Part shown: in pieces, positions 1 through 64,000 of the stretch | Layout: each line of letters starts with the position of its first letter | Position numbering within the stretch: the stretch's first letter is position 1 | From: Natrinema sp. CBA1119 | GTDB taxonomy: Archaea > Halobacteriota > Halobacteria > Halobacteriales > Natrialbaceae | Length of the DNA stretch: 64,000 nucleotides | Assembly (NCBI RefSeq): GCF_002572525.1 | Contig: NZ_PDBS01000001.1 | Span: 496,001 to 560,000, forward strand | Reading direction: 5' to 3' | Translations under genes and position numbers: made by a program | The notes under the pieces: model-generated | What the model was told of the DNA's origin: nothing | Seen by the model: the letters and a program-made list of their open reading frames with translations, nothing else | The model's database searches: none

Positions 1-567
1 GCGATCACTCGCATCGACTGGGGAGTTACCGACTTCGATGCGACGACGCTCGAGCGGCTGATCGTCGCCGTCGGGTCGATCGGAGCGGTCGGCTTCCTCG
101 TCGTCGGCGCGGTGTCGACCGGTGACGGACTCGCGCCGGGACCCGTCGCGCTGGCCTCGCTCGGAATCGGGTACGCCCTGCTGGGGAGCGCGGCGCGTCG
201 GGTCGGCGGACGACTCGAGACTCGCGGGTTCGTCGGTCTGTCGGTGCTCGCGACGGTCGCCGCCGCAGGGGTCACCCTCCTGCTCGCCGGGCCGCCGGTG
301 TACGCGTTTCCCGCGCTGTTCGGCCTGGCGACCGCGCTCTGTCTCCCGATCGGGCACGCCGCCGAACGCGGGCGGACGGCGGTTGCGCTTATCGCAGTCG
401 CCGCACTCACGCCGATCGCCGCCATCGCGGCCGTCGCACCCGTTTCCGTCTTCGGATACGGGCCGGCCATCTACGGCCTCCTGTTGCTCCCGTGGGTCGC
501 CAGCGTCGCCGCGTTCGGCTACCCGCTCGCGCTGCTCGGTCGGCGGCTGGCTATCGATACCGATTGA
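1..567 (+). CDS. Membrane protein, 5' end outside window
   Basis: The frame is open from the first base of the window, so about 188 C-terminal residues are visible and the true start lies upstream. A GTG at 112 could be read as a start, but the coding sequence before it (a short polar stretch, then a hydrophobic run ending VGFLVVGAV) continues the same alanine/glycine/leucine-rich pattern. Four to five hydrophobic segments of about 20 residues alternate with short Arg-rich or Gly-rich loops, as in a polytopic membrane protein. I do not recognise the family and see no catalytic motif. The next gene is convergent and 33 bp away. Confidence 0.6.
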   Translation, partial: AITRIDWGVTDFDATTLERLIVAVGSIGAVGFLVVGAVSTGDGLAPGPVALASLGIGYALLGSAARRVGGRLETRGFVGLSVLATVAAAGVTLLLAGPPVYAFPALFGLATALCLPIGHAAERGRTAVALIAVAALTPIAAIAAVAPVSVFGYGPAIYGLLLLPWVASVAAFGYPLALLGRRLAIDTD

Positions 568-600
568 ACCGCAAACCGTGACTCGTCTCTCATCCCCGTC

Positions 601-1020
601 TCACTCGAGGAACCGAGCGTTCACGTCCACGTCCGCTGGCGGCATGGCACACTGCTCTTTCTTGCCGAACCAACGGTAGCGGCGGGCGGCGACGAAATCG
701 TACGCTCGGTCCCGGAGCCAGCGCGGCAGGAATCGAGTCGGGCCGAGCAGCGCGTAGACGCCGCCGAGGAGCCGCGCGATGCGAATGACTGCGGACGACT
801 TCACGTAACAGTCGTCGCCCTCGATCAGCACGATCGACTCGAGTTCGTCGGTCGGCAGCCCGTGCTCGGCGAGCAGCTCCGTGCCGATATCGGACTGGAG
901 CGAAGCGAAGTGAAACGTTCCGTCGGTATCCCGGGGCAGGATGAACTGGACGAACCCGTTACAGAGGTTGCAGACGCCGTCGAAAAGAACGATCGGCCCG
1001 TCCGGGATATCCGAACTCAT
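601..1020 (-). CDS. DCC family thiol-disulfide oxidoreductase (DUF393)
   Basis: 139 residues, the usual size for the DCC family. The N terminus has the signature DGVCNLCN at residues 14-21, giving the CxxC pair Cys17/Cys20 after a short beta strand (PIVLFDG), the start of a thioredoxin-like fold. The C-terminal half (ARLLGGVYALLGPTRFLPRW, then an aromatic/basic tail) matches the helical part of the family. Members are predicted thiol-disulfide oxidoreductases, but few have been characterised and the substrate is unknown. The start ATG at 1020 is 73 bp from the end of the next gene on the same strand. Confidence 0.88.
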   Translation of the reverse strand: MSSDIPDGPIVLFDGVCNLCNGFVQFILPRDTDGTFHFASLQSDIGTELLAEHGLPTDELESIVLIEGDDCYVKSSAVIRIARLLGGVYALLGPTRFLPRWLRDRAYDFVAARRYRWFGKKEQCAMPPADVDVNARFLE

Positions 1021-1093
1021 TGGTACTCGATCGTTAGAACTGGTCCGAAGTCAACATGTCGATCCCTGGCTGCTCGCGTCTCATCGGTCGCTG

Positions 1094-2140
1094 CTACTGG
1101 TGGAGCGGCTGCTCGGCCATCTTGGTGCGAAGTTCGTCCAGTCGCGAGGGGGAGACGCCGTCCTCGAACTGCTGGAGGAGCGCGTACACCTCCGCTCGAG
1201 ACACTTTGACGTCGCCCTCGCGAACGACGTCTTCGGGGCGTTCGCGCAGTTCGCGGAGGGTCCCAACCGCCAGCAGGTAGGGGATCGCCCACGCCGAGAG
1301 CCGGTTGCCGTGGTGTTCGGGCACGACCTCGAGGTAGCGGTGGGCGTCGTCGAGGTAGCGCTCGGCGCGGCCCGTCACCCGCTTGATGACGTTCGTGACG
1401 CCGCCGTGGTGGTCCTCGTCGGTCACCGATTCGATTTCGACGTCCTCCGCCGCGAGCCACTCGGCGGGGAGGTAGACGTTGTTTTCGTCGTGGTAATCGG
1501 ACTCGACGTCCTTCGCGATGTTGACCAGTTGGAGGAGGAGCGCGAACGAGCGCGCGTTCCCCCGCATCTCGTCGGCCCGTTCCTGCGACGTGCCGCGGGC
1601 GACCAGTCCGGTGATCAGGGTCCCGACGGTGCCGGCGGCGTACCAGCAGTACTCCTCGAGTTCCTCGATCGTCTGGAGGCGTAACCCACCCTCACTCGCG
1701 TAGCGATCGGTGAACATCGCCATTCCGTCGACGAGTTCGCGGACCGGTTCGCGCATGATTTCGCGGGGCTCCTCTTCGAGCGATTCGAACGTTTGCAGGA
1801 CCCGGGGCGTCTCGGCGACGACGTCCCAGTCGTCGGTTCGCTCCTCGGGAATCCACGGCTCGACGTCGTCCATGAACGCCGAGACGGAGCCATCCGCGTT
1901 CGGATCGAGCAGTCGATCGTACGTCGCGAGCAGTTCGGTCTGTGCGTCCGGCGGGATATGGCCCGCATCCTCGATCGTATCGGCAATTCGACAAAGAAGG
2001 TAGCCGACACAGATGTGTCTCGACATCGGCTCCTCGAGCCGGTCGATCGTAATCGAGAAGGTCCGCGAAACGCCGTGAACCGCGTCGTAACACCACTCGA
2101 GGTCGGCGTCAGTGGGGGATTCAGACTGGCCCGTGGTCAT
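1094..2140 (-). CDS. Squalene/phytoene synthase family prenyltransferase, probably squalene synthase
   Basis: 348 residues. The first Asp-rich motif is DTIED at residues 54-58 and the second is DVESD at 211-215. Both bind Mg-diphosphate in the head-to-head prenyltransferases. The motif YCWYAAGTVG at 164-173 and the following NIAKDVESDYHDENNVYLP segment look more like squalene synthase (farnesyl diphosphate farnesyltransferase) than phytoene synthase, which usually has DDxxD-type first motifs. Squalene in haloarchaea is a membrane lipid and an electron acceptor for carotenoid-like reductions. Phytoene synthase or a presqualene diphosphate synthase remain possible. It may be co-transcribed with the DCC gene downstream. 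Confidence 0.82.
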   Translation of the reverse strand: MTTGQSESPTDADLEWCYDAVHGVSRTFSITIDRLEEPMSRHICVGYLLCRIADTIEDAGHIPPDAQTELLATYDRLLDPNADGSVSAFMDDVEPWIPEERTDDWDVVAETPRVLQTFESLEEEPREIMREPVRELVDGMAMFTDRYASEGGLRLQTIEELEEYCWYAAGTVGTLITGLVARGTSQERADEMRGNARSFALLLQLVNIAKDVESDYHDENNVYLPAEWLAAEDVEIESVTDEDHHGGVTNVIKRVTGRAERYLDDAHRYLEVVPEHHGNRLSAWAIPYLLAVGTLRELRERPEDVVREGDVKVSRAEVYALLQQFEDGVSPSRLDELRTKMAEQPLHQ

Positions 2141-2303
2141 CTACTCGAGTTAGTTTGGTGACCATCGGGGAAAAACACCGCGGTCGCGGCGTGCTCTTCC
2201 GATCGGTGGCCAACCGAAGGAGCCATCGACCGCGGACGCGGTTCACTACGACCCGGCGACTCCCGACAAAACCGGTATCACGGAACGACGCGAAGCCGTA
2301 ATC

Positions 2304-2945
2304 GTGACCGAATCCGTACTCATCGCCGGCGCGCACGGGCAGGTCGGACAGCACGTGACGGAACTCCTCGGCGCGAGCGATCGCACCGCTCGAGCGATGG
2401 TCCGCGACGAGTCCCAGACCGACAAGATGGCTGAACTGGGCGGAGAGCCGGTCGTAGCAGACCTGACCGGAGATGTCGACCACGCAGTCGAGGGCTGTGA
2501 CGCCATCGTCTTCGCGGCCGGTTCGGGCGGCGAGGACGTCTACGGCGTCGACCGCGACGGCGCGATCGGGTTGATCGACGCGGCGAGCGCGGCGGGCGTC
2601 GACCGGTTCGTCATGCTCAGCTCGATGGGTGCCGACGACCCGGAATCGGGACCCGAGGCGCTTCGGGACTACCTGATCGCCAAGGCCGAGGCCGACGAGT
2701 ATCTCCGCAACAGCGGCCTCGACTATACGATCGTGCGGCCGGGCGAGCTAACCAACGAATCCGGCACCGGCGAGATTCGAGCGGGGGAGGGGCTCGAGCT
2801 GGGTGACGGTGATATCCCTCGCGAAGACGTCGCCCGAACGCTCGTGGCCGCGATCGACTTCGAGCCCGTCTCCGGCGAGACGTTCGAGATCCTCTCGGGC
2901 GAGGAGTCGATCGAGGACGCGCTCGAGACGATCGGCTCGAGTTGA
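2304..2945 (+). CDS. Atypical SDR / NmrA-like NAD(P)-binding protein
   Basis: 213 residues from a GTG start. The N-terminal VLIAGAHGQVGQHV is the glycine-rich dinucleotide-binding loop (GxxGxxG) of an extended or atypical short-chain dehydrogenase. Downstream are VVADLTGD, VFAAGSGGED (end of strand 4) and RFVMLSSMGAD (strand 5). The Tyr-x-x-x-Lys pair is replaced by a DYLIAKAEAD segment, as in the YwnB/HSCARG group (SDR_a5). These bind NADP(H) and often act as redox sensors or on small ketones; the substrate cannot be told from sequence. It is divergent from the prenyltransferase upstream, with 163 bp between them. Confidence 0.8.
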   Translation: MTESVLIAGAHGQVGQHVTELLGASDRTARAMVRDESQTDKMAELGGEPVVADLTGDVDHAVEGCDAIVFAAGSGGEDVYGVDRDGAIGLIDAASAAGVDRFVMLSSMGADDPESGPEALRDYLIAKAEADEYLRNSGLDYTIVRPGELTNESGTGEIRAGEGLELGDGDIPREDVARTLVAAIDFEPVSGETFEILSGEESIEDALETIGSS

Positions 2946-3057
2946 GCGACGAGCGGATAGACACGGTGGATCGGAGCCGAGTCACGAGAAGTCCCGATCT
3001 CCGCTACGATCCTCTCGTTTTTGACAGCGTCTCGAGATGAATTCGTCGAAGAGAGAA

Positions 3058-3065
3058 CAATAAAG
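3058..3065 (+). promoter_or_regulatory. TATA box of acyl-CoA dehydrogenase gene
   Basis: CAATAAAG lies 25-32 nt before the ATG at 3090. That is the spacing expected for an archaeal TATA box serving a leaderless transcript, and it decides the start at 3090 over an earlier in-frame ATG at 3021. Confidence 0.5.
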
Positions 3066-3089
3066 GATGGAGGCCTCGAATTCCGTGAT

Positions 3090-4235
3090 ATGGATTTCGC
3101 ACTCTCGGCCGAGCAGCAACAGATTCGAGATATGGTCTCGGAGTTCGTCGACGAGGAGGTCGTCCCCGTCGCCGAGGAAATCGACCACGAGGACGAGTTC
3201 CCCGCCGATCTCGTGAGCGAGATGGGCGAACTCGGGCTGATGGGGATGCCCTTCCCCGAGGAGTACGGCGGTGCCGGACTCGACTACCACTCCTACGCGA
3301 TCGGTCTCGAGGAGATCGCCCGTGGCTCGGGCGGGCTGGGAACGATCGTCGCCGCTCACACCTCGCTGGCGGGCAATATGCTCTACGAGTTCGGTGACGA
3401 GTCCCAGAAAGAGGAATATCTGACCCCCGTCGCGGCGGGCGAGGACATCGGGGCGTTCGCGCTCTCGGAGGCGGGCGCGGGCAGCGACGTGCCGGCGATG
3501 GACACGATCGCCGAACGGGACGGCGACGAGTACGTCATCAACGGCGGCAAGCTCTGGATCTCGAACGGCTCCGTGGCCGATACGGTCACGCTCTTCGCGA
3601 AAACAGATCCGGAGGCGGGCAACAAGGGAATCTCCTCCTTCATCGTTCGGCCCGAGGAGGACGACGGCTTCATCGTCGAGGGGACGGAGGACAAGCTCGG
3701 CGACAAGGGCTGTCCGACCGCAGAGCTCCGATTCGACGACCTCCGGATCCCGGAATCGCGCCGACTCGGCGAGGAGGGCGACGGCTTCGTCCACGCGCTG
3801 AAGACGCTGAACGGCGGCCGAATTACGATCGCGGCCCGCGGCGTCGGTATCGCTCGCGCGGCCTTCGAGGAGGCCCGCGACTACGCCAACGAGCGCGAGC
3901 AGTTCGGCCAGCCAATCGGCGAGTTCCAGTCGATCAAACACAAGCTGGCGGACATGGACACGAAGATCCAGGCCGCCAAGATGCTCATGCACAAGGCCGC
4001 GGACAAGAAGATCCGCGGCGAGGACTACATCAAGGACGCCTCCCAGGCGAAGCTCTACGCCTCCGAAGTGAGCCGCGAGGTCGCGAACGAAGGGATCCAG
4101 ATCCACGGCGGCTACGGCTACACCAAGGACTTCGCCGCCCAGCGCTTCTACCGCGACGCCAAGCTCAACGAGATCTACGAGGGCACCAGCGAGGTGCTGC
4201 GCAACACGATCGGCGACCAGTTGCTCGAGGAATAG
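3090..4235 (+). CDS. Acyl-CoA dehydrogenase
   Basis: 381 residues beginning MDFALSAEQQQIRDMV, the standard start of the family. The FAD/substrate segment FALSEAGAGSDVPAM and the WISNG motif are present, followed by the arginine-containing EREQFGQPIGEFQSIKHKLA helix and the C-terminal KLNEIYEGTSEVLRNTIG, which carries the catalytic glutamate of short/medium-chain type enzymes. It catalyses alpha-beta dehydrogenation of acyl-CoA in the cytoplasm, passing electrons to electron-transfer flavoprotein. The acyl chain preferred is not deducible. The gene stands alone on its strand; a TATA box at 3058 suggests a leaderless mRNA. Confidence 0.95.
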   Translation: MDFALSAEQQQIRDMVSEFVDEEVVPVAEEIDHEDEFPADLVSEMGELGLMGMPFPEEYGGAGLDYHSYAIGLEEIARGSGGLGTIVAAHTSLAGNMLYEFGDESQKEEYLTPVAAGEDIGAFALSEAGAGSDVPAMDTIAERDGDEYVINGGKLWISNGSVADTVTLFAKTDPEAGNKGISSFIVRPEEDDGFIVEGTEDKLGDKGCPTAELRFDDLRIPESRRLGEEGDGFVHALKTLNGGRITIAARGVGIARAAFEEARDYANEREQFGQPIGEFQSIKHKLADMDTKIQAAKMLMHKAADKKIRGEDYIKDASQAKLYASEVSREVANEGIQIHGGYGYTKDFAAQRFYRDAKLNEIYEGTSEVLRNTIGDQLLEE

Positions 4236-4342
4236 CCTCTCGGCCCGCCTCGAGCACCGGCCGCCGCGATTCGTCGCCGGCAGCGTTTGTTCCACTGGAT
4301 ATATCACAGTACGTTTACAGTATTCCAGCGTGCAGTGGGCGC

Positions 4343-4513
4343 ATGGACCGAACTGAGCTGTTCCTCGCGATCATCGCGTACACGCTGATCGTGATGACGT
4401 TCGCAATCGAGGGCGAGTACGTCGATTTCGCGATGGTTCCGCTTTTCGGGCTGTTGTTCGCCATCCCGCTGTACGTGGCCGTCCGCCTCATCAGAAACCC
4501 GTCCCTCGAGTGA
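4343..4513 (+). CDS. Small two-helix membrane protein
   Basis: 56 residues from ATG 4343. The sequence begins MDRTELFLAIIAYTLIVMTF, has a short acidic loop (EGEYVDF), and then a second hydrophobic helix (PLFGLLFAIPLYVAVRLI), so two membrane spans with both ends probably cytoplasmic. A TATA-like GGATATATC at about 4298-4306 lies upstream. Codon use matches its neighbours. No family recognised. It is convergent with the PadR gene, 20 bp away. Confidence 0.55.
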   Translation: MDRTELFLAIIAYTLIVMTFAIEGEYVDFAMVPLFGLLFAIPLYVAVRLIRNPSLE

Positions 4514-4533
4514 CCGATACGGTGTTCCACGAC

Positions 4534-4836
4534 CTATCCGACGGTCTCGTCGCCGTCCTCGAGACACTCCCGGACCCACGCTCCGTGCTCGCGCGTCCGT
4601 CGGTCGCCCGCCTCGGTTAGTGCGTAGACGTCGTGCAGTCCCTCGGTTCGTTTCTCGACGAAGCCCGCGTCGACCAGGGCCGACAGCGAGCCGTAGAACG
4701 ATTTCGGGTCAAGCCGGTCGTCGTAGTGGGACTCGAGGCGCGATTTCAGCTCCTGGCCGCGTAGCTCGCCCGCCTCGGCCGCGGCGAGCAGGAAACAGAT
4801 GTCCCGACGACGACCGCTCCGGAGCCACTTGCTCAT
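4534..4836 (-). CDS. PadR family transcriptional regulator
   Basis: 100 residues. The order is a winged helix-turn-helix (RRRDICFLLAAAEAGELRGQELKSRL, then LDPKSFYGSLSALVDAGFVE as recognition helix and wing) and the wing YALTEAGDRR, typical of PadR-like repressors. The family usually carries a C-terminal dimerisation helix; here it is short, so this is the compact PadR type common in haloarchaea. The ligand and targets are unknown. It is downstream of, and on the same strand as, the metalloprotease gene, 64 bp away. Confidence 0.85.
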   Translation of the reverse strand: MSKWLRSGRRRDICFLLAAAEAGELRGQELKSRLESHYDDRLDPKSFYGSLSALVDAGFVEKRTEGLHDVYALTEAGDRRTREHGAWVRECLEDGDETVG

Positions 4837-4900
4837 ACTCGAGGTGCGTCCGAGAGACGCTCGAGCGTTACGGTTTCAGTGCTCGCTCGCACGTCCCGGC

Positions 4901-5806
4901 TCAGTCGCGCTCGAGTTGCCGACGGACGGTCGCGATGATCGTCCACGCGATCCCACCGAGCGCGGCCGCGGCGAGCAGCGCTCGGTCGCCGATCTCGAGG
5001 AGTGCGGTGCCGTCGGGGTGGCGGTCGTGACGGAAGAGCAGCCAGCCACTCTCCGGATCGCCGAGGACGACATCGCCGGAGCCGACCGCGAGCGAGAGGA
5101 GGACGGCGAACAGCGCGTAGATCACGATCGCGGCGAGGGTTCCGACGCTCCCGGTCAGAAACCGTGCGAGGAGCGGCGCGCCCGGAAGCCGGCTGACGGA
5201 GCGGTCGTCAGCGCCGTAGATTCCGAACCCCTGGACGCCGCCGGGCGGGTCCCCGACGCGAACGTCGGCGGGGTACTGACAGAGGACGGCGGCCATCCAG
5301 AGGTCGCCGATCGAACCGGCCGCGTTCGCGGCCAGCGGCACGATCAACAGTGGTGACGGAACGACGACCATCGCTGCGAGTCCGAGGGTCGTGATCACCG
5401 CGAACGGCGCGAGCAGGGCGACGAGCAACTGGTTCCGGGTGTAGCTCGCGCCGCTCGTTTCGGCGTACGCGTACGGCAACACGAAGTACGAGAGACCGAT
5501 GCCGTAGCTCGGGGCGTCGCCGTAGCGAGCCATGAACACCCCGTGGAGCAGTTCGTGGGGGACGACCACGCAGACGAGCAGTCCGAGGGAGACGGCGATC
5601 AGCCCGACCACCGTCGGCGGCGAGGACGGCGCGATCACGATCGGCTCGAGCGACGTTCCGCGAACCCACGCGAGGACGTGCCCGAAGCAGTAGGCGAAGC
5701 CGAAGAATCCGACCGCGGAGACGACGAGCCACTGGAGCGTGACCGCTCGCGTGAGTCGAAACGCCGCGAGCGGTCGGCGGGCCGTGGAGGGCTCGGAACG
5801 GCTCAC
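4901..5806 (-). CDS. DUF3267 membrane metalloprotease-like protein
   Basis: 301 residues from a GTG at 5806, chosen because the hydrophobic core begins soon after it and upstream sequence in frame lacks haloarchaeal codon character. Five to six membrane segments are visible. The second or third ends in VVPHELLHG with an HExxH zinc motif (His84, Glu85, His88), the DUF3267 signature, and a later NAAGSIGDLWMA segment could supply the third ligand (the Asp), as in site-2-like proteases. Members are predicted intramembrane zinc proteases; the substrate is unknown. The PadR gene lies 64 bp downstream on the same strand. Confidence 0.78.
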   Translation of the reverse strand: MSRSEPSTARRPLAAFRLTRAVTLQWLVVSAVGFFGFAYCFGHVLAWVRGTSLEPIVIAPSSPPTVVGLIAVSLGLLVCVVVPHELLHGVFMARYGDAPSYGIGLSYFVLPYAYAETSGASYTRNQLLVALLAPFAVITTLGLAAMVVVPSPLLIVPLAANAAGSIGDLWMAAVLCQYPADVRVGDPPGGVQGFGIYGADDRSVSRLPGAPLLARFLTGSVGTLAAIVIYALFAVLLSLAVGSGDVVLGDPESGWLLFRHDRHPDGTALLEIGDRALLAAAALGGIAWTIIATVRRQLERD

Positions 5807-5914
5807 GTGGCGACTCTCGAAGGCGACCGAAAAATCGGTGTCGATGTCCGCTTTCCTCGCGGGCCGCCGACGGGAACCGACAGCTTCCCGGTGGTCGCCC
5901 CGCGAGTTGCCGGC

Positions 5915-6214
5915 ATGACCGACGATCGAACGGCCGAGGCCAGCGGTATCAGGGCCACCTACGACGAAACCGAGATGGAACGCATCCTCTCCTTCGAGCG
6001 CATGGAGTCCGATAGCGGCAGAACCGGCCCGACGGCTGCAATCGCCCAGAACCGCGACGGGTACGCGATGTTGAAAGTACGGCCGACGGCCGAAAGCGAC
6101 GAACTCGAGCGCTACTACGGGTTCGATATGGCCCTCGATCACGTCGGAGAGTTGCTCGGCGTCTCGCCACACGATCTCCCGGTTCCGGACGCAGCCGACG
6201 ATATGGGGATGTGA
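5915..6214 (+). CDS. Conserved haloarchaeal protein of unknown function
   Basis: 99 residues from ATG 5915 (MTDDRTAEASGIRATYDETE). It is soluble and acidic. The middle TAAIAQNRDGYAMLKVRP and the end LGVSPHDLPVPDAADDMGM look like a compact alpha/beta domain. No catalytic or metal-binding motif is visible and I do not recognise the family, though codon usage and composition say it is a real gene. It is divergent from the metalloprotease gene, with about 108 bp between starts. Confidence 0.6.
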   Translation: MTDDRTAEASGIRATYDETEMERILSFERMESDSGRTGPTAAIAQNRDGYAMLKVRPTAESDELERYYGFDMALDHVGELLGVSPHDLPVPDAADDMGM

Positions 6215-6259
6215 GTTGGACGACGAATGCGAGACTCGAATGACGTACAACAGTCCGTA

Positions 6260-6592
6260 TCAGACGACGAACGCGGCGACGATCAGCAGTCCGAAGTACA
6301 GCAGGACCAGGACGCCGAGCGCGTACAGCCGAAAGCGGCGCGTCTCCGCGCGTTCCTCGCGGACGGCCCGCTCGACGGTCGCGCGTTCGCGCTCCGAGAG
6401 TCGGTCGGCGTGCTCGAGGCCGCGGTGGAGCGACTCGTAGCGCGCTCGCCGAAACGGTCGATCGCAGTAGGGACAGCGGGCCGGCGGCTGATCACGCACG
6501 TCGAGTTCGGGCTCTCCAGTGGCTGTGCTCGCTCCGGAGAGAGTATCGATCGCAGGGACTTGCCCCTGTGAGTCACCGGACACGCTACCCAC
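6260..6592 (-). CDS. Zinc-finger protein with C-terminal membrane anchor
   Basis: 110 residues. A C2H2-like finger CPYCDRPFRRARYESLHRGLEH (spacing C-x2-C-x14-H-x4-H) occupies roughly residues 40-61. It is followed by an amphipathic, charged helix (SERERATVERAVREERAETRR) and one hydrophobic helix at the very C terminus (LYALGVLVLLYFGLLIVAAFVV). The arrangement suggests a tail-anchored cytoplasmic zinc finger, perhaps a membrane-tethered regulator or scaffold. It is divergent from the heme synthase gene and may share its regulatory region. Function unknown. Confidence 0.65.
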   Translation of the reverse strand: MGSVSGDSQGQVPAIDTLSGASTATGEPELDVRDQPPARCPYCDRPFRRARYESLHRGLEHADRLSERERATVERAVREERAETRRFRLYALGVLVLLYFGLLIVAAFVV

Positions 6593-6730
6593 TATGCGGG
6601 CCGGCCCAATCCCTCTTCGGGCGGCCCTCGACTGCTGCGGCGCCGACGGCGATACCGATGGCTGTCAGTACGCTCCCCGTGACCGGTTCAATGTGCGGAA
6701 AAATCGCTGCAAACGGGAAGAAGCGGGAGC

Positions 6731-6738
6731 CATAAATA
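6731..6738 (+). promoter_or_regulatory. TATA box of heme A/O synthase gene
   Basis: CATAAATA sits 33-40 nt before the GTG at 6771, so transcription would begin at or a few bases before the start codon. Confidence 0.45.
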
Positions 6739-6770
6739 CGCGGAGTCGAAGGGTGTAGACGAGAAAAGCC

Positions 6771-8198
6771 GTGGCAACAGAGTCGTTTCCCCGCCCGATC
6801 GGCACGCGACGCCGCTTCTCCGCACTGCTCACAGCGACCGCGCTTGGCGTCTACCTGCTGTTGATCGTCGGCGCGACGACATCGCTGACGAACGCGGCCG
6901 CGTCGTGCTCGACGTGGCCGACCTGTCACGCACCCGTCGACCCGCTGAGCCAGACCGAACTCGCCATCGCGTGGGCCCACCGACTCACGGCCGTCGTCGT
7001 CGGCCTGCTCGTCACCGCGACGGCCCTCGCCGCGATCCTCGGTGACGCCTCGAGTCGCGTCCGAGCGGTGCTGGTCGTCGCCGCCCTCCTCTACATCGTT
7101 CAGGTCGGCGTCGGCGCCGTCACCGCGACGATCGGGCCCGCCGCGATCCTCCCCGGACTCCACCTCGCGCTCGGCCTCGTGATCTTCTCGGGGGTCGTCC
7201 TCGCGCTCGCGTGGGACCTCGAGATCGCGACCGGGAGCGACGACGACGCCAGCGACTCGCCGGAACCGCTCGCGGACCTCGATGAGGAAGTCCCGGCCGC
7301 GTCCGAGCGCACGCTCCCCTCGAGTCGGCTGGCTCGCGCACGGCTCACCGCCTTCGCGTACTTCCAGATGATGAAACCGCGGCTGATGTGGCTGCTCTGT
7401 CTGGTCGCCGCCGCCGGAATGGCGCTCGCGGCCGGCCCCGGACTCGAGATCTACACCATCGTCGCGACGCTCGGCGGCGGCGTCCTCGCGATCGGCGCAA
7501 GCGGGACCTTCAACCACGTCCTCGAGCGCGACGTCGATCAGAAGATGTCCCGCACCGCGGATCGACCGCTGGCGGTCGACCTGATCCCGGTCCGCAACGC
7601 GCTCGCGTTCGGACTCGGGCTGACCGCGCTGTCACTCGGGGCGTTCCTGACGATCAATCGGCTGGCGGCGGCGCTCGGCCTGGCCGCGATCATGTTCTAC
7701 AGCGTCGTCTACACATTGGTGCTCAAGCCGAACACGGTGCAAAACACCGTTATCGGCGGCGCTGCGGGCGCGCTGCCCGCGCTGATCGGCTGGGCCGCCG
7801 TGACGAACGAGATCGGCTGGCCCGGACTCGCGCTCGCGGGCGTCATCTTCCTCTGGACGCCAGCGCACTTCTACAACCTCGCGCTGGCCTACAAGGACGA
7901 CTACGCTCGCGGCGGCTTTCCCATGATGCCGGTCGTCCGGGGCGAGACCGTCACCCGCAAACACATCCTCTACTACATCGCCGCGACGTTCGTAAGCACC
8001 ATCGCCTTGGCGTGGATCACCGAACTCGGCGCGCTGTACGCCGGAACAGTCGTCGTCTTCGGCGGAATCTTCCTCTGGGCCGCCGTTCGCCTCCACTTCG
8101 AGCGGACCGAGGCCGCCGCGTTCCGGTCGTTCCACGCCTCGAACGCGTTCCTCGGGGCCGTGCTCGTCGCGATCCTCGTCGACGCGCTCGCGTTCTGA
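6771..8198 (+). CDS. ctaB: Fused CtaA-like / heme o synthase (protoheme IX farnesyltransferase)
   Basis: 475 residues, longer than a stand-alone CtaB (about 300). Residues 1-160 are a half-size CtaA/Cox15-like module: four membrane helices, the Cys pair in CSTWPTC, HRLTA, and a second heme-binding His in GLHLALG. Residues 190-475 are a UbiA-type prenyltransferase with the Asp-rich motif NHVLERDVDQKMSRTADRP, and a second loop VLKPNTVQNTVIGG. CtaB adds a farnesyl-type tail to heme b, and CtaA-type proteins oxidise heme o to heme a for terminal oxidases. Haloarchaea are known to carry this fusion. Whether the half CtaA is catalytic or structural is not clear. Confidence 0.92.
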   Translation: MATESFPRPIGTRRRFSALLTATALGVYLLLIVGATTSLTNAAASCSTWPTCHAPVDPLSQTELAIAWAHRLTAVVVGLLVTATALAAILGDASSRVRAVLVVAALLYIVQVGVGAVTATIGPAAILPGLHLALGLVIFSGVVLALAWDLEIATGSDDDASDSPEPLADLDEEVPAASERTLPSSRLARARLTAFAYFQMMKPRLMWLLCLVAAAGMALAAGPGLEIYTIVATLGGGVLAIGASGTFNHVLERDVDQKMSRTADRPLAVDLIPVRNALAFGLGLTALSLGAFLTINRLAAALGLAAIMFYSVVYTLVLKPNTVQNTVIGGAAGALPALIGWAAVTNEIGWPGLALAGVIFLWTPAHFYNLALAYKDDYARGGFPMMPVVRGETVTRKHILYYIAATFVSTIALAWITELGALYAGTVVVFGGIFLWAAVRLHFERTEAAAFRSFHASNAFLGAVLVAILVDALAF

Positions 8199-8435
8199 AC
8201 CGGCTGTCTCTCCCGTTGTGTTCAACGGCCTCCGTGATAACTGCCAAAAGCGGTCTGCTGAATACAGAGGGTCGCTCCAGTACGGAGCGTTCGGTTCTTC
8301 CAGTTCTGCTGCGCCGAATGTCCCGTTGAGTAGGTTTGAAGACTGATATCACTGGTTCTACGAAACGATTTTAGGTCTCCCGAAAATGTGCGACGCCTGA
8401 AAGGTATAAGGCTGTCGAGCGACTACCCCCATGTG

Positions 8436-8984
8436 ATGAGTACCCAAGAGACGACCGTCCGTCAACAGGCCGGCACCGTCGACGAAAACGCGCTCCGGCT
8501 CGATCAGGACAAAGCCGAACAGATCGTCGAGACACTGAACTCCGAACTGGCGAACTCGTACGTCCTCTACCACCAACTCAAAAAGCACCACTGGGTCGTC
8601 GAAGGTGCGGAGTTCCTGCCGCTTCACGAGTTCCTCGAGGAGGCCTACGAACACGTCGAAGAAGGTGCCGACGAGATCGCCGAGCGCGCACAGGCGCTGG
8701 GCGGCGTCCCCGTCTCGGGCCCGGCGAACCTCGAGGAGCGCGCGACCGTCGAGTTCGAGGGCGAAGACGTCTACGACGTCCGCACCATGTTCGAGAACGA
8801 CCTCGAGATGTACGGCGAGATCATCGAGTCGATGCGCGGCAGCATCGAACTCGCCGAGAACCTCGGTGATCCCGCGACCGGCGAGATGCTGCGCGAGATC
8901 CTCGTCACGCTCGAGGAAGACGGTCACCACTTCGAACACTACCTCGAAGACGACACGCTCGTCCTCGAAAGTGCCACTCACTGA
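8436..8984 (+). CDS. dpsA: DpsA ferritin-like iron-storage protein (complete ferroxidase site)
   Basis: 182 residues from ATG 8436, the size of the haloarchaeal DpsA. The ferroxidase residues of the Dps family are all present: His52 (in KHHWVVEG), His64 (LHEFLEE), Asp79 and Glu83 (in GADEIAER). The protein should form a 12-subunit cage that oxidises Fe(II), stores Fe(III) and protects DNA from hydroxyl radicals in the cytoplasm. It is the first of three related genes in tandem; the next begins 13 bp after its stop. An AT-rich stretch near 8364-8372 may be the promoter. Confidence 0.95.
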   Translation: MSTQETTVRQQAGTVDENALRLDQDKAEQIVETLNSELANSYVLYHQLKKHHWVVEGAEFLPLHEFLEEAYEHVEEGADEIAERAQALGGVPVSGPANLEERATVEFEGEDVYDVRTMFENDLEMYGEIIESMRGSIELAENLGDPATGEMLREILVTLEEDGHHFEHYLEDDTLVLESATH

Positions 8985-8997
8985 ACGGGTGACCCAA

Positions 8998-9579
8998 ATG
9001 GCACAGAAACAAGGCCGACTCGTTCGGGAGCCCGAGATGAGCGAGCGCCGTCAAGAGTGGGGTACCATCGCGGAGAACGCACTCCGGGTCGACCGCGCCG
9101 ACGCCGAGGTAATCGTTGACGCCTTGAGCATCGACCACGCAGGATTGTTCAATCTGTTCTACCTGCTTCGCAAGCATTACTGGACCGCTGCAGGTGCAGA
9201 ACACGAGGAAGTCGCTGACTTCCTCGAGGATGCCTACAAGCGCGTTCGCGAGGGTACCGACGACCTCGCAATTCGGATCGTCGAACTCGGGGGGATTCCG
9301 CCAAATACGCCGCCGACGCTTCAGGAACGGGCCGAAGTCCACCTCGAGGCCGAGGATCTCTACGACCTTCGTCCCTCCTTGGACGGTGATCTCGAGGGGT
9401 ATGCGACCCTGATGGTCAGTATGCGCGAACACATCGCTCTCGCGGAAAAAAGAGGCGATCCGGGGACGGCCGAACTGCTCCGTGACCACCTCGAAGACCT
9501 CGAAGCGGACGCCCACGTCATCGAGCAATTACTCGAAGATGAGACGCTCGTTCGGGCGGCGGTGCTGCGGGAACAATGA
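8998..9579 (+). CDS. Dps-like protein lacking ferroxidase ligands (paralogue 2)
   Basis: 193 residues from ATG 8998, collinear with DpsA but with a 9-residue longer N terminus (REPEMSERRQEWGTIAENAL). The four-helix Dps fold and the LGGIP loop are kept. The metal site is not: Tyr61 replaces the first His (KHYW), Ala73 the second, Ile92 the Glu, and only Asp88 is conserved. It is therefore probably unable to oxidise iron by the Dps mechanism. It could be a structural subunit of a mixed cage or a DNA-binding form. Its stop overlaps the start of the third paralogue (ATGA), so those two are likely translationally coupled. Confidence 0.88.
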   Translation: MAQKQGRLVREPEMSERRQEWGTIAENALRVDRADAEVIVDALSIDHAGLFNLFYLLRKHYWTAAGAEHEEVADFLEDAYKRVREGTDDLAIRIVELGGIPPNTPPTLQERAEVHLEAEDLYDLRPSLDGDLEGYATLMVSMREHIALAEKRGDPGTAELLRDHLEDLEADAHVIEQLLEDETLVRAAVLREQ

Positions 9580-10145
9580 CGAGTACACCACACCTTCGAC
9601 AACCCGACCCGTCTCACGTCCGTCAGAAGTGGGGGACGGTAGCCGACAATGCGCTCCGTCTCGAACGGGACGTGGCTGAACAGTTGGTCACAGCCTTGAA
9701 CGGCGAAATATCGGGGCTGTATATCCTCTTCAATCAGGTGCGCAAGCATTACTGGCTCGTCGAGGGAGTCGAATCGGGGCCAATCGGTGACTTCCTCGAG
9801 GATGCTGCCGACCGGCTCACGGAGATGACCGACGATATCGCTATTCGGATCACCGCGCTCGGCGGTGTTCCGGCCTGTGGGCCGATGGGTATCCGCCAAC
9901 ACGCGCCAATGTTCATCGAAGAAGCCCATCACTACGACGTCCGCTCGTCGCTCGAGCGTGACCTCGATGGGTACGCGACGCTCGCGGTGCAGTGGCGTGA
10001 ACATATCGAACTGGCGGACCAGTTCGGCGATGTGGCGACGAGCGAACTCCTGCGCCGCCACCTGAAGACACTCGAAGCGGACGCGCACGTCCTCGATCGA
10101 TACCTCGCCGACGAGACGCTCGTTGTGCGCGACGCGACCGGGTGA
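9576..10145 (+). CDS. Dps-like protein lacking ferroxidase ligands (paralogue 3)
   Basis: 189 residues. The ATG at 9576 overlaps the TGA of the previous gene. It is closer to paralogue 2 than to DpsA: both share the WGT(I/V)AxNALR segment, KHYW, FLEDA and TDDxAIRI. Compared with the ferroxidase site of DpsA it has Tyr59, Gly71, Asp86 and Ile90, so three of four ligands are lost at the same positions as in paralogue 2. This points to one loss followed by duplication. A hairpin followed by a T-rich stretch about 115 bp downstream may end the operon. Confidence 0.88.
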   Translation: MTSTPHLRQPDPSHVRQKWGTVADNALRLERDVAEQLVTALNGEISGLYILFNQVRKHYWLVEGVESGPIGDFLEDAADRLTEMTDDIAIRITALGGVPACGPMGIRQHAPMFIEEAHHYDVRSSLERDLDGYATLAVQWREHIELADQFGDVATSELLRRHLKTLEADAHVLDRYLADETLVVRDATG

Positions 10146-10260
10146 ATCGGTTCGGGGGTAATCCCCACGGCATTCGCGTTATCAGCCAGTATACCGTTCC
10201 CGCCGATACTCGGGACTGAGGTCACCGACGGTTGGTTCGGCGTGCGAAAGAACACGTCCT

Positions 10261-10288
10261 GATACACCCGCAGTGTATCGGTCTTTTG
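10261..10288 (+). terminator. Hairpin plus T-rich tail after the Dps operon
   Basis: GATACAC (10261-10267) pairs with GTGTATC (10273-10279) around a 5-nt loop and is followed by GGTCTTTTGCT. It lies between the Dps genes and the convergent permease gene, and could serve the plus strand. Confidence 0.35.
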
Positions 10289-10417
10289 CTGATCCAAATG
10301 TGTAGGAGAGATGGGGTTTCAACGCGGTCATTTCCGGAGAATAAAACACGTATTTTGGGTCACTACTCGAGGAGCGCTCGATCGATTCCGAGCGACTGTG
10401 CCGCCGTCTTCGGTCGC

Positions 10418-12067
10418 TTACCACAACAAGTGCGGCCAGACGAACGTAAAGAGGAACCAGATGAGCCCCGTCAGGACGACGGTCATAATTGCGTTCAGAA
10501 CGAGCCCCGTCCGGAGCATGTGGCGCTGCTTGACGTAGCCGCTGCCAAACACGATGGCGTTCGGCGGCGTCGCGACCGGGAGCGCGAAGGCGAAACTGGC
10601 GGCGATCGCACCGGCGACCGAGAGAAAGAGCGCGGTCGAGAAGTCGGTCAGCCCGAGCGTTGCCGAGAAGACGCTCCCCAGGCTGATCAGGATGGGGACG
10701 ATGATGCTGGTCGTCGCGGAGTTCGACGTCATCTCGGTCAGGAAGATGACCACCAGGACAACCGCACCGATGACGAGTACGATAGGGGCACCGACGAGGC
10801 CGCCGAACACCGTATCCGCGATCCACTCCGTCGCGCCCGTGTCCGCGAGGGCGTTTGCGAGCGAGATACCGCCGCCGAACAACAACAGCGTTCCCCAGTC
10901 GATGTCGACCAGTTCGTCCCACTCCATCGTATCGGCCAGCACGAGCGCGGGAATCGCAGCGACTCCGACCATCACGTAGTAGAGCAGCCCCTGGTGGCCC
11001 TCGACGCCGAAGACCGTCATTCCGTCCCCGCCGAACAGCGTCGTCAGCCAGACGCTCGAGAGGTACGGCTCGAAGAACTCGCCGAGGCCGCCGAGCATCC
11101 AGAGCCCAGCCGTCACGGCGAAGATCGCCGCCACCCGTTTCCCGCGGGGATCGAGTTCGCCCATGGCCTCGAGTTGGTCGCGGGCGGTGGCTCGAGCCCC
11201 CTCGACTTCCGGAACCTCTGGGGGATACAGCACGTACGTCAGAACGAACCAGACGATCGGGAGCGTCACGACGACGACCGGGAAGCCGACGAGGAACCAG
11301 TCGGCGAATCCGATTTCGTAGTCCAGAATCGCGTTGAGTTGGCCGACAAGGATGGCGTTCGGCGGCGTGCCGATGATCGTTCCGACGCCGCCGACGCTCG
11401 CGGCGTAGGCGGTGCCGAGGAGCATCCCGATCTGGAGGTTCGTAAAGTCGGCCGTCTGTTCGACGGCCCCACCGTCGGCGACCGTATCGGTCGTTTCGGC
11501 CGCCTCGGGATCTCGGGTCAATTCCCCCGCCGACGCGAGATCGTCCCGGTCGAGCACCTGCGTGAGGACGCCGACCGCGATGGGCGTCATCATCGCGGCC
11601 GTCGCGGTGTTCGAGACCCACATCGACAAGACGGCGGTCACGACCATGATCGCGAGGATCAGCCGTCGCGGTGAGCTTCCCATCCTGGCGATGGCGTACA
11701 GCGCGATCCGTCGGTCGATATCGTACTTTTGAATCCCGTTCGCGAGCATAAATCCGGCCAGGAACAGGAAGATGATGTGATCGGCGAACCCGACGAGAGC
11801 GGCGTCCATGGTGTCGTAGACGCCGGTCCCGGTCAACAACACCGGAATCGTCAGTGCGGTGACCGCCAGCGGGAGCGCGCCGCTCACCCAGAGAAAGCCG
11901 GCGAAGAACATCGTCGCGATGGCGTACTGCCCCGTCGTCGAGAGCCCCGACGGGGAGGGCGCGGCCGCGATCGCCACCAACCCGATCCCCGCCAGGAGAA
12001 ATTGTATTATTCGGCCATTTGAGCCGCCCAACAGTCTATGTATCATTGATACAGCGAGAATTATCAC
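10418..12067 (-). CDS. DASS / SLC13 family anion-sodium symporter
   Basis: 549 residues with about 12 membrane segments. The two Na-binding hairpins are clear: SNTATAAMMTPIA in the first half and SNSATTSIIVPI in the second. Each half also has the substrate loop GTPPNAIL or ATPPNAIVFG, the pseudo-twofold repeat of the divalent anion-sodium symporters. Likely substrates are C4-dicarboxylates, sulfate or phosphate; sequence alone does not decide. A hydrophilic insertion (about residues 170-215, rich in Asp/Glu/Ala) sits between helices. The start is either ATG 12067 or 12046. A small HTH gene lies directly upstream on the same strand. Confidence 0.9.
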   Translation of the reverse strand: MIILAVSMIHRLLGGSNGRIIQFLLAGIGLVAIAAAPSPSGLSTTGQYAIATMFFAGFLWVSGALPLAVTALTIPVLLTGTGVYDTMDAALVGFADHIIFLFLAGFMLANGIQKYDIDRRIALYAIARMGSSPRRLILAIMVVTAVLSMWVSNTATAAMMTPIAVGVLTQVLDRDDLASAGELTRDPEAAETTDTVADGGAVEQTADFTNLQIGMLLGTAYAASVGGVGTIIGTPPNAILVGQLNAILDYEIGFADWFLVGFPVVVVTLPIVWFVLTYVLYPPEVPEVEGARATARDQLEAMGELDPRGKRVAAIFAVTAGLWMLGGLGEFFEPYLSSVWLTTLFGGDGMTVFGVEGHQGLLYYVMVGVAAIPALVLADTMEWDELVDIDWGTLLLFGGGISLANALADTGATEWIADTVFGGLVGAPIVLVIGAVVLVVIFLTEMTSNSATTSIIVPILISLGSVFSATLGLTDFSTALFLSVAGAIAASFAFALPVATPPNAIVFGSGYVKQRHMLRTGLVLNAIMTVVLTGLIWFLFTFVWPHLLW

Positions 12068-12114
12068 TATTATTCTTAAGCCCTTTCATTCGCGAACGCG
12101 CCGTACCGTGACGG

Positions 12115-12360
12115 CTAGAAGTGGTCGACGATCGCTCGTACCTGGTCGTCAGTGAGTTCGGAGCCGTAGAGTTTCAAGAGCGTCCGTCGGCGGGAGCGAG
12201 ACAGGGACCGATTCCCGCTCTCGAGCATCGAGATGTGGGCCTGCATCAGCTCGTCGACTTCCCGTTCGACCGCCCGCTGGTCGTACCCGGCGGCGACCCG
12301 AAGGAGCCGCCACGCACGCGGTGAGATACCGTCGAGATCGGGAACGTCGGAAGCGTCCAT
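12115..12360 (-). CDS. Small XRE/HTH-type DNA-binding protein
   Basis: 81 residues. The core is a helix-turn-helix like that of XRE/Cro proteins: ISPRAWRLLRVAAGYDQRAVEREVDEL (helices 1-2) then QAHISMLESGNRSLS as recognition helix, and a C-terminal helical pair (LLKLYGSELTDDQVRAIVDHF). This family of short HTH proteins is common in haloarchaea. It is 48 bp upstream of the permease gene on the same strand, so it may regulate that transporter. The target is an inference. Confidence 0.72.
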   Translation of the reverse strand: MDASDVPDLDGISPRAWRLLRVAAGYDQRAVEREVDELMQAHISMLESGNRSLSRSRRRTLLKLYGSELTDDQVRAIVDHF

Positions 12361-12543
12361 GAAAGTCTGGTACGAGTGAAATGAGAGGCATCGTTGAAAT
12401 GTGCTTCGTCAGGCACCGCCGTCGCTTGCCCCAGCTTGCTTCGAACGAACGGTGATCGCCTCGCTCGCCGCGGCCGTCAGCGGCTTATCGTCCATCGCCG
12501 CTGAACGGAACCGTGCGAGCGGTCACGACGCCCGGTCACCGGC

Positions 12544-13611
12544 TCAGAGCGTGTAGTCGTACGCTCCGTCTTCGGTCGCCAGAAACGCCTCGAGCAGGTC
12601 GATCGTCGCCGCAACGTCGTCGACGTGGGCTGTCTCGGTCACGGTGTGGAGGTATCGCGTCGGAACCGAGATCGCGCCGACCGGTTTCGCGCCGGACGCC
12701 TGCTGGAAGCCCGCCGTGTCGGTGCCGCCCGCGGGGAGGATCTCGAGCTGGTAGTCGATCCCCTCCTCGTCGGCGATCGACTGGAGTCGCCCGTGGAGTT
12801 TGGGGTTCGTGATGACGCTCGAGTCCTTGAGCTTGATCGCGGTGCCGTCGCCGAGTTCGGTGACGCGCTCGCCGGCGTCGAAGCCGGGGATGTCGTTGGC
12901 GACGGTGACGTCCATCGCCAGCGCGAGGTCGGGGTCGATGTCGACGCCCAGCGTCCGAGCGCCCCGCAGGCCGACTTCCTCCTGGACGGTCGCACAGAAG
13001 TGGATCGTCACGTCCGGGTCCGTCAATCGGCGGGCGGCCTCGAGCATGGCAAACAGACAGACCCGATCGTCCAGCGCCTTGCCGGTGATCGTCTCGCCGA
13101 CCCGCTCGGTGGTCTGAGCCATCGTCACGAGGTCGCCCGGGGAGACGCGCTCCTCGAGGTCCTCGTAGGGGAGGCCGGGGTCGACGACGACGTCCTCGAC
13201 TTCAGCCGCTTTCTCGCGTTCGTCCTCGTCCAACGTGTGCGGCGGCGGCGAACCGATGACCGCGGGGATATCCTCCGCCTCGGCGTGGATCGTCACCCGC
13301 TGGGCTTTGAGGACGCGGGCGTCCCAGCCGCCGAGCGCGTCGAGTTCGACGAAGCCGTACTCGTCCTCGCTTCCGCGAACGTGGCGGACCATGAACCCCA
13401 CCTCGTCCATGTGGGCTGCGACGGCCACCGAATAGTCGCTCTCGCCCTCGAGCGTCCCCACGACGTTGCCCATCGCGTCGGTACGGATTCGGTCGACGGA
13501 CTCCTCGAGTTCTCGGACGACGAGGTCGCGAACGCGATCCTCGTAGCCGGGGACACCGCTTGTCTCGGTGAGTTCCGTCAGGAGATCCAGATCGAACGGA
13601 ACGGATGCCAT
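12544..13611 (-). CDS. M42 family metallo-aminopeptidase (TET/FrvX type)
   Basis: 355 residues. The bimetallic site of M42 peptidases is visible in order: AAHMDEVGFMV (first His and general Asp), LDDRVCLFAMLEA (bridging Asp), QEEVGLRGA (catalytic Glu and metal Glu), AMDVTVAND (metal Asp), and PTRYLHTVTETAHVDD (last His). An acidic insertion (DEDEREKAAEVEDVVVD) lies in the apical domain. Members form dodecameric tetrahedral peptidases that remove N-terminal residues from peptides released by the proteasome. The gene stands between two divergent or convergent neighbours and is probably monocistronic. Confidence 0.93.
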   Translation of the reverse strand: MASVPFDLDLLTELTETSGVPGYEDRVRDLVVRELEESVDRIRTDAMGNVVGTLEGESDYSVAVAAHMDEVGFMVRHVRGSEDEYGFVELDALGGWDARVLKAQRVTIHAEAEDIPAVIGSPPPHTLDEDEREKAAEVEDVVVDPGLPYEDLEERVSPGDLVTMAQTTERVGETITGKALDDRVCLFAMLEAARRLTDPDVTIHFCATVQEEVGLRGARTLGVDIDPDLALAMDVTVANDIPGFDAGERVTELGDGTAIKLKDSSVITNPKLHGRLQSIADEEGIDYQLEILPAGGTDTAGFQQASGAKPVGAISVPTRYLHTVTETAHVDDVAATIDLLEAFLATEDGAYDYTL

Positions 13612-13742
13612 GCTCGAAACTGCGTCGGCTTCTCATAAAAGGCCGCGGAAAGAGCGACCGTCACTCCATCTGACGTATCACCGAACGTGAGGCGGGATCC
13701 GTAACCGCGGAGTATTAACGGATCCAACTGCTAACTGTGTCT

Positions 13743-14912
13743 ATGAGTGACGTACGAGTAGCAGGAACAGGGCTGACGCCGTTCGGAAACAGCCCCGAAC
13801 GGACCGGCCGCGATCTCTTCGCCGAAGCGAGCATCACGGCCTTCGAAGCGAGCGGCGTCCCTCGAGACGACGTCGAGGCCGTCCTCTACGGCAACTTCAT
13901 GGGCGAACTCTCCGAACATCAGGGCCATCAGGGACCGCTGATGGCCGAAGCGGCGGGCGTACAGGCCCCCGCGACCCGCTACGAATCCGCGTGTGCCTCG
14001 AGTGGCACCGCCGTCCGCGAGGCCGTCAAACGGATCCGAAACGGTGAGAACGACGTCTTGCTGGTCGGCGGGGCGGAACGGATGACCAACCTCGGTACCG
14101 CGGGCGCGACCGAAGCGCTCGCGATCGCCGCGGACGACCTCTGGGAGGTGCGGGCCGGCGTGACCTTCCCCGGCGCGTACGCGCTGATGGCCCAGGCCTA
14201 CTTCGACCGGTTCGGCGGCGAACACGAGGACCTGGCCCACATCGCCGTCAAGAACCACGCGAACGCCCTGACCAACGAGAAGGCCCAGTACCAGAGCGCG
14301 ATCGAGGTCTCGGACGTCCTCGAGGCCCCGCCGGTCTCGGAACCGCTCGGACTGTACGATGCCTGTCCGATCTCCGACGGCGCGGCCGCGCTCGTGCTGA
14401 CGAGCGAGTCCTACGCCAAAGAGCACGACCTCGAAGCACCCGTTGCGATCACGGGCACCGGGCAGGGCGGCGACCGGATGGCACTACACGACCGCGAACA
14501 TCTCGCTCGCTCGCCCGCCGCGCGCGAGGCCGGCGAAGAGGCCTACGCCGATGCCGGTGTCGACGCGGGCGACGTGGACCTCGCGGAGGTCCACGACTGC
14601 TTTACGATCGCCGAAGTGCTCGCGCTCGAGGCCTTAGATCTCGAGCCGATCGGCGAGGGGATCTCGGCGGCCCGCGACGGGCGGACGACCGCGGACGGCG
14701 AGACGCCGATCAACCTCTCCGGCGGGCTCAAGGCCAAGGGCCATCCCGTCGGCGCGACCGGCGCGTCTCAGATCGCCGAAGTCACCGACCTGCTGGCCGG
14801 CGAGCATCCCAACAGCGAACACGTTGACGGGGCGACGACTGGCGTCGCCCACAACGCGGGCGGCACGGTCGCCAGCGCAACCGTTCACGTCCTGGAGGTG
14901 ACGGATCGATGA
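13743..14912 (+). CDS. Thiolase (acetyl-CoA C-acetyltransferase type)
   Basis: 389 residues from ATG 13743. The nucleophilic Cys is Cys84 in YESACASSG; the second active-site block is NLSGGLKAKGHPVGATG with its His, and the third is the C-terminal HNAGGT. The last block has Asn-Ala-Gly-Gly where bacterial thiolases have a catalytic Cys-Gly-Gly, as in the SCP2-type archaeal thiolases. These condense two acetyl-CoA in the mevalonate pathway or act in acyl-CoA degradation. The stop overlaps the start of the DUF35 gene (ATGA), the conserved archaeal pairing in which DUF35 bridges thiolase and HMG-CoA synthase. Confidence 0.9.
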   Translation: MSDVRVAGTGLTPFGNSPERTGRDLFAEASITAFEASGVPRDDVEAVLYGNFMGELSEHQGHQGPLMAEAAGVQAPATRYESACASSGTAVREAVKRIRNGENDVLLVGGAERMTNLGTAGATEALAIAADDLWEVRAGVTFPGAYALMAQAYFDRFGGEHEDLAHIAVKNHANALTNEKAQYQSAIEVSDVLEAPPVSEPLGLYDACPISDGAAALVLTSESYAKEHDLEAPVAITGTGQGGDRMALHDREHLARSPAAREAGEEAYADAGVDAGDVDLAEVHDCFTIAEVLALEALDLEPIGEGISAARDGRTTADGETPINLSGGLKAKGHPVGATGASQIAEVTDLLAGEHPNSEHVDGATTGVAHNAGGTVASATVHVLEVTDR

Positions 14913-15301
14913 GCGACGCCGAATCCGTCGCCGACGCCGGCTTTGACGAGTGGCTCGACGCCGCCGAAGACGGCAAGGCCTACGCCCTTGAGTGCGCCAA
15001 CGGTCACGGCTCCCTGCCGCCGCGACGGGTGTGCCCCGACTGCGGCTCGACCGACCTCGAGGAGGTCGCCCTGCCCGAGACCGGCGCGGTCCAGACGTTC
15101 ACCATCACGCACGTTCCGACGCCGGCTTTCGAGGAGGACGCTCCGTACGCGACGGCCATCGCCGACTTCGGCTCAGTGGGGATCACGGGACAGGTTATCG
15201 GTGTGGAACCCGGAGACGTCGAGACCGGCATGACGGTCGAACTCGAGATCACGGTCTCCGAGACGACCGGCGAGCGAGTCATCGGATTCCAGCCGGTGTA
15301 A
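14909..15301 (+). CDS. DUF35 OB-fold / zinc-ribbon acyl-CoA-binding partner of thiolase
   Basis: 130 residues. The N-terminal helix (FDEWLDAAEDGKAYAL) is followed by a zinc ribbon with ligands Cys29, His33, Cys42 and Cys45 (ECANGHGSLPPRRVCPDC), so one of the usual four Cys is a His. An OB fold makes up the rest. In archaea this protein forms a complex with thiolase and HMG-CoA synthase that passes acetoacetyl-CoA between active sites. It is translationally coupled to the thiolase gene. No HMG-CoA synthase gene is in the window. Confidence 0.9.
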   Translation: MSDAESVADAGFDEWLDAAEDGKAYALECANGHGSLPPRRVCPDCGSTDLEEVALPETGAVQTFTITHVPTPAFEEDAPYATAIADFGSVGITGQVIGVEPGDVETGMTVELEITVSETTGERVIGFQPV

Positions 15302-15399
15302 CCGATTCCAGTTTGATCGGGGCCGTCGCGACGATCGGTTGACGCGCGGTTTCTTTCGGTCGCCAGAGGCTATTTTTACTTCGGCGAGTACGACATGCT

Positions 15400-16056
15400 A
15401 TGACTCTCTCATCTCGTATCAAGAGCAGCTTCGTCGCGGGACTGATCCTGGTCGCGCCGCTCGCGGTCACGCTGTACATTCTTCGATTTCTCGTCAACTG
15501 GTCGTTGCAGTTCGTCACGCCGGTCGTTCGCGCCGCGGGGTTGGCGCAGTACACGAGAAACGTCGAAGTCGTCGCGCAACTGTTGGCCGTCGTCCTGATC
15601 GTCGCCGCGATCGTCGTGCTGGGCTTTCTCGCCCAGCAGAGCGTCGGACGCCACCTGTTCGGCAACATCGGTCGGCTCGTCAACGTCGTGCCGCTGGTCA
15701 GCACGATCTACGGGAGCGTTCGTCAGGTCGCCGACTCGCTCGTCGAGCGGAAGACGGGCTACGAGAGCGTCGTGCTGGTCGAGTACCCTCGAGAGGGCGT
15801 CTACATGATCGGTCTCGTCACGGGCGAAAGCCCGCGGGCGGTCGAGGACGTGGCCGGGCAGGACGCTTACAACGTCTTCCTGCCGAACAGCCCGAACCCG
15901 ACCGCCGGCCGCTTGGTGTTGCTTCCGGAAGATCAGGTTCACGAGATCGATATGAGCGTGCGCCGCGGGATGCGCCTCATCGTCACGACCGGCATGGGCG
16001 ACGAACGAGAGGAAGCAGCCGTCACACCGACGGCGATCGAGAACGTCCCGAAATAG
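15400..16056 (+). CDS. DUF502 family membrane protein
   Basis: 218 residues. Two membrane helices are clear, FVAGLILVAPLAVTLYILRFL near the N terminus and VVAQLLAVVLIVAAIVVLGFLAQ after a short loop. They are followed by a soluble beta-rich domain containing the conserved IYGSVRQVADSL, VVLVEYPREGVYMIGLVTG and FLPNSPNPTAGRLVLLPEDQV motifs that define DUF502. The biochemical role is unknown. It lies 98 bp after the DUF35 gene and is convergent with the hydrolase gene. Confidence 0.88.
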   Translation: MTLSSRIKSSFVAGLILVAPLAVTLYILRFLVNWSLQFVTPVVRAAGLAQYTRNVEVVAQLLAVVLIVAAIVVLGFLAQQSVGRHLFGNIGRLVNVVPLVSTIYGSVRQVADSLVERKTGYESVVLVEYPREGVYMIGLVTGESPRAVEDVAGQDAYNVFLPNSPNPTAGRLVLLPEDQVHEIDMSVRRGMRLIVTTGMGDEREEAAVTPTAIENVPK

Positions 16057-16083
16057 GGGATCGAAGCCGCCGGAGACGGCCGG

Positions 16084-17028
16084 CTACTCGTCGACGCCGA
16101 TACCGGCCCGCGGGAGTTCCGCGCGCAGGTACTCGACGAACGTGTCGGGATGTTCGGCGTGTGGCAGTTGGGTCGCATAATCGATGACGACCAGATCGAG
16201 GTCGGCCGCCTCGGCGAGATCGCGGCCCTCCCGGAGCGGGACGAGTTCCGCATCGCGCCCCCAGACGAGCGTGGTCGGCGTCTCGAGGGCGGCCAGTTCC
16301 GTCGCGAGGTCGAACTCGGGGTCGAGGGTACCCGCGGCGAAGGAAGCGGGGGCGTAGCGCGCGCCGGGCTGGTGGGCGCTGTCCCAGGCGTACTGGACTT
16401 CGTCGGCGTCGATGCGGTCGGAATCGTAGTAGCCGTCGCGGTCGTAGAAGTACCGGATCGACGGCTTGCTCGCGAGCAGGTTATACAGCGCTGTCCCGAC
16501 GATGGGCGTCCGCAGAAGGGTACGGACCCACGGTCGCGCGTCGCTCGTCTCCTCGGTGGGGCAGATCAACACCAACCGTTCAATATCGGCCTCGTCGGCG
16601 GCGTCGACGGCGAACGCGCCGGTCACCGAGGACGCGACGACGATCGGCTCGTCGGTGATCTCGGCCGCAAAATCGCGGATAAACTCGGTGTAGAGGGATG
16701 CCGAGTAGATCAGCGGCGGCCGCTCCGATCGGGCGAAGCCGGGGAGGTCGACCGCGTAGACGTGGTAGTCGTCGGCCAACTGTTCCATGATCGGCGCGAA
16801 CTCGCGGCTGCTCGCACCCGCGTAGATTCCGTGGAGCAAGAGCATATCGGGGTCGTTCGGATCGCCGGCGACGGTGTAGGTCGATTCGATTCCCCGCCAC
16901 CGATACGTTCGTTCGATACCGGGAAGCGGGCTCTCGAGGTCGCCGGCGCGCCGCTTCAGGAGGTAATTACCGACGACGGCCCCGCCGACGGTTCCGAGCG
17001 CTGCACCGAGGACTGTTCGGGCTTTCAT
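16084..17028 (-). CDS. Alpha/beta hydrolase, possibly membrane anchored
   Basis: 314 residues. The first 20 residues (TVLGAALGTVGGAVVGNYLL) form a Gly/Ala-rich hydrophobic segment that may anchor the protein. The alpha/beta-hydrolase core follows: LLLHGIYAGASSREF (oxyanion region), VYAVDLPGFARSERPP, and the nucleophile elbow VVASSVTGAF. There the usual G-x-S-x-G is Ala-Ser-Ser-Val-Thr-Gly, with the second Ser as likely nucleophile. LVWGRDAELVPL supplies the acid and LPHAEHPDTF the His. The elbow is atypical but all three triad positions exist. Substrate unknown. Confidence 0.82.
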   Translation of the reverse strand: MKARTVLGAALGTVGGAVVGNYLLKRRAGDLESPLPGIERTYRWRGIESTYTVAGDPNDPDMLLLHGIYAGASSREFAPIMEQLADDYHVYAVDLPGFARSERPPLIYSASLYTEFIRDFAAEITDEPIVVASSVTGAFAVDAADEADIERLVLICPTEETSDARPWVRTLLRTPIVGTALYNLLASKPSIRYFYDRDGYYDSDRIDADEVQYAWDSAHQPGARYAPASFAAGTLDPEFDLATELAALETPTTLVWGRDAELVPLREGRDLAEAADLDLVVIDYATQLPHAEHPDTFVEYLRAELPRAGIGVDE

Positions 17029-17109
17029 ACGTGACCGTACGACGGCAACGGCCTTAGACCTCGGGTTCGGGTTCAGAACGTGTCGGGGACGGTGCTGCGA
17101 GCGAGCGCT

Positions 17110-18204
17110 CTATCGCGAGTTTACGTGCGTATCGGTCTCGAGGTCCTCGAGGCAGTCTTCGACGGGCTCGAGTACGTCGCTGGCGATCGTGTACGGATCG
17201 GTCTCGCCCTGGCGGACGGCCTCGGCGAGGCCGTCGATCCCGCCGGCGGCGGCGAGTTCCTCCTCAAGCATCGAGTGGACATCCTCGCGCAACAGAGTGC
17301 GAATCTCCTCGGCGTAGCGCGTGCGTACCTGCTCGGCGTGCTCGCCGGAGTCGACGAGGTAGTCCCGGTGGGCTGCGAGTTCGTCGATGAACTCGTCGAC
17401 GCCGGTGCCGTGGATGGCGACGGTCTCGACGATCGGCGGCGTCCAGCCCTCGTCGATCCCGTCGTCCTCGTCCGGCTCCCCGTCCCAGTCGTCGTGGGCG
17501 TCGATGACCTCCTGGCTGTGGTGGCCGCCGCCACCGGCGAGGTCGCCCCCGTCGCCGAGCTGGATCATCTCTCGCAGTTCCTGAACGGTCCGGTCGGCCC
17601 CGTCGCGGTCGGCCTTGTTGACGACGAAAATGTCGGCGATCTCGAGGATGCCGGCTTTCAGCGTCTGGATGTCGTCGCCGGAGCCAGGTGGCACGAGCAC
17701 GGCGACGGTGTCGGCGGTGCGGACGATGTCGATTTCGTTTTGCCCTGCGCCGACGGTCTCGATGATGATCTTGTCCTTGCCGAAGGCGTCCATCGCCTTC
17801 ACGGCGTCCGCGGTGGCCGTCGAGAGACCCCCGAGCGTGCCGCGGGCGCTCATCGACCGGACGAAAACGTCCATATCGCCCACCGTCGAGGCCATCCGGA
17901 TCCGATCACCCAGTACGGCCCCACCGGTAAACGGCGAGGAGGGATCTATCGCGATGATCCCGACGGTTTCACCCCGATCCCGGTAGGACTCGGCGAGTTT
18001 GTCGACCAGAGTGGACTTCCCCGCGCCCGGCGAGCCAGTGATGCCGATCACGTCGGCGCTCCCCGTGTGGGCGTACAGTTCCGAGACCAGATCGCGATAC
18101 CCCGGCGAACGGTTCTCGATTTTCGAAATGGTCCGGGCGAGCGCGCGGTGTTCCCCCGCCAGCAGCGCCTCGAGCAGCGCTCGGTCGTCGGGGTCCACGC
18201 TCAT
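17110..18204 (-). CDS. meaB: MeaB-type GTPase, methylmalonyl-CoA mutase chaperone
   Basis: 364 residues from ATG 18204. The P-loop is GSPGAGKST at 57-65, followed by [21 protein letters not shown], the [10 protein letters not shown] switch segment, [11 protein letters not shown] (G3), and VVNKAD (G4), all as in MeaB/ArgK/MMAA. A His/Gly/Asp-rich insertion (GGGGHHSQ, then many Asp/Glu) in the middle of the G domain is a halophilic feature. MeaB loads and protects the adenosylcobalamin of methylmalonyl-CoA mutase. The start overlaps the stop of the B12-binding subunit gene by 4 bp, so the two are coupled. Confidence 0.95.
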
Positions 18205-18617
18205 CGCTGGGGCACGTTCTCGCGGACGAACTCGATGGTCTCCTCGATCGAGGTGCCGGGGCCGAAAATCGCCGCGACGCCCGCTTCCTCGAGTCCCTCC
18301 CGATCCTCGTCGGGGATGACGCCGCCGGCGAGGACGAGCGTGTCGTCTTTGGCACCGTACTCTTCGAGGCCGTCCATGATCTTCGGAACGAGGGTGTCGT
18401 GGGCCCCCGAGAGGATGGAGATGCCGAGGACGTCGACGTCCTCTTGCACTGCGGCCTGGACGATTTCGTCGGGGGCTTTGTGCAGTCCGGAATAGATGAC
18501 CTCGAAGCCGGCGTCTCGGAACGCGCGGGCGATGACGTGAGCCCCGCGGTCGTGGCCGTCGAGGCCGACTTTGGCGACGAGACACCGAATCGACTCCGCT
18601 TCCTGTTCGCTGCTCAT
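18201..18617 (-). CDS. Methylmalonyl-CoA mutase, B12-binding subunit
   Basis: 138 residues from ATG 18617. It has the cobalamin-binding motif of the mutases: DGHDRGAH (D-x-H-x-x-G, the lower-ligand His), then [16 protein letters not shown] (S-x-L) and [11 protein letters not shown] (G-G). This is the C-terminal domain of methylmalonyl-CoA mutase as a separate small subunit, as is usual in archaea. It interconverts methylmalonyl-CoA and succinyl-CoA together with a large subunit that is not encoded nearby. The gene overlaps meaB (ATGA). Confidence 0.93.
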
Positions 18618-18849
18618 ACCCACACCTTTCCGAGCCGACCGTTTGACTTTAACGGAAAATAGTTCGCATCCGACGCGCAGCGATAGGATTTCGAGACGAG
18701 AGCGATTCGGGGAGTGCGAGGTCAGTCGACCGTTCTTCATGTCGTAACTGTCACGTTATCACGAAACCGTTCCGAACCAAAGGCTAAAGAGCGAAACGAC
18801 CGAACATTCCGGTAATGACTATCATTCGTCTGCTGCGGAGGGATCTATC

Positions 18850-19524
18850 GTGGGCGTTGAAATAAAAGAAACGCGAGTGGCCGACGCCGAGTTCGAGGCA
18901 ATGAAGGGCTTCGTCTTCGAGTATCTCGCCGCGAGCGTCGAGAAAGAAGAGGAAGGCGGTCGGATGCGCTGGTATCCCTGGCACTCCGCCGAATACCGGC
19001 ACAACCACATCCTCAATGTGGTCGATCTCGCGGTCGAGATCGCCGAGAAGGAGGGTGCAGACACTGACGTCACCCGCGTCGCCGCCCTCTTCCACGACGT
19101 CGCCAAACTCGAGACCGATCAGGAACTCCACGCGGAGGCCGGCGCTCGCGTCGCCCGCGAGTACCTCGAGTCGCGCGGAGAGTACCCCGAATCGTTCGTC
19201 CAGCAGGTGTGTCGCGCCATCGAACACCACTCCCATCAGGGCGATTTGACCGACCTCGCACTGGAGACGCAGTGTCTCATCGAAGCCGACCTGCTCGACA
19301 AGGTCGGCGCGAACGGCACCGCCCTCATGTTGCTCCGGATGGGCTACGAGGCCCGCACTCACATGGAGTGCGACGAGATGATCGAGCGCGTCCTCGAGCG
19401 CGGCTACGACGCCGCCTCGCGGGTCGAGAGCGAGACCGCCGAGAGCATCGCCCACCAGCGTCTGAAACGCGTCAAATGGTTCAGCGAGTGGCTCGAGGAC
19501 GAGATCGCCGCGCTAGGCGAGTAA
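18850..19524 (+). CDS. HD domain phosphohydrolase-like protein
   Basis: 224 residues from GTG 18850. The HD metal-binding residues are His53 (YRHNHILNVV), His82-Asp83 (ALFHDVAKLE) and Asp147 (EADLLDKVG), with extra His at EHHSHQ (126-129). An N-terminal helix (FEYLAASVEKEEEGG) precedes the domain, and a C-terminal amphipathic helix (RLKRVKWFSEWLEDEIA) follows. Family members hydrolyse phosphate bonds in nucleotides or phosphodiesters; the substrate is not apparent. It is convergent with the LysE-type exporter. Confidence 0.82.
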   Translation: MGVEIKETRVADAEFEAMKGFVFEYLAASVEKEEEGGRMRWYPWHSAEYRHNHILNVVDLAVEIAEKEGADTDVTRVAALFHDVAKLETDQELHAEAGARVAREYLESRGEYPESFVQQVCRAIEHHSHQGDLTDLALETQCLIEADLLDKVGANGTALMLLRMGYEARTHMECDEMIERVLERGYDAASRVESETAESIAHQRLKRVKWFSEWLEDEIAALGE

Positions 19525-19547
19525 CCGTCTTCAGGCGAGTTGAAGCT

Positions 19548-20228
19548 TCAGACGAGTCGAAGCGTGCCCATCGCGAGAAACAGCAGTCCGAACCCGACGA
19601 GGACGACGGCGCTCAGCACGGCGATTACGGGTGCGAAGGCGTCGACGCGGCGCCCCGCCGCGACCAGCGCTGCCGGATAGGCGACGATCCAGCACGCGAC
19701 GCCGCCGAAGAAGCCAACCAGCAGCGCCGGTGAGCCGGTCTGGACGACCAGCGCACCCTCGAGCGCCTGCCCGACCGCCGGGGCGTAAGCGAGCACGTCC
19801 AGCGTTCCGGGCTCGAGCAGGCCGACGCCGACAGTGAGCCAGAAGCCGATCTGGTAGGGGTTGGTCAACGACAGTACGAGCGTCTTCCTGAACCCCGAGG
19901 CGGCGGCTCGACCGGCGTCGGTGAACGACGTGGCGGTTCTGGCCTCGTCGATGGCACCGATCGCGAAGTACAGCATGAGACAGCCGCCGGCCAGATACAG
20001 CGCGGGACGGACGCCCGAAAGGCGATCGATCACGGCGACGATTCCGGCCAGCGTGAGGACGAAGAAGATCGCGTCCGCGAGCATCGCACCGAGGCCGGCC
20101 CGGAAACCGGCTCCCCAGCCGCGGACGACGCTCTCCTCTGCGATGATCGCGTTCATCGGTCCCGGCGGGGCAGCGAGCGCGAGCCCGAAGCAGACGCCGG
20201 CCAGAATTGTAACGACGAGCGAGGCCAC
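19548..20228 (-). CDS. LysE family exporter
   Basis: 226 residues with six hydrophobic segments. The N-terminal signature GLALAAPPGPMNAII, with the conserved Pro-Gly-Pro in the first helix, and the later LSLTNPYQIGFWLTVG (Asn-Pro) motif are those of the LysE/RhtB superfamily. Members export amino acids or related small molecules. The substrate here is unknown. Confidence 0.85.
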   Translation of the reverse strand: MASLVVTILAGVCFGLALAAPPGPMNAIIAEESVVRGWGAGFRAGLGAMLADAIFFVLTLAGIVAVIDRLSGVRPALYLAGGCLMLYFAIGAIDEARTATSFTDAGRAAASGFRKTLVLSLTNPYQIGFWLTVGVGLLEPGTLDVLAYAPAVGQALEGALVVQTGSPALLVGFFGGVACWIVAYPAALVAAGRRVDAFAPVIAVLSAVVLVGFGLLFLAMGTLRLV

Positions 20229-20501
20229 GTTTCAGTACCGACTGGGCGAGCTGTCGTGAAAAGGGTAGTGACTTCTGCCGTCCCGGTGCGGTAGCGGCTG
20301 TCAGACGGGGGAACTGAGCGGCCCTGCCGAGTTGCTCATCGGTCGGTTACTCGAGTGAGACATCGGTAACGGCCCCCATCAGGTGCAGGCCGACTGCACA
20401 CAGTCAGCCGCCACTAACGGATCAGTGAAGCGTTCTCGACAACGAGTGCAATCGGAACCGATCACGGGACGACAGCAGCCGATCACTGGACCTCGAGACG
20501 G

Positions 20502-22139
20502 ATGGACGACGGAACGAACGGTCGACTGGATGAGGCGGTACAGCGCGATAACGAGACGACGACGCACGAGAACGGGACGACCCGGCGCGCCCTGCTCGCC
20601 ACGTTGGGGGGTTCGAGCGGTGCGGCCGTGGCCGGGTGTTCGACGATGCTCGAGACGAGCTCGAGGTCGCGGTTCCGGCTCGGGACGCTCCGTCCGCCGA
20701 TCACGCTCGATCCGATCACCGCGAAATCGATCGGCTCCGAACAGGTCATCGGGCGGGTGTTCGACGGGCTCTACGAGTACGGCGAGGGGACCGACACCGT
20801 CCCCAAAATCGCGACCGGCGAGCCGCAGTTCGAGAACGACGGCCGCTCGGCCGTCGTCGAACTCAACGACAGCGCGCGGTTTCAGAACGGGCGGTCGGTG
20901 GTCGCCGGCGACGTGGTCTACTCATTTACCGCGCCGCTCGAGGAGGACGCGCCGACGGCGTGGCGGGTGAGCCCGTTCGATTCGGTCGACGCCGTCGACG
21001 AGCACACCGTTCGGTTTTCGCTCGAGGAACCGTATCCGGCGCTCGAGCATGCGCTCACGCGGCCGATCGTCCCCCGGCAGGAGCGAGAAGACGACAGGGA
21101 GGCGTTCGCGACGGAGCCGGTCGGAGCCGGCCCGTTCGAGGTGTCGTCGTTCAGCGCGGAGAAGAAGGTCACACTGCGCCGCTGGGACGACTACTGGGAC
21201 GAGACGGTTCCCGAAATCGATCGGCTCACCGTTGCGTACGTCGAGTTCCCGATGACGCAGCTGACGAGTCTGCGGACGAACCGCAACGACGCGATCGAGC
21301 CGGTGTCGCCGATGATCGTCGACCACGTCAGCGACGTGGCGAACGCGTCGGTGAAGCGCCGGAGAGGGTTCACGTCGTTTTACTTCGGCTTCAACCTGAA
21401 CCAGGGACCGACGACCGATCCCCGCGTGCGGGAGGCGATCAGCTACTGTCTCGACCTCGAGAAAGCGGTCGCCGAGTTCGTCGAGCCGGTGGGACAGCGC
21501 CAGTACAGTCCGCTGCCGCCGCAGGTCGCCAACGAGTGGGACATGCCGACCGACGAGTGGGCCGACCTCGCGAACGAGACGAACCCCGAACGGGCCCGCC
21601 AGCTGTTCCGCGAGGCCGACGAAGCGAGCGGCCAGCTCCGCATCCTGACCTCGACGGATCCGAAACACAAGGAGTTCGGCGAGGCGCTGGCCGGCGGGCT
21701 CAGGGACGCCGGCCACGGCGCGCTCGTCGTCTCGAAACCGGAATCGACGTTTCTCGAGCGATACGTCTCCGGCTCCGAGCGCGATTACTCGGTGTTCGTC
21801 GGGGAGAGCAGCGGCACGCCCGATCCGGACTCGCACCTCTACCCGACGTTCCACGAGAACATGGCGGGCGTGACGAACGGGACCTTCTACCGCGAGGATG
21901 CGGTCATGGAGCGGCTCACAGCGGCTCGCGAGACCGAGAACCGCGAACGGCGACGCAGGCTTTATGAGGAGGCGATTACCCGGCTGCTCGAGGACCGAGT
22001 CTGTCTCCCCATCTGTTCGTTCGAGAATAGCTTCGCGGTGGCCGCCGACGTGCAGAACTTCCGCGTCCATCCCATCACACGGGTCAATCCGCGGCTCGCA
22101 GCGGGTGACGAGGTCGTCACGGTGGGGTCGGAATCATGA
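20502..22139 (+). CDS. Family 5 solute-binding lipoprotein (peptide/oligopeptide type)
   Basis: 545 residues. The N terminus has a twin-arginine signal (Arg28-Arg29 in TRRALLATLGG) and a lipobox AVAGC ending at Cys46, so it is a Tat-exported lipoprotein. The mature part is an SBP_bac_5 (DppA/OppA) protein: VPKIATGEP, VAGDVVYSF, DEHTVRFSLEEPYPAL and FNLNQGPTTDPRVREAISYCLD are the standard landmarks. Such proteins deliver peptides or related solutes to ABC permeases. Here the gene is followed, with a 4-bp ATGA overlap, by an APC-family permease, and no ABC permease or ATPase genes are nearby. Confidence 0.92.
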   Translation: MDDGTNGRLDEAVQRDNETTTHENGTTRRALLATLGGSSGAAVAGCSTMLETSSRSRFRLGTLRPPITLDPITAKSIGSEQVIGRVFDGLYEYGEGTDTVPKIATGEPQFENDGRSAVVELNDSARFQNGRSVVAGDVVYSFTAPLEEDAPTAWRVSPFDSVDAVDEHTVRFSLEEPYPALEHALTRPIVPRQEREDDREAFATEPVGAGPFEVSSFSAEKKVTLRRWDDYWDETVPEIDRLTVAYVEFPMTQLTSLRTNRNDAIEPVSPMIVDHVSDVANASVKRRRGFTSFYFGFNLNQGPTTDPRVREAISYCLDLEKAVAEFVEPVGQRQYSPLPPQVANEWDMPTDEWADLANETNPERARQLFREADEASGQLRILTSTDPKHKEFGEALAGGLRDAGHGALVVSKPESTFLERYVSGSERDYSVFVGESSGTPDPDSHLYPTFHENMAGVTNGTFYREDAVMERLTAARETENRERRRRLYEEAITRLLEDRVCLPICSFENSFAVAADVQNFRVHPITRVNPRLAAGDEVVTVGSES

Positions 22140-23533
22140 GTGAGAACGGCGGCGAGAACGCCGGTGGCGGAAACGAAGGCAGCGGGAACGGCAGCGGTGA
22201 GGGCGGAAACAGTGAAAACGGAGACGACAAGTTCGGCGTCGGAACGGCCGTCGCACTGGGCGTGGGCGGCATCGTCGGCGGCGGTATTTACGCGGCGATC
22301 GGGATCGTCGTCGCCGCGGCGGGCATCTTGACGTGGTTCGCCTACAGTCTCGCGACCGTCGTCGTGTTCTGCTGTGCGTACTCGTACATCAAGCTCAACG
22401 ACGCGACCGACAGCGACGGCGGCTCGGTCTCGTACATCGAGGAACTCACGGGCAGATCGACGGTCGCCGGCGTGGTCGGCTGGACGATCGTCGTCGGCTA
22501 CATCGGGACGATGGCGATGTACGCCTACGCGTTCGGGATGTACGGCCAGATGTTGATCGGCTACGAGTACGTCTGGGGGCTCCCGATTCGGCAGTTCCTC
22601 TCGGTCGGCGTGCTCGCGGTCTTCGTCGGAATCAACCTCCTCGGCGCGGGCTCGTCGGCGGCGGTCGAACGGTATCTCGTGTTCGTCCAGGCGGGGATCA
22701 TCGCCGCGTTCGGCCTGATCGGGCTCTGGTTCGGCGCGGCGAACTACCAGCTACGGCTCGGCTTCGCGGAGTTCGGCCTCAATCCGATCCTCGCCGCCTC
22801 GGTCGGGTTCGTCTCGTTCGAGGGCTGGCAACTGCTGTTTTACGATCAGGAGCAGTTCGACGACCCGGACGAGACCCTCGCGAAAGGGGTGTCCATCTCG
22901 ATTCCCATCGCGGCGGCCATCTACATCCTCGTCGGGTTCGTGATCACGACGCTGTTGCCCGAAGAGGTGGTCGCCGCCCAGCCCGAACCGTCGCTGCTCT
23001 ACGCCGCGTTGACCATCTCGAAGTGGCTCGCGCTCGCCGTCGGGCTCGCCGGCCTCATCTCGACGGCGAGCGCGATCAACTCGACGCTGTTCAGCGAAGC
23101 CATCTTCGCGAAGAACCTGATCAGCGACGACATCCTCCCTCACGAGATGGGCGACGCGGACGCCGACGCCGCCCCGTCGCGGACCGTGATCGTCATCGGG
23201 CTCCTGACGGCCGCCTTCACCGTCCTCGGGAGCCTCGAGGCCGTCGTGGAGTTCGCCTCGCTGGCCTTCATCGTCGTCTTCGGCGCGATGAGCGCCCTCG
23301 CGCTCTCGGTGCGCGACGCGGCGGGCGTCGACGTCAACCCGATTCCGCCGCTGCTCGGCGTCATCGGCTCGGCGGCCTTCTTCGTCATGCTGACGTGGTA
23401 CCTCTACTCCCAGCTCCCGGGCGTCTTCTGGCTGGTCGTCGCCATCGCGGCGGCGGTCTTCGCCGTCGAAGGGATGTATTTCAATCGCGAGAAACTCGCC
23501 GAGGGCGTTCGGCAAGTGGAGAAACGCGTCTAG
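22136..23533 (+). CDS. APC family amino acid / polyamine permease
   Basis: 465 residues. The first 35 residues are a low-complexity Gly/Asn/Ser/Glu stretch, then twelve hydrophobic segments begin with FGVGTAVALGVGGIVGGGIYAAIG, the substrate-binding G-x-G-x-G-x-I helix 1 of the APC superfamily. EEVVAAQPEPSLLYAAL and LISTASAINSTLFSEA match helices 7-8 and the loop region. The substrate is probably an amino acid. It is coupled to the upstream solute-binding lipoprotein by a 4-bp overlap, and its TAG stop overlaps the stop of topA on the other strand. Confidence 0.9.
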   Translation: MSENGGENAGGGNEGSGNGSGEGGNSENGDDKFGVGTAVALGVGGIVGGGIYAAIGIVVAAAGILTWFAYSLATVVVFCCAYSYIKLNDATDSDGGSVSYIEELTGRSTVAGVVGWTIVVGYIGTMAMYAYAFGMYGQMLIGYEYVWGLPIRQFLSVGVLAVFVGINLLGAGSSAAVERYLVFVQAGIIAAFGLIGLWFGAANYQLRLGFAEFGLNPILAASVGFVSFEGWQLLFYDQEQFDDPDETLAKGVSISIPIAAAIYILVGFVITTLLPEEVVAAQPEPSLLYAALTISKWLALAVGLAGLISTASAINSTLFSEAIFAKNLISDDILPHEMGDADADAAPSRTVIVIGLLTAAFTVLGSLEAVVEFASLAFIVVFGAMSALALSVRDAAGVDVNPIPPLLGVIGSAAFFVMLTWYLYSQLPGVFWLVVAIAAAVFAVEGMYFNREKLAEGVRQVEKRV

Positions 23534-26019
23534 GCCTTCGCCTGCCAGGTCCGAACCCGGTCGGCGCTGACGCCCTCGACGTCCGACGCGACCGCGTCGG
23601 GATCGGCGTCGGTCAGGTCCTCGAGGTCCTCGATCCCCGCCGCGGCGAGCTTCTCGACGGTCTTCGCGCCGACCCCATCGAGCGCCTCGAGGTCCGAGCC
23701 CGTTTCGCTCTCGCGGGCCTGGAACTCTTGGTAGTTACAGATCGGACAGCCCAGTTCCCAGGGCTCGTCGCCGCTGTGGACGACGAGTTCGGGCAGCTCG
23801 TGCTCGTCGCAGTACTCGTCGGTGACCTCGATATCGCCCCGGCGGGGCAGGGGCAGCGAGTACTCGCAGTCGGGGTAGCGCGTACAGCCCACGAGGCGTG
23901 AGCCGCTCTGGAGCGTTTTGACGGCGAGTTCGCCGCCGTGCTCGTCCCCACATTCCGGACACTCGCCCAGAATCGGTCCCTCGCCGGCGTCCTCGGCCTT
24001 GCAGAGCGGGCAGCCGTGGACGAACGTCTGCCGACCGGCGAGCATCTTGACCTCGTTCAGGCCGTGTTCCTCGCACTCCTCTTCGAGGATGAGCGGCGTC
24101 CCCGTCGAGGGCAGCGGCAGCGTGTTCTCGCAGTCGGGGTAGCCGTCGCAGCCGATGAAGTACGAGCCGTGGCGGCTCCGGCGGACGAGCAGGTCCTCCC
24201 CGCACTCGGGGCACGGTCCGAGGCGCTTGTCGTCTTTGAGCGACTTGCGGAGGTGGTCGCCGATCTCGTCGCGCGAGTCCGCGAGGTTCTCGAAGATCTC
24301 CTCGAGCATCTCCCGAGACTCGTCGGTCACGTCGTCGAGCGTCGCCTCGCCGTTCGCGATGGCGTCCATGTCGGCCTCGAGCTGGGCGGTCATCTCCTCG
24401 CTGACGACGCGGTCGGCGTAGTTCTCGGCCGCGTCGACGACGGCCATCGCGAGCTTCGTCGGCCGCGGCGGATCGCTCTCGATGTAGCCCCGATCGTACA
24501 GCTTCTCGAGGGTGTTGTGTCTGGTCGACTTCGTCCCGATCCCCATATCCTCCATCGTCTCGATGAGCCGCGACTGGCCGTATCGTCGGGGCGGCTGAGT
24601 CTGTTTGGCCTCGAGTTCGACGTCGGAAAGCGCCAGTTCCTCGCCCTCGTCGACGTCGGGGACGAAGTTCTCCGTCGTCGAGAAGTACGGATAGACGTCG
24701 TGGTAGCCGGGCTCGACGAGGCGCTTGCCGTTGGCCTTCAGCCGGCAGTCGTCGACCTCGGCGACGACCTTGAGGTGTTCCCAGACTGCGGCGTCGGCGA
24801 CGGTCGCGTAGAACCGCCGTACGACGAGTTCGAACACCTCCCACTCGTCGTCCGAGACATCGCCGCGGGTCGGAATCTCGCCCGTGGGGTGAATCGGCGG
24901 GTGGTCGGTCGTCTCTTCGTCACCTTCCGTCGGATCGATCTCGTCGGCCTCGAGCAGCGACTCGGCGGAGTCGCCGAGCGAGGGGTGGCCGACGAACTCG
25001 TCCAAGAGCTCCTCGGGCTCGAGATCGTCGGGGTAGACGGTGTTGTCAGTCCGCGGGTACGTGATGTAGCCGGCGGTGTAGAGGTCCTCGGCGATCGACA
25101 TCGCCCGTTTGGCGGAGTAGCCGATGGCACCCGCGGCGCGGATGAACTGGGTCGTGTTGAACGGCTCGGGCGGCGTGTCGGTCCGGGTCCGCCGGTTGAC
25201 GTCGACGACGGTCGCCGCGTCGCGGCTCGAGAGCGTGTCGTAAACGTCCTCGGCGACGGCCTCCTCCCAGACGCGTTCGGCCTCGTTGTCGTCCTCGTCG
25301 CGGTAGAAGTACTGGGCCTCGAAGGGGGCCGAATCACCCTCGCGCTTCGTGAGGTCCGCGAACAGCTCCCAGTAGTCCTCCGGATCGAAGGCCTCGATCT
25401 CGCGCTCGCGGTCGACGATCAGCTTCAGCGTCGGCGACTGCACCCGGCCGACGGAGATGAAGTCGTTACCCAGTTGCCCCGAGGACAAGGAGAGAAAGCG
25501 CGTGAGCGCGGCCCCCCAGACGAGGTCGATGATCTGGCGGGCCTCACCGGCGGCCGCGAGGTCGAAGTCGAGTTCGTCCGGCTCGTCGAACGCGTTTTGC
25601 ACTTCGTTTTCCGTGATCGAGGAGAACCGCACGCGTCGAATCGGAACGTCCTCGTCGACCTCGCGAACGATATCGTAGGCCTCCTTGCCGATCAGCTCCC
25701 CCTCCCGGTCGTAGTCCGTCGCGATCGCCACGCGATTGGCGCGACGGGCCAGCAGGCGCAGCGTCGCTACGATGTTCTCCTTCGTGGCCGTCTTCTCGAC
25801 GCTCGCGTCGATCAGCTCGACGGGCTCGACATCCCGCCAGTCGGAGTACTCCGAGGGGAAGTCCACGCCGACGACGTGACCCGACAGCCCCACGCAGCGC
25901 TTGCCGCCCCACTCGTAGACGTTGACCCCGTTCTCGCGACTCGAGTCGTAGGTCCCGCCGCTCAGGATGTCGGCGATCCGGCGGGCCGCGTTGTCCTTCT
26001 CCGTGATGATCAGCTCCAC
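23530..26019 (-). CDS. topA: DNA topoisomerase I (type IA)
   Basis: 829 residues. The N-terminal TOPRIM has the Glu in LIITEKDNAARRIA and DYDREGE. The active-site Tyr is Tyr321 in YITYPRTDNT, and RPTKLAMAVVD and IGTKSTRHNTLE are further type IA motifs. The C terminus carries several zinc-ribbon units (CPECGEDLL...CDGYPDC, a related pair, and CPECGDEHG...CTRYPDC), each with Cys-x2-Cys repeats, then a helix-hairpin-helix (LDGVGAKTVEKLAAAGIEDL). It relaxes negative supercoils. The gene is divergent from the MATE gene. Confidence 0.96.
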   Translation of the reverse strand: MELIITEKDNAARRIADILSGGTYDSSRENGVNVYEWGGKRCVGLSGHVVGVDFPSEYSDWRDVEPVELIDASVEKTATKENIVATLRLLARRANRVAIATDYDREGELIGKEAYDIVREVDEDVPIRRVRFSSITENEVQNAFDEPDELDFDLAAAGEARQIIDLVWGAALTRFLSLSSGQLGNDFISVGRVQSPTLKLIVDREREIEAFDPEDYWELFADLTKREGDSAPFEAQYFYRDEDDNEAERVWEEAVAEDVYDTLSSRDAATVVDVNRRTRTDTPPEPFNTTQFIRAAGAIGYSAKRAMSIAEDLYTAGYITYPRTDNTVYPDDLEPEELLDEFVGHPSLGDSAESLLEADEIDPTEGDEETTDHPPIHPTGEIPTRGDVSDDEWEVFELVVRRFYATVADAAVWEHLKVVAEVDDCRLKANGKRLVEPGYHDVYPYFSTTENFVPDVDEGEELALSDVELEAKQTQPPRRYGQSRLIETMEDMGIGTKSTRHNTLEKLYDRGYIESDPPRPTKLAMAVVDAAENYADRVVSEEMTAQLEADMDAIANGEATLDDVTDESREMLEEIFENLADSRDEIGDHLRKSLKDDKRLGPCPECGEDLLVRRSRHGSYFIGCDGYPDCENTLPLPSTGTPLILEEECEEHGLNEVKMLAGRQTFVHGCPLCKAEDAGEGPILGECPECGDEHGGELAVKTLQSGSRLVGCTRYPDCEYSLPLPRRGDIEVTDEYCDEHELPELVVHSGDEPWELGCPICNYQEFQARESETGSDLEALDGVGAKTVEKLAAAGIEDLEDLTDADPDAVASDVEGVSADRVRTWQAKA

Positions 26020-26265
26020 CGCGGCTCACCTCTCGGTCCTCGAGCGTCCGGCCGTCGTCGCGGACGAATATCGGTCATCGTCGCTCGGTACGGCTGAGGA
26101 TCTGATAACGTTTTCGCCGAAACCGGCCGACAGCGCGGGTGTGCGCGCCGCGCGGGCTCGCGTGAGTGCGGTCGCGCGTGCGAACGACCGTGCGGATCCG
26201 GCAACCCGAGCCCGCGAGCCGAGCCCTTTTGTCACGCCCGAGCGACACACGGAACGGACCGTTTC

Positions 26266-27762
26266 GTGTCAACACCGGAACCCGAGCGCAAGCGCGTCGA
26301 CATGACGACGGGGGCGATCTCCCCGAAACTCTGCCGCCTCGCGTGGCCGCTGGTCCTGGGGAACCTCCTCCAGACCGTCTACAATCTGGCGGACATGTTC
26401 TGGGTCGGCCGCGTGAGCAGCGACGCCGTCGCCGCCGTCTCACTGATGTTTCCCCTCTCGTGGCTGTTCGTCTCCACTGCGATGGGGATCACCGCCGCCA
26501 CCATCGCACTGGTCTCCCAGTACGTCGGTGCCGGCGACGACCGCACCGCCGACCGCGTCGTCGCCCAGACGATCCTGCTCACGCTCGCCGTCTCGAGCGT
26601 CCTCGCCGTCCTCGGATACGTCGTCCGGCGGCAGCTGCTCTCCCTGATCGGCGCTCGCGGGCCGGTGTTCGTCGAAGCGCTGGCCTACATCGAGGTGATC
26701 TTCCTCGCGCTTCCCTTCACGTTCCTCTTTTTCGCCTTTCGGTCCTCCCTGCAGGGAGCGGGCGACACGAAGACGGCGATGTGGCTCGTGTTCGTCTCGG
26801 CCGGCCTCAACGTCGTGCTCGATCCCTTCTTCGTCCTCGGCTGGGGTCCATTCCCCGCGATGGGGACGCGGGGAGCGGCTATCGCCACGTTTCTCTCGCG
26901 CGGGCTCGCTACGTTCGCGGGGATCGCAATCTTGTTGGACGGCCGGTTCGGCGTTCGGCTCCGAATCGGAGATCTCACGCCCGACGTCGCGCTCCTGAAG
27001 CGGCTGGTCGGCATCGGCTATCCGGCCACGTTCGACGGCTGGGCGCGCAGCTTCGCGGCGGTTGCGATGGCCGGCTTCGTCGCCCGCTTCGGACCCGCAC
27101 CCACCGCGGCGTTCGGGATCGGCGTCCGGTTGATGTCGGTGACGTGGGCCGTCGCCGGGGCCGTCGGGCAAGCGACCGCGACCGGGGTGGGACAGAATCT
27201 CGGCGCGGAGACGCCCGATCGGGCCGTCGCCGTCGCGCGAACCGCGACCGCGGCGACGATGGTGTTCATTTTCGCCGTCGCGGCAGTCCTGTTCGCGTTT
27301 CCGGCCGCGGCGATCAGGGTATTCGTCGCGGACCCGGCCGTGATCGCCGAGGGCGTGATCTTCCTTCGGATCACCGCCCTCTTCTGGGCACCCTTCGCCG
27401 GCGTGATGGTCATTCAGGGCGCGTTCCGCGGGGCCGGGAACACCCGCGAGGCGATGGTCCTCTCGATCCTCTCGCGGTGGGTCTTCAGGTTCCCGCTGGT
27501 CATCGGCCTCGCGTTCGCCTGGACCGTGACGATCCCCGGAACCAACCTCGCAATCTCCGGCCTCGGCTGGGGCGTCGAAGGCATCTGGTTGGCACTGGTC
27601 GCGGGCATGGTCGGCTCGTTCGTCGTGGCCGTCGGCTGGTTCCGGATCGGGACGTGGACCGAGGGCGTCATCGACGAGATCGAGTCCGCAAGCGGTAGCG
27701 AGTCACCTCGAGACGAGCCGACTACCGTCGACGAGAGCGAGCCCGAATACGTCGACGATTGA
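26266..27762 (+). CDS. MATE family efflux transporter
   Basis: 498 residues from GTG 26266. Twelve membrane helices fall in two similar halves; GNLLQTVYNLADMFWVGRVS in helix 1 and the FRSSLQGAGDTKTAM and FRGAGNTREAM loops are MATE hallmarks. It is a predicted sodium- or proton-coupled exporter of cationic compounds. The C-terminal 35 residues are acidic (ESASGSESPRDEPTTVDESE), typical of haloarchaeal cytoplasmic tails. It is divergent from topA. Confidence 0.93.
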   Translation: MSTPEPERKRVDMTTGAISPKLCRLAWPLVLGNLLQTVYNLADMFWVGRVSSDAVAAVSLMFPLSWLFVSTAMGITAATIALVSQYVGAGDDRTADRVVAQTILLTLAVSSVLAVLGYVVRRQLLSLIGARGPVFVEALAYIEVIFLALPFTFLFFAFRSSLQGAGDTKTAMWLVFVSAGLNVVLDPFFVLGWGPFPAMGTRGAAIATFLSRGLATFAGIAILLDGRFGVRLRIGDLTPDVALLKRLVGIGYPATFDGWARSFAAVAMAGFVARFGPAPTAAFGIGVRLMSVTWAVAGAVGQATATGVGQNLGAETPDRAVAVARTATAATMVFIFAVAAVLFAFPAAAIRVFVADPAVIAEGVIFLRITALFWAPFAGVMVIQGAFRGAGNTREAMVLSILSRWVFRFPLVIGLAFAWTVTIPGTNLAISGLGWGVEGIWLALVAGMVGSFVVAVGWFRIGTWTEGVIDEIESASGSESPRDEPTTVDESEPEYVDD

Positions 27763-27870
27763 GTCGTCGGGATCGCCGTTCGTGACCGAGGAGTCGGGTC
27801 GCTGGCCGAACGCACGGGCGCCGCTGTTACTCACGGACGTATCACACCGGTAGAGCTCCACGAACGTTGA

Positions 27871-27926
27871 TTATATTCTGGGTAGCGGCGACGATAGACT
27901 TAACACCACCAAGTGTTACTACCCAG
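27871..27926 (+). promoter_or_regulatory. thi4 promoter with two nested palindromes
   Basis: A TATA-like TTATAT at 27871-27876 lies about 25 nt before a perfect 6-bp inverted repeat, TAACAC (27901-27906) / GTGTTA (27913-27918). That repeat sits around the expected transcription start, or just after it, and 12 nt before the ATG. A second perfect 8-bp repeat, CTGGGTAG (27878-27885) / CTACCCAG (27919-27926), encloses it. The inner palindrome is a good candidate operator, possibly for the ThiR-type regulator at 33419-34318; the outer arms could also form an RNA stem. Confidence 0.45.
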
Positions 27927-27930
27927 TTGT

Positions 27931-28860
27931 ATGAGCGAATTCGAGCAGTTCAGTCAGGTCGGCGAAGCCGACGTCACCCGCGCGATCGGACAGGAGTGGA
28001 CCGAGGAGTTCATGGACTTCTCGGACTCGGACGTCATCATCGTCGGCGGCGGTCCCTCGGGGCTGACGGCGGCGAAGGAACTCTCCGAGCGGGGTGTGAA
28101 GGTGATGGTCGTCGAGAAGAACAACTACCTCGGCGGCGGCTTCTGGCTCGGGGGCTTCCTGATGAACAAGGTCACGGTCCGGGATCCCGCCCAGCAAGTC
28201 CTCGACGAACTCGAGGTGGACTACAAGCAGTCTCAGGACAGCGAGGGACTCTACGTCGCGAACGGGCCGGAGGCCTGTTCCGGCCTGATCAAGGCCGCCT
28301 GCGACGCTGGTGCGAAGATGCAGAACATGACCGAGTTCACGGACATCGTCATCCGCGAAGACCACCGCGTCGGCGGCATCGTGATGAACTGGACGCCGGT
28401 CCACGCGCTGCCCCGCGAGATCACCTGCGTCGACCCGATTGCGGTCGAGGCCGATCTGGTCATCGACGCGACCGGCCACGACGCGATGGCCGTCAAAAAA
28501 CTCGACGAGCGCGGCGTGCTCGACGCGCCCGGCATCGCCGACGCCGAGGAGAACGCGACCGGCATGGACAGCACCGGCGACGACACCTACGGCGCGCCCG
28601 GACACGACTCGCCCGGCCACGACTCGATGTGGGTCGGCAAGTCTGAGGACGCCGTCGTCGAACACACCGGGCTCGTTCACGACGGACTCATTGCGACTGG
28701 GATGGCGACCGCGACGACCTACGGCCTCCCGCGGATGGGGCCGACCTTCGGTGCCATGCTCGTCTCCGGCAAGCGCGCCGCCCAGGTCGCGCTCGACGAA
28801 CTCGAGGTCGACGCCGATCCCGTCGAGCTGACCTCTCGGGCCGCACCGGCCGACGACTGA
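27931..28860 (+). CDS. thi4: Thi4 thiamine thiazole synthase
   Basis: 309 residues from ATG 27931. The FAD/NAD loop is [14 protein letters not shown] (residues 35-48), followed by [20 protein letters not shown] and the C-terminal [20 protein letters not shown]. The thiazole-forming region [24 protein letters not shown] carries Cys166, matching the Cys shown to be essential in the Haloferax volcanii homologue. That residue suggests a yeast-like Cys-donor (suicide) chemistry, whereas many archaeal Thi4 use sulfide with a His here. It makes the thiazole precursor of thiamine from NAD and glycine. Confidence 0.95.
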
Positions 28861-29044
28861 TCGGTTCCGCAGTCACTCCCGCTTCTGCCCATCCAACGAC
28901 GCCAGCGGAACGACCCGCGCTTCCCCCGCGACCCGACACAGCTCTTCTACGGCGCCCTCGTGTGCTGACAGTTCTCGCCGGTCGTCGGACAGGAACGGGA
29001 AGCTCGACGACGGTCACTTGCACCAAGCCGTCGCCCGCCGGCAG

Positions 29045-30601
29045 TTACTCGCCGATCGGCGAGTCGGCAGCGCGTTGCCGGAGGTCTCTCGCGTCACTCG
29101 GGAGCAGGTGGCCGCGCCTGACGGCCGCCGCACTCGCCGTCCTGATCGCCGTGACGTAGGCGTCGTGGGACGGGTAGAGCCGGTCGAGCCTCGCCGCGTC
29201 GAAGCGATCGGTCCGGCCGGTCAGGTCGCAGCTCGCGGCGTCGTAGGTCGCCACCGGCACGTCCAGCGGCGGGAGCCGGAGGCCGCCCTCGGCGTTGCCG
29301 AAGCGGTCGCGTTCGAGGGTCACGCCCTCGTCGTCGATGGTGCGCTCGATGCGGTCGGCGCGGGGCGGCCGGTCACCGCGGGCGACCCATTCCCGGTGCT
29401 GTTCGAGGGCGGCTCGCCAGGCGTACCGCGCCGTGAAGTAGTTGTAACCGCACTCGCCGTAGGTGCCGTCGGGCTGTTGGCCGTAGTCGCCGGCGGCTTC
29501 GGGGTCCCAGTTCGGCTCGAGGCCCTGGAAGTCCCGCCGACGGACCGCCTCGGTCCACCGGCTGAGCCAGTTGTTCACGTGCGAGGCCCCCGCGACCTCC
29601 CAGAGCACGAAGTTGCGCTCGTCGTCCCGGGGCCCGATGGACAGCTCGTCGAGGCGGAGCCCCGACGTCGGGATGTCGATCTCCGGTGTCTCGCCGTTCT
29701 CCGAGAAGTCCTCGAGGCCGCCGGCCTCGTCCTCGCTGTTGAACCACAGGATCGGCGCCTGGTCGGTCCGGGCCGTCGTGAGCGGGCTCCCCGCGGGCAG
29801 GAACCCGTCGACGACGCCGTACGCCGGCGCGGCCAGGTTGATGTACCGCAGCAGGAAGAAGGCCGACTGCGAGTGGCCGGTCGCCAGAGCGTTGTCGGGT
29901 CGGAGACGTCCCAGCGGATCGGTCTCAACGTCCCAGCGGTCCCAGCCGCGCGGCTTGAGCGCGGTGATCGCTTGGGCGAAGATGTCGAGCGCGTATCGGT
30001 CGCCGGGGTGGTGGAGACTCCCGTACCGCTCGGGGTCCCAGCGTACCAGATCCTGGTCGGTCTGAGAGTCGTCGACCCCGACCTTCTGGGCCGAGACGAG
30101 CGCGACGGCGGTCCCGTTGCGCATCAGCGAGTCGTAGGCGTTCGGCCACGCGACGGGCGCGTCCATCTGCGTACTGACGTTCAGCCACTCGACGGTAACG
30201 GTACCGTTGAAATCCCTCCGGCGTTTCGGTCGGTAGACGAGGACGCGCGTCTTGTATTCGCTCGTCTCCCCCGCCTGTTCCCCGTCGATGAAGGAGTCGT
30301 CGTGGCGCGCTTCGCCCGCGATGAAATACTCCTCTTCGACGTAGCCGTACGACTCGAGGTCGTGGGGCGCTGCGAGCAGCGGCCCGCCAGTCCGGCTTCC
30401 GCCCTCGATCGGCCCCTCGACGGTCGGACTCGAGACCGAAGACGAGAACGTGGCGCTCACCCCTGTACTCCCGACGCTCGCCGCTGTCAGTCCTGCGACA
30501 CTCCCGAGAACGGCCCGCCGGGAGGCCCTGTGGCCGGAACTCGGTTTGATCGATCGGTCGCTCGAGTCGGTTCGGTCGATATCGTTCGTATCGTCTGTCA
30601 T
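29045..30601 (-). CDS. Secreted alpha/beta hydrolase domain protein (Tat signal)
   Basis: 518 residues from ATG 30601. The N terminus has a Tat motif in HRASRRAVLGSVAGLTAAS. The body is the alpha/beta-hydrolase domain family PF20091: VLVYRPKRRRDFNGTVTVEW near the start, the nucleophile elbow GHSQSAFFLLRY (Ser in G-H-S-Q-S), ILWFNSEDEAGG before the acid, and WEVAGASHVNNW with the likely catalytic His. The protein should act outside the membrane. Substrates of the family are mostly unknown esters. The upstream region is AT-rich and holds its promoter. Confidence 0.85.
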   Translation of the reverse strand: MTDDTNDIDRTDSSDRSIKPSSGHRASRRAVLGSVAGLTAASVGSTGVSATFSSSVSSPTVEGPIEGGSRTGGPLLAAPHDLESYGYVEEEYFIAGEARHDDSFIDGEQAGETSEYKTRVLVYRPKRRRDFNGTVTVEWLNVSTQMDAPVAWPNAYDSLMRNGTAVALVSAQKVGVDDSQTDQDLVRWDPERYGSLHHPGDRYALDIFAQAITALKPRGWDRWDVETDPLGRLRPDNALATGHSQSAFFLLRYINLAAPAYGVVDGFLPAGSPLTTARTDQAPILWFNSEDEAGGLEDFSENGETPEIDIPTSGLRLDELSIGPRDDERNFVLWEVAGASHVNNWLSRWTEAVRRRDFQGLEPNWDPEAAGDYGQQPDGTYGECGYNYFTARYAWRAALEQHREWVARGDRPPRADRIERTIDDEGVTLERDRFGNAEGGLRLPPLDVPVATYDAASCDLTGRTDRFDAARLDRLYPSHDAYVTAIRTASAAAVRRGHLLPSDARDLRQRAADSPIGE

Positions 30602-30917
30602 GGTCCGCCCACCCGTACCACGATCGGGAATAATGGCGTGTTGATTCCAGACTATATTGTCCATACCAGAAGTAATTTGCATAATTATAGATAGTGTAAA
30701 GAGTAGTGTTGTGAATTGAGCGTCCTTTTACCGCGAGCGACAGCGGTCTGCGGGGTGACGGCGTCGCAGTCGACGGCATCGCCGACCGGGCGGGTACTGG
30801 CTCCCACAGCGTTCGACAGTCCGTCGAGCGATCGAACCGACAGTCCGGCCGCCGTGAACCCGCGTCCGGCAGCGCCCGATCGTAAGTGTTTCACGCGGTG
30901 GTACCACGGGTTTATAC
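30602..30917. other. AT-rich divergent intergenic region
   Basis: 316 bp between divergent genes. Bases 30650-30715 are much richer in A/T than the surroundings (for example ATAATTATAGATAGTG at about 30680) and probably hold the minus-strand promoter for the hydrolase. A TATA-like TTTATACATG ends just at the ATG 30918 of the next gene. I see no coding sequence of haloarchaeal character here. Confidence 0.5.
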
Positions 30918-31682
30918 ATGGTCGAGCGAGTCATCTGCTACCGTGCGCCGACGACGGTCGCCGACGTCGACGAGCTAGCCGGTTGGTTACAGGCGCGGGT
31001 CGACGCCGACGTGCGCGTTCGGGACCGATTCCTCGAGGTCCACCGTACAGACGACCTCCCAGAGAAATTCGCCGAGGCGCGGGTTCCCTCACCATACGAG
31101 CGCGAGACCGGCAACACGATGCTGGGGACGATCCGCTACGAGGAACGGGCGCTCGAGCACCCCGAGCGTGAGGGCGGCGTCCTCTACGACGGCGCGGCGG
31201 TCCAGCGCGCACTCAACGCGGCGCTTCCCGTCGAGGAACGGGGGCTCGAGACCCTCCACGTGGCGATCCTCGACCGCGCGATCGGGACGTGGGGCGACCA
31301 CGACGGCCGCTGGCACAAGCGCGTGAACGTCCTCGGCCAGCCGGCGCTGATTTCGGTGCCGGGGCTCTACGAGGCCCCCGCGAAGCCCGAGGACTATTAC
31401 AAGGAAAAGCAGCGCCACGCGCTCCTGTCGGGCGACGCGCCGCCGCGGGAGGTCCTCGAGAACCAGGTCGACGGCGAGTTCCTGGTCGAGGACGACCCGC
31501 GGACCACCGACGCGCTGAAGGGGTACGCGTTACAGGCGTCCCACTACCTCGAAACCGGCGAGGCCTTTTGCGATCGGGAGGGCTGTCGACTCTTCAACGC
31601 CCACTACCACGAGGACCTGATCGACGCGCAACTGCGCGAGCCGGCGTTCTGCAGCGAGCACGCGCCATTGTACGAGGGATGA
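30918..31682 (+). CDS. Conserved archaeal protein, possible metallopeptidase-like (DUF6775-like)
   Basis: 254 residues. The protein is soluble and acidic. The C-terminal part has a Cys/His-rich segment: FCDREGCRLFNAHYHEDLI followed by FCSEHAPLYEG. The spacing C-x4-C-x5-H-x-H plus a further C-x2-H resembles a zinc site, and the overall pattern recalls families labelled putative metallopeptidase in haloarchaea. The N-terminal half (VERVICYRAPTTVADVDEL) is a small alpha/beta domain. I am not certain of the family name. The gene stands alone. Confidence 0.55.
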   Translation: MVERVICYRAPTTVADVDELAGWLQARVDADVRVRDRFLEVHRTDDLPEKFAEARVPSPYERETGNTMLGTIRYEERALEHPEREGGVLYDGAAVQRALNAALPVEERGLETLHVAILDRAIGTWGDHDGRWHKRVNVLGQPALISVPGLYEAPAKPEDYYKEKQRHALLSGDAPPREVLENQVDGEFLVEDDPRTTDALKGYALQASHYLETGEAFCDREGCRLFNAHYHEDLIDAQLREPAFCSEHAPLYEG

Positions 31683-32177
31683 GTTTCACCGATGAATCTC
31701 CCGATATGCGGTGCGGTGGCGCGTACTGAATCGCGGCGAGACAAGCGAGGCGCGAGCGGTGCGAGCGCCTTGAAAACGCGAACGGCGGAGCCGTGAGCGC
31801 TGGCGAGCCGCGAGTCGACGGTGCGCGAGGGCTTTGCGAACAGAGTGAGCAACGGCTCGGAAGACGCGTACGCGTCTTCCGTTGGATGAACGAGTGACCG
31901 AAGGGAGCGAGTGTTAGCGCGGAACCTCCGGTTCCGCGAACCATACGAATAGTGCGAGACCGGAGGTCTCGCAGACCATGCGAACGTGCGAAGGCCCGTA
32001 AGCAGACGGCGGCTCCGCCGCCGTGAGTAGAAATCGGCTGGGGAGGGCGTGGCGATTCCCTGTTGTCGCGATAGCAGGGCACTCGGTCCGCTCGACCCTT
32101 CATTCTCGTACACACATGCGGCGACTTCTCGGTGAACCGGTGCGTACTTTTGTCTCAGTCGACTCTGACAACGTACA
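31683..32177. repeat. Intergenic cluster of five strong hairpins
   Basis: Non-coding; the frames open here are Arg/Pro-rich with no family character. Palindromes: 31782-31794 (ACGGC/GCCGT, 3-nt loop); 31859-31880, a perfect 22-bp palindrome centred on CGTACG; 31918-31938 (9-bp arms, loop TCC); 31953-31973 (9-bp arms, loop GGA); 32006-32024 (7-bp arms). Between them run G/A-rich direct-repeat-like words (GAGTGACCGAAGGGAGCGAG and relatives). A promoter for the downstream thioesterase must lie in the last 100 bp. Confidence 0.7.
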
Positions 32178-32594
32178 ATGTGTGCGGAGTTTACCGTCGA
32201 CGTTCCCGTTCGCTTCCGAGATCTCGATCCGATGAACCACGTCAACCACGCCGTCTACGCGAGCTACCTCGAAGCCGGTCGGACCGCCTACCTCGAGGAA
32301 GTGGCCGGGCTCGAGTCCGAGGAGATTTCGTTCGTCATCGTCGACCTCCAGATCTCCTACGAGCGGCCGATCACCAATGGCGACGAGCCCACGGTCGCGC
32401 TCTCGGTGACCCGGCTGGGTGACTCGAGTTGCACCATGTCTTACGAGATCCGCGTCGACGGCGACGTCGCGGCGACGGCGGAAACGACGATCGTTCACAT
32501 CGATCCCGACACGGAGCGGCCGAGTCCGATCCCCGACGCGATGGCACGGCGCATTCGGGAGCACGAGGGCCTCGCGGCGGCGGCCAGTAATTAG
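32178..32594 (+). CDS. Hotdog-fold acyl-CoA thioesterase (4HBT family)
   Basis: 138 residues. FRDLDPMNHVNHAVYASYLE is the 4-hydroxybenzoyl-CoA thioesterase signature: the Asp in DLD is the catalytic residue, and the NHVNHAVY helix forms the hotdog wall. The rest (VIVDLQISYERPITNGDE, then beta strands) fits a single hotdog domain. Members hydrolyse acyl-CoA esters; the acyl group is unknown. ATG 32178 is preceded by TACTTTTGTCTC and a palindrome-rich region. No partner genes adjoin it. Confidence 0.87.
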   Translation: MCAEFTVDVPVRFRDLDPMNHVNHAVYASYLEAGRTAYLEEVAGLESEEISFVIVDLQISYERPITNGDEPTVALSVTRLGDSSCTMSYEIRVDGDVAATAETTIVHIDPDTERPSPIPDAMARRIREHEGLAAAASN

Positions 32595-32687
32595 AACGAG
32601 TACCGAACGACGCCGTCGCATCGGTTCGAGTGAGAGACGGCGAGTCCGAATTGAGCTGTCGTCCCGTCATCCGAAACGGGCAGTTCG

Positions 32688-33398
32688 CTATTCGAGTCGC
32701 CCGCCCGTCAGTCGGACGACGCCGAAGACGTGGGTCTCGTCCGCCACGGCGACCGCGCGCTCGCGGAGACGAGCGTGTGCGGCGTCGATCTTTTCGTCGA
32801 GCCGGATGTGGGGATCGCTCTCGTATCGGAGCCGAGTCGTCGGCGGCGTCGAGAGGACGACGATCGCCCGGAAGACGGCGTTGACCGGCGGCGCGTACCA
32901 TTCCCGGCTTCGGGCGGCGTTGGCGAGCACGACGGTGCCGTCGGAGCCGACGAGATCACACCAGTCGTCGACCGCATCCGCTGGATCCTCGAGCATCCCG
33001 ACGACGAACGTCGCGAGGACGGCGTCGACCCCGTCGTCCGGCTGTCCCTCCACCGCCTCGAGCGCGGCCCTCATCGGCGGTCGCGTCGCATCGCCCTGCA
33101 GGACATGGACGTTGTCGGACGCCGCGGTGGCTGCGCGGGCCCGCTCGAGCACGGGTCGCGTGAAGTCGATCCCGATCACGGTCCCCTTGGGACCGACCCG
33201 GTCGCGCAGAAACGGCAGGTTCGCGCCCGTCCCACAGCCCATCTCGACGACGGTGTCGCCGGGCTCGAGCCGACAGGCGACCGCCGCTCGCTCTCGGAGC
33301 CGTGCGATTCCGGGCGTCCGACGGGCGATCAGGTCGTAGAGGCGCGCCCAGCGGCCGTAGAACTCCTGTGCGGATTCAGATTCGGATTCGGACGTCAT
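32688..33398 (-). CDS. Class I SAM-dependent methyltransferase (UbiE/COQ5-like)
   Basis: 236 residues. Motif I is VVEMGCGTGANLPFL, followed by VIGIDFTRPVLERARAA (motif post I), VHVLQGDATRPP (II) and VDAVLATFVVGMLEDP (III/IV). The N-terminal YGRWARLYDLIARRTPG resembles the UbiE/COQ5-type methyltransferases that act on quinones, and also many uncharacterised haloarchaeal relatives. The substrate is undetermined. It lies 20 bp downstream of the ThiR gene on the same strand, so it may be in the same transcript. Confidence 0.85.
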   Translation of the reverse strand: MTSESESESAQEFYGRWARLYDLIARRTPGIARLRERAAVACRLEPGDTVVEMGCGTGANLPFLRDRVGPKGTVIGIDFTRPVLERARAATAASDNVHVLQGDATRPPMRAALEAVEGQPDDGVDAVLATFVVGMLEDPADAVDDWCDLVGSDGTVVLANAARSREWYAPPVNAVFRAIVVLSTPPTTRLRYESDPHIRLDEKIDAAHARLRERAVAVADETHVFGVVRLTGGRLE

Positions 33399-33418
33399 GC
33401 AGTGTCAGTGATGACCGC

Positions 33419-34318
33419 TCAAACGAGCGATCGAATCGTGTCCGCGACCGACTCCGCGTCGGAGCCGAGGACGTAGATCAGCGGCTCGATCCCCATCCCG
33501 CCGGTCTGGTAGAGCACCGTCGCCTCGGGTTCCTCTTCGATCGCCGCGCCGACGCTCGAGGCGACGTCGTCCGATTCGTCGAACTCCGCGGCGACGTAGC
33601 CCTGCTCGGCCAGTTCGTCGAGGAGTGCCTGTTCGTAGGCGATGTTGATCCCCGCCGAGACATCCGCACCGTGGCGGCGCGCGGCCAGCAAGACGCCTGC
33701 GACGTGTTCCGAGACGCCGAACTCGGGATCCGCGGGGACGGTCGCCCGGCCTTTCACGTCGAATATCCGGCCCGGAACGCCCGCCACGTCGTCGACATCG
33801 TCGGCCCCAGGCGTGCACGCGACGAGATTCGAGCCGACCGCGGGGATCAGCGCGGTGAATCCCCCAGTCGTCTCGAGGATGCGCAGCCCTCGCCGGACCG
33901 ACGAGAGGATCCGCTCGCTGGTCCGGAGGTCGCTCTCGGGATCGTGCACCCGAAAGCCCGAGCCGTGGTCGGCTAGCTCCGGGACGGCCGCCTCGTGAAG
34001 TTGGGCGAGGAGGTCCCCGCCGGCCTCGAGTTCGCGGATCAGCACCTCGAGTTCAATCAGGGCCTGCACCGGGGATATTTCGCCGGCCGCCAGTCCCGTT
34101 CCGAGTTCCTCGACGAGGTCGCGGACGCGCTCGTCGGTGGCGATGCGATCGTTGACGGTCACGTCGCCGTGGGCATACTTCGAGACGGCGCTCTGGCTGA
34201 TGCCGAGCACCTCTGCGACCTCGCTCTGCGTGAGGCCGCGTTCCCGGAGGTCACCGGCCAGCAGCGATCGGATGGTGGGCAGGAACTCGTCCACGACGAT
34301 TTCTTCGACGAATTGCAT
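33419..34318 (-). CDS. thiR: ThiR: XRE-type HTH fused to ThiN-like ligand domain, thiamine regulator
   Basis: 299 residues. Residues 20-60 are a helix-turn-helix (LTQSEVAEVLGISQSAVSKYAHG, Cro/XRE type). The rest is a thiamine-phosphate synthase (ThiN) domain: ALIPAVGSNLVACTPGADD, VPGRIFDVKGRATVPADPEFGVSEHVA, and ATVLYQTGGMGIEPLIYVLG are its conserved blocks. Stand-alone HTH-ThiN proteins are the archaeal thiamine regulator ThiR, where the ThiN domain senses thiamine phosphate or pyrophosphate. Likely targets include thi4 at 27931. The ThiN part could still have activity, which cannot be judged here. Confidence 0.85.
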   Translation of the reverse strand: MQFVEEIVVDEFLPTIRSLLAGDLRERGLTQSEVAEVLGISQSAVSKYAHGDVTVNDRIATDERVRDLVEELGTGLAAGEISPVQALIELEVLIRELEAGGDLLAQLHEAAVPELADHGSGFRVHDPESDLRTSERILSSVRRGLRILETTGGFTALIPAVGSNLVACTPGADDVDDVAGVPGRIFDVKGRATVPADPEFGVSEHVAGVLLAARRHGADVSAGINIAYEQALLDELAEQGYVAAEFDESDDVASSVGAAIEEEPEATVLYQTGGMGIEPLIYVLGSDAESVADTIRSLV

Positions 34319-34400
34319 TCGTTGTGCAGGGTACGGGCGGGTGACGGGAGAAGCTGTTGGTCCGTCCGGTGAACGGGCTCGCGTTGCCGACTCGAGCCGC

Positions 34401-35003
34401 TTACAGGATCGGCACGAGCATCGCCGCGAACTCGTAGTCGTAGACGTGATTGAGGAGGACGTAGGTGACGACGCCGAGGAAGAGACTCAGAATCCACGCG
34501 CCGGCGGCGATGCGGCCGATTCTGGCGTGGGGCGTCTGCCGGAGCTCCGCGGGCGTGTGGGTCAGCCCGAGGATCAGCGCGTAGAGGACGACCGGAACCG
34601 AGACGATCGAGAGGATGATGTGGATGGCCAGCATGACGAGATAGGCGTAGTAGACGCCCTGATGACCGACGAACTCTTTCGTGCCGCCGCCGCCGACCTT
34701 GAGCAGGTAGACGACCAGGAACACCAGGATCAACGCGAAGCCGGTGACCATCGCTAGCCGGTGTTTCTCGACATCGCCGGCGCGGATCCAGTACCAGCCC
34801 AACAGCAACACCACCGTCGCTGTCGTGTTGATGACCGCGATCACATGAGAAAGCAGGTTGACCTGCGCGTTCGTCAGATCGGGGTAGATCGGGATGTCCA
34901 ACAGGAACGTCCCGAGCACCAGCGCGTATCCGACGATCGTCAGGAGGACCGTTACGCCCATCGGGCGCTCGCGGAGCCGGCGTCTCGCGTCAGCGGTTGC
35001 CAT
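34401..35003 (-). CDS. DUF420 family membrane protein
   Basis: 200 residues from ATG 35003 with five membrane helices. NTTATVVLLLGWYWIRAGDVEKHRLAM and VGHQGVYYAYLVMLAIHIILS carry the conserved His and Gly residues that mark DUF420, a family found near cytochrome oxidase assembly genes; the His pair in the second and third helices may bind heme or copper. No oxidase genes adjoin it here. The role is unknown. Confidence 0.85.
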   Translation of the reverse strand: MATADARRRLRERPMGVTVLLTIVGYALVLGTFLLDIPIYPDLTNAQVNLLSHVIAVINTTATVVLLLGWYWIRAGDVEKHRLAMVTGFALILVFLVVYLLKVGGGGTKEFVGHQGVYYAYLVMLAIHIILSIVSVPVVLYALILGLTHTPAELRQTPHARIGRIAAGAWILSLFLGVVTYVLLNHVYDYEFAAMLVPIL

Positions 35004-35125
35004 TATCGGACGTTCGGAGCACCGCCGTATCACGTTTGCTGTTCCAGCACGGCTCGCACACGCCCAGCACACGAGTCGGCGCTCGAGGCTCAGCCTCGAA
35101 CGAACTGGCCTCGAGAACCGATTTC

Positions 35126-35884
35126 TCAGTCTCGAGCGAACGGGAACCGATTCAACCGCTCGCGAACGAGCGGCCGCAGTTCGAAGAGGTAGCGCTCCGT
35201 GTCCACGATTTCATCGGCGTCCTCGCCGGGGACGTGCTGGGTGTACATCACTTGGTCGAGGGAGACGTCGTCGGGGAGCTCCTGGGCGATGACAACGCCG
35301 TCTACCGCGCGGCCCGGCTCGAGTTCGACGTCGGTGCCAGTCCAGCGCTCGGGGAGGTCGTTCGCGTGTGGAGCGACGATGCTCGAGCCCTCGTAGAGGA
35401 AGCCGTCGTCGCCGAAGAAACTCGTGTTCGCTTTCCCCTGCCAGGGAAGCGGCCGCGAACTCGTGTTGTGGGCGCGGAAGAAGGCCATCGTCCACGTGGT
35501 CGCGACGGTGATGGGGCCGTCGACCAGCGAGGCGAGATCGACGTCGTGGACCAGTCCGACGAGGCTGAGCGTGAGGTACTCACCGCTGACGGTCAGTTCG
35601 TATTCGCGGTCGCCGCGTTCGACACACCCGGAGGGATCGTAGGTCGGATCGCGCCGACGGTTGGACCCCATATCGCCCCGCATGATCGCGCCGCCGTCCG
35701 TTTCGCGGTCGCCCGGCGCTCGTTCGCCGAGGATCGCCTCGTAGGCGTCCTTGATCCGCAGAAATTGTTCTCGAGAGCCACCCTGATCGGGGTGATGGAC
35801 CTTCAACAGGCTCCGATAGGCCCGACGGACCGCCCGGTCGTCGGCGTCCGGCGACAGCCCGAGGACCTCGTAGTGGCTCTCCAT
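35126..35884 (-). CDS. J-domain (DnaJ-like) protein
   Basis: 252 residues from ATG 35884; an upstream in-frame ATG at 35947 would add a 21-residue leader without counterpart in the family. Residues 3-60 are a J domain: SHYEVLGLSPDADDRAVRRAYRSLLKVHHPDQGG, with the HPD tripeptide that stimulates Hsp70 ATPase. The remaining 190 residues form an acidic beta-rich domain (GCVERGDREYELTVSGEYL, ITVATTWTMAFFRA, GTDVELEPGRAVDGVVIAQ). I do not recognise this C-terminal domain, and no zinc fingers of canonical DnaJ are present. Confidence 0.8.
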   Translation of the reverse strand: MESHYEVLGLSPDADDRAVRRAYRSLLKVHHPDQGGSREQFLRIKDAYEAILGERAPGDRETDGGAIMRGDMGSNRRRDPTYDPSGCVERGDREYELTVSGEYLTLSLVGLVHDVDLASLVDGPITVATTWTMAFFRAHNTSSRPLPWQGKANTSFFGDDGFLYEGSSIVAPHANDLPERWTGTDVELEPGRAVDGVVIAQELPDDVSLDQVMYTQHVPGEDADEIVDTERYLFELRPLVRERLNRFPFARD

Positions 35885-35977
35885 CGATGGAGTACTCGAT
35901 GCTTCGTCGAAAAGAGTCTTTCCGTGTTCACCGTCGATTCCATCCATCGGAAACGGCCGCCTCGTCCGACCGCCATC

Positions 35978-36271
35978 TCAGTCCGCGGGTTCGGTCGGTT
36001 CCTCGAGCGTGACCGTCCCGTTTCGGTCGACAGTGACGTGGTAGTCACAGAACCGAAACGAGACGGTTCCGTCCGGTCTGTTCGTGCCGTTCGGTCGGTC
36101 CGCGAAGAGCGCATCGAGCGCCGTCGGGTCGACGATCGCGTGAAGCGACTCGTACTGCGGCGGCGCCAGTTCCGCCGGCTGCACGCCCTCGGCTTTGGCG
36201 ACCGTTTCGATCACTGCCTGACTCGGCGGTACCACTGACGGCGCGCCGACACTATCGCCACCCTCCACCAT
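35978..36271 (-). CDS. HalOD1 domain protein
   Basis: 97 residues. The stretch PSQAVIETVAKAEGVQPAEL, PPQYESLHAIVDPTALDALF and VSFRFCDYHVTVDRNGTVTL matches the haloarchaeal output domain HalOD1 (about 75 residues), here as a stand-alone protein. HalOD1 is thought to act in signal transduction as an output module, but no partner kinase or receiver is encoded nearby. Confidence 0.82.
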   Translation of the reverse strand: MVEGGDSVGAPSVVPPSQAVIETVAKAEGVQPAELAPPQYESLHAIVDPTALDALFADRPNGTNRPDGTVSFRFCDYHVTVDRNGTVTLEEPTEPAD

Positions 36272-36459
36272 CGTATTCGAACCTTCCGAAGCCGGTGGAA
36301 TAAAACTGTCCTTCTCGAATGGGCCGCGTCCCCAGACGACACCCGATCACACCGCCCACGAACACGGATCCATCGTGTGGGTTCGAAGCCGGTCGTGCAG
36401 AATCGAACCTCGTCGGACGAGACTCGATACCGTCGCGCGAGATCGAACGCAAAAGCGTG

Positions 36460-39213
36460 CTACTCGATGTGGATCGCGGGTTTGCCCGGCCGCGCTTTCT
36501 CCGCCAGGTCGTCGTCAGCGGCCGCCCGGCGGACGGTGACATCCGCACCGAACTCGTCGGTGACGAGCCAGGTCGCGCGGTCGAGAACCTCGAGTTCGCG
36601 ATCTGCACCCAGCCGCTGTCCGGGTTCCGGGCCGCCGTCGCGACCGACCAGTCGGCCGACGAACGAGCCGACGGTCTCGCGGTCGGCCGCGACGCCGTCG
36701 GCCGCGAGGAGTCGGTCGACGATCGCGTCCGTGTCCGGGACCGCGTCAGGGTCGTCGGATGCCGCTTCGTCGACCAGTTCGGCGGCTCGGTACTTCCACT
36801 CGCGAGCGCAGACCAGTTCGATTCGTTCCGGTTCGTCGATCGCGGCAACGTCGACGATATCCCGGACGTCCTCGAGCGTCCGCTCGACCAGTCCCCGCTC
36901 GAGTCGGTAGGCCGAGGCGTCGCCGTCGGGTTCGGGCCAGTCGGCCTCGACGACGAGCCCATCGCCCCGGAGCTTGTTCCAGCATTCCTCGCCGAGATGC
37001 GGGGCCATTGGCGCGATCACCGCGGCGAGCGTCAACATGCCCCGCCGGTAGACGTCGTCGTGTGGCAGATCGTACTCGCGGTAGCGTCGCAGCAGGCGCG
37101 CGAGTTCCCGAATTTCGGTGGCTGCGCGGTGGAACCGGAACCGGTCGTACTCCTCGGTGACCGCGGCAATCGTCCGGTCGATCTCCCGGTCGACGTACTC
37201 GTCGTGATCTCGCCGTTCGACGCGGGTGTCGCCCGCCTCGACGAAGTCCGCTGCCATCCCGTAGAGGGTCTGCTGGAGGTCGTAGGCCCCGCGGACGTTG
37301 TTGGCGGTCCACTCGAAGTCCTGTTCGGGGTGGGCCGCCGAGAGGACGAACAGCCGCGTCGTCTCCGCGCCGTACTCCTCTGGGTCGACGACGTTGCCCT
37401 TCGAACTGGACATCTTCTCGCCGTCGTACAGCACCGTCCCCTGGCTCTTGAGTTCCCGAATGGGCTCTCGCTGCTCGAGGAGGCCGATATCGGCCAGCGC
37501 CTTCGTGAAAAAGCGGCTGTAGAGCAGGTGGAGGATGGCGTGTTCCTCGCCGCCGACGTAGACGTCGACGGGCATCCAGTCGTCCGCGCGGTCGGTGTCG
37601 AACGGCGCGTCCGCGAGGTCGGGCGAGAGGAAGCGCAGGAAGTACCACGAGGAGTCGACGAAGGTGTCCATCGTGTCCGTCTCTCGGCGCGCGGGGCCGC
37701 CGCAGTCGGGACAGGTCGTCTCGTTCCACTCCTCGGCCGCGTCCAGCGGGTTGCCCGTCGTCCGGACGAACTCCGGGAGTTCGACGGGGAGGTCGTCGTC
37801 GGAGACGAGCACGTGCCCGCAGTCGTCGCAGTGGACAACCGGGATCGGCGTCCCCCAGTAGCGCTGCCGGGAGATCAGCCAATCGCGCAGCCGGTAGGTG
37901 ACGTCTTCCGCGAGCGCGTCGTGGTCGGCCACGAGCCGTTCGCGGGCACTCTCGCTCTCGAGGCCGTCGTACTCGCCGCTTCCCTCGAGCGTTCCCTCGC
38001 CGGTGTAAGCCTCGCTTTCGACGCCGGATTCGGCCGTCCCGTCGTCGGGAACGATCACGCGCTCGATCGGCAGGTCGTGTGCGAGCGCGAACGAGTGGTC
38101 GCGCTCGTTGTGGCCGGGGACGCCCATCACGGCACCGGTGCCGACGTCCTCGAGGACGTAACCGGCGACGTAGACCGGGAGTTCCGCCCCGGTCAGCGGG
38201 TGCACCGCGGTCGCGTCCGTCTCGATGCCGGAGAAGCCCACTTCGTCCGGGTCCTGTTCGCGGACCGTTTCGACGTACTCGGCGACCGCATCGTCGCCGT
38301 CGGCCAGCGTCCTCGCCAGTTCGTGGCCGGGCGAGACGGCGAGGTAGGTCGCGCCGTAAATCGTCTCCGGCCGCGTGCTGAACACGTCGACGGGTCGATC
38401 ACTGTCACCATCGCCGTCGCTCCTCTCGCCACTGGAGTCGGACACGTCGAACGTGATCCGCGCCCCGTCCTGCCGGCCGATCCAGTTGCGCTGGATCTCG
38501 CGGACGCCGTCGGGCCAGCCCTCGAGGTCCGCGAGCCCGTCGTGGAGTTCCTCGGCGTAGTCGGTGATCGTGAAGAACCACTGGTCGAGTTCGCGCCGCC
38601 CGACGGGGGTCTCACAGCGCCAGCAGACGCGGTCTCCGTCGCTGCTCGCGGCTTCGTCGCTCTCCTGATCCGAGGACTCACTGTGTTCGTCCTCGCGCTC
38701 GGCCACCTGCGCGTCGGCCAGCACGGTCTCGCAATCGGGACACCAGTTGACCGTCGCCGCCTCGTACTCGACGAGTCCGGCCTCGTAGAGTCGCTTGAAC
38801 AGCCACTGGTTCCACCGATAGTAGTCCGGCTCGCAGGTGGTGATTTCGCGCGACCAGTCGTAGCCAAAGCCCATCTTCTCGAGTTCCTCGCGCATGCGCC
38901 GGATACACGCCTGCGTCCAGGACTCGGGATCGGTCTTTCGCTCGAACGCGGCGTTCTCGGCGGGGAGGCCGAACGCGTCCCAGCCCATCGGGTGGAGCAC
39001 GTCGTCGCCTTGCATTCGGCGATAGCGAGCGTGGGCGTCCGTGATCGCGTAGTTTCGGATGTGACCCATGTGGAGCGTGCCCGACGTGTAGGGAAACATG
39101 CCGAGGACGTAGGTCGGATCGTCGGCGTCCTCGTCGAGCGCGTAAACGTCGTCGCGCTCCCAGACGTACTGCCAAAACTCCTGTACCTGCGCGTGATCGT
39201 AGTGGCTCGTCAT
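36460..39213 (-). CDS. leuS: Leucyl-tRNA synthetase, bacterial-type catalytic core
   Basis: 917 residues from ATG 39213. The HIGH motif is HMGH (48-51) within MFPYTSGTLHMGHIRNYAIT and the KMSKS motif is KMSSS (600-604). The N-terminal block through HPMGWDAFGLPAENAA is the bacterial LeuRS signature, not the archaeal one. An editing domain (CP1) and an unusual acidic insertion (SESSDQESDEAASSDGDR, about 190-210) with a Cys-x2-Cys zinc ribbon are visible. Haloarchaeal LeuRS is known to combine a bacterial core with an archaeal-like C-terminal tRNA-binding domain. It attaches leucine to tRNA-Leu. Confidence 0.95.
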   Translation of the reverse strand: MTSHYDHAQVQEFWQYVWERDDVYALDEDADDPTYVLGMFPYTSGTLHMGHIRNYAITDAHARYRRMQGDDVLHPMGWDAFGLPAENAAFERKTDPESWTQACIRRMREELEKMGFGYDWSREITTCEPDYYRWNQWLFKRLYEAGLVEYEAATVNWCPDCETVLADAQVAEREDEHSESSDQESDEAASSDGDRVCWRCETPVGRRELDQWFFTITDYAEELHDGLADLEGWPDGVREIQRNWIGRQDGARITFDVSDSSGERSDGDGDSDRPVDVFSTRPETIYGATYLAVSPGHELARTLADGDDAVAEYVETVREQDPDEVGFSGIETDATAVHPLTGAELPVYVAGYVLEDVGTGAVMGVPGHNERDHSFALAHDLPIERVIVPDDGTAESGVESEAYTGEGTLEGSGEYDGLESESARERLVADHDALAEDVTYRLRDWLISRQRYWGTPIPVVHCDDCGHVLVSDDDLPVELPEFVRTTGNPLDAAEEWNETTCPDCGGPARRETDTMDTFVDSSWYFLRFLSPDLADAPFDTDRADDWMPVDVYVGGEEHAILHLLYSRFFTKALADIGLLEQREPIRELKSQGTVLYDGEKMSSSKGNVVDPEEYGAETTRLFVLSAAHPEQDFEWTANNVRGAYDLQQTLYGMAADFVEAGDTRVERRDHDEYVDREIDRTIAAVTEEYDRFRFHRAATEIRELARLLRRYREYDLPHDDVYRRGMLTLAAVIAPMAPHLGEECWNKLRGDGLVVEADWPEPDGDASAYRLERGLVERTLEDVRDIVDVAAIDEPERIELVCAREWKYRAAELVDEAASDDPDAVPDTDAIVDRLLAADGVAADRETVGSFVGRLVGRDGGPEPGQRLGADRELEVLDRATWLVTDEFGADVTVRRAAADDDLAEKARPGKPAIHIE

Positions 39214-39251
39214 TATCGGAGAGATCCGTTGGCTTTCACTCGGTGGGCCGG

Positions 39252-39258
39252 CTATATC
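39252..39258 (-). promoter_or_regulatory. TATA box of leuS
   Basis: On the minus strand this reads ATATAGC, within GATATAGCC, about 40 nt upstream of the leuS ATG at 39213. It would give a short leader of roughly 15 nt. The 26-bp tandem repeat begins 40 bp further upstream. Confidence 0.4.
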
Positions 39259-39297
39259 ATTGTTCGGCCGCGGACGGCGGCCTTGTCGGGCAGTGCG

Positions 39298-39386
39298 GTC
39301 GACATGTGGCTGCGGGCATCGTGGTTGACATGTGGCTGCGAGCATCGGGGTCGACACGTGACCGCGGACATTGCGGTCGACATCGG
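39298..39386. repeat. 26-bp tandem repeat, 3.4 copies
   Basis: Units at 39298-39323, 39324-39349 and 39350-39375, then a partial 11-nt copy to 39386. Each begins GTCGACAT or GTTGACAT and continues GTGGCTGCG-type sequence; the first two differ at 3 positions and the third has diverged further. It lies upstream of leuS, between leuS and the Asp-rich protein gene, and does not encode a protein on its own. Confidence 0.75.
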
Positions 39387-39521
39387 ACCGGCCGGAGCCG
39401 TTCTCGGCCGACGGAGACCCGCTCGAGCGGTTCCTTCCCTCTCACGGAGCGCGGGAATCCGGTGCCTGTGGCGCTGTGGGCTGAAATTAACAAAGCGGGT
39501 AGGCCCGGTACCGATCAATGA

Positions 39522-40127
39522 ATGTCACGCGTACGCGACGACACCCCATCGGGCGCGGCGTTGCTCGCCACGATCGCGGTCGTCCTGCTCGCGTTCGGGG
39601 TACTCGCATTGCTATTCGCCCCAGACATGACGGCCGGCGACCCGAGCGATTCGTCGCTCGAGACGGACGACGACGCGTCGGCCGCCCAGTCGAACGCGAC
39701 CACGTCGGAGGACTCGAACGAGCGCGAATCCGAGACGACCACCGAGGACTCCGCGGACGATGCCGACGCCCCATCAGATGATACCGACGACGGCGATCCG
39801 ACCGCCGATACCGACGACGACTCGTCGCCGAGCGAGGACGATTCGCCGACCGATTCCGACACGTCGATCGACGAGGGGACGACCACCGACGACTCGTCCG
39901 ACGACGAACCCGATCTGTTCGAGCAAATATTCGGCGACGACGAACCGGATGACGTGGACGATGACGGACCGGTCGACGAAGACGATACCGGGCCGCCCGA
40001 GGACGCTGGTCCGCCGGACGATGCGGGCCCGGCGGACGAGGACGATGACGGACCGGTCGACGACGATACCGACGGTCCGTTCGGCGACGAGGATGAGCCC
40101 TTTGACGACGACCCGTTCGACGACTGA
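39522..40127 (+). CDS. Single-pass membrane protein with Asp/Glu-rich C-terminal tail
   Basis: 201 residues from ATG 39522. A short polar start (MSRVRDDTPSG) is followed by one hydrophobic helix (AALLATIAVVLLAFGVLALLFA). The remaining roughly 165 residues are low complexity: Asp, Ser, Thr, Glu, Pro and Gly, with about half Asp/Glu and repeated D-rich words (for example EDDTGPPEDAGPPDD). The tail is probably disordered and outside the cell after the anchor. A role in cation binding or in the surface layer is plausible, but nothing in the sequence proves it. No family recognised. Confidence 0.7.
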   Translation: MSRVRDDTPSGAALLATIAVVLLAFGVLALLFAPDMTAGDPSDSSLETDDDASAAQSNATTSEDSNERESETTTEDSADDADAPSDDTDDGDPTADTDDDSSPSEDDSPTDSDTSIDEGTTTDDSSDDEPDLFEQIFGDDEPDDVDDDGPVDEDDTGPPEDAGPPDDAGPADEDDDGPVDDDTDGPFGDEDEPFDDDPFDD

Positions 40128-40232
40128 CCGCACGGCAGCCCGCACTTCGCCGCGGGATTCGTCACACCCCGTGACACTCCTCGGACTCGACTGACGGGGA
40201 CTCCCTTTACCGGCCTCGTCGTAGCCAGTCCC

Positions 40233-41207
40233 ATGCCCTCGACCGCACTCGTGACCGGCTGCTCCACGGGAATCGGCTACGAAACGGCTCGCGCGCTGGT
40301 CGCCGACGGCTGGCGCGTCTACGCGACCGCTCGAGACCGCGACAGGGACGGCCTCGAGGAGCTGGCCGACCGTGGGGCCGAGATCGCAGCGATGGACCTG
40401 ACCGATCCCGAGGCCATCGAGCGCGTCGTTGCTCGCGTCCGAGACGAGGACGGCGGCGTCGACTGCCTCGTCAACAACGCGGGGTACGGGCAGTTCGGGC
40501 CGATCGAAGACGTGCCGACCAGCCTGCTCGAGCGCCAGTTCGCCGTCCACTGCTTCGGGCCCCACCGGCTGATTCGAGCGGTCCTGCCGGGAATGCGCGA
40601 ACGGGGCCGCGGCCGGATCGTCAACGTCACTAGCGCCGCGGATCGCCTCGCGCTCGCCGGCATCGGGGGCTACACCGCCTCGAAGTGGGCGCTCGCGAGT
40701 CTCAGCGACGCGCTCCGACAGGAACTGGTCGGCTCGGACGTCGAAGTCGTTATCGTCCAGCCCGGCGTCGTCGCGACGCCGTTCTACGACGGCGCCCTGC
40801 GGGCGGTCGACGACGCGGCTGCGACCGCGCGGTCACCGTCGCGCTCCGACGCCGACGCGGAGACGACCGCGGCCGAACGCCGGAACGTCAACGTCGTCAG
40901 ACCCACGCAGTACACCGACCTCTACCGCGTCCTCCGGCGAGTTCGCGCCGTCGAGGGCGGCGGTCCACTGATCAACGAGCCCGATCGGGTCGCCGCGACG
41001 ATTCGGGAGGCTGCCACCGTTCCGAACCCCGACACGCACTACCGTGTCGGCCCGGTTCCGCTCCTCGGATCGCTCTACGGCACGCTCGTTCCCGCCGCGA
41101 TCCGGGATCGGTTGACGCGAACCGGGATTCGACTGGCCGCGACCGAACCCGTCCTCGACCTGCTCGAGCGACGCACGCCCGACGCCGATTCGGAGCGGTA
41201 CCCGTGA
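40233..41207 (+). CDS. Short-chain dehydrogenase/reductase (SDR)
   Basis: 324 residues. TALVTGCSTGIGYETA is the NAD(P)-binding loop (TGxxxGxG), followed by VDCLVNNAGYGQFGPIED (NNAG), RIVNVTSAADR (catalytic Ser) and GGYTASKWALASLSDAL (Tyr-x-x-x-Lys). It is a classical SDR with a C-terminal extension of about 80 residues. The family oxidises or reduces alcohols and ketones on many substrates. Its own function is undefined. The SPW protein gene is convergent, 106 bp away. Confidence 0.9.
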   Translation: MPSTALVTGCSTGIGYETARALVADGWRVYATARDRDRDGLEELADRGAEIAAMDLTDPEAIERVVARVRDEDGGVDCLVNNAGYGQFGPIEDVPTSLLERQFAVHCFGPHRLIRAVLPGMRERGRGRIVNVTSAADRLALAGIGGYTASKWALASLSDALRQELVGSDVEVVIVQPGVVATPFYDGALRAVDDAAATARSPSRSDADAETTAAERRNVNVVRPTQYTDLYRVLRRVRAVEGGGPLINEPDRVAATIREAATVPNPDTHYRVGPVPLLGSLYGTLVPAAIRDRLTRTGIRLAATEPVLDLLERRTPDADSERYP

Positions 41208-41313
41208 CGGAACCGCCCACAGGGTAGTGACGGAACCGCCGAGGAGGAAACGATCAGTTCGGTATCGTATCGGCCTGAATCGCGTTCTATCGGGGAACCC
41301 GTTCGAGCGAGGA

Positions 41314-41772
41314 TCACGTTCCGGTGGCCGCCTGCGTCGACATCTCACGGTCCCCGGCGTACGCAATGTACGCCGACAGTGCCGCGACGACCAACCCGGA
41401 GACGACGTTACTCCAGAGTAGCCCCGTGCTCGCTTCCTCGAGGCCACCCAGAGCGAACTGCCCGGCGATCACCCAGTGGGAGACGGCGAGCCACAGCGCC
41501 AGCAGGGCGGCCAGCGACATGACGCCGATACTGGTGGAGTTGTCGATGGTGATCCGGTAGTAATTGTAGCCCGCGAACACGACGATCGCGCCGCCGATCA
41601 ACAGGTTGTTCCACAGCACGGAGTTGGCTGCCTCGTAGACCAGCGGCGAGACGGCCAGCCACAGCCCGATCAGGGAGACGATCCCGCTCAGCCACCGCTG
41701 GCCGGCCGGTTCACCCCGTCCGCGAGTGTGCGATTCGTCGGTCGTCGGGTCGTCGGTCGCGGACTCGCTCAT
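41314..41772 (-). CDS. SPW repeat membrane protein
   Basis: 152 residues from ATG 41772; upstream in-frame sequence lacks a consistent composition. The N-terminal 25 residues are polar (SESATDDPTTDESHTRGRG), then five membrane helices are seen. The repeat unit W-L-A-V-S-P (GLWLAVSPLVYEA and ALWLAVSHWVIAG) with flanking glycines is the SPW motif, found twice. The function of the family is unknown. A TATA-like region is not obvious. Confidence 0.82.
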   Translation of the reverse strand: MSESATDDPTTDESHTRGRGEPAGQRWLSGIVSLIGLWLAVSPLVYEAANSVLWNNLLIGGAIVVFAGYNYYRITIDNSTSIGVMSLAALLALWLAVSHWVIAGQFALGGLEEASTGLLWSNVVSGLVVAALSAYIAYAGDREMSTQAATGT

Positions 41773-42198
41773 ACCGTCCACCGATACTCCCTCGACCGGG
41801 CTCAAAAACCGCGCCGACCGTTCCGTCTCGTCCGAGAAAATCGGCTGGGAGATCGCCCCGCTCAGTCTCGAGTAAGGAATCACGACCGGCTCCAAATCGG
41901 CATTATGGAACGCCAATCAGAGACTGGCGACAGCCGCAGCTATCGGTCGAGGCGCGGATAGCTGTAAGACGATGTTACTCTCGAGTCCGACGGGAGCGCT
42001 CCCACATTCGCTGAGGGGACACCAGTTGTGAGCAGGCAGCAGCGACCCGACGAACCGACGGGGAGGAACCCCCGTCCGGGGGAACAGCTATATGCCGCGA
42101 CTCGGATCACGCAAAGGAAAGCGGTGTCCCGGAACCGAGTCGGCGCTCCCACCGACCGCTCTCGTCGCGAGGGGTGTCCCTACCGGACTAGCCACGAT

Positions 42199-45100
42199 GT
42201 GTTCTCGAGTGCATACCTCGAGGACCACCTTCCCGAGACGGACGCCTGGGACAAGATCGACGAAGACGAGCTCCGAGCGGCGTTCGATGAGATTAGTGCC
42301 TGCTGGGAACGAGTGAGGGAAACAGTTGCGAACGAAAGCCGATCCCGGCTCGAGGAAGCGTTCGTCCGACCCGTGTTTCGGACGCTGGGACACTCGTTCG
42401 TGCGCGACGAGCGGACTGATCGAACGCAACATCGAGCGGACTACGTCTTCCTCGAGTCCGACGGCGCTCGCGACGTATTCGAGTGCACCGGAGCCGACGG
42501 CAACGACGACAGCCACGGTAACGGAGACAATGACGAAGCCATCGTCGCGATCGCCGACGTCAGGCGCTGGGAACGCGCGCTCGAGGCCCGCGGGAGCGGT
42601 GAGCGCGAACGCGACGCCGAGACGCCGTGCTACCGGATCCACGCCGCCTTGCGCGAGTCGTCGGTCGAGTGGGCCGTGCTCACGAACGGCCGGCGGTGGC
42701 GACTCTACACCGAGCGGACGGGCCATCGACTGGACGCGTACTACGAGATCGATCTGCCGGCCGTACTCGAGACGGGTGACCTCGAGGCGTTCAAATACTT
42801 CTACCTGTGTTTCCGCCGCGACGCCTTCCTCGAGGACACCGAGGGAGACTGCCTGCTCGACGACCTCTACGACCGGTCCGCCGAGTTCACTCGTGAGATG
42901 GGGGCGACGCTCGAGGAGAACGCCGCCGACGCGCTCGAGGTCCTCGCGCGGGGATTCCGTCGATATCCCGGGAACGATCTCGACGAGGCCCTCAGCGCGA
43001 AGGAGTTCGACGTGCTTTACGACGCCTCGCTCGTGGCGCTCGTTCGACTCCTGATCGCGTTCGCCGCGGAGAGTCGAGGTCGCCGGCCCGCCGAACCGAG
43101 CGGCGACCGCGGAGAGACAGCGGACGATACCGGACCTGCTGAGCCGGCGACCCTCCGATCGCTTGCTCGGTCCATCGCGGCCGAATCCGACGGTTCGGGT
43201 CCGTCGTACACCGATCAAACGGCCGAGCTCTGGTCGCGACTAGAGGAGCTCGATTCGCCGATCGGCCGCGGGAATCGATCCGGCGAGGACGACAGTCACA
43301 CCGCTCGATTCCTCGAGAACCACCGCATCGGCGACGCGTCGCTGGCGACGGCTATCGACTTGCTGGCTCGACGGCAGGCCGACGGTGGCGAGAAACCGTT
43401 TATCGACTACTCGTCGCTCGACGGTCGCCGCCTCGGCGATATCTACGAGGGGCTGCTCGAGTACCGGCTCGCGATCGCCGACGAACCGCTGGCGCTCGCT
43501 GACGGCGAGTACGGTCCCGCGAGCGACGGCGACACCGTCGCGGTCGCGGCCGGCGAGGTGTATCTGACCGCGGACGGCGACCAGCGGAAGGCGTCGGGGT
43601 CGTACTACACCCCGGAGCACGTCGTCGAACACGTCGTCGAGAAGACGGTGGGGCCGCTCCTCGAGGAGATCCGGGCGAAGTTCGCCGCCGTCGATACCGA
43701 CTGTGACGGCGGACTCGCCGACGCCGATATCGACCGGACGGACGGCGTCGCCGAGCGCGCGTTCGACCGCTCGATCCTCGACCCCGCGATGGGGACCGGT
43801 CACTTCCTGACGTGCGCGCTCGAGTACCTGACGCGCGAGATCGTCGCCGCCGAAGACGCGGCGGCTCGAGCGGGCATCGAGTCCGTGCCGGCGGAGCGCG
43901 GTGTGGACGAGATACGGCGGCGGGTCGCCCGGCGCTGTCTCTACGGCGTCGACCGGGATCCCCTCGCTGTCGAGATCGCGATCGCCTCGCTGCAGCTCCG
44001 AACGCTGTCCGCCGAGGGGCCGCCGGTGGCCCTCGATCACCACCTGAAAACCGGCGACGCGCTCGTCGGGAGCGACCTCGAGGCGCTCGCTGACTGCGCA
44101 TCGAGCGACGATCTCGGTGGCGATGACGCGACGCGTCTCGAAACCGAGCCGACTCGATCCGCGGTATTCGGGCGGACGGACGGTCGAGAGCGGCGCGACC
44201 GGCGACAGCGACTCGAGGCGATGGCGAACGTCCACACCGCCCGCGAGTTTGGGCTCGAGGGAGTCCCTGACGACGCGCTCGAACGGCTCGTTGCCGCGCT
44301 CGAGAGCGACGACGACTGGGAGACGCTCGCTCGAACCGAGTGGTTCACCGCGGCCCAGCGGCGGGCCGACGAGGAGGGGTACTTCCACTGGGAGCTCGAG
44401 TTCCCGGAGATCTACGCCGACGGCGACGACGACGCTGACGGCGACAGCGACGGTGACGACGACCGACTCGAAGCCCCCGGCTTCGACGCGGTGCTCGGCA
44501 ACCCGCCCTGGGTCGCGACCGCCGGTCGCGGGACGATCAGCGCGACCATCGACGCAAGCCTGCGCTCCTACCTCGAGGACGCGTTCAGCGCGACCGAGAA
44601 CCAGTTCGATCTCTACGTCGCGTTCTACGAACAGTCGATCCGACTGTCCCGGGACGGACGGGTCGGCATCGTCGTCCCCGATTCGATCCTCGCTCGCGAG
44701 GGGAACGAGCCGATCCGGGAGTACGTCCTGAGCGAGACGTCGCTCGCGGAAATCGTCAGGCTCGGCACCGCGTTCGACGGCGTCGAGAGCGGCGCGGCGA
44801 TCCTCGTGAGCGGCGGTGACGGAACCGACGTCCGCTGTGCCGACGCGACGACGGAGGCGGACCTCGCGTCGCTCTCCGCCGACTCGGATCGGGCGAATTC
44901 GATCCCCGCAAGCGTGTTCGAAGCGCAAGACGCGAACCGGTTCCTCGTCTATCTCGACCGCGAGACGCGGTCGGTCTGCTCGACCGTCGCCGCCCATCCG
45001 CCGCTGGGGGACGCCGTCTCCATCTCTCGCGGCGAAGAGATCAGCAAGCGAGCGGACATCCTTCGGGAGCGGTCAGGACCGACGACGCGCCCGATCGCCC

Positions 45101-46113
45101 CCGGGAGCGCCGTGTGCCGATACGGGCTCGACGCCGACGAACTCCGGTTCGTCGAGCCGGCCGACCTCGAGAAACCCACCCAAAACTACGAGAGCCCCAA
45201 GCTGCTCGTCCGACAGACGAGCGACTCGCTCGTCGGGACCTACGACGCTGACGGCCTCGCCACGATCAAGTCGGCCTACAACGTCCGCAGCGACGCCGAC
45301 TCGCCGGCCGAGTTGAAACACCTCCTGGGCGTGTTGCACTCGTCGGCGCTCGCGTTCTACCACCACTACACGCACGCCGCGTACCGCGCCGTCTTCCCGC
45401 AGATCAACCAGTCGACGCTCGAGGGGCTCCCCGTCCCGATGGCCGACGGGCCCGACGCCGAACTCGTCGCGGCCGTCGAGAAACGGCTCGCGCTCACCGC
45501 CGACCGGTCGGCGATCGACCTGTATGTCCCCGACTATCTCGGCCGGGATCCGAACGGGCCGTCGCTCGGCGATCTCGACGCCGCTCGACGGACGGACGGC
45601 GTCGCGGCGACGAAACTTGCGTCGACGACCGAGGAGTGGCCGAACCTGCGGCTCGGTTCGGTCGCGGTCGACTCGAGCGATTCGGACGTCGTCCTCTTGG
45701 CGACCGTTCGGTACAAACCCGACCCCGCCGCGGCCGCCGAGACCGATCGGTGGGGCTACGCGGAAACCGATCCGATTCCGGCCGTCGAACTCGTCGATGT
45801 CGAGACCCGACTCGCGGGGCTCGTCGAAGCCGTCGTCCCCTACGCCACCGAGGCGGGCGACGGCGTCGCCGGCTTCAGACCGACCGCCGCGAAGACGATC
45901 TCGCCACTCGACCGCCTCGAGGCGCTGACGCTGCCCCGTCCGACCGAGGTCGAAGACGGGCTTCGGCGGTTTCTCGACGCCCGAGACCGGGCCGCGGAAC
46001 TCGAGACGGAGATCGACGCGACCGATCGGCGGATCGACGATCGCGCGTGTTCGCTGTACGGACTGACGGACGCTGAGCGCGAGATCGTGCGTCGCAAATT
46101 CGACGAGGGGTGA
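42199..46113 (+). CDS. Eco57I-type restriction-modification-like protein (Type IIG-like DNA methylase with N-terminal nuclease domain)
   Basis: 1,304 residues from GTG 42199 (VFSSAYLEDHLPETDAWD). An ATG at 42028 would add 57 Arg-rich residues without homology-like character, so the later start is preferred. Residues 80-122 look like a PD-(D/E)xK nuclease: RADYVF (Asp81), E95-C-T97, then IADVRRW (Asp120-Val-Arg122). The usual catalytic Lys is Arg here, so cleavage may be lost. The methylase core has motif I DPAMGTGHFL at 528 and motif IV NPPW at 768, the Eco57I adenine-N6 type. The C-terminal 300 residues probably bind the target. No partner genes are nearby. Confidence 0.85.
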   Translation: MFSSAYLEDHLPETDAWDKIDEDELRAAFDEISACWERVRETVANESRSRLEEAFVRPVFRTLGHSFVRDERTDRTQHRADYVFLESDGARDVFECTGADGNDDSHGNGDNDEAIVAIADVRRWERALEARGSGERERDAETPCYRIHAALRESSVEWAVLTNGRRWRLYTERTGHRLDAYYEIDLPAVLETGDLEAFKYFYLCFRRDAFLEDTEGDCLLDDLYDRSAEFTREMGATLEENAADALEVLARGFRRYPGNDLDEALSAKEFDVLYDASLVALVRLLIAFAAESRGRRPAEPSGDRGETADDTGPAEPATLRSLARSIAAESDGSGPSYTDQTAELWSRLEELDSPIGRGNRSGEDDSHTARFLENHRIGDASLATAIDLLARRQADGGEKPFIDYSSLDGRRLGDIYEGLLEYRLAIADEPLALADGEYGPASDGDTVAVAAGEVYLTADGDQRKASGSYYTPEHVVEHVVEKTVGPLLEEIRAKFAAVDTDCDGGLADADIDRTDGVAERAFDRSILDPAMGTGHFLTCALEYLTREIVAAEDAAARAGIESVPAERGVDEIRRRVARRCLYGVDRDPLAVEIAIASLQLRTLSAEGPPVALDHHLKTGDALVGSDLEALADCASSDDLGGDDATRLETEPTRSAVFGRTDGRERRDRRQRLEAMANVHTAREFGLEGVPDDALERLVAALESDDDWETLARTEWFTAAQRRADEEGYFHWELEFPEIYADGDDDADGDSDGDDDRLEAPGFDAVLGNPPWVATAGRGTISATIDASLRSYLEDAFSATENQFDLYVAFYEQSIRLSRDGRVGIVVPDSILAREGNEPIREYVLSETSLAEIVRLGTAFDGVESGAAILVSGGDGTDVRCADATTEADLASLSADSDRANSIPASVFEAQDANRFLVYLDRETRSVCSTVAAHPPLGDAVSISRGEEISKRADILRERSGPTTRPIAPGSAVCRYGLDADELRFVEPADLEKPTQNYESPKLLVRQTSDSLVGTYDADGLATIKSAYNVRSDADSPAELKHLLGVLHSSALAFYHHYTHAAYRAVFPQINQSTLEGLPVPMADGPDAELVAAVEKRLALTADRSAIDLYVPDYLGRDPNGPSLGDLDAARRTDGVAATKLASTTEEWPNLRLGSVAVDSSDSDVVLLATVRYKPDPAAAAETDRWGYAETDPIPAVELVDVETRLAGLVEAVVPYATEAGDGVAGFRPTAAKTISPLDRLEALTLPRPTEVEDGLRRFLDARDRAAELETEIDATDRRIDDRACSLYGLTDAEREIVRRKFDEG

Positions 46114-46388
46114 CGGCGCGGCGACAGTACCGCGTGCTCGTCGCGATCGGAATGCACCATTCACGGAGACAGTACGGCTCCCGACTGGAGGGGTGGCGGA
46201 TCGGACGTCTGCAGTGAGGATGTGACGGTGGACCGATCGCTCGAATCCGAACGGTCAGCGATAGGGCAACGGCTGGTGTGACAACCGCAAACGACGCGCT
46301 CGCGATTCGGATCCGCCTCCCGACACTACTGCGGTGACGGTCTCCGTGCTGCTCGGCTCGATCTCGAGAAAAAACGAGCCGATGGCCG

Positions 46389-46757
46389 TTATGCACACGG
46401 CGGTTCGCGGTACTGCGGCGGATCGATTTCGCGGAGGAAACCGACCCACATCCACCAGTCGTAGTCGTAGTGGTGCCAGTCGACTCTGACCGTGCTGTTG
46501 GACGAGTCGACCTCTCTGACGATGCCAGCGTATCCCTGATCGATAAGCTGATAGTCGCCCGACCGATCTCTGTTCTCCCAACCGGGGGCCGCGTTCCCCT
46601 GATCGGGCCACACCTGCACCTGATCGCAGACTTCGAATGGACTGGCCGCGGCAGCGCTGCCAGTCACTGCTACGGAACCGACACCAGTAGCCAACACGAT
46701 GCCGGTCGATCGCAAGACGGTTCGACGGGTTACGTTACTGCCTTCTCCATTCGCCAT
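46389..46757 (-). CDS. Small Tat-secreted protein with aromatic-rich SH3-like domain
   Basis: 122 residues from ATG 46757. The twin-arginine motif is in VTRRTVLRSTGIVLATG, followed by an Ala-rich cleavage region. The mature part, about 85 residues, has aromatic-rich beta strands (VQVWPDQGNAAPGW, TVRVDWHHYDYDWWMWVGFL) and two Cys, one at the C terminus. The pattern resembles a bacterial SH3-type barrel, which is a guess. Composition is less acidic than its neighbours. It lies in the accessory region, and I do not know its function. Confidence 0.6.
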   Translation of the reverse strand: MANGEGSNVTRRTVLRSTGIVLATGVGSVAVTGSAAAASPFEVCDQVQVWPDQGNAAPGWENRDRSGDYQLIDQGYAGIVREVDSSNSTVRVDWHHYDYDWWMWVGFLREIDPPQYREPPCA

Positions 46758-47052
46758 GCGAGAGTGATTTATCCAGAGAGATGGATGAAATTTTCCCAAA
46801 AATTCAATCTGTGAATCGGATAGAGGACCACCTCATTCGATCCGTCCAGTCGACACGGACGGCCCGTCTCTCGCCGGGACGCATGCTACCGGCTGCCGCT
46901 GGCCGACTACGACGGTTGCGCACTCGACGCGTCGACGTGGAGTTTCAAAGGGGGAACGGCTGGGTGCCGTCGATCAGTTCTCATTCGGACTTGATTACTC
47001 CCGCACCTCGAGTCGTTTACCCGGCGATTCGACGACATCGAGGCCCTACCTG

Positions 47053-47136
47053 TATAGTAGCCACTGAACGTCATTGTACGCCTGATCGACCGACAACTGT
47101 CCGATCAGTGTGTGAATCGTTTCAGTGGCTACTATA
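47053..47136 (+). mobile_element. 84-bp MITE, copy 1
   Basis: Perfect 16-bp terminal inverted repeats: TATAGTAGCCACTGAA at 47053-47068 and its complement at 47121-47136. The internal 52 bp are AT-poor and non-coding. The reverse complement matches copy 2 at 48168-48251 at 73 of 84 positions without a gap. No target-site duplication is obvious. The family was probably mobilised by a transposase of a resident IS that is not in this window. Confidence 0.8.
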
Positions 47137-47457
47137 GAAGTACACCGGCTCGGACTCCGGGTGCGCGAAGCCGTCGGCGGCCAACACCGTATTCATCTCG
47201 ATATCGGCGGTGGCCGGACACAGCGGCCAGGGCTCCTGTTCGACGTCCGTATACCGGACCGAGCCGTCGGGAGCCAAAAACAGCTCGTCGATCAGCCGGT
47301 AGGCCGCCTCGTATGTAGCGGGTCGGGGACCGGGATGGCGTCGCCGACTGCTGAATCGAATCTGACCGTCGGCGCCTTCGCTCTCCGGGGCCGCCTCGAC
47401 GTCGAGCGAGATGCAGGCGTAGCTCTCCACCGCGCTGATGAACGAATATCCGAACAA
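47122..47457 (-). pseudogene. Truncated gene of unknown family ending in MITE sequence
   Basis: 111 residues are readable from ATG 47457. The last codons, FYSSH and the stop at 47122-47124, lie in or next to the terminal repeat of MITE copy 1, so the original C terminus was probably cut off by insertion and replaced. The remaining protein is soluble (SLDVEAAPESEGADGQIRF, YEAAYRLIDELFLAPDG). I do not recognise it. It may instead be an intact gene that happens to use a MITE stop codon. Confidence 0.5.
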
Positions 47458-47540
47458 ATCAATACGCGTGTCTCAAAATAACAGACCGCACCCACCGATT
47501 TCTTCCTGTATCGCTCTGTGATCGGTGACCGGTCACTCGA

Positions 47541-48092
47541 TCATGAGGTGTCGCCCCGAGCGAGTAATCGATCGACCATCGATCGGCCGAGGCCGCTCGC
47601 GTCGTCCTCCGCGTTTTCGGCCATTATTGCGATCTTTACCTCATTGACCTCCTCGAGCAGTTCGATCGCATCGAGACACCACGCGTACAGTCCGAGCTCG
47701 AGCTGGCGTCGCACTTCCTCCTCAGAACGCGGCGAATAGACGTTGACGCGGCCACCTTCGGCAAGGACGCGAGACGTCTTCGCGACGACGCCGAGATCGA
47801 CGAGATGATTCAGGTGGCGATTGACGACGCTCTGGTCGCGGTCGATCGTCTCGGCGAGTTCGCCGATGGTCGTTTCGCCGGCGGCCATCACTCGCCGACA
47901 GACCTCGAGTTCAGTCGGCGAGATATCGAATACGTCGTGCATTATCTCCTCGACATCCGGTGACTCGGTCGGATCCGTCGTCTCAACGGTGTCCATCGCT
48001 CCGTCGCAACATCTCGCGTCCCCGTCGCTCAATCGAAGGTCGCCACAGGTCGAACATTCGTAGATAACCAGCTCGCTGTCGGGTGATGACAT
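47541..48092 (-). CDS. Winged-HTH regulator with N-terminal zinc ribbon
   Basis: 183 residues. The first 35 residues hold a zinc-ribbon-like Cys pattern (YECSTCGDLRLSDGDARCCDG). A winged helix-turn-helix follows at about 60-125: DISPTELEVCRRVMAAGETTIGELAETIDRDQSVVNRHLNHLVDLGVVAKTS, MarR/TrmB-like, with wing RVNVYSPRS. The C terminus is a long amphipathic helix suited to dimerisation. It sits between the two MITE copies. Target genes are unknown. Confidence 0.78.
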   Translation of the reverse strand: MSSPDSELVIYECSTCGDLRLSDGDARCCDGAMDTVETTDPTESPDVEEIMHDVFDISPTELEVCRRVMAAGETTIGELAETIDRDQSVVNRHLNHLVDLGVVAKTSRVLAEGGRVNVYSPRSEEEVRRQLELGLYAWCLDAIELLEEVNEVKIAIMAENAEDDASGLGRSMVDRLLARGDTS

Positions 48093-48167
48093 GGCTGTCG
48101 GTACGAGACCGGCGGAGAAAACAGTTGCAACAGTCTCGATGCAGTGTATTTCGAACCATCCTGTCCC

Positions 48168-48251
48168 TATAGTAACAACTGAAACGATTCACACACTGAT
48201 CGCACAGTTGTCGTACGATCGAGTGTGCAGTGACGTTCAGTGACTACTATA
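48168..48251 (-). mobile_element. 84-bp MITE, copy 2
   Basis: Opposite orientation to copy 1. The terminal repeats are imperfect here (TATAGTAACAACTGAA left, TTCAGTGACTACTATA right, differing near positions 8-10 of each end). It matches the reverse complement of copy 1 at 73 of 84 positions. The pair flanks about 1.0 kb holding the truncated gene and the zinc-ribbon HTH gene. No protein is encoded. Confidence 0.78.
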
Positions 48252-48335
48252 GTTTCGGGAACACTGAACGATTAAGACGGCCGATTCCGCGACTAATGGC
48301 GTTCCGACGGTCTGGATTTAGTAAGATCATATTAG

Positions 48336-48737
48336 CCGTTACTTGTCGAGGGCCCGTTCGACGAGTGGGAGTTCCCCGGCCAGGAGGACGAGGAGGCGTC
48401 GAACGCTGAGGAATCGGCAGATGGAGACGCCGACTTTCAGTTAGCAGGTACCGCATCGGCCTGGCAAGGGGTGGCTCCAGCTGCCATCGCGGACACGGAG
48501 AACCCGACACTCCAACTCGAGGCGGGGACCGAATACGTACTCGTCTGAGAGAACGCCGACGGACTCCAGCACAACTTCGCGATCGAAGACGAAAACGGGG
48601 ACCAGCTTCAGGCGTCCGAACTCGTCGACGACGAAGGGGCTACACAGACGGTCACGTTCACGGCTACCGAAGAAATGGCCGAGTACTACTGTCAGGTCCA
48701 TCCCCAGAGTATGCGCGGCGCGATCGAGATTGGCTGA
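48336..48737 (+). pseudogene. Plastocyanin/halocyanin-like blue-copper protein, nonsense codon and no 5' end
   Basis: The frame 48336-48737 is coherent except for TGA at 48546-48548, where the homologous gene at 49352-50680 suggests a Trp (TGG to TGA). Around it the cupredoxin fold is intact: DGLQHNF with the first His ligand, and EMAEYYCQVHPQSMRG with Cys, His and Met of a type 1 copper site. No start codon or signal peptide is visible upstream; MITE copy 2 lies 85 bp before it. It is closest to the cupredoxin domain of the neighbouring CHRD protein, so it is a decayed paralogue. Confidence 0.75.
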
Positions 48738-48801
48738 CGATAGCGCCGTCCCGAGGTTGGACATCGTCACGGGGTCGGTCCGGTGCTCGAGCGCCGGTCC
48801 G

Positions 48802-49080
48802 TTATTCCTCGCTGGGAAGCGCGACCGGATCGCCGAGTCGAATCCCCATCGGTGCCGGACCGGGCGTCTCGTGGCCGCCGATGTAGCCGAGATAGAGTGC
48901 CCTGTTGACGGTGCCGATATGACTGAACGCCTGTGGGTAGTTTCCGAGATGCGCACCGGATTCCGGATCGATCTCCTCCACGATGAGTCCGAGCGGATTC
49001 AGGTACGAACACAGCGACTCGAATCGAGACTGCGCCTCTTCGACGCGACCAGAGAGAGCAAGCGCATCGATATCACCCAC
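48802..49080 (-). pseudogene. C-terminal fragment of a GH15 glucoamylase/trehalase-like enzyme
   Basis: 92 readable residues. ALALSGRVEEAQSRFESLCSYLNPLGLIVEEIDPESGAHLGNYPQAFSHIGTVNRALYL matches the end of glycoside hydrolase family 15 proteins (the EEIDPxTGxxLGNxPQAFxHxGxxNxAxxL block). The catalytic N-terminal barrel is absent upstream, so only a remnant is left. It is not expected to be functional. Confidence 0.6.
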
Positions 49081-49300
49081 CTTGAGTTCTCTGCCATCTT
49101 CCGAGAGGGATTACTACGACCTCCGATAACAGGCTTACTCGACTATCAGGATCTTGTGAAGAGTCACTAACTGGATATTGAACGCACTGTCGATGATGAA
49201 GGAGCGGCGGTTATCAAACTGCCACGTGAAACTGAGGGATCGAAGATAATCAGCGACTATACTGGACAAAAATCACGAAAACGGCATAGTTATGGTTATT

Positions 49301-49319
49301 AGCGCAAAAATTATGCGCT
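49301..49319 (-). terminator. Hairpin downstream of the cupredoxin-CHRD gene
   Basis: AGCGCA (49301-49306) pairs with TGCGCT (49314-49319) around a 7-nt A/T-rich loop, 33 bp past the stop at 49352. On the minus strand it is followed by A/T-rich sequence. Confidence 0.3.
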
Positions 49320-49351
49320 GTAGCGTGGGTATCGGCCGTACTCGAGACTGT

Positions 49352-50680
49352 TCAGTCATTATCTTCGATTTCGAGTTCCCCTTCGCGTTCGCCCTTACGG
49401 ACCCGAACGCGAAGTTCGCCAACCCTGTCACCGCTCTCGGGGATCGTAACTTCGATCTGTCCGCTCTCGTCGGTCTGGCCCGCAGGTCGACGGTCGCCAT
49501 CTCCGTCCTCCACTTCGACATTGGCATCGACGACCGGTTCGCCGTCGGCGGTCGCCGTGATCGTGACGGTGTTTCCGGGTGCGACGGTCCCCTCGTGGGT
49601 GAGTTCGATGTCGCCTTCCGTTTCTCCCGTCACTGGGCCGTCTCCCGGAGCGTCGTTCGGGTTGGCAACATCCCCGTTCGAGTCTGACACGTCGAGAGAG
49701 ATTTGCGTACCGACCTGCATCGACTCGCCTTCAGTGACGGATGCGTCGACGCGCTCGGTGAACTCCACGGTGGCCGCGTCGGCGGTCCCGGTCTGACCTC
49801 TGATCTCGCCACCGGGGTTCGCCTCGGTGTGGACGTTCACGTACGCGGTCTCTCCGCGCAGCTCGTCGAGGAGGGCATCTAGCGACTCGCCCTCGAGCGG
49901 GCCGACGAGGTCGTCGCCCGTGATCGTCCCCTCCGCGAGGAGCCCGCTGCCCGAGACCCCCTGCTCGAGCGGGTCGGCGAACGCGTCCTGCTCGTCTCGT
50001 TGCCCGAACAACCACGCGACTACGTCGCCGTCCTCGTCGGAGCCGCCGAGGTGGATATGCGCCTGCGTGGCGTTCTCGATCTCGGCGACCAGCAGGACGT
50101 AGTGGAGTTCGTTCCCGTCCGCTCCGAGACCGAAGAGGGCCGCTCCCGACGCCGCCGTCTCGACGGGGTCGGTCTGCTGCTCGCCAGAGAGCTGGCCGGC
50201 GCTGAAGGCTTCCGAAATCGCCATCTCGTCGCCAGCAGCGGCCGCCCCATCTCCCGTCGTGATCTCCCCGCGCATCGAGTCTGGATGTACTTCACAGTAG
50301 TACGTGCTCATCTCCGCGGTCGCCTCGAACTCGAGGGACTGGGTTTCGCCCTCCGTCTCGAGAATCGCCGTCCGCTCGAGCGCGTTGCCGTCGGCGTCGG
50401 CGATCACGACGTTGTGCGGTGCCCCGTCGACGTTCGTCCAGGTAAACGTGTAGGTCTCACCGGCCCGTACCTGCAGCGTCGGGTTCGTCTCGCCGCTGAT
50501 TGCCGCGGGTGCAGTGCCCATCCATCCGTCCGCGTCACCGTCGAACGCGAACTCGCTCCCACCCTCCTGCGTGGCCGCGGCCATGCCGACTCCTGCAACG
50601 GCGCCCGTTGTGGCGACGAGCTGCAGGAAGGTCCGTCGAAAGCTATCGTTTCCGAGAGTCCGGTATGAGTCGTCTCTCAT
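49352..50680 (-). CDS. Tat-secreted blue-copper (plastocyanin-like) and CHRD domain protein
   Basis: 442 residues from ATG 50680. A Tat signal (FRRTFLQLVATTGAVAG) leads to a cupredoxin domain, about 44-145, with type 1 copper ligands His89, Cys129, His132 and Met136. A CHRD domain follows, about 150-290 (ATQAHIHLGGSDEDGDVVAWLFG, YVNVHTEANPGGEIRGQ). The last 150 residues are acidic and beta-rich with an Ig-like or CarbopepD-reg pattern (VTITATADGEPVVDANVEVEDGD). Pairing of a cupredoxin with CHRD in one secreted protein is uncommon. It is upstream of the decayed paralogue and 0.7 kb downstream of the giant multicopper oxidase on the same strand. Confidence 0.82.
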   Translation of the reverse strand: MRDDSYRTLGNDSFRRTFLQLVATTGAVAGVGMAAATQEGGSEFAFDGDADGWMGTAPAAISGETNPTLQVRAGETYTFTWTNVDGAPHNVVIADADGNALERTAILETEGETQSLEFEATAEMSTYYCEVHPDSMRGEITTGDGAAAAGDEMAISEAFSAGQLSGEQQTDPVETAASGAALFGLGADGNELHYVLLVAEIENATQAHIHLGGSDEDGDVVAWLFGQRDEQDAFADPLEQGVSGSGLLAEGTITGDDLVGPLEGESLDALLDELRGETAYVNVHTEANPGGEIRGQTGTADAATVEFTERVDASVTEGESMQVGTQISLDVSDSNGDVANPNDAPGDGPVTGETEGDIELTHEGTVAPGNTVTITATADGEPVVDANVEVEDGDGDRRPAGQTDESGQIEVTIPESGDRVGELRVRVRKGEREGELEIEDND

Positions 50681-51406
50681 GGCAGCCCGGTCTGCGACGA
50701 CGATAATGAGGGGGACGTATCGTTCCAGTAGGCAGTCCCCACGTGTCGGAGACTGTCGATATGTCGGACACATCACCTCTCTTCGGTGATACGCGTCTAG
50801 CTCCGCGGCACTTGCTAGATGGGAAACCGAGGTACTGCGGGGTAGTCAGGCGGTAGTAGAGGTCACCAGTACTGAGATGAATTCGGGATTATCAGTTCGG
50901 AATAGCTTGTAGACCGTTTTCACCCGTTTCACCACATGTCCGTGAAACTATACGGTCTCGAGCGCTGAAATCGGGCAGATTCTATTTGAACACTCGCCTG
51001 AATACGTAATATGCGCCTCGAGTCTGATTTACTCACGAGGGCGCACCTGAAACCCTTTCAGGTCCCGTCTTTCGGCAGGGCTCGATGCCCGGCAGTCATG
51101 CGAACGTAAAAGCCGGATTCGCGAACCGTCTCTCACGTGGTCCGTTCGTCGACTACGTGATCGACTCGAGTCAATTCGAGAGGGGAGTGTGGTCCGAAAA
51201 CGCGTTTCCGTTCGGAGCGCGTCGTGGTACGGCCGTCTCCGTAGATAGGCCGAGCAGCATACCGAGTATCGGATCGGCGGCATCGCCTTCGCGGATCCGT
51301 ACCGCTCAACGAGGCGTCTCCAGTCGGCTATCGGAGAGCAAGGACCGCTCGGACAGAAGCGGGTGGGAACGACCGCTCGCCGCGTCACGAGCGGGTGACC
51401 GCCTCG
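50681..51406. other. Intergenic stretch with one strong hairpin
   Basis: 726 bp. Frames open here are Arg/Ser-rich and lack haloarchaeal codon character, so I see no gene. A perfect hairpin, ACCTGAAA/TTTCAGGT (51045-51063, 3-nt loop), is followed by CCCGTCTTT and may end a transcript. An AT-rich area near 50878-50920 and 50985-51015 could hold promoters. Confidence 0.45.
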
Positions 51407-54400
51407 TCAGCGAACGTCGTCTGCGTCGGCCACTTCGACGGACGGCGGTAGCTTCTTCGTGCCGTCGAAGACGTACTGATGCTTTCCGTTCTTCGCGGAG
51501 AGGCGGATTTCGTTCTTCTTGATGCTGACGGCGGAGCCAATTCGCTTCCCGGGCGTTCCGAGGAACTGGACGTCGGCGTTCGACAGGTCGGTGAGATCGC
51601 TCTCGTCGACCGGCCCGTGGAATAGGTAGGCCGCGCCGGCGTCGTCGCCGGCGATGCGGCTGCCGGGCACGCCGATCAGCACGTCGGTCGTCCCGTTGCC
51701 GGTGGCGTCGCCGCGAGCGACGGTCCAACCGGTGCGGGCCTCCGGCTTCAGTTTCTTCTTCTCGATCCGATCCGGCAGCGGTTGGACCGGCTCGGCGAAG
51801 TCGTCGTCCTCGCCAACCCGGAAGATTCCCCACGCGCCGGCCTCGAGGCGGCGGCGCATTTTCGTCTCCATGTAGATGTGGTCACCGACGCTGTCGACGA
51901 GGCCGCCGGCACCGCCCAGCGGATCGATTTTGCGCGATCTGCCCGGCATGAACTGGTCGCCGACGCCGACGATTTCCGACTCGGGGACGTCCTGAGCACG
52001 GAGCCACTGGTGGGCGGCAAGATGGAAGTCGAGCCCGCGAGCCTTGTCGGCGGAGTGGCTGACGCGGAACCGGATGGGATCCTCGACGAAGGCGTTCATC
52101 ACGGGCGTAGCCGGGTCGCCGTGGACCTCCGAGTCGAAGACGAGGTGCTGGTCGTCCGGGCCGGTCTGGAACCGCCGGATGAACGGCTCCGCGCGGTTAT
52201 TGATCGCCATGTAGCCCTGATCCTCAGGATCGTCCGGGATCTGGTTACACGCCGCATCGGCGTCGTCGTCCGGTCCCGGCGGCACGACGCAGTCGTCAGG
52301 ATCGTCGCGGTTGACGATGTACCGGCCGTCGCTGAACGACAGCGGGAACTCGCGAAACGCCGGGCCGTCGTCGGGCACGATGATGCTCTCGGTCGTCATC
52401 GACGGCGCGAAGCGATCGCCGTGGTCGGCCAGCGGCTCGGCCGTGGCGGGATCGAGCCAGATCGACCCCTCTGGCTCGACGTGCAGGTGGCCGAACGCGC
52501 CGTGATGGCGGTGGCCGCGCACGTCTGCCATGTCCCACAGGATGGACGTGCCGAGCAGCTCGTCGGCGAACCAGCGGTAGGTGATCGTCTCGCCCGGCGG
52601 GATCGTCTGGTCGAAGTTGAACCCGATGGTCACACCCTGCGAACCCTGGGCGTCCATCTCGAGCCGCTGTGGGCTGAGTGAGGCGCGGTTGGACTCCTCC
52701 CACTCGATGTTCAGGTCCTGCTCCCGGGTGCGCATCTCGGGGTGGGCGTGATCGGGGGCGAACTCGACCGGCAGCTCGTTGGTGAGGTTGATCTGGATGC
52801 AGTCGCCCTCGTTGGCCCGGAGCGTCAGCGGCTTGGACGGGCGCTCGCCGGCCCGGATCTCCTCGACGTGTTCGTCGAGCGCGATCACGATCCCATAGGG
52901 ATCGTGGTCGTCGTACTCGTTGAACACGATGTCCGTCTGGAAGACGGTCACGTCGTACTCGCGGACGACCGACCCGTCGGGACACGGATCGCCCGGCTCG
53001 GGCGCCCGCGGCGGAATCTCGCCGACGTTGGGGTTCTGACGAGCCGGCTCGTCCGCCGGGAACGGCGGCTTGTCGAGCCGTCCCACGCCGTCGAACTCCT
53101 CGAGGCGCTTTTTCAGCCGCTTCGGATCGATGTCCGTCTCGTGTTTCAGTTCCTTGCGCGTCAGCCCGAGCGCCGCGAGGATATCCTCGAGAGTGAGGTC
53201 GCCGTACAGGAGTTTCGAGAGGAGTCCCTCGTGGTTCGTCTTCTCGAACGCCTCGACCAGATCGCGCTGCCACTGCTCGTCGAGGGCGTGTTTACCGAGG
53301 TCGTACTTCCGCTGGACGTCCTCGGAGTAGGTGAGCCACGCCTTGCGGCCCAGTTTCTTCCAGTCAAGGAACGGGGCCGGGTGGCCCATCTCGCGGAGCT
53401 GGTCCTCGGTGATCTTCCCTTTCGGAGCGCCGCGGTCGGGCAGCGGCTGCAGGTGATCGACGCTCGCGCCGAAGACGCGCTGGACGCCCCACATCCCGTC
53501 CCAGAGGTCGTCGGTGACGCCCGATCCGTAGAGGTGGTCGTAGACGGGGATCCCGTCCGGATTGGGCAGGTCGTCGGCCTCCGCGTCGAGGAAGAACGTG
53601 AACGCCTCGGCGACGTGGATGGCCTGCGAGGCCGTATCCTCCGGACTCGCACCGGCCGGGGTGATCTTGGTCCCGTCGATGAAGAAGTTGTGCTGCTCCT
53701 CGTAGGCCGGCTGGACCACGCGGATCCGGACCGGGTCGCCGTCGTAGGTCTCCAGCACCGGCGTCGGCGGATCGCCGTTAACGTACGAGCTGTGGACGTA
53801 CGCCGGGTCCGGATCGGGCCCGCGGCGGTAGTAGGGCGCGTTCCGGTAGTTGATCGCCATCACGCCGGCGTTCCGATTGTGTTCCTCGAGTTCGTTGACG
53901 AATTGGCCCTGCCGGTTGCGAAGTGGCGCGAAGTCGTGGTACAGCAGGGCGAATTCGCGGAAGTCCTCGCCGTCAGGCTGGGAGACGATCGCCTGGGTCC
54001 CAGCTTCGATCGGGTCGCCGGTGTGGGGATCGTACCACTCGGAGTCCTCGGGTTCGACGATCAGCGCGGCGAAGTGGCCGTGCATGACCTCGTCGATCCC
54101 GTCAATGTGGTCGTGGAAGAGGATCGTCCCCTCCTCGTCGGCGTACCAGCGGTAGGTCATCTGGCCGCCGGGCTCGGCCGCCTGATCGTAGTTGAATCCG
54201 TTGGCCAGCGAGTCCGAGCCCAGCACGTCGTAGGAGACGAAGTGGATGTGGTTCGACCGTCCCGACGGCATCAGGTTCGTCAGCGTAATGTCGACGCAAT
54301 CGCCGACGTTGGCTCGAATTACCAGCGGCTCGGGGTTCATCTTCCCCGTCAGGACGTCCGCGACGTCCTCTTTGAGGACGAACACCTGCCCGTCGGGGTC

Positions 54401-56476
54401 GTGGTCGCCAGCGTCGTTGTAGACGAGTTCGGCCGGGAGCGCGACGATGTTGTACTCGCGCACCGGCGCGTCCTCGCCCGCCGGCGGCCCGCCGAACTCC
54501 TCGGGAGCGATCTCGGGATCGCACGGATCAGTGTACGGCGCGCCGGGAACGATATCGCCGAGCGCCGCGGCCTCCTCGGGCGTCGGATCGCGGATGAAAT
54601 CGTACGGCGGCTTCGGCGGCGCTTCGCCCTGCTCCCCGGGGATGAAGTCGGGGAAGCCGGGGGTCTCGTCGTCCGCGTCCAGCGGCGGCGCGTTGTCCTC
54701 GAGCAGTTCGAGATCCTCCTGGACTTTGTCGTAGACGCGCATGCTCGCCCACATTCCCTCGGCGTAGTGGGGGAAGAGGTGGCAGTGCAGCAGGTAGTCG
54801 CCGGTGGACCCGTGGGCACCGCCGGCACCGACGTCGAACGCCTCGTCCCAGTCCATCCCCGGCCGGACCGTCTCGAGCGGGTCCGCGATCCCCTCGAGGT
54901 CGTCGTCATCGTCGTCGAGGTCCAACTCGTCGTCGACGAGGTTCAGCCCGTCCTCAAGCCGGTCGGGCACCTCTCCGGGGCCGAAGCCGATCGGCCGGAC
55001 GTCGAAGAAGCCGACGCCGCCGTGGGCGGTGACCAGTTTCGTCTCGTGGGTCGCGCCGAACCCGAGGTTCTGCACGTCGAGGGTGTCGACATCCTCGCGC
55101 TCGCCGACTTCCTTCCAGCGGTGGCCGTGGAGGTGGTGGGAGTGGCGTTCCTCGTGGGACGCGCCGACGGCGACCAGCTTGACCGGATCGCCCAGATACG
55201 TCCGGTAGACGTTGTCGCCGCCACCAGGGTCGCCGAAGATCCAGGAGTTGTAGAAGTACTCCTCGACATCCTCGGCGTCCGGATCGGGGTCGTCGACGAG
55301 CTCGAGCCCCTCCTCGCCGAGCCTGATGCCGGTCGGATCGGCCCGGTAGTTGATCGCGTGGACCGTCTGGGGCTCGTCGGAGCCGGGCCAGATCAGCTCC
55401 CTGCCGTCGGCGGGGTAGACTCCCTCCGGGGTGTGGTAGTGGATGATGAACTCCCGGTGGGCGGGCTCGTCCTCGCCGGGCACGTGAACGTCCGCGCGGA
55501 CGCCGCTACGGTGTTCCTCGCCGGTCTCGGGATGAGTCCACGTCGCTTCCGGCGGCTCGACGACGGCCGAGCCGAACAGGCCGCGGGAGACGAGGTTAGC
55601 CTCCTCGGGCGGCGCGTCGGCGCTGTCGAACGCCGGATTGGCGAGGTCGTGGAAGAAGTGAGTCCCCTCGTGGGTGGCGTACCACTCGTAGCTGACCGTC
55701 TCCCCGGGAGCCGCGGTCGTGTCCAGGTTGTCGCCGACGCTCGCGCCGTCGGACTCGGTCACCTGGTAGGGCAGCGCCGTCTGGTGCATCGAGGCGTGCC
55801 GATCGAGGTGGTTGACGAACTCGATCTCGAACACGTCGCCGACGTTCGCGCGGATCGTCAGCGGCTGCAGGACTGACGTGTCGACGTCGCCCAGCTTCCG
55901 CTTTGCTTTCGCCTTCTTCTTGCGCGCTCGGTGGAGCGCCTTCCGCGCTTTCTTGCGCTCCTTGTCGTTTTTCGCCTTCTCCTTGCGTTTCTTCGCCTCT
56001 TCGATCTCCTTCTCCGCCGTCTCGAGTTTCTTCTCCGCTTTCTTCCGCTCTTTCTTATTGAGATCGTCGCGGTGGTAGTCTTTCTTCTGACGCTTCTTAT
56101 CGCGCGCGTCGTCCGGCAGATCCGCGAAGGCGTCGTCGGGCGTCACGTCCGAGGCGGCCAGTGCCTCCACGAGATTCTCCTCAAGGACGTAGACGGTCGC
56201 CTTGGGCTGATGAAGCCCGAACGCGTTGTAGACGACGTCGGTCTCGATCGCGTGGACGGTGAACTGTCGGACCTGTCCGCCCGGCGCCGGTTCGTCGCCC
56301 GGTATCGTCTCCGTCTTGTCGCCGTTACTGGCGGAATCGCCGTTGAGACACCCCGCTGCGGCCAGCATCCCTGCGGACGCGGCCGACCCCTTGAGGAACG
56401 ATCGTCTCGTCGGGAAGTCGAGACTGCTCGGCAGTCGGTTCTCCTCTTCCGTTTTGTTCGTATTGTCCGGATCCAT
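51407..56476 (-). CDS. Giant Tat lipoprotein: three fused two-domain multicopper-oxidase modules (six cupredoxin domains)
   Basis: 1,689 residues. Arg24-Arg25 in PTRRSFLKG and lipobox Cys43 (MLAAAGC) indicate a Tat-exported lipoprotein. Three modules start alike at about 70, 679 and 1172 (VVYNAFGLHQ, LVYNDAGDHD, IVFNEYDDHD). In module 1, domain 2 keeps the type 1 and trinuclear set: HSHHLHGH (445-452) and HCHLFPHYAEGM (564-575). In module 2, domain 1 keeps HIH (743-745) and HDH (788-790). Modules 2 and 3 lack the Cys. Residues 126-195 are a Lys/Arg/Glu-rich coiled coil; FG-GAP-like repeats sit near 1580-1625. Multicopper oxidases oxidise metals or phenols with O2; the substrate here is an inference, with Mn(II) or Fe(II) plausible. 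Confidence 0.85.
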   Translation of the reverse strand: MDPDNTNKTEEENRLPSSLDFPTRRSFLKGSAASAGMLAAAGCLNGDSASNGDKTETIPGDEPAPGGQVRQFTVHAIETDVVYNAFGLHQPKATVYVLEENLVEALAASDVTPDDAFADLPDDARDKKRQKKDYHRDDLNKKERKKAEKKLETAEKEIEEAKKRKEKAKNDKERKKARKALHRARKKKAKAKRKLGDVDTSVLQPLTIRANVGDVFEIEFVNHLDRHASMHQTALPYQVTESDGASVGDNLDTTAAPGETVSYEWYATHEGTHFFHDLANPAFDSADAPPEEANLVSRGLFGSAVVEPPEATWTHPETGEEHRSGVRADVHVPGEDEPAHREFIIHYHTPEGVYPADGRELIWPGSDEPQTVHAINYRADPTGIRLGEEGLELVDDPDPDAEDVEEYFYNSWIFGDPGGGDNVYRTYLGDPVKLVAVGASHEERHSHHLHGHRWKEVGEREDVDTLDVQNLGFGATHETKLVTAHGGVGFFDVRPIGFGPGEVPDRLEDGLNLVDDELDLDDDDDDLEGIADPLETVRPGMDWDEAFDVGAGGAHGSTGDYLLHCHLFPHYAEGMWASMRVYDKVQEDLELLEDNAPPLDADDETPGFPDFIPGEQGEAPPKPPYDFIRDPTPEEAAALGDIVPGAPYTDPCDPEIAPEEFGGPPAGEDAPVREYNIVALPAELVYNDAGDHDPDGQVFVLKEDVADVLTGKMNPEPLVIRANVGDCVDITLTNLMPSGRSNHIHFVSYDVLGSDSLANGFNYDQAAEPGGQMTYRWYADEEGTILFHDHIDGIDEVMHGHFAALIVEPEDSEWYDPHTGDPIEAGTQAIVSQPDGEDFREFALLYHDFAPLRNRQGQFVNELEEHNRNAGVMAINYRNAPYYRRGPDPDPAYVHSSYVNGDPPTPVLETYDGDPVRIRVVQPAYEEQHNFFIDGTKITPAGASPEDTASQAIHVAEAFTFFLDAEADDLPNPDGIPVYDHLYGSGVTDDLWDGMWGVQRVFGASVDHLQPLPDRGAPKGKITEDQLREMGHPAPFLDWKKLGRKAWLTYSEDVQRKYDLGKHALDEQWQRDLVEAFEKTNHEGLLSKLLYGDLTLEDILAALGLTRKELKHETDIDPKRLKKRLEEFDGVGRLDKPPFPADEPARQNPNVGEIPPRAPEPGDPCPDGSVVREYDVTVFQTDIVFNEYDDHDPYGIVIALDEHVEEIRAGERPSKPLTLRANEGDCIQINLTNELPVEFAPDHAHPEMRTREQDLNIEWEESNRASLSPQRLEMDAQGSQGVTIGFNFDQTIPPGETITYRWFADELLGTSILWDMADVRGHRHHGAFGHLHVEPEGSIWLDPATAEPLADHGDRFAPSMTTESIIVPDDGPAFREFPLSFSDGRYIVNRDDPDDCVVPPGPDDDADAACNQIPDDPEDQGYMAINNRAEPFIRRFQTGPDDQHLVFDSEVHGDPATPVMNAFVEDPIRFRVSHSADKARGLDFHLAAHQWLRAQDVPESEIVGVGDQFMPGRSRKIDPLGGAGGLVDSVGDHIYMETKMRRRLEAGAWGIFRVGEDDDFAEPVQPLPDRIEKKKLKPEARTGWTVARGDATGNGTTDVLIGVPGSRIAGDDAGAAYLFHGPVDESDLTDLSNADVQFLGTPGKRIGSAVSIKKNEIRLSAKNGKHQYVFDGTKKLPPSVEVADADDVR

Positions 56477-56911
56477 GCTAAATAGCTCTCGTGTGAGTGT
56501 CTGCTAACACAGGATCCGGTACCGGAATATCAGGTATTGTAATATGATTCCTTCCGAAACGTACGGACTTCCTGACTCCTTCGAGGCTAGAATCCGCTAT
56601 TTTCAGCAATTACTGAAAGACGGGATTCGAACACATTTCGCGACGAAGAACCAGTCTCTCGTCACGGCATCCCGGCTGTGTCGTGCGATTCTTCCAGAAA
56701 TGTTCGCAAAGGCATTGCCGTTTCGTCTCGAGAACGGACGCGAAATCGTCAGCGGCCGGTCGATATCGGCGAGATACCGACATTCACAGGTAGGGGAACA
56801 CAACAAGGAGATAGTGACATCCAGTTGGTGTTTTGGAGAGAGACATGGAGCGGTGCGAGCGGACGACGGAATCACGCGCGTCGCCAGCGAAGTAACCGGT
56901 AGCATAACTCC
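56477..56911. other. Region upstream of the multicopper oxidase
   Basis: 435 bp. The first 80 bp probably hold the oxidase promoter on the minus strand (an AT-rich ATATTACAATACCTGATATT on that strand). The rest has open frames of mixed composition; none looks like a family I know. It runs into the broken HTH_10 gene. Confidence 0.35.
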
Positions 56912-57468
56912 TCACGACGAGTCCGTTCCGAACTGTACGGCGGAGATACCGTCGGCGCACCACCGGTCAGTGTCCGCTGGAACCGCGAATGATAACGGAT
57001 CGATCCCGTCGGCGAGGCCGTGCTGCCCTTTTTTGGGTGACGGGGACGGAGTCCGACGTGGACGCTTTCTCGGCGGCCGCGCGGACGGAACCGGCGATAG
57101 AGCGCTTGACGGCGGTCGACACGGTCGGAGATCGGACGCTGTTCCGCGCCGAGTGGGCCGAGGACGTGGACGGCGTCATCACCGGCATCGAGACGGCGGT
57201 GGCCACCGTCCTCGAGGCGACGGGCTCCGCGGTGGAGTGGCAGTTCGAACTGCGGTTCGCGGACCACTCCTGTGTCCGCACCTTTCAGCGGTACTGTACG
57301 GCACACGACATCGAGATCGATCTCGTGCGGATCCGCCATCTCGTCGACCCGGAACCGACGAGGTCGTACGGACTTACCGATATCCAGCGCGAAACGCTGG
57401 CACTGGCCTACGCACGGGGATACTTCCGTGAACCGCGAGCAGTGAGCCTCGCAGAGCTCGCGGCCGAG
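56912..57468 (+). pseudogene. Bat-type HTH_10 regulator, frameshifted and truncated
   Basis: An HTH_10 (bacterio-opsin activator) protein can be read in two frames. The first part (RIDPVGEAVLPFF) ends at a run of six T (about 57030-57035) with two stops just upstream, and the sequence then continues one frame over as WVTGTESDVDAFSAA and through YGLTDIQRETLALAYARGYFREPRAVSLAELAAEF. One T missing from the run would explain the shift. The helix-turn-helix is cut at about 57468, where the DUF7845-like fragment starts on the other strand. It is a dead gene. Confidence 0.7.
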
Positions 57469-58310
57469 TTCGTCGTCATCCCGCTGCCAGTAGACAGTCT
57501 GATCAGTGACGCTCGTTTGATATCCGACCTCGAGTTTGGGATGCCACCCGAACTCGTCAGGATCGTAATTGTCGGGATCCTTCATATAGTAGTGCTTGGC
57601 CTCCTTTCCGCTCTCATGGACTCGGACGATCTGTCCGGCCCGCTGATCGTTGCCGACACTGGTCACGTAGTCACCGGGGCGGTCGAGATTGTCTTCGACG
57701 TGTTTCCGATACCCAGAGCGATCAGATTCTAAGAGCGAATGTATCCGGGCGATCGGACCGTCCGCCGCATAGATCGGACCGGACTTCGACCGGAGCAGTC
57801 GAACAGACACTGCTGCGTCGACGATGTTGCTCGTCTTGTAGAACTCGTCGAAGTACCGTCGCGTGATCCCAAACGTCGCCGCTGCTTCTGCGAGTAAGTC
57901 GGAGTAGCGATCGAACTCGATGTTCGATCCCTGACCTGTGCATCGACGTACGGCGCGCCGAGGTCCATGTAGCCATTTACGTCTTTGACGGGACCAGTCC
58001 ATTGGACATCGTCGTCGTACGTCTCGTCTTCACGGACGGAATAGAGCCGGTACAGATACGCCGTCTCGAGATTATAGGACAAATCATCCCACGGAAGGAT
58101 TGACTGGTTGTCATAGTCAAGACAGACCCGCCAGGTCTCGCCACCAGACTCGAAAGTGGTGGACGGCTTTCCGTCATTGGTCCAGTCGTGGTTCTTCCGG
58201 ACGTCCGTAAGTGCGTAGTACGGCTTCAACCCATCCCGAATGAGATGGAAGTGACCGTCAAACTCGTGGCACTGGAACCGCAGGAACTTCCGCGCGCTCA
58301 CAGCGACCAC
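57455..58310 (-). pseudogene. DUF7845-like haloarchaeal mobile-element protein, frameshifted
   Basis: The N-terminal 125 residues from GTG 58310 (FQCHEFDGHFHLIRDGLKPYYALTDV, CLDYDNQSILPWDDL) and the rest from another frame (QGSNIEFDRYSDLLAEAAATFGITRRYFDEFYKTSNI to VYWQRDDDELGREL) fit one protein with a single 1-nt shift near 57930-57940. The end lies in the broken HTH_10 gene. The family is widespread on haloarchaeal integrated elements; I cannot say what it does there. The small genes just upstream overlap each other, typical of such cassettes. Confidence 0.6.
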
Positions 58311-58364
58311 CCAACTGTGAGCCGCTGTATGCGGGTAGCGGAAATTTCAAACCGGATCGCGCGG

Positions 58365-58493
58365 TCATTTTGCACGCCCGATCACCTCCGCTATGTGTCG
58401 GGTGATTGCTCCCGGAGATCGGAGCAGTGCGCCGCAGAGAGCCGAGATAACTTTGGACGAGTGACCGGCTCTCGCGATTTCCTTTCGAGTCAC
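58365..58493 (-). CDS. Possible 42-residue protein of the mobile cassette
   Basis: GTG 58493 overlaps the stop of the zinc-finger gene upstream, and the frame runs to TGA 58365 (VTRKEIARAGHSSKVISALC and onward). It is basic and helical and could be a small helix-turn-helix, but it is too short to recognise. It is the second member of the overlapping cassette between tRNA-Ala and the DUF7845-like gene. Confidence 0.3.
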   Translation of the reverse strand: MTRKEIARAGHSSKVISALCGALLRSPGAITRHIAEVIGRAK

Positions 58494-58660
58494 GGCTGAC
58501 ACCTCCCATCCTCGAGCGCCCGGCAGCGCTTTTTCGGATAGTCGATTTCGCAACCGCAGAACTCACAGATCAGTGGCGAATGATAGTCGCCGGTCAGGCG
58601 ACAAATCACGCAAACCACCTCGATTCCCTCAAAAAACCGCCAACAGGCGTCTGCCTGCAT
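58490..58660 (-). CDS. Small Cys-rich zinc-binding protein
   Basis: 56 residues from ATG 58660. It has two Cys pairs in a zinc-ribbon arrangement, CVIC (C-x2-C) and CEFCGC (C-x2-C-x-C), with further Cys at positions near the ends (DACWRFF, KRCRALEDGRCQP). It starts 124 bp from the 3' end of tRNA-Ala(GGC) and overlaps the next small gene, as in integrated haloarchaeal cassettes. Function unknown. Confidence 0.45.
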   Translation of the reverse strand: MQADACWRFFEGIEVVCVICRLTGDYHSPLICEFCGCEIDYPKKRCRALEDGRCQP

Positions 58661-58783
58661 ACGATTTTCTGTTGAACTCTATTCTGTGAGGGAATAGTCG
58701 TCAGCCCAAAAGTGACAAACCCAGACGTTTTGAAGGTTCTACCTTGCGGTATAGAACCCTCTCTATGGTATTTAATTACGAGT

Positions 58784-58855
58784 GGACTTGCCGGGATTTG
58801 AACCCGGGGCCTCTCCCATGCCAAGGGAGTGATCTACCGCTGATCTACAAGCCCT
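58784..58855 (-). tRNA. tRNA-Ala(GGC)
   Basis: 72 nt without encoded CCA. The acceptor stem GGGCTTG/CAAGTCC contains a G3:U70 pair, the identity element of tRNA-Ala. D arm GATC...GATC; anticodon stem CTCCC/GGGAG with loop TTGGCAT (anticodon GGC); T arm CCGGG-TTCAAAT-CCCGG; discriminator A. The genes 3' of it form a decayed mobile cassette. Confidence 0.95.
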
Positions 58856-58885
58856 CGAGCGCATCTCTCACTTTCCGACGGGAAT

Positions 58886-58893
58886 AGATAAAC
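58886..58893 (-). promoter_or_regulatory. TATA box of tRNA-Ala
   Basis: On the minus strand GTTTATCT, about 31-38 nt upstream of the tRNA 5' end. Confidence 0.45.
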
Positions 58894-59050
58894 CCCTCGA
58901 ATTCCTCGAGTCCCCGTCACAGTCCCGCATTCACACGAATCTAACTCCCCTTCCTCGAGCGAGTCCGAGCCCACTCGAATACCCACCAACGTGCCGAAAC
59001 ACGACGCAGACCGTTTATTCCAGTAGCTATAAGTTACAGTACAAACAGTA

Positions 59051-59155
59051 TCGGAACGGAAGCGACGGTTCCGAACGCGGGGGCATGCGTTAAAATGCCC
59101 CGGGTGTTACAGCACCCGAAGCGTGGCTTCCAAACGGCACGGTTTGCAAGCCATG
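59051..59155 (+). ncRNA. Candidate structured RNA of four consecutive stem-loops
   Basis: Non-coding. TATAAG at 59028-59033 lies about 23 nt before the first stem. Stems in order: TCGGAAC/GTTCCGA (59051-59074); GGGGCAT/ATGCCCC (59080-59101); GGGTG/CACCC (59102-59117); CGTGGCTT with AAGCCATG plus inner CAAAC/GTTTG (59122-59155, 13 pairs with one G-U). The stems follow each other with almost no spacer. It is not a tRNA, RNase P or 7S RNA by form, and no protein frame explains it. Confidence 0.4.
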
Positions 59156-59262
59156 ATTCAATTACTTCTACCGAGACATAAACGCCTCGCACGACGACAC
59201 CAGTACCGCCACGATCGCCGACCCTCGAGTCACGACGCCCGAAACGCGAACGGAGAGCCGCA

Positions 59263-59460
59263 ATGACCGACCGCGACTCGGGCTCGAGCGATCCCGGAGC
59301 CGCCGGTGACGGCGACGACGATCGAGACGAGCGCTCGAGTTTTCCGCCGTGTCCGAAGTGCGACGACGCGGTGATCACGGTCACGACTCGCGGGCCGATG
59401 GAGCATATCGCGGGTCCGTGTGGCTGTCGGCTCAGCCCCGGCCAGGTCCAGTGGCTCTGA
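59263..59460 (+). CDS. Small zinc-ribbon protein (CPxC type)
   Basis: 65 residues. After an acidic, disordered start (SGSSDPGAAGDGDDDRD) come PCPKCDDAVITVTTRG and GPCGCRLSPG, two Cys-x2-Cys-like pairs of a zinc ribbon. Small proteins of this type are abundant in haloarchaea and several are needed for motility or biofilm formation in Haloferax; this one is not assigned. Confidence 0.7.
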   Translation: MTDRDSGSSDPGAAGDGDDDRDERSSFPPCPKCDDAVITVTTRGPMEHIAGPCGCRLSPGQVQWL

Positions 59461-59519
59461 TACGGACTGGTGTACCGATTTCCCAGAGAACCGCAGAGAC
59501 GGGACTGTCCGAAACCACG

Positions 59520-59774
59520 ACGAAAGCCCCTGCTGGCTCCGGTCGAGGGACTTGCTGCGCGCTCCCGTCGGTCGCGTGCTTGCGTCGTCCGTCTTCCCGG
59601 AGCCAGCAGCCCCTTTCAGTCCCACCCGCGGTGGCATCCCGGTCAGCCGATACAGGTGGGACTGAAAGGGGCTGTCGCGGTCGATCCGTCCCGGACGACG
59701 CAAGCACCGGAGCGACCGATGGGAGCGAGGAGCGAAGCGAGGCCCGGACGGTCGAGCGCGGCAGGGGCTTTCGT
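59520..59774. repeat. 255-bp element with nested inverted repeats
   Basis: Arms: 59520-59533 with 59761-59774 (14 bp perfect); 59561-59590 with 59693-59726 (15 bp perfect, then a 4-nt interruption and 14 of 15 further pairs); 59607-59626 with 59655-59674 (20 bp perfect, loop 28 nt). An alternative 13-bp pairing joins 59530-59542 with 59598-59610. Non-coding, between the zinc-ribbon and methyltransferase genes. It looks like a MITE-like or structured RNA element; no terminal duplication was seen. Confidence 0.75.
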
Positions 59775-59873
59775 GATGTTCGTAGTGGGTAGAGGGTACT
59801 CACAGGAGGATCTAAATACGAATCCTCGAGAGGTTACGAACATTTTTTGCGGGTTCGTCGACGAAACCCGACG

Positions 59874-60575
59874 ATGGCCGGGGATCAAGGTCGCGATCGA
59901 ACTCACAGTCACGACGACGAGCGCACCCGCCGCGCCGACGTGCGGGACACCTACGACCGGATCGCGACCCACTTCGCGTCCACGCGGGAGTACGCCTGGC
60001 CCGAAGTCGAGGCCTTCGTCGACGCCCACGCGACCGACCGCGCCGGCGTCGGACTCGATCTCGGCTGCGGCAACTGTCGCCACGCCGAGCTCCTCGAGCC
60101 CCGCCTCGAGACGGTCATCGGCCTCGACGTCAGCCGCGGCTTGCTCGAGACGGGCCGGGAGCGCGCGCTCGAGCGCAACTTCGACGTCGAGTTGGTTCAG
60201 GGGGACGCGTCGACACTCCCGCTGGCCGACGACAGCATCGATATCGCGATCTACGTTGCGACACTGCACCACCTGCCGACGCGGGCGGCCCGCCGGGCGA
60301 GTCTGGACGACCTCGCGCGGGTACTCGCCCCCGACGGCCGCGCCTTGGTCAGCGCGTGGTCGACCGCCCACGACCGGTTCGAGGAAACCGAGGGGTTCGA
60401 TACGACGGTCGAGTGGACTCTCCCCGACGGCGAGGCGGTCGACCGATTCTACCATATCTACGCCCCTGACGAATTCGAGACCGATCTCATCGATAGCGAC
60501 CTCGAGGTACTCGAGTGGGAACTCTCGAGCGGGAACTGTTATGCGACGGTCGCGGGCACTGGGACGACCGAATAG
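59874..60575 (+). CDS. Trm9/ABH8-like SAM-dependent methyltransferase
   Basis: 233 residues from ATG 59874. VRDTYDRIATHFASTREYAWPEVEAFV is the N-terminal block of Trm9/ABH8-type tRNA methyltransferases, followed by motif I GLDLGCGNCRHAELL, VIGLDVSRGLLE, ELVQGDASTLPLADDSIDIAIYVATLHHL, and RVLAPDGRALVSAWS. In eukaryotes this family methylates wobble uridine side chains. A general small-molecule methyltransferase is possible, but the N-terminal motif points to RNA. The tRNA-Gly gene follows 108 bp downstream. Confidence 0.82.
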   Translation: MAGDQGRDRTHSHDDERTRRADVRDTYDRIATHFASTREYAWPEVEAFVDAHATDRAGVGLDLGCGNCRHAELLEPRLETVIGLDVSRGLLETGRERALERNFDVELVQGDASTLPLADDSIDIAIYVATLHHLPTRAARRASLDDLARVLAPDGRALVSAWSTAHDRFEETEGFDTTVEWTLPDGEAVDRFYHIYAPDEFETDLIDSDLEVLEWELSSGNCYATVAGTGTTE

Positions 60576-60652
60576 TCCCGTTTCGAAGGTGGCTAATTCG
60601 TCCCCACCGGCGACGTTGATCGCCAGCGGGCAGCCACGAGGAAAAGGAAGAG

Positions 60653-60660
60653 CCTTAAAC
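60653..60660 (+). promoter_or_regulatory. TATA box of tRNA-Gly
   Basis: CCTTAAAC about 24-31 nt upstream of the tRNA 5' end at 60684. Confidence 0.5.
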
Positions 60661-60683
60661 GTGGAACGAAAATCCGAGAATGC

Positions 60684-60754
60684 GCGCGGATGGTCTAGTG
60701 GTAGGACCTGAGCCTTCCAAGCTCATGGCCCGGGTTCAAATCCCGGTCCGCGCA
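60684..60754 (+). tRNA. tRNA-Gly(TCC)
   Basis: 71 nt, no encoded CCA. Acceptor stem GCGCGGA/TCCGCGC, anticodon stem TGAGC/GCTCA with loop CTTCCAA (anticodon TCC), T arm CGGG-TTCAAAT-CCCG, discriminator A. The last 24 nt are duplicated at 60856-60879. Confidence 0.95.
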
Positions 60755-60879
60755 TTGCTGTCGCAAGCAAATTCGCGAGCGACAGCAATCGTACGAGGGA
60801 TTTGAAGCACGCGAGTCGCAGCGTCCGAACGAAGTGAGGACGACCGTCTCGCAGTCGGGTTCAAATCCCGGTCCGCGCA
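60755..60879 (+). repeat. tRNA-Gly 3'-end direct repeat with intervening hairpin (attachment-site scar)
   Basis: The 24 nt at 60731-60754 (CGGGTTCAAATCCCGGTCCG followed by CGCA) recur exactly at 60856-60879, 125 bp apart. Between them, 10-bp arms TTGCTGTCGC (60755-60764) and GCGACAGCAA (60779-60788) form a hairpin. This is how a tRNA-targeted integrative element leaves attL/attR, here with almost nothing left inside. Confidence 0.7.
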
Positions 60880-61071
60880 CTCCTCAGCCGTTCGCTCGTT
60901 GGTTTTCCGGCTTTCCAGCAATGACCCGACCATGCCATTCGAAGCTTACAACGTGGGTTGGCGTATCGCACCCCGGAGCCGTCCCAGAGATGTAAAAAAT
61001 TTCAGTCATACTAGAGGTGTAGTCAGCAGTTCCCCGGTTTTCGCGGAATCGGAGGTAGGGGCTTTTGCAGG

Positions 61072-61320
61072 ATGAACGTGACAAGGTCGATGGAGTCATT
61101 GTGGTTCCGGAGCACGGAGAGTCATCAGGCCATCGATGTCGTCGACATGTTCGATCCGGTTACGAAGTGGAACGCCCGGCTTAACGAGCCGAACATCGTC
61201 CACGAATCGGTCCGGAAGGCCTTCAAAACGGCGGAGTACGAGAAGCCCGGCGCGCCCCATCTCGAACTGCCGGAAGACCACCACGTTTGGCACCGGTCAA
61301 CTCACATTGGAGCTGTCTGA
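61072..61320 (+). pseudogene. Fragment of acetolactate synthase-like thiamine-diphosphate enzyme
   Basis: 82 residues readable. ESHQAIDVVDMFDPVTKWNARLNEPNIVHESVRKAFKTAEYEKPGAPHLELPED is the end of the N-terminal (PYR) domain and start of the linker of acetolactate synthase/IlvB-type enzymes. The rest of the roughly 550-residue enzyme is absent on both sides, so it is a remnant. It follows the attachment-site scar and precedes the HTH_10 gene. Confidence 0.65.
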
Positions 61321-61386
61321 AACTACTCTTCGATGTGATTTTAACGACCACGGTAGGTGTCTATCGACGTACTCGTGATGGAGGTG

Positions 61387-62028
61387 TTACACTTCCATAT
61401 GTTCATTTATAAACCAGTGAATGATGTGGCCCTCGGCACGATGGAGAACATCGCTACACGTGGCATTTGCGATTCCGAGAGTGTCAGCTACGTCGCCTAA
61501 CGTCGATTCCCGTGGCACCTGATAATATCCCTCTTCGGCGGCCGTTGCCAACACCTCTTGCTGGCGGTCAGTTAGCAATCGATCCGCCTGACTCGTATCA
61601 ATATCACGAATGTGTTCAATAGTGAATCCGATTCCGAGATCATCAAGGTGTGTACGGAGGCTCGAAAGGCGGTCGTTCGATGTAGTCACGTTCCACGTGG
61701 CCTGCCCGTTCTGGATGTCGAACGGCATCTTGAGCGGAACGCCAGCTCGCCAGATCGGGAGGAGTGGGAGGGGGTTCGACGTCTGTATCTGGAGGAGCGC
61801 TTCGTCGTCGTGTTTCCAGAGCAGTTCGAGGCTATCGATGTCATCGCGGGCCTGAATGTCGGTAATGATCGGCAGCGGATCGGTGGCGGTAAGCCGGATG
61901 AGTCCGATGCCGGTGTCTTTTCCGACGATACTTGTGACAACTTGGAACACTAACTCCGGATGGGTAGCCGAGAGATCTCCAATCCAGATGTGCTCTGGGA
62001 GATCGATCGTGAGTTTCGCGTGTGGCAT
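61387..62028 (-). CDS. HTH_10 (Bat-type) transcriptional regulator
   Basis: 213 residues from ATG 62028. The C-terminal DNA-binding domain is LLTDRQQEVLATAAEEGYYQVPRESTLGDVADTLGIANATCSDVLHRAEGHII, the bacterio-opsin-activator helix-turn-helix (HTH_10). The N-terminal 150 residues form an alpha/beta sensor domain (AKLTIDLPEHIWIGDL, VVTSIVGKDTGIGLIRL). It is divergent from the RND transporter gene with 276 bp between starts, so it probably regulates that transporter. The inducer is unknown. Confidence 0.82.
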   Translation of the reverse strand: MPHAKLTIDLPEHIWIGDLSATHPELVFQVVTSIVGKDTGIGLIRLTATDPLPIITDIQARDDIDSLELLWKHDDEALLQIQTSNPLPLLPIWRAGVPLKMPFDIQNGQATWNVTTSNDRLSSLRTHLDDLGIGFTIEHIRDIDTSQADRLLTDRQQEVLATAAEEGYYQVPRESTLGDVADTLGIANATCSDVLHRAEGHIIHWFINEHMEV

Positions 62029-62304
62029 TGAGGGTAACTCCTCGTCGGGAATTGTTCTGAATAACACCAGTCACTAATATGTTCGTGATACGCTCAATGG
62101 TTCGCACTAGCGACTAACCGGTATAGACTCGCACTCATACATAATGCTGGAAATCACAGCTCATGAGGCGTTTAGCGTACTACAAGCTGAATCCAGGGTT
62201 GTTTCCTTTTATGGTATCGATAGTCTTTTCCACGACACGGACAGGCTGGTATTTCTTGAATTACAAACAATCACAGAAATGTCAAACCAACGGACGAGTT
62301 CACA

Positions 62305-64000
62305 ATGACGCCCGGTATAAGCGAGCAGATCACGGAAAACGCTCGTCTCGTGATCGCAGTCATGCTCATCGCATCGGCCGTCATTGTCGCCGGGATCCCA
62401 ATGGTCGAACGCTCGACTTCGCTTGATCAGTTCCAGACTGATGCTGACGAAGCTGACGCGCTCGATTACTCCGAGGGGAACTTCTCTGCGGGCACGACGA
62501 ACACGACGTCTGCACAGATCATCGTCCAAGACGATGACGTCCTCGACAAGGAGACACTCGTTTCGATACTCGAATACGAGCAAACAGTACGGAACAACGA
62601 AACGGTCAACGGCACACTCGTCGAGAACGACTCCACGCGGAGCGTCGCGAATCTGATCGCAACTACGGCGTTCCGTGACGACCAAGCCGAGGAGCTTCGA
62701 ACCCGTGAGCGCGAACTCTCCGAGACGGAATCGACGCTCGACGCTACCCTCGATTCGCTCGCTCATAACCCGAACGCCAGCATCCGACCGGCGTTCGAGG
62801 ATGTCAACGCGAACACGTCGATAAATCTCACCGAGACGGAGTACGCGCTCTTTACGAACGCCGTCGAGGAGCGTCGCGCGGCGACTGATGAGAACGCGAC
62901 TACCGACGGCCAAAACGGGACCGGAGACGGTGACGGGAACGTCACGCAACGTATACTGGCCGAAGAGTACGCGGCCCTCTCCGAGGACAAGCAGCGCCTG
63001 AGCAATCTCGACCCCTCTCTCAGTACTCAAATCGACGAACTCCGGTCGCTGAACGAGTCACAGGTCGATGGAATCGTTACCAACGTACTCACTGGAAACA
63101 CGAGTCGATCGACACAGGCGCTCGCGTTCATGCCCGACTATTACGAGCGGGGATCAACCGAAGCCAACGCGACACTGCTCGTGGTGTCCCAGGAGACACC
63201 TGGTGGCTCGTTTGCGCCGGGTGACGCGCCCGACGAGATTGAGGACTCCCAAGTGGCCATGACAGACCTCGCACCGGACGACGACTCTATGTCTGTCCTG
63301 ATTTACGGGGATGGCATCGTGTCCACGGAGATTATTGACTCAATGGTCGACAGCGTCCTGCTGGTCGGGCCGCTGGCCGTCGCGTTCGTCCTGCTCGTCC
63401 TCGTGGTCGTCTACAGGGACTTGCCCGACATCCTGCTCGGACTCCTCGGAATCGTCCTCGTCCTCGCGTGGACGTTCGGTGCAATGGGGTGGTTCGACAT
63501 CGCGTTCAGCCAGCCGTTCATCGTCGTTCTCGTTCTTCTCACCGGGCTTTCCATCGACTACGGGCTCCACGTCGTGATGCGCTACCGCGAGGCCCGCGGG
63601 TCCAGTGAAACGGCACCCAGTCGCGCCATGGCCGTCGCACTCGGTAGTGTCGGTGTCGCGCTCGTTTACGTGACTACAACGACTGTCATCGGCTTCCTTT
63701 CAAACCTCACGAGTCCGCTGGCAGTCTTCCGTGAACTCGGGATCGTTAGCGCGATCGGGATCGTTGCCACACTACTCATCTTCGGCGTCTTCGTCCCTGC
63801 GCTGAAGGTCGAACTCGACGAGCTGCTCGAGAGCCGCGGTGTTGACCGTGTGAAACCGGCAGTCGGGACTGGGACCGGATTAATCAGTCGCCTCCTCGAT
63901 ACCGGTGCGACACTCGCAACGACGGCCCCATACGTCGTTATCATTGTCGCACTCCTCGTTAGTAGTGTGGGCGTTTACGGTGCGACGGGAATCAACGCCA
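62305..64000 (+). CDS. RND superfamily (MMPL-type) exporter, 3' end outside window
   Basis: 565 residues visible from ATG 62305; the frame is open at the window end. Helix 1 is LVIAVMLIASAVIVAGIPMV, followed by a large external domain (about 35-345, rich in Asn-x-Thr/Ser). From about 348 a cluster of membrane helices begins (SVLLVGPLAVAFVLLVLVVV), and GLSIDYGLHVVMRYRE carries the conserved Asp and the cytoplasmic Arg motif of MMPL/RND proteins. Full members have about twelve helices and export lipids or hydrophobic compounds. The HTH_10 regulator is divergent. Confidence 0.9.
   Translation, partial: MTPGISEQITENARLVIAVMLIASAVIVAGIPMVERSTSLDQFQTDADEADALDYSEGNFSAGTTNTTSAQIIVQDDDVLDKETLVSILEYEQTVRNNETVNGTLVENDSTRSVANLIATTAFRDDQAEELRTRERELSETESTLDATLDSLAHNPNASIRPAFEDVNANTSINLTETEYALFTNAVEERRAATDENATTDGQNGTGDGDGNVTQRILAEEYAALSEDKQRLSNLDPSLSTQIDELRSLNESQVDGIVTNVLTGNTSRSTQALAFMPDYYERGSTEANATLLVVSQETPGGSFAPGDAPDEIEDSQVAMTDLAPDDDSMSVLIYGDGIVSTEIIDSMVDSVLLVGPLAVAFVLLVLVVVYRDLPDILLGLLGIVLVLAWTFGAMGWFDIAFSQPFIVVLVLLTGLSIDYGLHVVMRYREARGSSETAPSRAMAVALGSVGVALVYVTTTTVIGFLSNLTSPLAVFRELGIVSAIGIVATLLIFGVFVPALKVELDELLESRGVDRVKPAVGTGTGLISRLLDTGATLATTAPYVVIIVALLVSSVGVYGATGINA

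Follow-up and report, generated by a model that had tools for sequence, protein, structure and literature searches.

A 64,000-nucleotide stretch of the genome of the haloarchaeon Natrinema sp. CBA1119 (the whole stretch analysed, hereafter the window) encodes a multicopper oxidase of 1689 amino acids, which raises the questions of the family to which this enzyme belongs, where it holds its copper, and whether that arrangement is new. Pfam recognizes Cu-oxidase_3 (E 2.1e-24) and Cu-oxidase_2 (E 2.8e-14) in the protein, and the top PDB sequence match is MnxG of Bacillus sp. PL-12 (9bxa_A, E 8.7e-197), which covers nearly the whole chain in aligned segments at residues 201-472, 550-1021 and 1144-1558. 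The initial annotation had proposed six fused cupredoxin domains, and this layout holds, as 9bxa_A aligns across domains 1-6. The gene and its parts are as follows.

51407-56476, minus strand: MnxG-type six-cupredoxin multicopper oxidase, 1689 aa (ORF call, Pfam, PDB sequence match)
56348-56410, minus strand: TAT signal RRSFLKGSAASAGMLAAAGC, residues 23-43, with a possible lipobox Cys (PF10518 / TIGR01409)
55472-56281, minus strand: domain 1, about residues 66-335, split by the lysine-rich insert, degenerate copper site (boundaries inferred from the MnxG alignment)
55886-56113, minus strand: lysine-rich coiled insert in a loop of domain 1, residues 122-197, with 26 K and 10 R among 76 residues
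54722-55465, minus strand: domain 2, about residues 338-585, T1 site and one trinuclear half (alignment)
54032-54469, minus strand: domain 3, about residues 670-815, the other trinuclear half (Pfam and alignment)
53432-53974, minus strand: domain 4, about residues 835-1015, degenerate T1 with H929 kept and Cys absent (alignment)
51803-52969, minus strand: domains 5 and 6, about residues 1170-1558, degenerate (alignment)
51620-51730, minus strand: weak FG-GAP-like stretch, residues 1583-1619 (PF01839, 21.6 bits, just under the Pfam cut-off of 22.1)

Export of the oxidase by the TAT route is predicted from its signal motif. The N-terminus has the TAT motif RRSFLKG and, after it, LAAAGC; TIGR01409 scores 19.4 bits, above its cut-off of 16.7. 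A Cys at the lipobox place is found only in the oxidase and its two closest relatives (G055 and G075), most relatives carrying a TAT signal without it, and the -3 position is A, not L. Classification as an archaeal TAT lipoprotein is thus plausible but weak.

The lysine-rich insert is likewise confined to the oxidase and its two closest relatives, and the lysine share falls to 2.2% across residues 198-1580. Many third-position changes between the copies leave the protein unchanged, indicating that the segment is coding. As a guess, the insert might bind a negatively charged surface. The closest relative found (G055) is 87% identical and has an ORF of 1476 aa from its first start codon. We infer that it is Haloterrigena turkmenica Htur_3146, a six-domain oxidase with a domain 2/3 site like that of the window oxidase (PMC3600357). 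Compared with the other two copies, it lacks 1 bp ahead of the lysine-rich stretch (L031:6233-6900), a deletion that cuts the signal from the enzyme body, so that its ORF is short and without a signal peptide; the lost base reflects either a sequencing error or a real frameshift.

Copper ligands and degenerate domains

The ligands expected of a multicopper oxidase are concentrated in domains 2 and 3, at positions assigned by alignment to MnxG.

55127-55144, minus strand: H445 (T1), H448 and H450 (trinuclear), equivalent to H281, H284 and H286 of 9bxa MnxG, counted from the alignment
54752-54787, minus strand: HCHxxxHxxxxM, comprising H564 and H566 (trinuclear) and C565, H570 and M575 (T1)
54242-54250, minus strand: H743-x-H745 (trinuclear)
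54107-54115, minus strand: H788-x-H790 (trinuclear)

The T1 set therefore consists of H445, C565, H570 and M575, and the trinuclear set of H448, H450, H564, H566, H743, H745, H788 and H790; every residue number given for these twelve positions in the initial annotation is correct. In 9bxa, the equivalents of H564, C565, H566, H570 and M575 are H334, C335, H336, residue 340 (Ala in the H340A construct) and M345. The entry is titled 'Structure of Mnx H340A complex', and its Ala 340 faces H570 within HCHLYPAFGIGM (counted from the alignment). As residue 340 lies opposite a T1 ligand, the T1 site of MnxG is in the same place.

When the ligand pattern was sought across haloarchaea, all twelve residues proved invariant in the oxidase and 20 relatives (21 aligned proteins from many genera). 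The contig scan reached haloarchaeal relatives only, and bacterial relatives were taken from plasmid records; by alignment, the twelve ligands are identical in Priestia megaterium MnxG and a Microvirga homologue, while a Rubrobacter homologue has F at the axial position. E443, which neighbours H445 of the T1 set, is conserved without exception in both haloarchaea and bacteria; H447 is invariant across haloarchaea and F in MnxG. Split or altered homologues also occur. In Natronococcus jeotgali (L066 / L046), the oxidase is divided between two overlapping ORFs of 916 and 666 aa, reflecting either a frameshift or a real two-chain version. A Pseudonocardia plasmid MnxG homologue (L082:3837-7604) has lost the HCH motif and carries G in place of the H790 ligand, and is likely an inactive six-domain oxidase, judging by these substitutions.

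Factor V is a structural case among six-domain proteins, and the oxidase could in principle be an inactive, structural surface protein of that sort. The loss of HCH in the Pseudonocardia homologue illustrates that such loss happens in the wider group. However, the twelve ligands are invariant in haloarchaeal copies that are only 47-61% identical to the window oxidase in the core, a divergent set, which argues for selection for the copper site and makes a purely structural role scarcely probable.

The remaining domains hold only remnants. Domain 1 keeps H231 and has lost its second HxH; domain 4 keeps H929, its HCH being gone; domain 5 has lost both HxH motifs; and domain 6 keeps H1485 and H1489 with the Cys absent. 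Single histidines thus persist without a complete T1 or trinuclear set, in line with the earlier description of domains 1 and 4-6 as degenerate. Together with the invariance of the twelve ligands, the incompleteness of domains 1, 4, 5 and 6 points to a single T1 site and a single trinuclear site where domains 2 and 3 meet, and the initial annotation had read the sequence rightly in placing all ligands of these two sites in domains 2 and 3. A second metal site at the ring-closing domain 1/6 interface (H231, H1324, H1485, H1489), which would mean that this is not a single-site enzyme, has some appeal in that 24 haloarchaeal proteins and Priestia MnxG all share H231, H1324, H1452 and H1489. Nevertheless, it appears improbable given that none of domains 1, 4, 5 and 6 has a complete T1 or trinuclear set and that the conserved histidines may be structural; leftover ligands at lost sites, moreover, have been known since 2013 (PMC3600357).

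Placement in the MnxG group

Predicted structure agrees with the sequence match. An AlphaFold2 model of residues 66-1058, of use for fold comparison only (mean pLDDT 66, with the lowest confidence in the site region of domain 2), finds 9bxa as its best match (Foldseek E 4.9e-62; VIA Z 31.8 over 748 residues at 3.6 A), followed by ceruloplasmin and factor V at Z of about 20. When only domains 2-3 (residues 326-832) were modelled, the mean pLDDT was 44.7 and the result useless, so the geometry of the copper site rests on homology to MnxG.

In one chain, the oxidase has six cupredoxin domains homologous to MnxG over the whole length, with T1 in domain 2, a trinuclear site drawn from domains 2 and 3, and the twelve ligands, which matches the definition of the MnxG group (PMC3600357). 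MnxG itself (Bacillus sp. PL-12 / Priestia megaterium, 9bxa, mnxEFG operon) shares the single chain of six domains and the same sites, aligns over its full length, and is the closest solved fold. In contrast to MnxG, to which it is about 40-41% identical (Priestia MnxG), the oxidase carries a TAT signal and is longer (1689 vs 1227 aa); its domain 1 contains the lysine-rich insert and its C-terminus is extended.

Ceruloplasmin and hephaestin resemble the oxidase in having six cupredoxin domains in a pseudo-threefold ring (Z of about 20). However, their trinuclear site lies between domains 1 and 6 and their T1 sites in domains 2, 4 and 6, whereas the oxidase has its trinuclear site between domains 2 and 3 and T1 in domain 2 only. 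The ceruloplasmin-family arrangement of a 1/6 trinuclear site with T1 in domain 6 is absent here, as domains 1 and 6 are incomplete, and the contrast with ceruloplasmin that had been drawn from the sequence is borne out. The aspartate D1025 at the iron-site T1 of ceruloplasmin has P569 as its counterpart in the oxidase, as in MnxG. In the trimeric two-domain laccases (Ssl1, SgfSL, SCO SLAC), T1 is in the second domain and the trinuclear site is formed jointly with domain 1 of the adjacent unit; these are separate chains, while the oxidase has three modules fused in one ORF with one of three sites kept. The Chlamydomonas/Dunaliella ferroxidase Fox1, known here from its description in PMC3600357, has a trinuclear site in domains 2/3 like the oxidase but, unlike it, further T1 sites in other domains (PMC3600357).

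The NCBIfam model NF041487 (copper_ox_MnxG, 1894 columns) gives the oxidase 208 bits, below its equivalog cut-off of 3100. As Priestia MnxG scores only 333 bits, the model describes another, longer MnxG and would fail to pick up the Bacillus enzyme. Its cut-off was dropped as a membership test for the wider group, since a true MnxG falls short of it too.

The suggestion that a six-domain oxidase with a single, shifted site was undescribed does not survive this comparison, as MnxG has all twelve ligands in register and the arrangement had already been stated (PMC3600357). In all bacterial six-domain oxidases analysed by Vasin et al. (2013), domains 2/3 hold the trinuclear site and only domain 2 a mononuclear one; Halorubrum lacusprofundi Hlac_1576 and Haloterrigena turkmenica Htur_3146 (1476 aa) were part of the set (PMC3600357). 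A literature search found a haloarchaeal MnxG-type enzyme in no other paper, and no assay on any haloarchaeal member. By alignment, the oxidase is thus a haloarchaeal member of the MnxG group, and its single domain 2/3 site is real and already described.

Accessory subunits, gene neighbourhood and substrate

Experiments support MnxG as the enzyme of Bacillus spores that oxidizes Mn(II) and Mn(III), and the subunits MnxE and MnxF are needed for activity of the Bacillus Mnx complex (PMC5622069). Priestia MnxG (1705 bits to 9bxa_A) sits in an mnxEFG-like operon on a plasmid, where two small genes directly before it encode matches to MnxE and MnxF of 9bxa. With these Priestia proteins as queries, no match in 14 oxidase-bearing haloarchaeal genomes fell below E 0.09, whereas the Priestia positive control was recovered, and small ORFs adjoining the oxidase gene matched nothing in NCBIfam. 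In contrast to the Bacillus-type system (MnxEFG), whose accessory subunits are not detectable in these 14 genomes, the haloarchaeal oxidase appears to be without recognizable MnxE or MnxF, though very diverged or analogous partners are possible.

Another exported copper protein is encoded downstream of the oxidase on the same strand.

49352-50776, minus strand: cupredoxin-CHRD gene, encoding a TAT signal, a plastocyanin-like cupredoxin, CHRD and a C-terminal Ig/MG-like region (PF00127, PF07452)

In Haloarcula amylovorans (L064), this fusion recurs 1.5 kb away from the oxidase, and elsewhere the oxidase is near a cupredoxin-only gene (L041/L062) or a CHRD-only gene (L067, L053, L040/L060). This association is suggestive, not universal, and could be due to chance because cupredoxins are so abundant, with matches in 113 of 149 genomes. 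The cupredoxin-CHRD protein may possibly be an electron-transfer partner of the oxidase.

These neighbours bear on the substrate. As the nearest characterized relative oxidizes Mn, Mn(II) is the first guess, and a reduced metal, Mn(II) before Fe(II), may be the substrate at about even chances; at only about 40% identity, however, carrying the substrate over from MnxG is unsafe. Other possible substrates are Fe(II), a different metal and a small blue copper protein. A rather unlikely alternative is that the same copper site receives electrons from a non-metal donor, either the adjacent cupredoxin-CHRD protein or an organic compound, making this a laccase-like or terminal-oxidase-like surface enzyme. 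The recurrence of plastocyanin-like cupredoxin or CHRD proteins near the oxidase in the window and at the loci named above, as well as the undetectable MnxE/F, fits such a donor, while the lack of a universal neighbour and the Mn oxidation of the nearest characterized relative (PMC5622069) speak against it.

Near the intact cupredoxin-CHRD gene, a halocyanin/plastocyanin-like gene (48408-48734, plus strand) has an in-frame TGA (..TEYVLV*ENADGLQHNF..) and is apparently a pseudogene. A further protein met near the oxidase, 1.5-3 kb away in four haloarchaeal genera (L067:16759-18300, L052:16722-18254, L054:5274-6782 and L062:15409-16998), is a TAT-exported repeat protein of about 500 aa with the pattern Q..N..A.AI, curlin- or beta-solenoid-like and without a Pfam match. 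Its family is present in 78 of 149 genomes, and a subfamily of >50% identity co-occurs with the oxidase in 6 of 11 genomes (Fisher P 8e-5, not corrected for relatedness).

Comparison with the sister genome G008 places the oxidase gene in a lineage-specific block.

47423-58780, no strand assigned: lineage-specific block with the oxidase, 11.4 kb, ending at the 3' end of tRNA-Ala

G008 is collinear with the window at 39167-47422 and again from 58781, and has about 3.2 kb of other genes where the block sits. Among signs of a mobile element, neither a duplicated tRNA end nor an integrase among the block ORFs with a Pfam match was found. The block is rich in gene fragments: C-terminal pieces of GH15 (48805-49080) and, at the block's edge, of DUF2071 (47125-47457), a BAT/HTH_10 regulator that matches just 33 of the 53 positions of the HTH model (56989-57732), and a DUF7845 piece (57732-58310). 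A tree of the haloarchaeal copies is patchy, and genus mates of the window organism carry three different clades.

Proposed mechanism and significance

From sequence and fold comparison, the oxidase is probably a TAT-exported enzyme of the MnxG group that passes electrons from the T1 copper of domain 2 to a domain 2/3 trinuclear cluster, where O2 is reduced, and does so without MnxE/MnxF. A substrate at the cell surface would give single electrons to the T1 copper (H445, C565, H570, M575), from which they would travel across the H564-C565-H566 bridge to the trinuclear cluster. There, held by H448, H450, H564 and H566 of domain 2 and H743, H745, H788 and H790 of domain 3, the copper ions would reduce O2 to water. 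The other four domains would close a ceruloplasmin-like ring that no longer carries such copper. Copper loading, the electron path and O2 reduction are all presumed from the family. A more elaborate proposal, which we hold only tentatively, is that archaea have an oxidase for Mn(II) (or Fe(II)) that is built like MnxG, dispenses with MnxE/MnxF and relies on haloarchaeal partners, namely a cupredoxin-CHRD protein and a curlin-like surface repeat protein; in this clade, the lysine-rich arm could help it hold on to a negatively charged mineral or cell surface.

As an active site at domains 2/3 had been described before, the view of six-domain oxidases stays as it was. What the locus adds is an oxidase that is patchy across haloarchaea, is represented by three separate clades in the genus of the window organism, and does without the subunits that Bacillus needs. 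If this oxidase does act on Mn(II), MnxG chemistry could be studied in a simpler system made of a single chain, and manganese oxides in brines might have an archaeal source.

Follow-up and report, generated by a model that had tools for sequence, protein, structure and literature searches.

At positions 59520-59774 of the window (the whole stretch of 64,000 nucleotides of Natrinema sp. CBA1119 that was analysed), almost the entire length of a 255-bp sequence forms a single imperfect palindrome, as judged from folding and arm pairs. The question raised by this locus is what kind of element such a palindrome represents and how it came to lie between two genes. The earlier note on this DNA, made from the letters alone, had described a nested inverted-repeat element and had proposed a non-autonomous transposon, a structured RNA, or a regulator of the flanking genes.

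Anatomy of the Palindrome

The three arm pairs named in the earlier note are all recovered by an arm-pair search of the window. These are a perfect 14-bp pair (59520-59533/59761-59774), a perfect 20-bp pair (59607-59626/59655-59674), and a 25-nt pair with 88% match that contains the 15-bp arms (59567-59591/59692-59716); additional pairs are found at 59522-59542/59597-59617 and 59554-59575/59712-59733. The judgement that the structure is too regular for chance is borne out, as, with up to 3 mismatches allowed, the 20-mer occurs in the 64 kb only as these two arms (0.00 expected by shuffling), and the RNA fold of 59517-59790 reaches -185.5 kcal/mol with a z-score of -11.8 (-10.0 for the opposite strand), with 0 of 200 shuffles folding as well. 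Likewise, the statement that no coding frame is present agrees with a codon-score gene caller, which places no gene in 59461-59873, its start positions being approximate and the 65-aa ORF at 59263-59460 having been missed by it. The parsing as a nested element has to be given up, real as the arms are: the 255-bp palindrome is two head-to-head units of about 120 bp with a 28-bp centre between them. Comparison with relatives reveals that the palindrome is near-complete because two copies of one unit point away from each other; the 15-bp arms correspond to a conserved inner motif, GGACGACGCAAGCAC, which is present once per unit and is not a nested arm. The features of the locus are listed below, where R1 denotes a covariance model of the unit and H2 its hairpin cassette.

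59263-59460, + strand: upstream flanking ORF of 65 amino acids with CPKC...CGC cysteines, no Pfam family
59522-59627, - strand: unit 1, consisting of core GGGTGGGACTGAAAGGGGC, cassette H2a and tail GGGGCTTTC; R1 match G000:C1:555522-555627:-, 101 bits
59522-59530, - strand: conserved 3' tail of unit 1 (GGGGCTTTC on the - strand), 61 bp past the stop codon of ORF 59263-59460
59531-59608, - strand: hairpin cassette H2a of unit 1, 78 nt, with arms TGCTGGCTCC...GGAGCCAGCA and inner motif GACGACGCAAGCAC / GCGCAGCAAG
59609-59627, - strand: conserved 5' core of unit 1, GGGTGGGACTGAAAGGGGC
59627-59654, no strand: 28-bp centre between the heads, CGCGGTGGCATCCCGGTCAGCCGATACA; its base 1 is also base 1 of the unit 1 core on the - strand
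59655-59772, + strand: unit 2; R1 match G000:C1:555654-555772:+, 102 bits
59655-59672, + strand: conserved 5' core of unit 2, GGTGGGACTGAAAGGGGC
59673-59763, + strand: hairpin cassette H2b of unit 2, 91 nt, with arms TGTCGCGGTCGATCC...GGTCGAGCGCGGCA and inner motif GACGACGCAAGCACCG / GAGGAGCGAAGCGAGG
59764-59772, + strand: conserved 3' tail of unit 2, GGGGCTTTC, 101 bp 5' of the start codon at 59874, a position typical of the family
59843-59848, + strand: T-run 26-31 bp 5' of the ATG at 59874, matching the T-rich box of other units' downstream genes
59874-60575, + strand: downstream flanking gene, class I methyltransferase (PF08241)

The 65-aa ORF is recognisable at the same place in several congeners. 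A second multicopy structured sequence (GGGGCATGCGTTAAAATGCCCC, GGGTGTTACAGCACCC, ...ATAAACG...) is located at 59076-59195 of the window; it has 7 matches in the own genome, many in congeners and at least 9 in genome G163, and is without an Rfam match at E≤1.

Architecture of the Unit

The units measure about 100-130 nt and are composed of the head GGGTGGGACTGAAAGGGGC, the variable hairpin H2, and GGGGCTTTC. Among the 183-184 distinct units with enough flank, GGGTGGGACTGAAAGGGGC is conserved ahead of the cassette, GGGGCTTTC and, weakly, NNGNTGTT after it; conservation fades 5' of the core and past about +14. The H2 cassette is mostly 75-105 nt long. In class B, to which both window units belong, the basal stem is free to vary, but hardly any variation is seen across families in the inner motifs GCAAGCAC and GCAGCGAG. 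Class A cassettes, found at the Halorussus loci L112, L142, and L154 and in the class-A-rich genomes of genus g27, possess a different inner fold within the same core/tail frame. At loci L220, L231, L235, and L094, cassettes with runs of small perfect hairpins are seen, e.g., GAGGGACCAGCGGTCCCTC; the same mini-hairpin is common to H2 cassettes of G164 and of Haloarcula rara.

The head-to-head arrangement of the window is a recurrent one. A head-to-head partner within 26-37 bp is found for 61 of 183 units, compared with 1 of 183 in the shuffled control, and the spacing recurs, the window's 28-bp centre included; tandem arrangement of units (0/183) and tail-to-tail arrangement (0/182) were not observed. 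Class A units of G074 (L348-L356) can be flanked by tandem arrays of 26-28-bp repeats upstream and 53-57-bp repeats downstream, the latter containing the right arm and tail of the unit. Such arrays are rare, with 4 upstream and 3 downstream cases among the 127 named units with enough flank.

Occurrence in Haloarchaea

Copies in related genomes, the absence of which, together with that of a transcript, the earlier note had set against the element, are plentiful. R1 detects 10 units in the own genome, up to 37 in others, and at least one in 49 of the 61 genomes of the family. Of the 146 genomes sampled from the order, 66 (about 45%) contain the exact pattern, as do 25 of 56 genera, with up to 51 copies per genome, while the reversed pattern gave 0 matches in the 146 genomes. 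In a wider scan of genome contigs at least 120 stretches matched, and among the matches listed all derive from Halobacteria; a match is further contained in 25 plasmid records, all of them haloarchaeal, and 2 of the 25 lie under an annotated hypothetical protein. Two scans of viral contigs with exact patterns returned 0 matches, on which ground a virus origin is set aside. Searches against Rfam left the units unmatched, both in the window region 58000-61500 (E≤1) and in 8 loci that carry class A units (E≤0.5). A literature search with literal motifs and repeat terms, most subscription papers being out of its scope, yielded no description of the unit. The repeat is abundant in a major archaeal class and apparently undescribed.

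Turnover at Orthologous Sites

The neighbourhood of tRNA-Ala, methyltransferase, and tRNA-Gly genes has a match in 29 of 29 genomes of the genus, own genome included, which allows the window site to be followed through the congeners. In the own genome H2a is on the left and a different cassette, H2b, on the right. The element of G164 carries H2a on the right and has an intact short left arm; in G163 a relative of H2a is on the right and the centre is inverted; G146 retains a remnant. In most of the 28 congeners only the flanks are present, and the other fully read loci are without both units.

At seven more sites of the own genome (L015, L016, L022, L023, L025, L027, and L030) congeners often have a unit at the same place, with H2 arms frequently replaced and pairing intact. 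At L023, the H2 of the own genome and of G158 is wholly unlike that of the closer relative G164. H2 deletions in G164 and G158 leave core scars, and small hairpins amounting to about 100 bp have been added to one cassette of G164. In G074 (genus g27, probably Halorussus by its resemblance) a 121-bp unit is identical at two sites with unrelated upstream flanks, the shared block extending from -7 to +70. Copying, deletion, and cassette replacement with kept pairing are directly demonstrated by these comparisons.

It is most probable, at roughly 0.6, that the window contains head-to-head copies of a dispersed non-coding haloarchaeal repeat, MITE/BOX/REPIN-like in kind, which would be spread non-autonomously by a putative trans-acting enzyme. 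The non-autonomous transposon that the earlier note had envisaged is supported in part: the dispersal, the presence or absence at orthologous sites, and the identical unit at two unrelated sites speak for it; missing are a parent transposase, no transposase or recombinase linked to the unit having been found near units or at TnpB ends with profiles for Y1 and TnpB families, and a target-site duplication, none of which could be established at the orthologous sites compared. The empty-site alleles it had recommended looking for are represented by presence and absence at orthologous sites, but not by a precise filled/empty pair in close relatives, where orthologous empty sites are either too diverged or H2 deletions.

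Pairing of the Hairpin Cassette

The foremost alternative, though a doubtful one, is a structured-RNA family, in which the unit strand would be transcribed and the folded RNA would act as a small RNA or read-through element, with selection keeping the pairs and the inner motifs. Covariation of H2 is indeed strong. In an alignment-free test on the first nine pairs, Watson-Crick pairing amounts to 91.8% in 185 units, against 46.4% with shuffled partners and a maximum of 50.0% in 1000 shuffles. RNAalifold assigns 32 consensus pairs to 39 class B units, 22 of them with changes on both sides; the underlying alignment A1 comprises the 2 window units and 37 units out of 51 that passed a motif/length filter from 144. 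Also in line with such a family are the nearly invariant inner H2 motifs across families and the fact that the same core can enclose H2 of either type, class A or class B.

The ten basal pairs are informative about the strand. Among 158 distinct arm pairs, of which 151 were used, G-U outnumbers A-C by 38 to 14 (p = 0.0012), which indicates that the written unit strand is the one that folds; in the same tally GG outnumbers CC by 25 to 2, so that strand composition contributes to the G-U count and caution is advised. A tally over 12 pairs (G-U 75, A-C 12) was set aside, since a fixed G/T feature seems to come in with positions 11-12, and only tallies of up to 10 pairs are quoted. The G-U excess suggests a stage, be it RNA or single-stranded DNA, at which the unit strand is folded by itself. 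The conserved motifs GCAAGCAC and GCAGCGAG together with the G-U excess would also fit an RNA under selection.

A different impression is given by the intact-unit orthologs, which were compared in 4 of the 5 congeners searched. In 17 comparisons of 10 pairs each, 107 pairs are the same, 36 have double, pair-preserving changes, 6 have one-sided changes, and 21 are unpaired in one of the two. The 36 both-side changes against 6 one-sided ones are unlike stepwise compensation through G-U; the double changes look copied. The structured RNA of the earlier note, hence, has covariation and a preferred strand on its side, but not the expected course of substitution. The lack of an Rfam match and the position of promoter boxes downstream of the unit, which places it outside the 5' UTR of the downstream genes, likewise argue against it.

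Genomic Context and Promoter Distance

Even less probable is that the unit regulates or insulates the downstream gene from a place upstream of its promoter, being held there at a fixed distance and in a fixed orientation. Units lie between genes, with an overlap of a called gene in 7 of 139, and in 54 out of 106 co-oriented cases the tail end is located 80-109 bp 5' of the start codon, where 11.0 were expected and the maximum of 20,000 simulations was 26; in a 30-genome subset the ratio is 12 of 19. The + unit of the window, which is outside that count, fits this peak with 101 bp to the methyltransferase start. Only 2 of 12 tails do so in the G074/G058 set, where arrays often intervene and the last array tail lies 64-157 bp 5' of the start. 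The downstream gene is co-oriented for 75 of 115 units (p = 0.0014; 17 edge and 7 overlapping units of the 139 were left out), a bias not significant in the 30-genome (19/31) and G074/G058 (13/18) sets. Inspection by eye of L016 in G168 revealed a spacer of the same length and altered sequence between the tail and a conserved promoter, as would befit a regulatory element.

Ahead of the genes that follow units, T is enriched in a box at -25 to -29 and A in a stretch from -33 to -35, which puts the promoter downstream of the unit. Native gaps without units are short (median 93 bp between same-strand and 159 bp between divergent genes). Since native gaps are so compact, the margin of about 100 bp between tail and start may merely be the clearance needed by a promoter. 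The set distance 5' of promoters would suit the earlier note's regulator of flanking genes, but compact intergenic gaps may explain it. Promoter-targeted insertion need not be invoked, native gaps being as short as the observed margin. A transcription terminator is rejected, as there is no enrichment between convergent genes (13 of the 115 classified), and so is a 5' UTR riboswitch, the unit being separated from the gene by the promoter boxes.

Units have mostly unrelated neighbours (252 flanking proteins form 199 clusters), which again disfavours a regulatory role. At one site, nucS/endA, units of Natrinema, Haloarcula, and a further lineage are situated between the same pair of genes; the endA assignment is clear, and the nucS label is weak (NucS_N, 21.8 bits, below cut-off). 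This sharing, together with same-site persistence across species, would also fit a functional element. Deep conservation at the nucS/endA site is rejected in view of the presence of a unit upstream of endA in only 4 of 60 genomes, plus 1 relic. An H2-less relic with an unsplit palindrome lies 5' of a tRNA-splicing endonuclease gene at G000:C1:1738917-1738935 (L213, L249); other genera have full units in the same orientation at this site.

Proposed Mode of Spread

According to the preferred reading of a dispersed, non-autonomously spread repeat, a fixed 5' core and a fixed 3' tail would surround an exchangeable hairpin cassette, and the units would be spread by an enzyme acting in trans, for which the fold of the strand would count for more than its sequence. 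Units would persist where the promoter is left intact. The arms of the cassette would stay complementary mainly via copying at the DNA level, i.e., by template switching between arms or by cassette exchange between copies, and effects on neighbouring genes, such as a transcription boundary or an mRNA hairpin, would be secondary.

Scattered between the genes of salt-loving archaea, the hairpin of the unit retains its pairing while its letters keep turning over. As the hairpin is replaced within a site and its pairing is retained, a general question can be put to a direct test, namely whether covariation in a repeat family reflects RNA function or is a by-product of palindromic DNA copying. For annotation, such blocks are to be expected upstream of promoters.

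Comparison with Known Repeat Elements

The general features of MITEs are all found in the unit, which is short, non-coding, multicopy, and intergenic and has inverted ends. REP, BIME, and REPIN sequences are palindromes of 20-40 nt with a GTAG/CGTC-type tag, mobilized by RAYT (Y1) transposases. The units resemble them as intergenic hairpins that form head-to-head doublets at set spacing; they differ in their length of about 120 nt and in having the head GGGTGGGACTGAAAGGGGC instead of the tag. A RAYT/Y1 partner is rejected, as the Y1 transposase family (PF01797; present in 78 of 146 genomes) was not detected in four (G008, G041, G104, and G136) of the nine genomes with at least 14 pattern copies, the other five being G002, G027, G074, G082, and G102. 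For a CRISPR repeat or Cas6 substrate the situation is similar: Cas6 (TIGR01877) was not found in the own genome and was matched in only 3 of the 9 high-copy genomes.

BOX elements are modular. According to the available part of a MITE review (PMC10969869), BOX, ERIC, and Correia are intergenic palindromic elements which can form stem-loops, and Correia elements are described as inverting. With these the unit shares the modular build, the stem-loop-forming intergenic palindromes, and the frequent location near gene starts; unlike them, it is archaeal, its H2 letters vary freely with pairs kept, and no parent transposon is known.

In the available part of PMC3119063, SMR-A of Haloquadratum walsbyi is described as a non-coding element of about 110 bp with inverted ends and tens of copies. 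A lack of target duplication is a further trait of SMR-A. The units share its size, its haloarchaeal host range, these properties, and the lack of a known mobilizer. They differ from it in being heterogeneous, in not being found in palindromes of TnpB elements, and in their fixed core and tail around a replaced hairpin. That the unit is an SMR-A which entered a near-terminal palindrome of a PATE or IS605-type transposon is very improbable. The units do come close to that description in size, copy number, inverted ends, and palindrome setting, and core and tail could represent a palindrome GAAAGGGGCTTTC split by H2. But the unsplit palindrome GGGACTGAAAGGGGCTTTC is truly present in only 1 of 146 genomes, and the core at ≤3 mismatches is absent from 30 of 30 TnpB loci, which were those available for examination among 51 TnpB matches of four genomes; a partial match with 4 mismatches occurs in two of the loci, and one degraded unit lies near a TnpB gene. 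Moreover, SMR types are, in the same part of PMC3119063, commonly >95% identical within a type, which the units are not. For the comparison with known relatives, the available parts of PMC12306157, PMC3733652, and PMC3402447 were also drawn upon.

There remains the comparison with integrons. No gene-cassette array was noticed beside the units, in which they differ from integron attC sites. Integron attC sites have short conserved ends around a palindrome that is recognised by its structure, and the units may be alike in this. It may be speculated, with considerable reserve, that the units belong to a new class of haloarchaeal element, selfish or regulatory, that is read by its structure and in which fixed head and tail would accept interchangeable self-complementary cassettes of at least two fold classes, swapped at the resident site with pairing kept; copies would pair up head to head with a defined spacing and take their place about 50-80 bp 5' of core promoters, without a Y1 transposase, by means of an enzyme that would recognise the folded single strand as integron integrases do.
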